IMG/VR virus record: IMGVR_UViG_3300006925_000169
Location: 1 to 22,415 of that record
From: a virus
Length of the DNA: 22,415 bases
Direction: 5' to 3' (one strand)
Positions 1 to 22,415 of this stretch are shown one piece after another; within the stretch, counting starts at the first letter, position 1; each line of letters begins with the position of its first letter. Made by a program: the position numbers and the translations under genes. Below the pieces are notes generated by a model. The model was not told where the DNA came from. It made no database searches and was given only the letters and a program-made list of their open reading frames with translations.

Positions 1-203
1 CCGCTGTCCCCAAACGTCTCCTCCACGTTAGGCAGGGCAATAAGCACCCTGTACCCCACCGGTTTTGGAATCGAGGCTTCTAGCTCCTCTTGGGTTTTGG
101 CCTCTTCAGCTATCTTCTTCTGCCGCTTTTCTTCCAACGCAGTCATTGCCGGGGCGACGGAGGCGTCAGCCCCCACCCCGCTAACGGTTACAGTCTCAGT
201 CAT
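1..203 (-). CDS. Partial GroES-like (Cpn10) co-chaperonin candidate, 5' end only
   Basis: The first 67 codons of a minus-strand gene that runs off the left edge; the ATG is at 203-201. After a charged, probably flexible N-terminus (about residues 20-45, rich in Glu, Lys and Gln) comes PKPVGYRVLIALPNVEETFG. This resembles the first beta strand of phage GroES-like proteins, in which a P-x-G-[WY]-[RK]-[IV]-L motif is followed by an acidic E-E-T/K turn. Such proteins cap a host GroEL-type chaperonin during folding of phage capsid proteins. The gene overlaps the end of the upstream 65-residue gene by 8 nt, so it belongs to the packaging/head operon. The Cpn10 mobile loop and C-terminus lie outside the window, so the call is tentative. 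A different head-associated protein is possible. Confidence 0.45.
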   Translation of the reverse strand, partial: MTETVTVSGVGADASVAPAMTALEEKRQKKIAEEAKTQEELEASIPKPVGYRVLIALPNVEETFGDS

Positions 204-393
204 CGTCATCTTCCATATAGTTACGCGAAAGGTCTGATACTTCTCGTAATGCGGCGTTAAGACCTCGAATCACGCCACACACCTCCCTATACTCGGCAAA
301 GTCTTTAGCCCCGCCGGATTTAAGAAAGTCTTCGCTGGAGCCTTTTAGCTCCGTAATTTTTTGGTTCAGCACGTCAAAGACGGTAGTAGACAA
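196..393 (-). CDS. Conserved small phage protein next to portal, 65 aa, TTG start
   Basis: A 65-residue, mostly helical, acidic protein ending in EDDDD. It resembles small conserved proteins found beside portal genes in many podo- and siphophages (a motif like AKDFAEYREVCGVIRGL), whose role is unknown to me. The start codon is TTG (393-391). It is chosen because an exceptionally complete Shine-Dalgarno lies 7 nt upstream and there is no in-frame ATG near it. The gene begins 12 nt after the portal stop and overlaps the next gene by 8 nt, so it is co-transcribed with portal. No membrane segment or signal peptide is visible. Confidence 0.8.
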   Translation of the reverse strand: MSTTVFDVLNQKITELKGSSEDFLKSGGAKDFAEYREVCGVIRGLNAALREVSDLSRNYMEDDDD

Positions 394-394
394 C

Positions 395-408
395 GGATCA
401 CCTCCTTA
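395..408 (-). promoter_or_regulatory. Full-length Shine-Dalgarno for the TTG-start gene
   Basis: Read on the minus strand this is TAAGGAGGTGATCC, complementary over all 14 nt to the bacterial 16S rRNA 3' tail (GGATCACCTCCTTA). Its first three bases are the portal stop codon. It probably compensates for the weak TTG start 7 nt downstream of AAGGAGG. Confidence 0.85.
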
Positions 409-2883
409 CTGGGGCATTTGCCCCTCTCTGTTGGCTTTCGCCATATCCAAAATAGCCTTGGCCTCGTCTAGGTCTTGCCTAGCGTTAGCCGCGTCTGTCT
501 GAGAAGCTATGCGAGCTGCTTCGATAGCTGATGACGCCTCAGCCTTCTTGGCCTCAAGGTCCAGCTTAGCGGCGTCAATGGCTGCGTCTGCCTGATCTTT
601 CTGGGCTTTGCGTTGTAGCTCTGCTTGCTTCAACTGTAGCTCTTGCTGTTGCATCTGGATAATCGGGTCTTGAGCTTGCTGCTGTGCCTGCTGCTGCGCG
701 GCCTGCTGTTGGTGTGCCTGAGTGAGCTGTATAGCCGCCTTAGACTGTAGCTGGGCTAGCTGTACTTCCATCTCTCTTGGCATCTCTTCGCCCGGAGCAG
801 GCAGAGGCGCACCAATACGCTCTTCGATCTGCTGGCGATATAGGAAGGCAGTGTGCTCTGCGATGTGAGCCTGCAGTGACGCCATGATCTGGTTGGCCAT
901 GGGGTTCTGCCCGATAGTCTGCATGACCATTGGGTCTTGCATGAAGGCTTGGTGAGTAGCAATGTGCGCCTGATGGTCTTGGTACATAAACGCTTTGATA
1001 GGGTCTCCTACCAGCGCATTCATGTTCTCTCCTACCGGGTCGGTAGGCTTCATATCGTCCTCTATTGGGACGAGCTTGTCGGCGTTCTTGATACCCAAGA
1101 CCTCGATCATCTGGCGATGAAGCTGTGGGAGGTCGTAGATTTGTGGGGTGGCCTGCGCCATCTGCAACACGGTTTGGTACTGGACCACTCGTTGGGCCAT
1201 CGTGCTGCTGTTGGGGTCGCTGACGGGAATTACTTCCACCATGGCATAGTCGGCGCGTCGCGCGCGGGGTTCACCACGATCAGGCACGTACATATACTCT
1301 TCAGGCGCGTACTCAGCGATGATCTTTCTTAGGAGCTTGAACTCCTGCTTCATCGCGTAATGGACACGGGATTGGACCGCAGCCATTGGCTTTAGAGTAC
1401 GCTCCAGTAGAGCGAGTGTGGTTCCAACAGGAGCATTTGCGCTCATGTCAGAGATATTCATGTCGCTAATTGCGCCTAAACGGCGGCCTTCTTCTGTGAT
1501 CTGCTTCAATAATGCAAGAAGGGTTTGGCTAGGCTCTTTATACGGCAGCGGCATAATATTGTCGCGGATACTGCCAGAGGGTACATCTACATCACGGAAT
1601 TCGCCCGGACCAATCGGTGTGTCGTCGCCCTTAACTCGTAGTCCGCGAGATTTGAGACCACCGGGGAGATTGGATAGGCTTCCAGCGTCCACGAGCTGGC
1701 GGATAAGGCTAGTACCAGCTTTAGCGTAACCACCAATAATATGAATGAGGCCGAGTCCATAAAATCCAAATCCGGGGACGTACACATAGTGCACGAAATG
1801 TTGACGCTTTAGCGTCAAAGAATCGTCAGGGTTCCAGTTGCGGCGTATAGCCAGCACTTCACCGGTACCCTTCTCAAGTGTTACCACATAAGGCTTTGCG
1901 ATCTGCAGGTCATCGGAATCACCTTCCTCGTCAGCGCCGTCAATACCGTCAATAATCAGGTCAGCGTGGACCTCAAGGATGGTGTAACGGTCGTCTGAAG
2001 TCAGGGATATACCCGACTGCTCCGCTTTTGCCTCTTCTATATCGCTAAAGAAGGAAACTGGATCACCCAGCTCGACTTCTTTGTAGAACCCAGCAGCTTG
2101 CAACTTGATGATCTCGTTCTTTGTCTTGCGCATCACATGCGTAACACGCTCCGCAGACTCAATATTAGAGGCTCCGTAGGGGACAATTACGTCTTCAGCT
2201 GGGATATATAGGGCGATTTGACGGCCAATATTGGGGTCAAAATACACCTTTTTGAAGGCTGAACCGGCTAAGCCAAGGCTATACAGCATACGCTCGTGTT
2301 CAGGGCGGTATTCTACCATAACCTCTGTAAGTTCGTAATTCATATCCGTTTTCACACGGAGCGCTGCGTCTTCTTTGTCCTTGGTTACCTCACCAAGAAT
2401 CTTAGTCTTAACCGGCCCGGCGGCGGGGAAAGTCTCGCTCATGGCCTCGGCTTGGAACCGGATAGCGGCTTCCGCCAAAATATTGCTATACACGCCACAG
2501 GCGTTTTCCCAAGGCTCGACACGCTCCTCGTAGTTGAAGCCAATCACGTCGAGGCCCTTCACGTAGCTATCGGCCCAGTCACGGCGGGCAGCCATGTCAC
2601 CCTCGATGGCCTCACACAAATCACCAGAGATAGATTGGAGCTGCTGGTCGTCTAGGTAGTCAACAAGGTTCGCATCGAAAGGCGCCATGTCGATTTCTTC
2701 GATCTCCTCACCGAAGCTAATCTCAACGCTTCCGTCATCAAGCTCCACCATCACGGGCAGGTCGCCCTCGGTTACCACATCGACACCTACCATGGCGTCA
2801 GGCTCGCCCATCTCGCTCATGCCCTCTACCAACTCGTCGTCCATGCCCTCGGGCATGCCATACAATCCTTTTTCAATAGCCAT
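406..2883 (-). CDS. Phage portal protein
   Basis: An 825-residue protein that follows the large terminase with a 1-nt stop/start overlap. The length, position and sequence character fit a portal: the dodecameric ring at the capsid vertex through which DNA is packaged and to which the terminase motor docks. The first ~80 residues are very acidic. A folded core runs from about residue 90 to 660 and contains conserved-looking stretches such as EPWENACGVYSNILAEA, where the invariant-looking Trp/Asn precede a long helix. From about residue 690 the protein becomes a Gln/Ala-rich coiled coil (long runs of QQ, AQQQAQ, then KAEL/AKLDLEAKKAEA repeats), consistent with the C-terminal barrel helices of large podovirus-type portals. 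The 825-residue length is closer to P22/T7-like portals than to the ~400-500-residue siphovirus type. No frameshift is visible. Confidence 0.85.
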   Translation of the reverse strand: MAIEKGLYGMPEGMDDELVEGMSEMGEPDAMVGVDVVTEGDLPVMVELDDGSVEISFGEEIEEIDMAPFDANLVDYLDDQQLQSISGDLCEAIEGDMAARRDWADSYVKGLDVIGFNYEERVEPWENACGVYSNILAEAAIRFQAEAMSETFPAAGPVKTKILGEVTKDKEDAALRVKTDMNYELTEVMVEYRPEHERMLYSLGLAGSAFKKVYFDPNIGRQIALYIPAEDVIVPYGASNIESAERVTHVMRKTKNEIIKLQAAGFYKEVELGDPVSFFSDIEEAKAEQSGISLTSDDRYTILEVHADLIIDGIDGADEEGDSDDLQIAKPYVVTLEKGTGEVLAIRRNWNPDDSLTLKRQHFVHYVYVPGFGFYGLGLIHIIGGYAKAGTSLIRQLVDAGSLSNLPGGLKSRGLRVKGDDTPIGPGEFRDVDVPSGSIRDNIMPLPYKEPSQTLLALLKQITEEGRRLGAISDMNISDMSANAPVGTTLALLERTLKPMAAVQSRVHYAMKQEFKLLRKIIAEYAPEEYMYVPDRGEPRARRADYAMVEVIPVSDPNSSTMAQRVVQYQTVLQMAQATPQIYDLPQLHRQMIEVLGIKNADKLVPIEDDMKPTDPVGENMNALVGDPIKAFMYQDHQAHIATHQAFMQDPMVMQTIGQNPMANQIMASLQAHIAEHTAFLYRQQIEERIGAPLPAPGEEMPREMEVQLAQLQSKAAIQLTQAHQQQAAQQQAQQQAQDPIIQMQQQELQLKQAELQRKAQKDQADAAIDAAKLDLEAKKAEASSAIEAARIASQTDAANARQDLDEAKAILDMAKANREGQMPQ

Positions 2884-4415
2884 TAGTAATATCCGCCTCT
2901 GCGCCTATACATTGCATCTTCTTCCTCTTCGTCCGAAGGCAACCTTATGAATCCACCTTTTCTGAACCGCATCATTGCTAGAGACACGGAGTCCACATAG
3001 TCATCATGCTCGCCTGCGGGGAAGCTCGCAACCTCATCAATCACCTCCTCCGCCCACTGACTGTTGGGCGCCCAGACCATACCCGAAGCGAACAGGTCTG
3101 ATACCGCGTTGAGCCTACTTATCTTGTCGTTACCTCTGGTCGGAGTGTACTCCTGCACCGGTATACCCATCGCTCGCAGCTCGTATATCAGCGGCGACCC
3201 CGAGGCTTTTTTCTCCACAATGAGAGCGTCAGGCTCCCACCCGTAATACTGGTCCACTGCCGTCTTCTTCAGCGTCGGGAACTCCATTCGCTCCCTGTAC
3301 GCGTTGAGCAGTATAATATTAGCCCTGTTCACCCCTTCTGCGTCGGGCTGGTAGAACACACCCCACGTAGTACAGGCTGAGTAGTCCGACCGGTTAGTCT
3401 TCTCGAACGCCGTATCCCACGACTGCAGGATGAAGTCTACCGGTGGTGGGTCCTCTTTCTCCCACGTTTGCCACCAATCTCGCTTGATTATGGCTGATGT
3501 CTCGGATGTCGGCTGCTGCTGGTACTGCGCCATCCACTTGCCGTTGGGCAGTTCTTCCCGTAGCGCCTTAAGCTCTTCCTCCGACCAAAACTCAGGCCAC
3601 AGCGGGTTATCCGAGGGCATCAGGGCAGGGAACTCAATAACTTCCCACTCGTCTCCGCCTCGCTGGGCCGAAGACTTGAGCACCCTAGCTGTCAAATCCC
3701 TGAGCGACCAACGCGTCATTACGATCACGATAGCTCCGCCCGGCTGTAAACGCTGACGAGGACCCGAGGTGTACCACTCGTAAGTCTTGTCGTATATCTC
3801 TGGGCTAGTCTCAGCTAGCGCCGCCTCTTGTTCCGAGTGCGGGTCATCAATAATCAGTAGGTCCGCGCCCTTACCAGTTACCGCACCGCCCACACCGATA
3901 GCGAAATAGTCGCCACCCTTGCTCGTGTTCCATCGTCCTGCTGCCTTACTGTCGGCTGACAGGTGCAAATCAGGGAATATGTCGTGGTATATCTCCTGAT
4001 CCACTAAGTTACGTACTTTTCGACCGAAACCTACCGCAAGTTCTGCAGTGTGTGAGGTCTGGATAATCTTCTTGTGCGGATATTTACCCAAAAACCAAGC
4101 AGGCAGAAGATAAGAAGCAAACTCAGACTTAGTGTGACGAGGAGGCATATTGATAATAAGGCGCTTACACTCGCCCCGAGCCACTCGTTCAAACGCTTCG
4201 GCCATCTTTGCATGGTGTCTACCCGATATAAACGTAGGCCAGACCTGATTCGTGAAATCTAGGAACTTAGTCTGCGCTTTTTTCTGCTTTTTGAGCTTCG
4301 CTAAATGCTCAAGTTCGGCAAGCAGTTTCTCTTGTTCTGACTGCGATAGCAGAGGTAAGACAGTGGGGAGGTCCTTTAAAGACAGCCCGTCAAACGGAGA
4401 CGTCGAGTTCGTCAT
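2883..4415 (-). CDS. terL: Terminase large subunit
   Basis: A 510-residue packaging motor that translocates and cuts concatemeric DNA at the portal. The N-terminal ATPase has a Walker A-like PPRHTKS (residues 91-97), Walker B LLIIDDPHS (D190, D191) and the coupling motif VMTRW (232-236). The C-terminal RNase H-like nuclease has its acidic residues at SWDTAF (D333), LIVEKKASG (E401) and EHDDYVDS (D471/D472/D475). All expected motifs are present and the length is normal for the family. The first 26 nt overlap the end of terS, and the stop overlaps the portal ATG, so terS-terL-portal form one translationally coupled operon. Confidence 0.96.
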   Translation of the reverse strand: MTNSTSPFDGLSLKDLPTVLPLLSQSEQEKLLAELEHLAKLKKQKKAQTKFLDFTNQVWPTFISGRHHAKMAEAFERVARGECKRLIINMPPRHTKSEFASYLLPAWFLGKYPHKKIIQTSHTAELAVGFGRKVRNLVDQEIYHDIFPDLHLSADSKAAGRWNTSKGGDYFAIGVGGAVTGKGADLLIIDDPHSEQEAALAETSPEIYDKTYEWYTSGPRQRLQPGGAIVIVMTRWSLRDLTARVLKSSAQRGGDEWEVIEFPALMPSDNPLWPEFWSEEELKALREELPNGKWMAQYQQQPTSETSAIIKRDWWQTWEKEDPPPVDFILQSWDTAFEKTNRSDYSACTTWGVFYQPDAEGVNRANIILLNAYRERMEFPTLKKTAVDQYYGWEPDALIVEKKASGSPLIYELRAMGIPVQEYTPTRGNDKISRLNAVSDLFASGMVWAPNSQWAEEVIDEVASFPAGEHDDYVDSVSLAMMRFRKGGFIRLPSDEEEEDAMYRRRGGYY

Positions 4416-5052
4416 CTTCTGCCTCCACGTCTTCTTCTACGTCTGCATCTTCTATATCTTCGCCAAGCACTCCTAAAGCGTCGTCTAATCTAGACTTCGT
4501 ATCGTCTTCAAGCACGCCCAACTGCTCGTCCAAGGGGACTGTTTCTACCACAGTTGCGTTAAGCAGGTTCTTCACCCGCTCCTTAATCGCGCTTTCTAAG
4601 TCTTCAGGGTTCTTATAGTTTATCGTTACCTCACTGCGTTCAGTGAAGATACCAATGTCGCTATGCTTACCGAGTAGCTCAAGTGCTTTCAGCTCGTACC
4701 TTGGGTCGCCGCAGTCGGCAATCTCCATGAGCTTATTCGTAATAGCAGCGCGAGCTTGGGCCGCGTCCATAGCCAGTTGTTGGCCGTAGGAGCGTAAAAA
4801 GGCAGCCGCAGCAAAAGCTGTGGTCTGATTAGACAGGTTGGTGGGCTTTTTGGATTCCGCCACAGCCCGCAGGAGTTCTTTCTCCCGCTCTACATCCCCT
4901 TCGCTAATATCGAGGGATGCACCCAATGATTCTTGAAGTTCTGCCGTATTTCCGGCAACAGCCATCTCTTCCAAGAGAGTACTAGGCTTCTCTTCGGCCA
5001 GATCGTAAGGGACCTTGTGGTCCTTAGTTGGCTCCACTTTTACAGTAGGCAT
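4390..5052 (-). CDS. terS: Terminase small subunit
   Basis: A 220-residue protein immediately upstream of terL and overlapping it by 26 nt, the usual terS-terL order. The central part (about residues 70-125) is helical and Ala-rich and is followed by YELKALELLGKHSDIGIF, a pattern typical of phage small terminases, where this helix precedes the oligomerisation domain. The last ~35 residues are almost entirely acidic and probably disordered. Small terminases recognise the packaging site on phage DNA and load TerL. In many phages that site lies in or next to terS, which makes the repeat-rich DNA just upstream (5053-5600) a candidate. The ATG at 5052 has only a weak Shine-Dalgarno. Confidence 0.78.
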   Translation of the reverse strand: MPTVKVEPTKDHKVPYDLAEEKPSTLLEEMAVAGNTAELQESLGASLDISEGDVEREKELLRAVAESKKPTNLSNQTTAFAAAAFLRSYGQQLAMDAAQARAAITNKLMEIADCGDPRYELKALELLGKHSDIGIFTERSEVTINYKNPEDLESAIKERVKNLLNATVVETVPLDEQLGVLEDDTKSRLDDALGVLGEDIEDADVEEDVEAEDDELDVSV

Positions 5053-5121
5053 ATGTTTTCGCAGGTAAAAATACCGAGTTGGGCGCAGTGTAAGTCATTG
5101 CTACAGCAGGTGCAAGCGTTC

Positions 5122-5187
5122 TGGGTACAGAAAGCATTGGTGGGTACGTAGACGGTATTAGTACCCATTTTGGGTATGTCGTGGGTA
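5122..5187. repeat. Cluster of TGGGTA boxes, one inverted
   Basis: TGGGTA occurs at 5122, 5141, 5171 and 5182 on the plus strand, and inverted (TACCCA) at 5162. The last inverted/direct pair forms TACCCA-TTT-TGGGTA (5162-5176). The cluster lies 70-135 bp upstream of the terS start, so it may be an operator or protein-binding array for the packaging operon or a packaging site. No promoter for the minus-strand genes is clear here. Confidence 0.5.
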
Positions 5188-5204
5188 ATAAAATCAATAA
5201 GTTA
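5187..5204 (-). repeat. Inverted copy of 18-bp repeat (16/18 match)
   Basis: Read on the minus strand this is TAACTTATTGATTTTATT, differing at two positions from the two perfect copies at 5389 and 5463. It lies 20 bp left of the tRNA-T-arm-like segment, on the opposite side from the perfect copies. Confidence 0.65.
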
Positions 5205-5223
5205 CACGTACAAAAATATTTTA

Positions 5224-5238
5224 GAGGGATTCGAACTC
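5224..5238 (-). other. tRNA T-arm-like segment; possible attP core
   Basis: Read on the minus strand the segment is GAGTTCGAATCCCTC, which contains the canonical T-loop GTTCGAATC plus a 3' stem half. No complete tRNA can be folded: the 5' T-stem half does not pair properly and no matching acceptor strand exists upstream. An isolated 3'-tRNA fragment in phage DNA, flanked by short repeats, is the usual look of an attachment site for integration into a host tRNA gene. No integrase is present in this window, so this is a hypothesis. Confidence 0.35.
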
Positions 5239-5257
5239 ACCCTTTGGGTCCCTTGAC

Positions 5258-5327
5258 GGGGGGTGTTTCTGTGTGCGCGGGGGGTGGGGTCTGGCAGATG
5301 GGAAATAAAAAGATAGGGGGTGGGGGG
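5258..5327 (+). other. G-run-rich segment
   Basis: Six runs of 3-6 G lie on the plus strand (5258-5263, 5279-5284, 5286-5289, 5300-5302, 5316-5320, 5322-5327) and no supported gene covers them. The arrangement could form intramolecular G-quadruplexes with longer loops. Open frames crossing it on the minus strand are low-complexity and rejected. Confidence 0.5.
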
Positions 5328-5388
5328 TAAAGAGAGGTAAGCTGATGAGTTGCTTGCTGTGAAAACTTTCTGTAATTTTTGTTGCGCG

Positions 5389-5406
5389 TAAGTCATTGAT
5401 TTTATT
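5389..5406 (+). repeat. 18-bp direct repeat, copy 1
   Basis: TAAGTCATTGATTTTATT, identical to the copy at 5463-5480, with 74 bp start to start. The first ten bases (TAAGTCATTG) occur again at 5091-5100. Candidate binding site for an integrase arm domain, the small terminase or a regulator. Confidence 0.75.
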
Positions 5407-5419
5407 AGTAAGACGGAAA

Positions 5420-5460
5420 GTAGGACTACGGGGAAGGCGGGACTATCCAAAAAGTCCTAC
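5420..5460. repeat. 8-bp inverted repeat between the direct repeats
   Basis: GTAGGACT (5420-5427) pairs with AGTCCTAC (5453-5460) across a 25-nt G-rich loop. The second arm ends 2 bp before direct-repeat copy 2. It could be a hairpin or a protein-binding dyad. Confidence 0.5.
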
Positions 5461-5462
5461 GC

Positions 5463-5480
5463 TAAGTCATTGATTTTATT
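5463..5480 (+). repeat. 18-bp direct repeat, copy 2
   Basis: A perfect second copy of TAAGTCATTGATTTTATT, in the same orientation as the copy at 5389. Confidence 0.75.
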
Positions 5481-5569
5481 GGGAAGTGGTTTTTAAGTTT
5501 GTCAGGGTGTGTGATGTAATGTGCAAACTATTATGTATATACAAGCTATGGTACCTGACTGACACAAGT

Positions 5570-5592
5570 GGGGGGTGGGGGAGGGGTGGGGG
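5570..5592 (+). other. Strong G-quadruplex motif upstream of a promoter
   Basis: Four G-runs of 6, 5, 4 and 5 bases (5570-5575, 5577-5581, 5583-5586, 5588-5592) are separated by single bases T, A and T. One-base loops favour a very stable parallel G-quadruplex in the plus strand. It ends 14 bp before the -35 of the promoter at 5607. Confidence 0.7.
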
Positions 5593-5606
5593 TCGCCGAG
5601 GCCGAT

Positions 5607-5634
5607 TTGACTTTGTACCACGATTTGCTATTAT
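5607..5634 (+). promoter_or_regulatory. Sigma70-type promoter with a GTACCAC box in the spacer
   Basis: -35 TTGACT (5607-5612), 16-bp spacer, -10 TATTAT (5629-5634). The spacer carries one GTACCAC half-site (5615-5621), at a place similar to the full palindrome in the two stronger promoters at 6874 and 9039. Transcription would start near 5641 and read through the palindrome into the gene at 5711. Confidence 0.6.
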
Positions 5635-5672
5635 ATACCCAAGTCGAGCGCACGCGGCGCTTGGCATAATCA

Positions 5673-5691
5673 AACCTACACGTTGTAGGTT
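5673..5691. repeat. 19-bp palindrome copy 1 (loop CGT)
   Basis: AACCTACA-CGT-TGTAGGTT, with perfect 8-bp arms. It lies about 30 nt after the predicted transcription start and 7 bp before the GGAG (5698-5701) of the next gene. Only this copy and the one at 6252 have CGT in the centre, and the two bracket the same gene. Confidence 0.9.
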
Positions 5692-5710
5692 CCATTTGGA
5701 GATCGAAATC

Positions 5711-6253
5711 ATGACTAAAAAAACTACTGCTACTGTAACACCCGTACCCGCTGCTGATTTAACTGAGTTTCAAGCGGCTATTGCGAACGATGTTAAAACC
5801 GCCGTCAAATCTATGACATCCGGCCGCGAAGTCGCCGCTGCATATGACGCGCGCTTTCCTTTCAATTGGACGCTATTTAAAGGAAACAAGAAGGCGGAAA
5901 ATTGCGGCATGAGCGCCGAGGAGTATAAGGCCGTCCGCGATGCGCGCACCGAGTATCGCGATGCTTGGAACAACGCGGAAGACGAAAACGGCAATCCCGT
6001 CAAACTGTATTCATTCGATCGCCGCTGGCAGTATATAACCGAAACCAGCACGCACGCACCGGAAGCCGAGGAAAGCGAAGCCGAGGAAAGCGAGAGCGAT
6101 GCGCCGAGCGCTAAGACGAAAGCCGAGCAGTGCCAAGCCGCGCTTGAAAACGCGCTGCGCTACGCTACGCATGAGGAGTTTGACGGCAATATCTGCACCG
6201 CCGAGGCGATCCGCGAAGCGCTGAAGCTAAATGGATGGACGGAAGCCGAGTAA
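5711..6253 (+). CDS. Unknown 180-aa protein of a stand-alone cassette
   Basis: I do not recognise this protein. It starts at ATG 5711 with GGAG nine bases upstream; the open frame extends further 5' but that part is low-complexity. The N-terminal half (about residues 15-115) is a mixed, aromatic-containing, probably folded region (PFNWTLFKGNKK, YKAVRDARTEYRDAW, YSFDRRWQYI). Residues ~120-140 are an acidic, repetitive linker (EAEESEAEESES). The last ~40 residues look like a small helical domain. Its codons are richer in GCC, GCG, GAG and CGC than those of its neighbours. It has its own promoter upstream and a terminator 23 bp after its stop, with a palindrome on each side. It therefore looks like an independently expressed accessory (moron-type) gene. 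Confidence 0.75.
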   Translation: MTKKTTATVTPVPAADLTEFQAAIANDVKTAVKSMTSGREVAAAYDARFPFNWTLFKGNKKAENCGMSAEEYKAVRDARTEYRDAWNNAEDENGNPVKLYSFDRRWQYITETSTHAPEAEESEAEESESDAPSAKTKAEQCQAALENALRYATHEEFDGNICTAEAIREALKLNGWTEAE

Positions 6254-6270
6254 CCTACACGTTGTAGGTT
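6252..6270. repeat. 19-bp palindrome copy 2 (loop CGT)
   Basis: AACCTACA-CGT-TGTAGGTT. It overlaps the last two bases of the TAA stop of the preceding gene and lies 6 bp before a terminator hairpin, so it closes the cassette opened by copy 1. Confidence 0.9.
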
Positions 6271-6275
6271 CAACC

Positions 6276-6300
6276 GCCGCCCTACGGGGCGGCATCTTTT
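6276..6300 (+). terminator. Rho-independent terminator of the cassette
   Basis: Stem GCCGCCC (6276-6282) / GGGCGGC (6287-6293), tetraloop TACG, then ATCTTTT. It lies 23 bp after the stop of the 180-aa gene. Confidence 0.85.
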
Positions 6301-6414
6301 CGGAGTGTTTGCGATGGTTTAATTTCGGCGAGTAACTCTCGCTAGGGACAACGAGCATAGGAGCGCGCCGCTGTAACGCGTAAGGAAAGAGCCTGTCTAA
6401 GTGTTCGCCCACCC
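6301..6414 (+). ncRNA. Possible small RNA between two terminators
   Basis: No open frame with a start and ribosome site fits here. Yet the stretch ends in a strong terminator (6415-6444) that is separate from the one at 6276-6300. It contains a hairpin GCGAG-TAACT-CTCGC and a GCGCGCCGC...GCG segment. A second terminator with no gene before it suggests either a short non-coding transcript or a back-up terminator for read-through. No convincing promoter was found, so this is weak. Confidence 0.2.
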
Positions 6415-6444
6415 AAGCCCACCAGTAAAACGGTGGGCTTTTTT
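6415..6444 (+). terminator. Strong rho-independent terminator
   Basis: Stem AAGCCCACC (6415-6423) / GGTGGGCTT (6432-6440) with an 8-nt loop, running into a T-tract to 6444. The stem is nine base pairs. It insulates the early-promoter region from anything upstream. Confidence 0.9.
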
Positions 6445-6456
6445 GTGTCTGGCTCT

Positions 6457-6471
6457 CGCGAAATTTTCGCG
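6457..6471. repeat. 15-bp palindrome CGCGAAATTTTCGCG
   Basis: Seven-bp arms around a single central T, 13 bp after the terminator. It occurs once in the window. Candidate protein-binding site. Confidence 0.5.
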
Positions 6472-6600
6472 GTGATAGTAGTTGATGATAGTTGTTGCAG
6501 GTAGAAGCTGCTGCTGTACCACTGTTTGCTGCTGTTGTACCACAATGTTACACGGTAATCCTAACATTATGTTTAAGTTGCGCCTGTAAGTTGCTGAAGT

Positions 6601-6873
6601 ACAAGGAGAAAGTCGTATTATTACATTATTATGCGTTTTTAGAGCGTACTCCCATAAATACCTAGTCTCTTCCCCTCTCTCGCATAAGTCGGAAAACCCA
6701 TTAAGTATGAAACTATGTCGTGCTCTTCTCTATTTTACATAATAATATAATAATATAAGAAAAACCCTCTACAGCCCTTTGTTTACGCGGCCTCTTCACG
6801 TACCACATTATTATAGCCCCTCGTAATAATCGTATAATAATACCCGCTTATTTATAACAATACCCCGCCCGAC
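6601..6873. other. AT-rich non-coding region; candidate replication origin or promoter region
   Basis: No supported gene. The stretch holds several ATTATTA/TAATAAT tracts (6615-6632, 6737-6759, 6806-6842), which should melt easily, interleaved with GTACCAC boxes. Easily melted tracts beside iteron-like boxes and a strong promoter fit either a phage origin or an early-promoter region. Nothing in the sequence decides between them. Confidence 0.4.
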
Positions 6874-6902
6874 TTGACAAACGTACCACACTGTGGTACA
6901 AT
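6874..6902 (+). promoter_or_regulatory. Strong promoter with a palindromic operator, drives the 7005-13480 operon
   Basis: Consensus -35 TTGACA (6874-6879), ideal 17-bp spacer, -10 TACAAT (6897-6902). The spacer and the start of the -10 are occupied by the perfect palindrome GTACCACACTGTGGTAC (6883-6899). A protein bound there would block RNA polymerase, so the promoter is probably repressible. The predicted start is near 6909, about 60 nt before palindrome copy 3. Confidence 0.85.
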
Positions 6903-6969
6903 ATACTAAATACTAGAGAATCGTACCACGCTCTCGTATAACAATACCTAAGCAGTACCACAGAAAACC

Positions 6970-6988
6970 AACCTACAATTTGTAGGTT
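6970..6988. repeat. 19-bp palindrome copy 3 (loop ATT)
   Basis: AACCTACA-ATT-TGTAGGTT, followed directly by CAACAGGAGAACGACC and the ATG at 7005. It lies in the leader of the transcript from the 6874 promoter. Confidence 0.92.
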
Positions 6989-7004
6989 CAACAGGAGAAC
7001 GACC

Positions 7005-7217
7005 ATGAAGTTATTTGATTTCATTTTGCAGAACGACCCGAGCCTAGTAGACGCACAGCTTATCTGTGTGGACGGCGCAATATTCAGCGAAAGCGAGGTA
7101 ACCGAGCAACCCAAGCCAACCCACTCTCGAGCTGAGGGCGACCCAATCAATGGCGTGCAGGTTTGGTATGACTACGCCGCCGACTATTATTTCTTCGAGG
7201 AAGTCGAAGAGGCGTAA
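7005..7217 (+). CDS. Unknown 70-aa acidic protein, first gene of the early operon
   Basis: I do not recognise this protein. It has 70 residues and a good Shine-Dalgarno (AGGAGAAC) a few bases before the ATG. It is acidic, with an aromatic cluster near the C-terminus (VWYDYAADYYFFEEVEE). No signal peptide or membrane helix is visible. It is the first reading frame behind the strong repressible promoter and is bracketed by palindrome copies 3 and 4. Small acidic early phage proteins often bind host factors, but no specific function can be claimed. Confidence 0.75.
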   Translation: MKLFDFILQNDPSLVDAQLICVDGAIFSESEVTEQPKPTHSRAEGDPINGVQVWYDYAADYYFFEEVEEA

Positions 7218-7219
7218 CC

Positions 7220-7238
7220 AACCTACAACTTGTAGGTT
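7220..7238. repeat. 19-bp palindrome copy 4 (loop ACT)
   Basis: AACCTACA-ACT-TGTAGGTT, 2 bp after a stop codon and followed by AAACAGGAGAACACT before the ATG at 7254. Confidence 0.92.
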
Positions 7239-7253
7239 AAACAGGAGAACACT

Positions 7254-7457
7254 ATGGCGACATGCAGAGTGTGCAGTGAGCAGTACCACGATCAGCGCAG
7301 AGCAGCGGGATTCACAACCTGCCTATCATGCGGTGAGCGTGCAGCAAAGCAAGCGCGGATGGGATGGTGCGTTGCCCAAGAGTACAGCAAGGGTAACTAC
7401 CAGTTAATCACCAACCCAGATACGCTTAAGACAACCAACCCTAAGAGGACGACATGA
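7254..7457 (+). CDS. Small zinc-finger-like protein, 67 aa
   Basis: A 67-residue basic protein with two CxxC knuckles, CRVC (residues 4-7) and CLSC (23-26), 15 residues apart. This is the spacing of a small zinc ribbon or treble-clef finger. Similar short CxxC...CxxC proteins are common in phage early regions, usually without known function; DNA, RNA or host-protein binding is plausible. The C-terminal half is Thr/Asn/Lys-rich and probably disordered. The stop overlaps the next ATG (ATGATGA), so the two genes are translationally coupled. Confidence 0.78.
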   Translation: MATCRVCSEQYHDQRRAAGFTTCLSCGERAAKQARMGWCVAQEYSKGNYQLITNPDTLKTTNPKRTT

Positions 7458-7708
7458 TGAATAAGAAAGTAGAAGAATTGCGAAAGATGGCTGAAGGTAA
7501 GGAAAAGATACACGAGCGCATGACCAAGTGGCGCACCGACCAGATATGTTTCCCGCGTGACCTTAACATCCACGACCCAGAGAACCGCTACCGTTGGGCA
7601 GACGAGGCAGCACCTGTGCCTGCTTTGGTATGGGCAGGCCGCGCACTGTTCACCGTTGGCTTTCTGACAGGCATCTACTGCCTAGTGTTTTTGGGGATGT
7701 TGCTATGA
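7454..7708 (+). CDS. Small protein with one C-terminal membrane helix, 84 aa
   Basis: An unrecognised 84-residue protein. Residues 1-55 are charged and hydrophilic. Residues ~56-84 (from PALVWAGRALFTVGFL to the C-terminus) form one hydrophobic helix of about 25 residues with no charged tail after it. This predicts a tail-anchored protein with its N-terminus in the cytoplasm. It overlaps the genes on both sides by 4 nt. A single terminal helix could also suit a holin or an inhibitor of a membrane process, but the gene lies in the early operon and is not beside a lysis gene, so no function is assigned. Confidence 0.75.
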   Translation: MMNKKVEELRKMAEGKEKIHERMTKWRTDQICFPRDLNIHDPENRYRWADEAAPVPALVWAGRALFTVGFLTGIYCLVFLGMLL

Positions 7709-7890
7709 GAGAAGGATTCAAGACCTACGCTGACAGTCTGCCAGAAGCAGATGATGTAGCTACTAATAGTAAAGCAGGCATAACGCTAGGTGAGTTACTG
7801 GCGGAGTACGACTTAGGCGTGCTCAAGCGGTGGGCGGCAGACCAACATGCCGCAGACAAGGCACAGGAAGTGCCAGAGAAAAGAAAGTAA
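7705..7890 (+). CDS. Unknown 61-aa protein
   Basis: An unrecognised 61-residue, charged, helical protein. The start is the ATG at 7705, which shares the ATGA with the stop of the previous gene; longer versions of this frame lie inside that gene and are rejected. The segment ITLGELLAEYDLGVLKRWAADQ has a helix-turn-helix look but is too short to call. The C-terminus is Lys/Glu-rich. It is the last gene of the group that starts at palindrome copy 4. Confidence 0.65.
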   Translation: MREGFKTYADSLPEADDVATNSKAGITLGELLAEYDLGVLKRWAADQHAADKAQEVPEKRK

Positions 7891-7901
7891 ACCAACCAAC
7901 T

Positions 7902-7920
7902 AACCTACAATTTGTAGGTT
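7902..7920. repeat. 19-bp palindrome copy 5 (loop ATT)
   Basis: AACCTACA-ATT-TGTAGGTT, followed by CAACAGGAGAACGACA and the ATG at 7937. Apart from one base near the ATG, the palindrome and its following 16 bases match copy 3. Confidence 0.92.
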
Positions 7921-7936
7921 CAACAGGAGAACGACA

Positions 7937-8857
7937 ATGTTCGGAAACGTAACTGATCTACCCCAACTGCACACCTACCGTGCAGCCCTGATGCACTACA
8001 ACTCAATCACCCCGATACGGGGCAGCGACAACCTACGGCCTATATGCAACACGGCCAACGGAAGGCGCAAGAAGCACATGCAGATCGTTAGAGTCTCATA
8101 CCCGTCGAAGCAGGGTGCGCTTGATGCGGTGGCTTGCAGATTGTATGACACTGACGTGGTGACCTTCCTGTCTAATGGGGAGATTATTATCAACCTCGAA
8201 GGGTGGAGCACTAACACCACGCATAGCTTCATCGATGGCCTATTCATGCCGACCGCCTACTACAGCCGCTCATTAGTGCGAGCTTACAGTCGCAAGGGCA
8301 ACACCGTCATTGAGCTTAAGAATGCTACAACAGTGATTAAGGACGACAACGTCGTGAAGATACGCATGGTCGAGGGGACGGACACGCAGGGTAAATACTT
8401 CGAGTTTGTCGATGCACCCAAGCAGTACGGCTACTACCTCAAGCGCGCCCAGATGGGGATGCGGCGCAAGGAGGTGGAGAAGTTCACCAAGTTCGCCCGA
8501 GCCGCGGCCAAGATGATCGACCCAGAGACTTACGAGGATAAGACTTGGAGTACGTTCGACGGGCGCACGACCATAACCGCAGGGCAGCTGCACGCCCTCA
8601 TGCTAGACCAGTCCCAGTGGGACGAGGCGCTAGACTACCTGCTACCTATGGCCTTGCACTCGGAGTATCAGTATGCGCCTCCGGCCAACACATATAAGCG
8701 CGTCAAATCAATAAAGCCTGCAACGCTGACCAAGAAGGTCGACGACGTGCTCAAGTATATGTTCGCGGAGGACTTGTTCGAGGAACGGGAGACTAACAAC
8801 CCGCTATCTAACGACAACGCCAAGTATCTCACCGGTGCGGAGGCGGTAATCGAATGA
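7937..8857 (+). CDS. Unknown 306-aa phage protein
   Basis: I do not recognise this 306-residue protein. It is soluble and without signal peptide or membrane segments. The first half (about residues 48-155) looks like a beta-rich domain with alternating hydrophobic strands (DVVTFLSNGEIIINLEGW, GNTVIELKNATTVIKDDNVVKIRMV). The second half is helical, with a basic stretch KRAQMGMRRKEVEKFTKFARAAAKM (residues ~168-192). It starts a coupled pair with the 62-residue gene downstream (ATGA overlap) and sits directly before the ATPase/VWA group, so it may act with them. That is inference from position only. Confidence 0.78.
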   Translation: MFGNVTDLPQLHTYRAALMHYNSITPIRGSDNLRPICNTANGRRKKHMQIVRVSYPSKQGALDAVACRLYDTDVVTFLSNGEIIINLEGWSTNTTHSFIDGLFMPTAYYSRSLVRAYSRKGNTVIELKNATTVIKDDNVVKIRMVEGTDTQGKYFEFVDAPKQYGYYLKRAQMGMRRKEVEKFTKFARAAAKMIDPETYEDKTWSTFDGRTTITAGQLHALMLDQSQWDEALDYLLPMALHSEYQYAPPANTYKRVKSIKPATLTKKVDDVLKYMFAEDLFEERETNNPLSNDNAKYLTGAEAVIE

Positions 8858-9042
8858 GCACTCTAATCAAAGCTAAGACTCAAACCCTTGTGACTACTGG
8901 AGAAATACTAAGCGATGCAAGTGGTCGCAAGATGTACCTTCGAGGGATGCACAACAACAAGCTGCTCGTCGTCTCGATGGACGAGCGCAAGGTACACATG
9001 ACAGCCAAGCCCGAGCAGTTCGGGTGTGAGGTGTTAACTTGA
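8854..9042 (+). CDS. Unknown 62-aa protein
   Basis: An unrecognised 62-residue basic protein, probably beta-rich (MYLRGMHNNKLLVVSMDERKVHM). It overlaps the 306-aa gene by ATGA. Its TGA stop (9040-9042) is part of the -35 hexamer of the next promoter, so its 3' end is fixed by the promoter sequence. Confidence 0.68.
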   Translation: MSTLIKAKTQTLVTTGEILSDASGRKMYLRGMHNNKLLVVSMDERKVHMTAKPEQFGCEVLT

Positions 9043-9068
9043 CATTCTGTACCACACTGTGGTACAAT
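9039..9068 (+). promoter_or_regulatory. Second operator-bearing promoter, before the ATPase gene
   Basis: -35 TTGACA (9039-9044), 18-bp spacer, -10 TACAAT (9063-9068). The same perfect palindrome GTACCACACTGTGGTAC (9049-9065) fills the spacer and enters the -10, as at 6874. The two promoters should therefore respond to the same repressor. It gives the MoxR/VWA genes their own expression inside the long operon. Confidence 0.85.
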
Positions 9069-9078
9069 GTACCTGTAG

Positions 9079-9133
9079 TTTGAAAACTGTAAGACTCTTT
9101 GAAAACTGTAAGACTCTTTGAAAACTGTAAGAC
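9079..9133 (+). repeat. Three tandem 19-bp repeats in an mRNA leader
   Basis: TTTGAAAACTGTAAGACTC is repeated at 9079-9097 and 9098-9116, with a third copy (17 of 19 bp) at 9117-9133. It lies just after the predicted start (~9075) of the 9039 promoter and before palindrome copy 6. It could be a binding array for DNA or RNA, or a slippage-made spacer. Confidence 0.9.
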
Positions 9134-9142
9134 CAACTAACC

Positions 9143-9161
9143 AACCTACAAATTGTAGGTT
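9143..9161. repeat. 19-bp palindrome copy 6 (loop AAT)
   Basis: AACCTACA-AAT-TGTAGGTT, followed by ACAACTGGAGAACGACA and the ATG at 9179. Confidence 0.92.
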
Positions 9162-9178
9162 ACAACTGGAGAACGACA

Positions 9179-10243
9179 ATGAGTGAATCTTTATTGAACG
9201 AAACACGCACCGTAAGCCACAAGCAAGCGGCTGCACTTATCCTCGCCAACCCCAACGTGCGATACATGTTACGCGGCGAACCCGGGGTGGGTAAATCAAT
9301 GATTGCTGAGGCTATAGCAGCAGCAACGGGTTACGACCTATCAATGGTTGACGTACCCAACCTAGACCTCGGTGACGTGGCTATGCCTGTGATCGACCAT
9401 GCCGAGAAGGTCACACGCTACTACCCCAACGCACGGTTCGGTCTGACTACAGGTAAGCCTGTGGTGATCTGCCTCGATGAGTTTACCAAGGGCGCTGAGC
9501 CGGTGAAGAACATGCTTCACCCTATGCTAGAAGTATTTAGACCTAGACTAGGTGACCTCGACATACCCGAGGGAAGCATTATCTTTATGACGGGCAACAT
9601 GGACACTGACGGTGTGGGCGATGGTCTCGCTCAGCATACGAGGCAGCGTGTCGTTGAGCTTGTGATGCGCAAGCCTAACTCTACTGAGTGGCTACAGTGG
9701 GCAGCGGGCAATGGCATCCATCCTGTTGTTATGGCATGGGTAGATCGTTACCCGCAGGCGCTCGCGTCATACCTAGACGGGGCTAAGAACGAGTTCATAT
9801 TCCACCCTGCCAACCCGCAGGACAACGTGGTCTCGCCTCGTACGCTTGAGATAGCTAGTCGCATCATCTGGCAGATGGAGCACTTCGACTCTGACTCTCT
9901 TACTGCTTCGCTGACAGGTGCAGCCGGTGCGTCGTTTGCGGAATCTATCTCTTCCTTTATTAGATTCCAAGAAAGCCTGCCGTCTGTAAGTTCTATTGTT
10001 ACCACGCCTGCCACTGCGCTAATACCAGAAGATGCCGGTGCACGGGCTGTCCTTACGTTCGGACTGCTACAGCATGTAGAGAAGGACAACCTGAGTAATA
10101 TTCTCAAGTACCTGCGCCGCATGGAGGAGGAGTTCCAAGTGATTTTCTGTGTGTCACTGGCTCGCCACAAGACTAAGAGCCAGATTGCGTTCACTAACAG
10201 CGAGTTCGCACTGTGGGCGGCTGACAACGAAGACCTACTGTAA
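9179..10243 (+). CDS. MoxR-type AAA+ ATPase
   Basis: A 354-residue AAA+ ATPase. It shows Walker A GEPGVGKS (residues 33-40), Walker B VVICLDEF (95-102, D100/E101) and a sensor-1-like IIFMTGN near residue 142. The helical second half ends at the stop without an added domain. MoxR-family ATPases act with a VWA-domain partner, as in RavA-ViaA, CbbQ-CbbO and the CobS-CobT chelatase pair. They remodel or load metals into target proteins using ATP. Exactly such a partner is the next gene, 29 bp downstream. The gene has its own repressible promoter and a good GGAGAAC ribosome site. The target in phage infection is unknown. Confidence 0.9.
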   Translation: MSESLLNETRTVSHKQAAALILANPNVRYMLRGEPGVGKSMIAEAIAAATGYDLSMVDVPNLDLGDVAMPVIDHAEKVTRYYPNARFGLTTGKPVVICLDEFTKGAEPVKNMLHPMLEVFRPRLGDLDIPEGSIIFMTGNMDTDGVGDGLAQHTRQRVVELVMRKPNSTEWLQWAAGNGIHPVVMAWVDRYPQALASYLDGAKNEFIFHPANPQDNVVSPRTLEIASRIIWQMEHFDSDSLTASLTGAAGASFAESISSFIRFQESLPSVSSIVTTPATALIPEDAGARAVLTFGLLQHVEKDNLSNILKYLRRMEEEFQVIFCVSLARHKTKSQIAFTNSEFALWAADNEDLL

Positions 10244-10261
10244 ACCTACAATATGTAGGTT
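10243..10261. repeat. 19-bp palindrome copy 7 (loop ATA)
   Basis: AACCTACA-ATA-TGTAGGTT. Its first base is the last base of the ATPase TAA stop, and it is followed at once by GGAGAACAACT and the ATG at 10273. Confidence 0.92.
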
Positions 10262-10272
10262 GGAGAACAACT

Positions 10273-11472
10273 ATGCTTGTAGATAGAAAATTCAAAGCGA
10301 TCAAGATCGGGCTTATGCGCTCTAAACAGTTCGGTCTACTGCGCGGTGTGGCTATGCACGGTAACACTTACCTGACTACTGACGTGCCTACCGCAGCAAC
10401 TAACGGGCGCGACTGTTGGTTCAATCCAGACTTCCTGTTCAACACAGTGAAGAATGAGGACGACAAGGGCGCGGCGTTTATCATGGTGCACGAGTGGCTG
10501 CACAAGGCAGGTATGCACATGGTGACTTACCGTAGGCTTGCCGAGCAGCACGCTATGCGTACCAACATGGCGACTGACTATTGGATAAACGACCGCATCA
10601 TTGTGGCTGACCCCGAGCACGCCCTGACCGAAATGCCTGTGGATGGGACGGGCAAAGCGATAGGACTGTACGACCCGAAGTATCACGAGTGGACGGTCAA
10701 ACGCATCTTCCGAGACCTTGAGCAGGAGCAAGAGGAAGGCGGTGGTGGCGAGGGCGACGACGGTGACGCAGGGTTCGACAACCACGACTGGGAGAGTGCA
10801 AAGGACATGGGTACTGAGGAGAAGGAGAAACTTGCTGAGGACATCAAGCAAGCTATCCGCCAAGGACTCCATGCAGATGCTAAAGCAGGACAAGACAGCC
10901 TGCAGGACGCTCTCGGTCTAAGCGAGCTAGTCACACCCAAGGTGAGCTGGCGGACACTGCTGCGCATGTTTATGAACTCGACATGTAGAAAGAAGGAGCA
11001 GTCTACTTGGCGCCGACCAAGCCGTAGGTTTCTGCACCAAGACATTGTGATGCCAACACTGCAAGGTAACAGCATCAACGAGGTGGTGATTGCGCGTGAT
11101 ACTTCGGGTTCGATGTTCTTCGCAGACCGACTGCGAGACGTGACCAGTGAGATCATTGGTATTGCTAAGGCAGTCTCTATCGACAAGATACACTTCATTG
11201 ATTGGGACGGGCAGGTGGAGAACCACGAGGTTTATTCTAGTGACTCTCTGAACAATGCACCTGCTATGAAAACTGCAACGGGTGGAGGCGGGACAGACCC
11301 GACGTGTGTATCCGACTACCTAAAAGAGAAGGGCATCAAGCCTGACTGTGTAATCATGCTGACCGATGGTGAGATTTACAACTGGGGGAATTGGACTGTT
11401 CCAATTCTGTGGGCAATAACTAACGACACGAAAATAACCGCCCCTGTGGGCAAGACAATTCAAATTGATTAA
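10273..11472 (+). CDS. Zincin-like/VWA protein (DUF2201-type), partner of the MoxR ATPase
   Basis: A 399-residue protein with two recognisable parts. The N-terminal part carries HEWLH (residues 73-77), a fit to the HExxH zinc-peptidase motif, followed by KAGMH and then NMATDYWIND. This is the order seen in DUF2201-type putative metallopeptidase domains. An acidic Gly/Glu-rich linker (about residues 152-175) precedes the C-terminal VWA domain with a complete MIDAS: DTSGS (D276, S278, S280), T341 in GGGGTD and D365 in LTDGE. VWA domains bind Mg2+ and protein partners. In the MoxR-VWA systems the VWA protein is the adaptor or effector of the ATPase. Whether the zincin part cleaves proteins is unknown, although the motif is intact. 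It lies between the ATPase and a DUF3150-like gene. Confidence 0.88.
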   Translation: MLVDRKFKAIKIGLMRSKQFGLLRGVAMHGNTYLTTDVPTAATNGRDCWFNPDFLFNTVKNEDDKGAAFIMVHEWLHKAGMHMVTYRRLAEQHAMRTNMATDYWINDRIIVADPEHALTEMPVDGTGKAIGLYDPKYHEWTVKRIFRDLEQEQEEGGGGEGDDGDAGFDNHDWESAKDMGTEEKEKLAEDIKQAIRQGLHADAKAGQDSLQDALGLSELVTPKVSWRTLLRMFMNSTCRKKEQSTWRRPSRRFLHQDIVMPTLQGNSINEVVIARDTSGSMFFADRLRDVTSEIIGIAKAVSIDKIHFIDWDGQVENHEVYSSDSLNNAPAMKTATGGGGTDPTCVSDYLKEKGIKPDCVIMLTDGEIYNWGNWTVPILWAITNDTKITAPVGKTIQID

Positions 11473-11490
11473 ACCTACAAATTGTAGGTT
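11472..11490. repeat. 19-bp palindrome copy 8 (loop AAT)
   Basis: AACCTACA-AAT-TGTAGGTT. It overlaps the last base of the preceding TAA stop and is followed at once by GGAGAAGAGTG and the ATG at 11502. Confidence 0.92.
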
Positions 11491-11501
11491 GGAGAAGAGT
11501 G

Positions 11502-12353
11502 ATGAGTGCAATAGCAAACAGTGCAGTATTGGTTAAGTTAAACATCAGTGTGTGGGGCGCAACTAAGCGCAACAAGCAGCTAGAGCAGGAGATAGCAGCA
11601 AGTAAGAACGCCGACCCCAAAGCTACGCGTGCATACGATGAACTCATGGTGGGTTCGTCGGGCCATAAGGACATACAGAAGTACGCAGGCAACTCTCGAC
11701 TGTGGCATTCAGCAATGACACTGCCATGGGATGACAAAGGGTGGAGGCTATGCCCGACTAGTCTGTTCATAGACTACAAGCAGCAGCACAACTGGAAGCG
11801 CCAAGAGTTCGAGCGGCAGGTCAATCAGTTCAGAGACAAGTACGCAGTGTATCGGGAGGTGGCCAGAGAGTATCGCGGTGACATATTCAACGAGGCTGAC
11901 TACCCTCCGGTGGAGGAGGTGATGGGCAAGTACGCTTGGAATTTTGCCGTTGCACCTGTTCCGTCTGGGGGCCACTTGTGCATAGACCTGCCAGAGCAGG
12001 AGATGCAAGAGCTACGCTCCGCCTGTGATGACGAGGTAGAACGCAGGGTACAGGAAGCGGTGAAGGAGAGTGAGCGCAGATTGCGTAAGCAGCTCGACCA
12101 CATCAGCGAGAAGTGCGCGGGGGCAGACGACGATGACAAACGGTGGCATGATACTTTTGTATCTAACCCATTGGAGTTATGCCGCATGCTTAAGCACATG
12201 AATGTTACCAAAGACCCCAAGCTAGAAGAGGCACGCAAGAAGCTAGAGGAGATCATGGAGGGCAAGACCAAGGAGATGTTCAAGGATAAGCCCGAAGTGC
12301 GTGAAGAAGTTAAGAAAGAAGTAGACGAAATCATCAAAACCTACGAGTGGTAA
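11502..12353 (+). CDS. DUF3150-like protein, third member of the ATPase/VWA group
   Basis: A 283-residue soluble protein. It begins with a short beta segment ending in ISVWGATKRNKQLEQEI and has a conserved-looking GWRLCPTSLFIDY near residue 80; the rest is mostly long charged helices, likely coiled coil (about residues 90-130 and 165-205). This layout and its place after a MoxR ATPase and a VWA protein match DUF3150 proteins of phages and mobile elements, whose function is unknown. ATG 11502 is preferred over GTG 11499 because it lies 7 bases after GGAG. The C-terminus is a Lys/Glu-rich helix. The family call rests on layout and context more than on diagnostic motifs. Confidence 0.6.
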   Translation: MSAIANSAVLVKLNISVWGATKRNKQLEQEIAASKNADPKATRAYDELMVGSSGHKDIQKYAGNSRLWHSAMTLPWDDKGWRLCPTSLFIDYKQQHNWKRQEFERQVNQFRDKYAVYREVAREYRGDIFNEADYPPVEEVMGKYAWNFAVAPVPSGGHLCIDLPEQEMQELRSACDDEVERRVQEAVKESERRLRKQLDHISEKCAGADDDDKRWHDTFVSNPLELCRMLKHMNVTKDPKLEEARKKLEEIMEGKTKEMFKDKPEVREEVKKEVDEIIKTYEW

Positions 12354-12363
12354 GGAGAACAAC

Positions 12364-13308
12364 ATGGCTTTTACAGAAGTATATATCGCAAGAGGAGCAG
12401 CAGCACTTATCAGTGACCGGCTGAAAAACAACACAATGCACAGGTTTACCAACATGCCTGCAAATGTTTTTCATTGGCGCACCTTTGAGACTGCGGTGGA
12501 GTTTTCACCTAAGCGTCCTACCTTTGGTTACGCAGGAGGTACTAAGGCGCAGGAGCTGGTCTACAATTTACTGCGAAGCCTCGCACCGAAGATGCCGCAC
12601 TTAAACTTTTGCCTCGACCTCGACTATGACGTTGGGTTCTCAGAGATGTTTGTGTATGACGGACTAGAGTGCGTGGGACGCGTAGACTTTGCGGACACTG
12701 GCGCCCTTGAGTTCCGTAATGCACGGATAGGAGAGACCATGCTACGCAGAACCTCGATGAAAACGCTTAGCGTGAACAAGGCCGCGGCTATAATACGTAA
12801 GTATTTCTATGGCATGACTAAGATAGAAAAACTTGGCTCAGTAGCGTCCAAGATAACTTCGGCTATATCGTCGGCGCACAGTGACACTTCGTACAAGCGG
12901 CGTAGAGCTAAGAGCGCTGTGATGGAACAACTAGAGGAGGCTATCACAAGCAACTCGCAGCTATCACAAGCAGTGGCGCAGTTTTTCCAAGAGCAAGGCA
13001 AATCCCACGTACTGGATGCGTACATAGATGCTTCAGATACCCACGAGCTAGTGACCGAAGCGTACGCCATGCGCGGCGGAGAAACAGGCTTGTATGTACT
13101 AGCGCAGCCAGAAGAGTTCCACGTGTACCGCAAGGGCGACACCAGAGTTCGCACATTCAGACGTGAGCAACTGTCTGACAAAGCACGGGGCGCCTTGGGT
13201 ATGCTTAAGCTCTCAGAGAACAACAGCTTTGTAGATAACGTAGGCTTCAAATATGAAGCAGATAAATTTTGGGTAATGGAGGGGATTGCAAATGAATTCA
13301 ACAGTTAG
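12364..13308 (+). CDS. Unknown 314-aa protein at the end of the ATPase/VWA group
   Basis: I do not recognise this protein. It starts 10 bp after the DUF3150-like gene with AAGGAG upstream and no palindrome in between, so it is likely co-translated with that gene. The N-terminal ~130 residues are mixed alpha/beta (CLDLDYDVGFSEMFVYDGLECVGRVDF). The middle is helical, with a basic stretch YKRRRAKS near residue 180 and a repeat-like ITSNSQLSQAVAQFFQEQ. The C-terminal part looks beta-rich. No membrane or signal segment is seen. Its TAG stop overlaps the next gene by 17 nt. Its position suggests it works with the ATPase/zincin-VWA/DUF3150 proteins. Confidence 0.75.
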   Translation: MAFTEVYIARGAAALISDRLKNNTMHRFTNMPANVFHWRTFETAVEFSPKRPTFGYAGGTKAQELVYNLLRSLAPKMPHLNFCLDLDYDVGFSEMFVYDGLECVGRVDFADTGALEFRNARIGETMLRRTSMKTLSVNKAAAIIRKYFYGMTKIEKLGSVASKITSAISSAHSDTSYKRRRAKSAVMEQLEEAITSNSQLSQAVAQFFQEQGKSHVLDAYIDASDTHELVTEAYAMRGGETGLYVLAQPEEFHVYRKGDTRVRTFRREQLSDKARGALGMLKLSENNSFVDNVGFKYEADKFWVMEGIANEFNS

Positions 13309-13480
13309 ACGCAGAGGCGCAGGTACTAAGCCCGCTATGGTGCATACCAACGTGCGCCTGCCAGAGCATGTAGTAGATTACTTCAAAAACAATTTCACTA
13401 ACTACACTGCGGAGATACGCAGGGTGCTCGAAGCACACGTAGATGACGAATTAGTTTTCGGAGACGAACCCGCCAACTAA
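13292..13480 (+). CDS. Ribbon-helix-helix DNA-binding protein candidate, 62 aa
   Basis: A 62-residue basic protein. After a disordered Arg/Lys N-terminus comes HTNVRLPEHVVDYFKNNF, then NYTAEIRRVLEAHV. This is the beta-strand, helix, turn, helix pattern of Arc/MetJ/CopG-type repressors, with the VRLP strand that inserts into the DNA major groove. Such proteins dimerise and bind short palindromes. ATG 13292 is chosen because GGAGG lies 9 bases upstream; the TTG at 13286 is too close to it. It is the last gene of the operon and is followed at once by palindrome copy 9 and a terminator. It is the best candidate in the window for the protein that reads either palindrome family. Confidence 0.72.
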   Translation: MNSTVRRRGAGTKPAMVHTNVRLPEHVVDYFKNNFTNYTAEIRRVLEAHVDDELVFGDEPAN

Positions 13481-13497
13481 CCTACAATTTGTAGGTT
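13479..13497. repeat. 19-bp palindrome copy 9 (loop ATT)
   Basis: AACCTACA-ATT-TGTAGGTT. It overlaps the TAA stop of the ribbon-helix-helix gene and lies 7 bp before the operon terminator, mirroring copy 2. Confidence 0.92.
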
Positions 13498-13504
13498 CCC
13501 CTGA

Positions 13505-13527
13505 CCCCGCCAAGTGCGGGGTTTTTT
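13505..13527 (+). terminator. Rho-independent terminator of the early operon
   Basis: Stem CCCCGC (13505-13510) / GCGGGG (13516-13521), loop CAAGT, then six T (13522-13527). Confidence 0.92.
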
Positions 13528-13532
13528 ATGCC

Positions 13533-13561
13533 TTTACAAAGTCCAAACTATTCGCTATTCT
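13533..13561 (+). promoter_or_regulatory. Promoter for the nuclease/polymerase block
   Basis: -35 TTTACA (13533-13538), 17-bp spacer, -10 TATTCT (13556-13561). It starts 5 bp after the terminator T-tract. The first ATG is only 6 bp beyond the -10, so the transcript would be leaderless or nearly so. There is no GTACCAC operator here, so its control differs from that of the upstream promoters. Confidence 0.55.
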
Positions 13562-13567
13562 TCTTGA

Positions 13568-13900
13568 ATGGCTATGACTCCCGAGAAGAAAGTTAAGAAC
13601 AAAGTAGTGCGCTTACTCAAAGAGTACGGCGCGTATTACTTCTTCCCCGCATCGTACGGCATGGGCAGGAGCGGCGTCCCTGACATAGTGTGCTGCCTAC
13701 GCGGGTGCTTCATTGGCATCGAGTGCAAAGCAGGCAAGAACAAACCTACCCCCTTGCAAGAGAAAGAACTTGCAGACATTATAAAAGCCGGTGGCGTATC
13801 CTGCGTGATTAACGAGGACAACATGGCCGAGCTTGAATCTATTTTAACTACAGTGATGAGCAAGGATACTAATGATGGACTTACTGGTGGTCGACTTTGA
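13568..13900 (+). CDS. VRR-NUC nuclease (PD-(D/E)XK superfamily)
   Basis: A 110-residue nuclease with the motif line GVPDIVCCLRGCFIGIECKAG (about residues 36-56): the PD aspartate, then E-C-K as the (D/E)XK pair, followed by TPLQEKEL with the conserved Gln. This is the compact stand-alone VRR-NUC form found in many phages, related to the nuclease of FAN1 and to Holliday junction resolvases. It probably cleaves branched or flapped DNA during replication or packaging. There is no clear Shine-Dalgarno before ATG 13568, and a second in-frame ATG lies at 13574. Its end overlaps the polymerase gene by 29 nt. Confidence 0.9.
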   Translation: MAMTPEKKVKNKVVRLLKEYGAYYFFPASYGMGRSGVPDIVCCLRGCFIGIECKAGKNKPTPLQEKELADIIKAGGVSCVINEDNMAELESILTTVMSKDTNDGLTGGRL

Positions 13901-15725
13901 GACTTACTACGCGAAAGACTACGGACTACGCAAGCTAACTACAGAAGAATACATACGCGACCCACGCTTCGAGGTGATTGGCGTTGCGGTCAAGAACTAT
14001 CATCACTCCGCACAGCAAGAAGCTGCTGCCCCACTTTGGTTTACAGGATCAAAGAAACAGGTAGCAGAATTCCTTTCTCAGTTTGACTGGGAGAACTCAA
14101 TTGCTCTCGCTCATAATGCCATGTTTGATATGGCAATTCTTAACTGGCACTTTGGTATTAAGCCCAAGAAGATTGCAGATACTCTAGCAATGGCACGGGC
14201 TATCCACTCTATCGAAGTAGGTGGCAGTCTGGCCGCCCTCTCTGAATACTACGAGCTTGGCGCAAAAGGAACTGAGGTTCACGATGCAATAGGCAAGCGG
14301 CGCCTCGACTTCACCAAGGCAGAAATGGAAGCCTACGGAGGCTACTGCCAACAGGACGTGGAGCTGACCTACAAACTGTTCAAAGTGCTAGTCAAAGACT
14401 TCCCCGTATTCGAGCTTAACCTTATTGACCTGACCATCCGCATGTTTAGCGAGCCTAGTCTGGTGCTAGATAAAGACATACTGGAGGCCCACTTGAAGGA
14501 GGTTAAGGATACTAAAGAAGCACTAATGGCTAAGGTCACTCACGACAAGAAAAAGCTAACAAGCAACCCACAATTTGCCGAGCTACTGCGCTCGTATGGA
14601 ATCGAGCCGCCGACTAAGATAAGCCCCGCGACGGGCAAGGAAACCTTCGCCTTCGCTAAGAGTGACGAGGCATTCAAGGCACTGCAAGAGCACGAGAACC
14701 CAGAGGTACAGGCTATAGTTGCTGCCCGACTTGGGGTGCGCTCTACCATTGAAGAGACACGCACGCAGCGGTTTATCGACATTGCAGAACGTGGCACACT
14801 CCCTATCCCCTTGCGTTACTACGCGGCGCACACCGGACGGTGGGGTGGGGACGATAAGATCAACATGCAGAACCTACCCCGAGGCTCGCAGTTGAAGAAG
14901 GCAATGTGCGCACCACGCGGGTACAAGTTTATCGACTGTGACTTGTCGCAGATCGAAGCACGTACGCTAGCATGGCTAGCCGAGGAAGAGGACTTAGTAG
15001 AGGCTTTCGACAGGGGGGACGACGTGTATAAGATCATGGCGTCAGCTATCTACGATAAGCCCGAGACTGAGATAACTAAGGACGAGCGGTTCGTTGGTAA
15101 GACTACGATACTAGGAGCAGGCTACGGCATGGGGGCCGCTAAGTTCCAAGCACAGTTGAAAAACTTCGGGGTCTACTTAGAAGAGGAAGAATGCCAAAGG
15201 ATCATCGACGTATACCGTGATACATACCCAGAGATACCCGCCCTTTGGAGAGCTGCGAACAAGGCGCTCAAGACTATGATGGACGACGAGGTGGAGGAGC
15301 TAGGCCGCTCAGGTATCCTTACAGTTGAGGGTGATACAGGTATACGGCTACCGAACGGGCTGTACATAAAGTACCCCAACCTGCGAGTGCAGGAGGCAGA
15401 AGAGGAAGACGGGTACGACGAGACGGTTTACGACACCCGTAAGGGTAGAGCTATAATCCCCAACCGCATCTACGGTGGGAAGGTTATTGAGAACGTTTGT
15501 CAAGCATTGGCAAGGATTGTGATTGGCGAGCAGCTTCTTAGAGTTGCTAAGAAATACAAAGTTGTTATGACGGTGCACGATGCGATAGGCTGTATCGTCC
15601 CAGAAGATGAAGTAGAAGAGGCGATGCACCACGTTGAAGAAATAATGAAGGTGCGACCGACTTGGGCGCCCGACTTGCCTTTAGATTGCGAAGGCGGCTA
15701 CGGGAATTCATACGGAGAGTGTTAA
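13872..15725 (+). CDS. Family A DNA polymerase with 3'-5' exonuclease (Leu762 type)
   Basis: A 617-residue replicative polymerase. The DEDDy proofreading domain shows VDFET (D8, E10), HNAMFD (D86) and YCQQD (Y158, D162). The polymerase domain shows motif A CDLSQIEAR (catalytic D357), motif B R406-x3-K410-x3-L414-x3-Y418-G, and motif C TVHDAIG (D570). The residue aligned with Phe762 of E. coli Pol I is Leu414. In motif C the Glu after the catalytic Asp is replaced by Ala571. There is no 5'-3' exonuclease domain, as in most phage family A polymerases. It starts inside the end of the VRR-NUC gene (AAGGA about 8 bases before ATG 13872; ATG 13875 is also possible), so the two are coupled. Confidence 0.96.
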   Translation: MMDLLVVDFETYYAKDYGLRKLTTEEYIRDPRFEVIGVAVKNYHHSAQQEAAAPLWFTGSKKQVAEFLSQFDWENSIALAHNAMFDMAILNWHFGIKPKKIADTLAMARAIHSIEVGGSLAALSEYYELGAKGTEVHDAIGKRRLDFTKAEMEAYGGYCQQDVELTYKLFKVLVKDFPVFELNLIDLTIRMFSEPSLVLDKDILEAHLKEVKDTKEALMAKVTHDKKKLTSNPQFAELLRSYGIEPPTKISPATGKETFAFAKSDEAFKALQEHENPEVQAIVAARLGVRSTIEETRTQRFIDIAERGTLPIPLRYYAAHTGRWGGDDKINMQNLPRGSQLKKAMCAPRGYKFIDCDLSQIEARTLAWLAEEEDLVEAFDRGDDVYKIMASAIYDKPETEITKDERFVGKTTILGAGYGMGAAKFQAQLKNFGVYLEEEECQRIIDVYRDTYPEIPALWRAANKALKTMMDDEVEELGRSGILTVEGDTGIRLPNGLYIKYPNLRVQEAEEEDGYDETVYDTRKGRAIIPNRIYGGKVIENVCQALARIVIGEQLLRVAKKYKVVMTVHDAIGCIVPEDEVEEAMHHVEEIMKVRPTWAPDLPLDCEGGYGNSYGEC

Positions 15726-15730
15726 GTTTC

Positions 15731-15760
15731 GCGGGGGTTTTTGTGTGTTTTTCCCCCCGC
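15731..15760 (+). terminator. Hairpin after the polymerase gene, possible terminator
   Basis: GCGGGGG (15731-15737) pairs with CCCCCGC (15754-15760) across a T-rich 16-nt loop, 6 bp after the polymerase stop. There is no T-tract behind it, so it may be a weak terminator or an mRNA-stabilising hairpin. The remaining ~175 bp to the next gene hold further GC-rich inverted segments (for example GCCC/GGGC before CTTTATT at 15913-15919) and no supported gene. Confidence 0.5.
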
Positions 15761-15936
15761 ATACCCCAGCGGGCGGTGGGTAGGTTTCATCATGACCACA
15801 ACACCCGCAGTGTACAACAGGAGCAATCATCACTCGTCCTAGCCCGCTGCGAAGCGCGCTTGGTTCGTCGTTCTCCGCACTGTGTGTACACCGGCTAGCC
15901 CACGCTACGGGCCTTTATTAATTTTGGAGAATAGAT

Positions 15937-16188
15937 ATGAGTTTAGTTAAAAATGTTGAATGGAGCGTACAACATGTCGTTCCCAGTGAGCTGCAAGACT
16001 ACTTAAATAAAAAATCTGCCGATGGGTTTGAACTGTTCGACGCGTTTGATGGGGACGAAGCAACTCTTGTAATTATGCACAAAACTATTCCTCCCGAAGG
16101 AGATTGGAAAACAACCGTAGGCTCAACAACCAACAGTGAACTTATAAATAAGTTACGCCAGAAAAGCATGGGGCACGCCAATGAATGA
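15937..16188 (+). CDS. Unknown 83-aa protein
   Basis: An unrecognised 83-residue soluble protein with a clear GGAG ribosome site. The N-terminal half (VEWSVQHVVPSELQDYLNKKSADGFELFDAF) followed by a strand (ATLVIMHKT) resembles the small alpha/beta fold of proteins that begin with WEY...L..L...GW, often annotated DUF4177-like. The similarity is too weak for a call. It heads a run of very short overlapping genes. Confidence 0.68.
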   Translation: MSLVKNVEWSVQHVVPSELQDYLNKKSADGFELFDAFDGDEATLVIMHKTIPPEGDWKTTVGSTTNSELINKLRQKSMGHANE

Positions 16189-16321
16189 TAAAGACCCAGT
16201 AATAGCTGATCTCAATCGGTACCTGACCACGCTCGAAGAAGACTACGAAGACCCGTTTGATAAAGAGCAAGCGCGGAAAGAGTGGTTAGCTGACTCGATG
16301 GATTGGGAGGACGAGGACTAA
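16181..16321 (+). CDS. Unknown 46-aa acidic protein
   Basis: A short frame of 46 residues from ATG 16181 to the TAA at 16319-16321. It starts 8 nt inside the end of the previous gene, and its stop overlaps the ATG of the next (TAATG). It is very acidic (LEEDYEDPFD, SMDWEDED). It is supported by the tight tiling with both neighbours and by the lack of another gene covering this stretch. Function unknown. Confidence 0.55.
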   Translation: MNDKDPVIADLNRYLTTLEEDYEDPFDKEQARKEWLADSMDWEDED

Positions 16322-16512
16322 TGAGTGGCAAAGGTAGTAGACGTAGACCATCCCTTATCCCTGCTAAAGACTTCGGGGAGAACTGGGCAAAAATCTTTGA
16401 GAAACAAAAACAGGAGAAGCAAAAGAATGCTGACAGCACAGATGGCAAAACCGACCGACCCGATGCCGGAACAGACACCGCTCCAAAAACAGACGGGCGG
16501 GACTCACTATAA
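16321..16512 (+). CDS. Unknown 63-aa basic, probably disordered protein
   Basis: 63 residues from ATG 16321 (TAATG overlap with the previous stop). The N-terminus is basic (GKGSRRRPSLIPAKDFGENWAKIFEKQKQEKQKN), and the last ~28 residues are a low-complexity Thr/Asp/Lys tail. The first segment may form one amphipathic helix. The final 86 nt overlap the DUF3310 gene in another frame, so part of the tail may be an accident of that overlap. Function unknown. Confidence 0.5.
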   Translation: MSGKGSRRRPSLIPAKDFGENWAKIFEKQKQEKQKNADSTDGKTDRPDAGTDTAPKTDGRDSL

Positions 16513-16684
16513 GAACATGGCGATCCAACCTGCCGAGTACGCAGAGAAGAACGGCTTGTCCCTGCTAGAAGGTAACGTAGTGAAATACATTACGCGTTGG
16601 AAGTTAAAGGGGCAACCCTTATCGGACTTGGAAAAGGCGAAGCACTGCATCGACCTGCTAATTGAGATACATAACGTCAAATGA
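16427..16684 (+). CDS. DUF3310 family protein
   Basis: 85 residues. The core GGTHYKNMAIQPAEYAEKNGLS, followed by LEGNVVKYITRWK and then a helix ending in CIDLLIEI, is the hallmark of DUF3310, a small helical family widespread in phages and sometimes annotated as a nucleotide kinase without good evidence. ATG 16427 is chosen because AGGAG lies 10 bases upstream and the family core begins soon after; the frame is open further upstream but that part is a shadow of the overlapping gene. It overlaps the next gene by ATGA. Its place among replication genes fits a role in nucleotide or DNA metabolism. Confidence 0.88.
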   Translation: MLTAQMAKPTDPMPEQTPLQKQTGGTHYKNMAIQPAEYAEKNGLSLLEGNVVKYITRWKLKGQPLSDLEKAKHCIDLLIEIHNVK

Positions 16685-16809
16685 AAATAACAATCGAAGT
16701 CGATGGCGCAGATGCAGAGGAGATTATGGCTTTGTTGCAACGAGCTAGCGAAGCAGTAGAAAAGCTAGAAGCCATCCTTCAGGAGTTTGAAGATGCTGAT
16801 AAAGTGTAA
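16681..16809 (+). CDS. Unknown 42-aa acidic helical protein
   Basis: A short gene of 42 residues, from the ATG that shares ATGA with the DUF3310 stop to the TAA at 16807. MKITIEVDGADAEEIMALL begins with a beta strand; the rest is one amphipathic, heptad-like helix (LQRASEAVEKLEAILQEFEDA), suggesting dimerisation. It overlaps the next gene by 17 nt and contains that gene's AGGAG. Function unknown. Confidence 0.6.
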   Translation: MKITIEVDGADAEEIMALLQRASEAVEKLEAILQEFEDADKV

Positions 16810-17308
16810 CGCCGCAGATCATCTGTATTTAATAGAAGATGACCCAGTAAGGCCGAACATGTTTAAAGACGACAGCGTGCGGTTTGAAGACCCGTTTCAT
16901 GTCTACGCAGAAGTGAACGACGAGACAGGTGAGATAGCCGCAGTTGTTTGTGTAGTGGTATGTAGGTTTGTACCGCAGTCCGAGACGCAGTTAAAGTTTA
17001 TAGCCGCAGGCAGGCTTACTGATATAGAAGAAGCACTAGAAGAAAGAGAGGCTATGCACGGCGCATTAGGTACAGTGCTATGTCCTTACTCAATCTGGTC
17101 TTATCAGAGAGGGCACGGCAGCCAGTTGATTAGTAACTTACTAGAAGCCACGCCCGTTATGCACCCTGAAGTAGACGCAGTAATAACTATGTCTCCGCAC
17201 ACGGCTGTGGCTATGAAGTTCCATTTAACTAACGGCGCAGGACCGTTTTCCACTAACGAAGAAACCGTTAACTACGAGTACGAGATAGAAGAACAAACAA
17301 TACACTAG
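16793..17308 (+). CDS. GNAT-fold protein resembling the malonyl-CoA decarboxylase catalytic domain
   Basis: 171 residues. Several spaced motifs follow the order of the catalytic part of malonyl-CoA decarboxylase (MCD): YSIxxxQxGxxG (residues 99-110), then TMSP (133-136), FHLTNGA (143-149) and VNYEYEI (159-165). In MCD the corresponding patterns are YSISxTQxGLxGI, TLSPxPGF, xHLxNGA and MVNYLYDL. The RGHGSQLI stretch also fits the acetyl-CoA-binding motif of GNAT enzymes, and MCD has a GNAT-like fold. The protein is far shorter than MCD and lacks the helical N-terminal domain and the insertions between motifs. A phage acyl-CoA-binding or acetyltransferase role is more likely than true decarboxylase activity. 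ATG 16793 has AGGAG 7 bases upstream. Confidence 0.6.
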   Translation: MLIKCNAADHLYLIEDDPVRPNMFKDDSVRFEDPFHVYAEVNDETGEIAAVVCVVVCRFVPQSETQLKFIAAGRLTDIEEALEEREAMHGALGTVLCPYSIWSYQRGHGSQLISNLLEATPVMHPEVDAVITMSPHTAVAMKFHLTNGAGPFSTNEETVNYEYEIEEQTIH

Positions 17309-17320
17309 TAGGAGGAAGCC

Positions 17321-17725
17321 ATGACGCCTTCCCTAATGTGCGTGGCACTTGCAGTTTACTTTGAGGCCCGGGGCGAACCCGATGCCGGACAAATTGCAGT
17401 TGCTCAAGTAATACAAAACAGAATTGAAGACCCACGTTACCCAGACAATGCGTGTGACGTGGTTAAGCAAGGGTACTACTGGAATGGGTTTCCTATCCGG
17501 CACAAATGCCAGTTTAGTTTTTACTGTGACGGCAAGAGCGACAACCCACACAACAGGCAGGCTTGGTTTAACGCGCTGTACATTGCGCACCTAAGCGGTT
17601 TGGTGGATGACGTTACAGATGGCGCGACCCATTATCATAGTACAAAGGTGTTCCCCCAGTGGGCTTACACCGGAGAAGTAACAACCAAGATACACAAGCA
17701 TGTGTTTTACAAGGGCATTAACTAA
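17321..17725 (+). CDS. SleB-like cell wall hydrolase
   Basis: 134 residues that match the Hydrolase_2/SleB catalytic domain from end to end. AVYFEARGE (residues 11-19) holds the likely catalytic Glu15, then AVAQVIQNRIEDPRYP, QFSFYCDGK and GATHYHSTKVFPQWA near the C-terminus. These enzymes cleave peptidoglycan glycan strands. The protein begins directly with the catalytic domain, with no signal peptide and no binding domain. In a phage it would serve as an endolysin needing a holin, or in DNA entry. It has a strong AGGAGG ribosome site. Its position among replication genes, away from the structural block, is unusual. No holin or spanin is seen next to it. Confidence 0.88.
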   Translation: MTPSLMCVALAVYFEARGEPDAGQIAVAQVIQNRIEDPRYPDNACDVVKQGYYWNGFPIRHKCQFSFYCDGKSDNPHNRQAWFNALYIAHLSGLVDDVTDGATHYHSTKVFPQWAYTGEVTTKIHKHVFYKGIN

Positions 17726-17979
17726 TGACTACTACCAGAATCGACGTGATGACCGCCGAAGAACGTGAGCGATTACGCAAAGAGTTAGAGAAACAGATAG
17801 CAGAGTTCGAGGCTAAAGGTGGGAAGATAACTCAGTGCCCCCGCAATGCTTACACTGAAACCGATGTTGATGGTAGGAAAAAGCGCAAGCACGGAGTAAG
17901 TTTTTCGTCCGACTCGCTAACTGACCCAATAAAAAGAACAATAGGCGGGTTCGTGCCGCGCAAGAAAGGGGAGGAGTAA
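17725..17979 (+). CDS. Unknown 84-aa basic protein
   Basis: 84 residues, starting in the TAATG overlap with the hydrolase stop. A charged N-terminal helix (AEERERLRKELEKQIAEFEA) is followed by KGGKITQCPRNAYTE. A helix ending in F-x-A-x-GGKI-x-x-CP is a pattern I associate with small phage early proteins of unknown function. The C-terminus is basic (KKRKHG, VPRKKGEE). Nucleic-acid binding is plausible but unproven. Confidence 0.68.
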   Translation: MTTTRIDVMTAEERERLRKELEKQIAEFEAKGGKITQCPRNAYTETDVDGRKKRKHGVSFSSDSLTDPIKRTIGGFVPRKKGEE

Positions 17980-17981
17980 AT

Positions 17982-18203
17982 ATGGAGTTAGAAATAAGAA
18001 GCGATGTGCCTGTACCTACTACTCTAAAAGCAGGGCCGACTTCTAAGTATGAACCGTTGCTTGAAATGAAAAAGGGCGACAGCGTAAAGCTGAAAAACTT
18101 GTTAGCAGCTAAAGCGGCTCAGATGCTGCTTAGTAGGCACGACATGGGCGCAACGATGCGCAAACAAAAAGACGGCACTTATATATTGTGGAGAGTTTTC
18201 TAA
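17982..18203 (+). CDS. Small conserved phage protein, 73 aa
   Basis: 73 residues, with a GGGGAGGAG ribosome site. The pattern of a short N-terminus, then SKYEPLLEMKKGDSVKL, a helix and a final TYILWRVF strand matches a common phage small-protein family with KYP-x-x-x-M-x-x-GDS and a C-terminal RxW/WRV strand. Function unknown. It is the second of two unknowns placed between the hydrolase and the nuclease genes. Confidence 0.7.
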   Translation: MELEIRSDVPVPTTLKAGPTSKYEPLLEMKKGDSVKLKNLLAAKAAQMLLSRHDMGATMRKQKDGTYILWRVF

Positions 18204-18358
18204 TGGCTAAACAAAAAATGAATGGCCCACGGTGTGATGTGTGTGGTTCCTACGGGGCAAGTAAGATTTCTATGTTCTGCCCCGACTGCAAAGAAACAGT
18301 AGTTAAGTGCAGCACGTTGTGGAAGAAACCAAAAGGCCAAACTAATGTACGAGTATAA
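18203..18358 (+). CDS. Small zinc-ribbon protein, 51 aa
   Basis: A short gene, 51 residues from ATG 18203 (TAATG overlap with the previous stop) to the TAA at 18356. Two CxxC knuckles (CDVC at residues 12-15 and CPDC at 26-29), followed by another Cys at 36, predict a zinc ribbon. The rest is Lys-rich, suggesting nucleic-acid binding. Its end overlaps the thermonuclease start by 14 nt, so the two are coupled. Confidence 0.65.
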   Translation: MAKQKMNGPRCDVCGSYGASKISMFCPDCKETVVKCSTLWKKPKGQTNVRV

Positions 18359-18752
18359 CTGCAAGATCGTAAGGGTCGTGGACGGAGATACAGTCGATGT
18401 GGATATTGACCTTGGCTTTGATACTTGGAAGTGCGGTGAGCGCATTCGTCTGTATGGTATTGATACTCCAGAGTGCCGCACACGAAATGCTCTCGAAAAG
18501 AAAGCCGGATTCTTGGCGAAGGAGTTTGTCGAGAGAGCCTTACACGTCGGGGGAACCTACAAACTCTCCACGAGAGACAAGGGCAAGTACGGACGCTACC
18601 TCGGAGTTATAACTATAGAGGGCACGCTAACTATTAATGCTGCTTTAGTAAGCGAAAACCTAGCCATAACTTATAACGGTGAGGGCAAGTACATTACAAA
18701 GCCCCAGCACGAAGCGAACTACGAAATTCTAAAAGAGAAGGGTCTCCTATGA
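18345..18752 (+). CDS. Staphylococcal-nuclease-like thermonuclease (SNase)
   Basis: 135 residues covering one complete SNase (OB-fold) domain. VVDGDTVDVDI carries the Ca2+-binding Asp, then IRLYGIDTPECR holds the catalytic Arg, Asp-Thr and Glu, and KGKYGRYLG holds the second catalytic Arg. All positions needed for Ca2+-dependent cleavage of DNA or RNA are present. Unlike secreted SNases it has no signal peptide, so it should act in the host cytoplasm, for example in host DNA breakdown or nucleotide recycling. It shares ATGA with the following nuclease gene. Confidence 0.93.
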   Translation: MYEYNCKIVRVVDGDTVDVDIDLGFDTWKCGERIRLYGIDTPECRTRNALEKKAGFLAKEFVERALHVGGTYKLSTRDKGKYGRYLGVITIEGTLTINAALVSENLAITYNGEGKYITKPQHEANYEILKEKGLL

Positions 18753-19414
18753 CAGCTTGGTCTTACAGCAGCATAAGCACGTTCAAGCAATGTCCTAAGA
18801 AATACTACCATCTAAAAGTAGCTAAGGATGTTAAAGATAAAGGTAACGCTGCGACTTTCTATGGCAACGAAGTGCATAAAGCTGCCGAGCACTACATAAG
18901 AGACGGCGAGCCTATCCCCGCTAAGTTTGACTACGTTAAGAAAATCCTAGATGCGTTTAACCGTATCGAAGGCGAGAAGCATTGCGAAATACGCATGGCT
19001 GTGGCTAAGGAGGACAACGCTTTCAAACCTACTACGTTCTTTGCCAAAGACGTTTGGTGGCGCGGCATTGTCGACTTGTTAATAGTAAACGGCGATAAGG
19101 CTTACCTTATAGATTACAAGACAGGTAAGAACGCTAAGTACGCCGACACCAAACAGCTTGACTTAATGGCGGGCGCTACGTTTGTTAATTACCCCGAAGT
19201 AAAAGTCATTAAGTCTGCGTTAGCATATGTAGTAAGCAATGAGTTCATACAAAAAAAGCACACCGTAGATATGTATAAGTCGTACTTAAGTGTGTTCAAT
19301 GATGAGCTAGAAAGACTAGAAGTAGCACAAGAAAACGATGTGTGGAATGCAATCGACGGGCCGCTGTGTGCGTTCTGTCCGGTTACTAGCTGTGAGCATA
19401 ACAGGAGAAGATAA
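18749..19414 (+). CDS. Cas4/RecB-like PD-(D/E)XK exonuclease with a predicted Fe-S cluster
   Basis: 221 residues. SSISTFKQCPKKYYH (C15) at the N-terminus, GNEVH (H43), GIVDLL (D109), IDYKTG (D122, K124) and Q136 form the RecB-type active site. Near the C-terminus CAFCPVTSC supplies C207, C210 and C215. One Cys before and three after the nuclease core is the layout of the 4Fe-4S cluster in Cas4 and AddB. The likely activity is a 5'-3' ssDNA or end-processing exonuclease used in phage recombination. It lies between the thermonuclease and a second PD-(D/E)XK-like gene. There are no Cas1/Cas2 genes or CRISPR repeats nearby, so a CRISPR role is not indicated. Confidence 0.9.
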   Translation: MTAWSYSSISTFKQCPKKYYHLKVAKDVKDKGNAATFYGNEVHKAAEHYIRDGEPIPAKFDYVKKILDAFNRIEGEKHCEIRMAVAKEDNAFKPTTFFAKDVWWRGIVDLLIVNGDKAYLIDYKTGKNAKYADTKQLDLMAGATFVNYPEVKVIKSALAYVVSNEFIQKKHTVDMYKSYLSVFNDELERLEVAQENDVWNAIDGPLCAFCPVTSCEHNRRR

Positions 19415-19839
19415 TGCGACCTATATACGAGAAGCAAGAAGACTTAATGAAAGAGCACGAAGTGTTTAAAACTTTTGAGACTACACACAAAGCCGTGTGT
19501 GTAAAATTGCCCCCGTTAAGTGTGGTTGATAGGTTAATATGCACCGCCAACAACACGCTTTACGCAGTAGCAGAGCTTAAGGTACGCACTAACGCACATG
19601 ATAAGTACCCGACTTATATGTTAAGCGCTGCAAAGCACAGAGCGATGCTAGAGTTGTCCTCGGCTTTAAAAGTACCCGCCTTACTGTTCGTACAGTTTAC
19701 TGACGTTCTTATGGTAGCTAAGATTGAAGACACGTACGAATCAGGCGAAGGAGGACGAACCGACAGAGGAGACGCGCTTGATGTAGAGGAATGCGTGTAC
19801 ATACCTATGGAAAAGTTTAAAAAATTACGTCAAGGGTAA
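19414..19839 (+). CDS. Probable PD-(D/E)XK-fold protein, 141 aa
   Basis: 141 residues, starting on the last base of the previous stop (TAATG). SVVDRLI (D39) followed by LYAVAELKVR (E54, K56) fits the D...(D/E)XK core of restriction-endonuclease-like folds. KYPTYMLSAAKHRAMLELSSALKVPALLFVQF then reads like the helix and strand that complete the fold. Related phage proteins with a V/A-E-I/L-K-x-R and YPTYMIS motif are usually hypothetical. Catalytic activity is likely if the three residues align as read, but I am less sure than for the neighbouring nucleases. Confidence 0.65.
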   Translation: MRPIYEKQEDLMKEHEVFKTFETTHKAVCVKLPPLSVVDRLICTANNTLYAVAELKVRTNAHDKYPTYMLSAAKHRAMLELSSALKVPALLFVQFTDVLMVAKIEDTYESGEGGRTDRGDALDVEECVYIPMEKFKKLRQG

Positions 19840-19843
19840 GCTA

Positions 19844-20212
19844 ATGACGGCACGTGAAAAAGACGCTGACACCTTAGTCCCTTGGGATAAAGCAACATCA
19901 GAAACATGCTTCTACCCCAACTGCGGGTTTAGGCATGCAATAGAACAAGGGGATGCGCATGTAGTTTGGGACGCGCACCTCCCCCTGCAAACAATATATG
20001 CTATGTTTCCGCCAGTAGTGAAATTAGCTATACAAGAAAACATTAATCATAGAAAAGAATATCCCAGCAGAATGCTAACTTTTTACTTTCATCCCGAGTG
20101 CGCAGCCGAGTGGGGCATGCAGTTAATAAAAGACGCCCTTGAAGCAAATCATAGGGTGGGTAGACGGTTAAGTAACAGAGAAAAGGACTGGAATTACCAT
20201 GACGAAGAGTAA
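19844..20212 (+). CDS. Unknown 122-aa protein with possible metal-binding cysteines
   Basis: An unrecognised 122-residue protein. CFYPNC (residues 22-27), a later His-rich stretch (DAHVVWDAH) and FHPEC near residue 85 could form a zinc site; an FHPEC-type motif is seen in PARP-like and other zinc fingers. No membrane segment. It starts 5 bp after the previous stop and overlaps the next gene by 14 nt. Confidence 0.65.
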   Translation: MTAREKDADTLVPWDKATSETCFYPNCGFRHAIEQGDAHVVWDAHLPLQTIYAMFPPVVKLAIQENINHRKEYPSRMLTFYFHPECAAEWGMQLIKDALEANHRVGRRLSNREKDWNYHDEE

Positions 20213-20504
20213 ACGCGATTACAAAGCCGAGTATGCTAAGTACCAAGGCACCGAAGAGCAAAAGAAAAAGCGTGCCGCGCGCAACGCTGCTCGCCGCAAG
20301 GCTGAGCGGGAAGGCAAGGTTAGCAAGGGTGACGGCAAAGACGTAGCGCACAAGAAGGCTATGGATAAAGGCGGCAAGAACTCTGACGGTACTAAGGTAG
20401 AGACAGCGAGCCGCAACCGCTCTTTCAAGCGGGACTCAAAAGGCAACCTTGTATCTGAAACTAGCGACCGCGAGCGCAAGAAAAAGAAGACCTCTAAAGC
20501 ATGA
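20199..20504 (+). CDS. Small basic phage protein, HNH-related in appearance, 101 aa
   Basis: 101 residues, extremely Lys/Arg-rich. The segments KKRAARNAARRKAEREGKV, KGDGKDVAHKKAMDKGG and ETASRNRSFKR match a widespread phage small-protein family that looks like the DNA-contacting part of an HNH endonuclease (GKDVxH, then N..L..S.NRS). The second His/Asn of an active HNH site is not clearly present, so it may be a DNA-binding derivative. It ends in the ATGA that starts the helicase gene. Confidence 0.68.
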   Translation: MTKSKRDYKAEYAKYQGTEEQKKKRAARNAARRKAEREGKVSKGDGKDVAHKKAMDKGGKNSDGTKVETASRNRSFKRDSKGNLVSETSDRERKKKKTSKA

Positions 20505-21298
20505 AGATAGTAAACAACCGAGCGATGGTGGTAAAGACTAAGCGCCCCCACCTTATAACCGAACGCGTAAAAAACTACAAAGTAGCTGAGCAAGACGACG
20601 GCTACTTTAAGCTAGCCCTGCCATGGAGGCTGCATGAAGCTCAAGTTCTGAACAGTTTGGGTGTAAAAGACGTGCCGTCGCCCATAGGCAGGGAGTACGA
20701 GTGGTCGGGGCGCTTTGATCCGTTTGCACACCAGAAGAAGACAGCCTCCTTTCTTACTCTAAACAAGAAAGCGTTTTGTTTTAACGAGCAGGGCACAGGC
20801 AAAACTGCTTCTGTAATATGGGCAGCAGACTACCTGATGCAGCAAGGAGTCATTAACCGCGTACTGGTTATATGCCCTCTGTCTATTATGAAATCAGCAT
20901 GGCAGGAAGATTTGTTTAAGTTTGCTATGCACCGCTCTTGTTCTGTAGCGCACGGCGCTTCTGCGACACGCAAGAAGATAATCAACGCAGGGTCAGAGTT
21001 TGTCATCATAAACTTCGACGGCGTGGCTGTAGTAAAAGAAGAGATAGAAAAAGGCGGCTTTGATCTAATTGTGGTGGATGAGGCTAGCGCCTACAAGAAT
21101 GCACAGACGAACCGTTGGAAGGTACTGCGCGATCTGTGCAAGGGAGTGGATTGGTTATGGATGCTTACTGGTACTCCCGCAGCACAAGCGCCCACCGATG
21201 CCTTCGGACTAGCTAAGCTAGTTGCACCCAATAACGTACCCCAGTACTTCGGGCAGTTCAAAGACAAGGTGATGTATAAAGTATCACAATATACTTAG
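20501..21298 (+). CDS. SNF2-type DEAD-like helicase, N-terminal half (ends at an in-frame amber codon)
   Basis: 265 residues forming the first RecA-like domain of a superfamily 2 helicase. It shows a Q-motif-like FAHQKK (76-80), motif I EQGTGKT (96-102), motif II VVDEAS (DEAS, 193-196) and motif III TGTPA (224-228). It stops at TAG (21296-21298) right after MYKVSQYT. The same frame continues without shift into RPKPDASETVHAALQP and the second RecA-like domain (to 22054). In related phage helicases a Trp sits where the TAG stands (…SQxxW-x-PKP…), so a single TGG-to-TAG change explains the split. Uninterrupted, the protein would be 517 residues. As read, this half alone cannot be an active helicase. 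It may be a real mutation, a mixed population or a sequence error. Confidence 0.88.
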   Translation: MKIVNNRAMVVKTKRPHLITERVKNYKVAEQDDGYFKLALPWRLHEAQVLNSLGVKDVPSPIGREYEWSGRFDPFAHQKKTASFLTLNKKAFCFNEQGTGKTASVIWAADYLMQQGVINRVLVICPLSIMKSAWQEDLFKFAMHRSCSVAHGASATRKKIINAGSEFVIINFDGVAVVKEEIEKGGFDLIVVDEASAYKNAQTNRWKVLRDLCKGVDWLWMLTGTPAAQAPTDAFGLAKLVAPNNVPQYFGQFKDKVMYKVSQYT

Positions 21299-21325
21299 CG
21301 CCCTAAACCTGACGCTAGCGAAACA

Positions 21326-22054
21326 GTGCACGCTGCGTTGCAACCGGCGATAAGGTTCCGCAAGGAAGAGTGCCTCGACCTGCCAAAGGTTACTTTCGTA
21401 GACAGGGAAGCCCCGCTAACTAAGCAGCAAGCTTCGTACTACAAACAGTTAAAAGACCGAATGATAATGGAGGCAGACGGAGAGCAAGTCACTTCAGTGA
21501 ATGCCGCAACTAACCTCAACAAGCTCCTGCAAATATCAGGTGGCGCTGTGTACTCTGACGACCGTGAGGTTATTGAGTTTGACGTTAGCAACAGGCTAAA
21601 GGTTATTAGAGAAGTAATAGATGAATCGTCACACAAAGTGCTTGTATTCGTGCCCTTCACCCACACTATTGAATTGCTCAGAGAGTTTTGTGCAAAGCAT
21701 AAGATCAGCGCAGAGGTAATCTCAGGCAAGGTGTCGGTGAACAAACGCAGTGAGATAATCAAAGACTTCCAGACCACAGATAAAATTAAAGTGCTTATCA
21801 TTCAGCCACAGGCAGCCTCGCACGGCCTCACGCTAACCGCTGCTAACACAATAATATGGTACGCCCCCGTAACTAGCGTGGAGACTTACCTACAAGCCAA
21901 CGCACGTATCGACAGGCCGGGGCAGCACAACCCAATGACTGTGGTGCACATAGAGGGCAGCGAAGTAGAGCGCAAGCTATACAAGATGTTGCGGTCTAAC
22001 ATAGACAACCACACTAAAATCGTCGATTTGTACAAACAAGAAATAGATGCTTGA
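21326..22054 (+). CDS. SNF2-type helicase, C-terminal half (after the amber codon)
   Basis: Same frame as the preceding half. A GTG start at 21326 would give 242 residues, but it has no recognisable Shine-Dalgarno, so re-initiation would be weak. It carries the second RecA-like domain: HKVLVFVPFTHTIELL (motif IV region), VISGKVSVNKRSEIIKDF, motif V AASHGLTL (163-170 of this half) and motif VI LQANARIDRPGQ (189-200) with its arginine fingers. All helicase motifs across the two halves are intact, which argues that the interruption is recent or conditional. Phage enzymes of this type act in replication or recombination. Confidence 0.82.
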   Translation: MHAALQPAIRFRKEECLDLPKVTFVDREAPLTKQQASYYKQLKDRMIMEADGEQVTSVNAATNLNKLLQISGGAVYSDDREVIEFDVSNRLKVIREVIDESSHKVLVFVPFTHTIELLREFCAKHKISAEVISGKVSVNKRSEIIKDFQTTDKIKVLIIQPQAASHGLTLTAANTIIWYAPVTSVETYLQANARIDRPGQHNPMTVVHIEGSEVERKLYKMLRSNIDNHTKIVDLYKQEIDA

Positions 22055-22080
22055 CAATGTAAATCTCACTGTTCTACACT
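22051..22080 (+). promoter_or_regulatory. Promoter candidate after the helicase gene
   Basis: -35 TTGACA (22051-22056), 18-bp spacer, -10 TACACT (22075-22080). As at 9039, the TGA stop of the upstream gene (22052-22054) is embedded in the -35. No GTACCAC operator is present. It would transcribe the gene starting at 22108. Confidence 0.6.
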
Positions 22081-22107
22081 GGCTATCCCTGCTATTTAGG
22101 AGGAGCC

Positions 22108-22415
22108 ATGAAAGACTCAGCAGACAAGCTAACCAAAATCTATATAAAGATGCGGAACGCTATTAAAGAGAAAGAAGACGAAGCTAAAGAAATAAGAAAG
22201 CAACAAGAAGTGGTAGTAGAAAAGTTGCTTGCGCTCTGCGAAGAGCAAGACCTCGATAGTCTAAGGACGCCCTCTGGCACAGTAAGCCGTAGAGTGCAGT
22301 CTCACTACTGGACTAGCGACTGGGAAAGAATGTACGACTTCCTTAAGGAGCACGACGCTTTCCACCTACTTGAGAAACGCATATCTGGTCTCGCCATGAA
22401 GCAGTTTCTTGAGGA
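22108..22415 (+). CDS. Conserved phage protein with a coiled-coil N-terminus, partial
   Basis: The first 102 codons of a gene cut off by the right edge. There is a strong AGGAGGAG ribosome site before ATG 22108. Residues 1-45 form a charged, probably coiled-coil helix (IKEKEDEAKEIRKQQEVVVEKLLALC). DSLRTPSGTVSRRVQSHYWTSDWERMYDFLKEHDAFHLLEKRI then follows, a motif line typical of a conserved phage family found beside replication and recombination genes. Its function is not known to me. It has its own promoter just upstream. Confidence 0.8.
   Translation, partial: MKDSADKLTKIYIKMRNAIKEKEDEAKEIRKQQEVVVEKLLALCEEQDLDSLRTPSGTVSRRVQSHYWTSDWERMYDFLKEHDAFHLLEKRISGLAMKQFLE

Follow-up and report, generated by a model that had tools for sequence, protein, structure and literature searches.

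The Arc and Mnt repressors of phage P22 are very small phage-encoded proteins that read DNA with a beta-strand head. Arc is encoded in the operon that it represses; the strand of Mnt is HFNFRMP, and the Mnt operator is GGTCCAC-GTGGACC. In ribbon-helix-helix (RHH) proteins, a strand pair inserts in the major groove, and the specificity of both Arc and Mnt is set by the strand (AmrZ paper, PMC3325190). HicB, an RHH antitoxin, acts as a repressor of its own promoter. Of the 15-bp operators bound by YpHicB3, the main one overlaps the -10 element, and BpsHicB binds a palindrome that likewise overlaps the -10 element (PMC11594946).

We analyzed a phage contig, IMG/VR virus record IMGVR_UViG_3300006925_000169, whose full 22,415 nucleotides are called the window here. 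Its candidate repressor is a 62-aa RHH-like protein. The strand motif HxNxRxP of this protein (HTNVRLP) is that of Mnt at the reading positions, and the phage half-site has CCAC in common with the Mnt operator; we treat both likenesses as leads and not as tests. On the other hand, sequence searches with the 62-aa protein found neither Arc nor Mnt at significance, the window phage is unlike P22, and the ORFs examined in the window and in the near-identical record G394 included no integrase. The locus resembles HicB systems in that the same palindrome lies in two bacterial hicAB promoters (L015 and L017), but the phage protein is a lone 62-aa polypeptide without a HicB-like partner-binding domain and without an adjacent toxin gene. 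There is also a weak family similarity to BrnA antitoxins (PF14384; best E 0.0027 among relatives), although no BrnT toxin was identified and the protein of the window itself did not match the model. The 62-aa protein most likely works like P22 Arc or Mnt and would be a regulator of a known kind.

The phage contig and its operons

The minus strand of the window carries portal and terminase genes. From about 5.6 kb on, the plus strand encodes small early genes, a MoxR-type AAA ATPase, a DUF2201/VWA protein, DNA polymerase A, an exonuclease and a helicase. The window is 99.98–100% identical from position 6397 on to the 40.9-kb record G394, which additionally encodes structural genes, an endolysin, a primase/helicase, an SSB-like protein and a 77-aa HTH protein. 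Neither the Rfam scan nor the tRNA scan of the window gave a match. The intergenic DNA at 6260–6440, with a hairpin/terminator (6276) on one side and a terminator (6415) on the other, might encode a small RNA; it had no Rfam match.

Two plus-strand operons are of concern here. The first early operon (7005–9042) comprises four small ORFs, a 306-aa ORF and a separate 62-aa ORF, all without known functions. The second starts with the MoxR-type ATPase gene (9179–10243; Pfam AAA/AAA_5, phrog_1297), followed by the gene for a DUF2201 metallopeptidase-like/VWA protein (10273–11472; Pfam DUF2201_N and DUF2201), two further ORFs and, as its last gene, the RHH-like gene (13292–13480). An intrinsic terminator, GACCCCGCCAAGTGCGGGGTT with a T run (13503–13523, plus strand), directly follows and ends the operon. 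The order promoter, MoxR, DUF2201, two ORFs, RHH and terminator was kept in relatives. Three tandem 19-bp repeats of TTTGAAAACTGTAAGACTC occupy the leader of this transcript at 9079–9135.

One palindrome in two strong promoters

Promoter P6874 (6874–6902, plus strand) consists of TTGACA at 6874–6879, a 17-bp spacer and TACAAT at 6897–6902. Promoter P9039 (9039–9068, plus strand) has TTGACA at 9039–9044, an 18-bp spacer and TACAAT at 9063–9068. Both have TG before the -10 element and match the consensus at 11 of 12 positions; they ranked first and second in a promoter scan of 4400–22415 and were the only 11/12 promoters in it. Each contains the palindrome GTACCACA-C-TGTGGTAC, that is, the 17-mer GTACCACACTGTGGTAC with perfect 8-bp arms and one centre base, which spans 14 spacer bases and the first three bases (TAC) of the -10 element. 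The two copies, putative operator 1 at 6883–6899 and putative operator 2 at 9049–9065, are the only ones in the window: no other was found even when three mismatches were allowed with the centre fixed as C, and shuffled sequences gave a mean of 0.03 matches against the two perfect copies seen. An earlier, sequence-only reading had described one palindrome in the 17- and 18-bp spacers of two TTGACA...TACAAT promoters, and our coordinates and the top scan ranks agree with it.

From their positions, P6874 would start the first early operon, with the genes from 7005 on, and P9039 the operon running from MoxR to RHH. There is good support for a repressor operator in each of the two promoters: the promoter architecture is conserved, half-sites cluster nearby and the palindrome stands before RHH autorepressor or antitoxin genes elsewhere. 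The earlier description of a repressor-controlled layout was partly supported; its term "regulon" was generous, since the early regulatory region holds all of the sites, two of them perfect and the others partial.

A third, promoter-like element, P5607 (5607–5634, plus strand; TTGACT, 16-bp spacer, TATTAT), does have a GTACCAC half-site in its spacer, at 5615, as had been reported. Additional half-sites form a cluster at 6516–6961, with members at 6516, 6537, 6800, 6923 and 6955, which is partly kept in the relatives L003 and L023. Counting both orientations, we found seven half-sites in 6254–7004 against 0.13 expected, with the remaining window at chance level. The half-site at 6537 is part of an imperfect palindrome, GTACCACAATGTTACAC, which was seen as the third site of G394, and the other 26 kb of that record held three half-sites against 3.2 expected, which is the chance level.

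When the upstream region was aligned, L003 and L023 proved to have kept the half-sites at 6537, 6800, 6883 and 6923 while the adjacent bases differed. The half-site at 6955 was a tandem duplicate in L010 and was missing from L003. The half-site unit GCAGTACCACA occurs in tandem with 11-bp spacing in L010 (at about 800–830) and singly in the window (6955). Comparison of L010, the window and L003 thus indicates that operator half-sites are gained or lost as direct repeats.

A candidate repressor in the P9039 operon

It had been stated that no obvious full-size repressor gene is present in the window. This is literally true, but it overlooked the 62-aa candidate at 13292–13480, whose core is KPAMVHTNVRLPEHVVDYFKNNFTNYTAEIRRVLEAHV. 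Homologues occur in about 70 related contigs, in which an RHH-like gene closes the same operon; in the MoxR-linked set they lie several kilobases downstream of MoxR. An AlphaFold model of the monomer had an extended segment before residue 25 and helices at residues 25–34 and 38–57, with a pLDDT of 84–90 in the core and 73 overall. This agrees with the RHH arrangement, in which a short strand precedes two helices and the domain measures about 45–60 aa. DSSP did not mark the strand in the monomer, since RHH strands pair only in the dimer.

Database support for the fold was weak. No significant Pfam or PDB RHH match was obtained for the protein of the window itself, and a Foldseek search of its monomer model against the PDB returned zero matches, so the RHH assignment rests on the secondary-structure pattern and on weak family matches. 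The family matches, although weak, were consistent with one another: phrog_4692 ("antitoxin") was matched weakly by 25 of the 37 RHH-like family members (best 1.4e-4), and BrnA_antitoxin by the proteins of four relatives, at the best E of 0.0027 given above. The sole PDB sequence match was 2q2k (E 0.69), which we take to be the RHH protein ParR. One match in the phage database INPHARED was an Agrobacterium phage protein annotated as a BrnA-like antitoxin. Taken as a reading of sequence and model, membership of the 62-aa protein in the RHH (MetJ/Arc) superfamily is likely.

As with Arc, the gene of the candidate repressor lies in an operon whose promoter has a palindrome between its -35 and -10 elements, and we infer that the 62-aa protein reads the P9039 palindrome. 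No toxin gene was recognized beside the RHH gene, where the preceding 314-aa ORF had no Pfam match even at E 10 and a terminator follows. The RHH gene is therefore not a toxin-antitoxin module.

Conservation of the site in relatives

An exact search for the 17-mer returned ten related contigs and two unrelated ones. In the relatives, the palindrome occupied the same two promoters with the same spacing; the flanks had diverged and the centre base was C or G. The P6874 core was kept in L003, L010 and L023, and the P9039 promoter was present in all close relatives. Across the 80 contigs with a MoxR gene that we examined, the full palindrome was found in all those with MoxR at least 85% identical, wherever the promoter was on the contig. 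In five diverged contigs (L044, L045, L046, L050 and L052), GTACCACA-N-TGTGATA lay in a strong promoter, which was located upstream of MoxR or at a greater distance from it. Still more distant relatives kept the right half alone, TTGTGGTATAAT, which an extended -10 element alone could explain. Left and right arms in the spacers of distant relatives were no more complementary than shuffled controls; given this negative covariation test, we do not claim a palindromic operator there.

Presence of the operator could be compared with the strand of the neighbouring RHH-like protein. The operator promoter was present at 24 of 38 loci with strand HxNxR, many of the remainder being short contigs; the true exceptions were L047–L049, which have strand HVNVR without the full palindrome. 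It was present at none of the 34 loci with xxSxR, in which Ser replaces Asn. Two string matches among the xxSxR loci lacked the right arm and a -10 element. On a MoxR-protein tree, the Asn/Ser state of the strand changed twice, giving two independent contrasts, L050 versus L042/L043 and L052 versus the Ser clade. Averaged over random pairings, the operator tracked the strand in 1.6 of the two contrasts, with both contrasts agreeing in most pairings, and never went the opposite way; two contrasts are too few for significance. These data yield a testable strand-to-operator rule, with Asn or Ser in the strand set against the presence of GTACCACA.

The same 17-mer in other genomes

In a genome collection, the palindrome with a -35 element in front was found at four places (L015–L018). 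Two of these, L015 and L017, are hicAB promoters, whose HicA and HicB were confirmed by Pfam; at L016 the palindrome has an HTH-looking gene on one side and a membrane-protein gene on the other; and L018 is a relative of the window phage. The L018 sequence is labelled as an uncultured proteobacterium, and in it a clpB-like bacterial gene continues in frame from the 5' end of the phage MoxR gene, so it looks like an assembly chimera.

Two viral contigs, L006 and L116, also have the 17-mer directly before RHH-looking genes. Among 391 genomes surveyed in the class to which the L017 genome belongs, there was one new match, L120, with a TTGACA promoter before an RHH-looking gene; among 369 genomes in the class of L015, the seed was the only 17-mer match. 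Pfam searches with the RHH-looking genes of L006, L116 and L120 returned no significant match, and their assignments rest on sequence reading. Beyond the clade of the window, there are thus five unrelated contexts in which the 17-mer directly precedes RHH-looking genes (L006, L116 and L120) or lies in hicAB promoters (L015 and L017). The strand residues of the RHH genes differ in these other contexts (RxR, QxR, NxR), so the same palindrome may have been reached there convergently. The matches point to a single 17-bp operator word that recurs before unrelated RHH genes in different bacteria and phages.

Other matches were less informative. In L005 the promoter is the same and the third gene looks like an RHH gene, which Pfam did not confirm. 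The site was also present in L114 and in L115, the latter with the same promoter layout, and no nearby RHH gene was recognized in either. The viral contig L114 has two tandem palindromes about 23 bp apart (1764), one perfect and one GTACCACAACGTGGTAG. A match inside a coding region (L113) was discarded as chance. Named phage and plasmid collections, searched for near-identity and with the short promoter, held no match, and a literature text search for the motif returned unrelated sequences only.

Proposed mechanism and rival explanations

We consider it probable that the 17-bp palindrome is the operator of the phage-encoded 62-aa RHH protein, an Arc/Mnt-like autorepressor that would turn off both early operons. 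Host sigma-70 RNA polymerase would start the two operons at P6874 and P9039. With its gene last in the P9039 operon, the repressor would appear after read-through and accumulate late. Two dimers would then occupy the two GTACCACA arms, covering the spacer together with the upstream end of the -10 element, and the bound repressor would shut both promoters, its own included, as a delayed negative feedback on early genes. The extra half-sites may perhaps serve cooperative binding. If this is correct, a group of uncultivated MoxR/DUF2201-encoding phages gains a likely regulator together with its operator and the operons that it controls.

The main rival reader is the 77-aa Cro/CI-type HTH protein of the phage. 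The gene of this HTH_3 protein lies between the SSB-like and primase/helicase genes, just outside the window at about 1–2 kb past its right end (G394/L123). The protein has an HTH_3 match at E 3.8e-7 as well as matches to phage repressor PHROGs, and it is kept in close relatives. Cro/CI-type HTH proteins typically bind palindromes of 14–17 bp, and the L016 palindrome adjoins a divergent HTH-looking gene. The 77-aa gene, however, neither lies in nor adjoins an operator-bearing operon; the 17-mer adjoins RHH genes in five unrelated contexts but an HTH gene in one, and its presence follows the RHH strand motif, all of which makes this reading unlikely. A regulator encoded by the host, such as the cell's own HicB or another repressor, might instead read the site, the phage borrowing a host signal that would set the timing of its early genes or hold them back. 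In favour of such a reader, the same 17-mer, apart from its centre base, drives bacterial hicAB and RHH promoters of other phyla. In those cases, however, the reader is presumably encoded beside the site. The phage has its own RHH gene in the operon, and the 17-mer is very rare in bacterial genomes; we regard borrowing of this kind as quite improbable.

The palindrome might also be no operator at all, with TGTGGTACAAT merely a strong extended -10 element (TGTGn) and the left arm incidental. This would fit the distant relatives, which keep the right half TTGTGG-TATAAT while the left half varies and pairs no better than shuffled sequence. A promoter element does not need a mirror arm, however, and the clade of the window keeps the left arm GTACCACA perfectly in two promoters and across relatives, with isolated GTACCAC half-sites clustered upstream. 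We give this reading the least credence. Nearly as doubtful is a single operator common to phage early promoters and bacterial hicAB promoters, through which a host HicB or cellular RHH protein would silence phage early genes or the phage RHH protein would silence a host toxin-antitoxin operon. If true, it would mean phage-antitoxin regulatory cross-talk built on one operator word.

Hairpins at gene starts

A separate set of repeats was seen at many early genes, where hairpins with 8-bp stems and variable loops lie just upstream of the Shine-Dalgarno sequence. The hairpin AACCTACA-NNN-TGTAGGTT has nine copies in the window, at 5673, 6252, 6970, 7220, 7902, 9143, 10243, 11472 and 13479; seven of the nine are just upstream of a Shine-Dalgarno sequence and start codon, and two are right at a stop codon before a terminator. 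This word was absent from the structural half of G394. A hairpin word common to gene starts is more unusual than the operator finding and perhaps worth more. The arms are identical among nearly all gene starts of one region, and related phages use other arms, fully compensated. Arm words across related phages were AACCTACA, AACCTATA, AAGCTAGG, AACCTAGA, AACATTGA and GCGTACGG, and L039 has one hairpin word in its early region and another in its MoxR operon.
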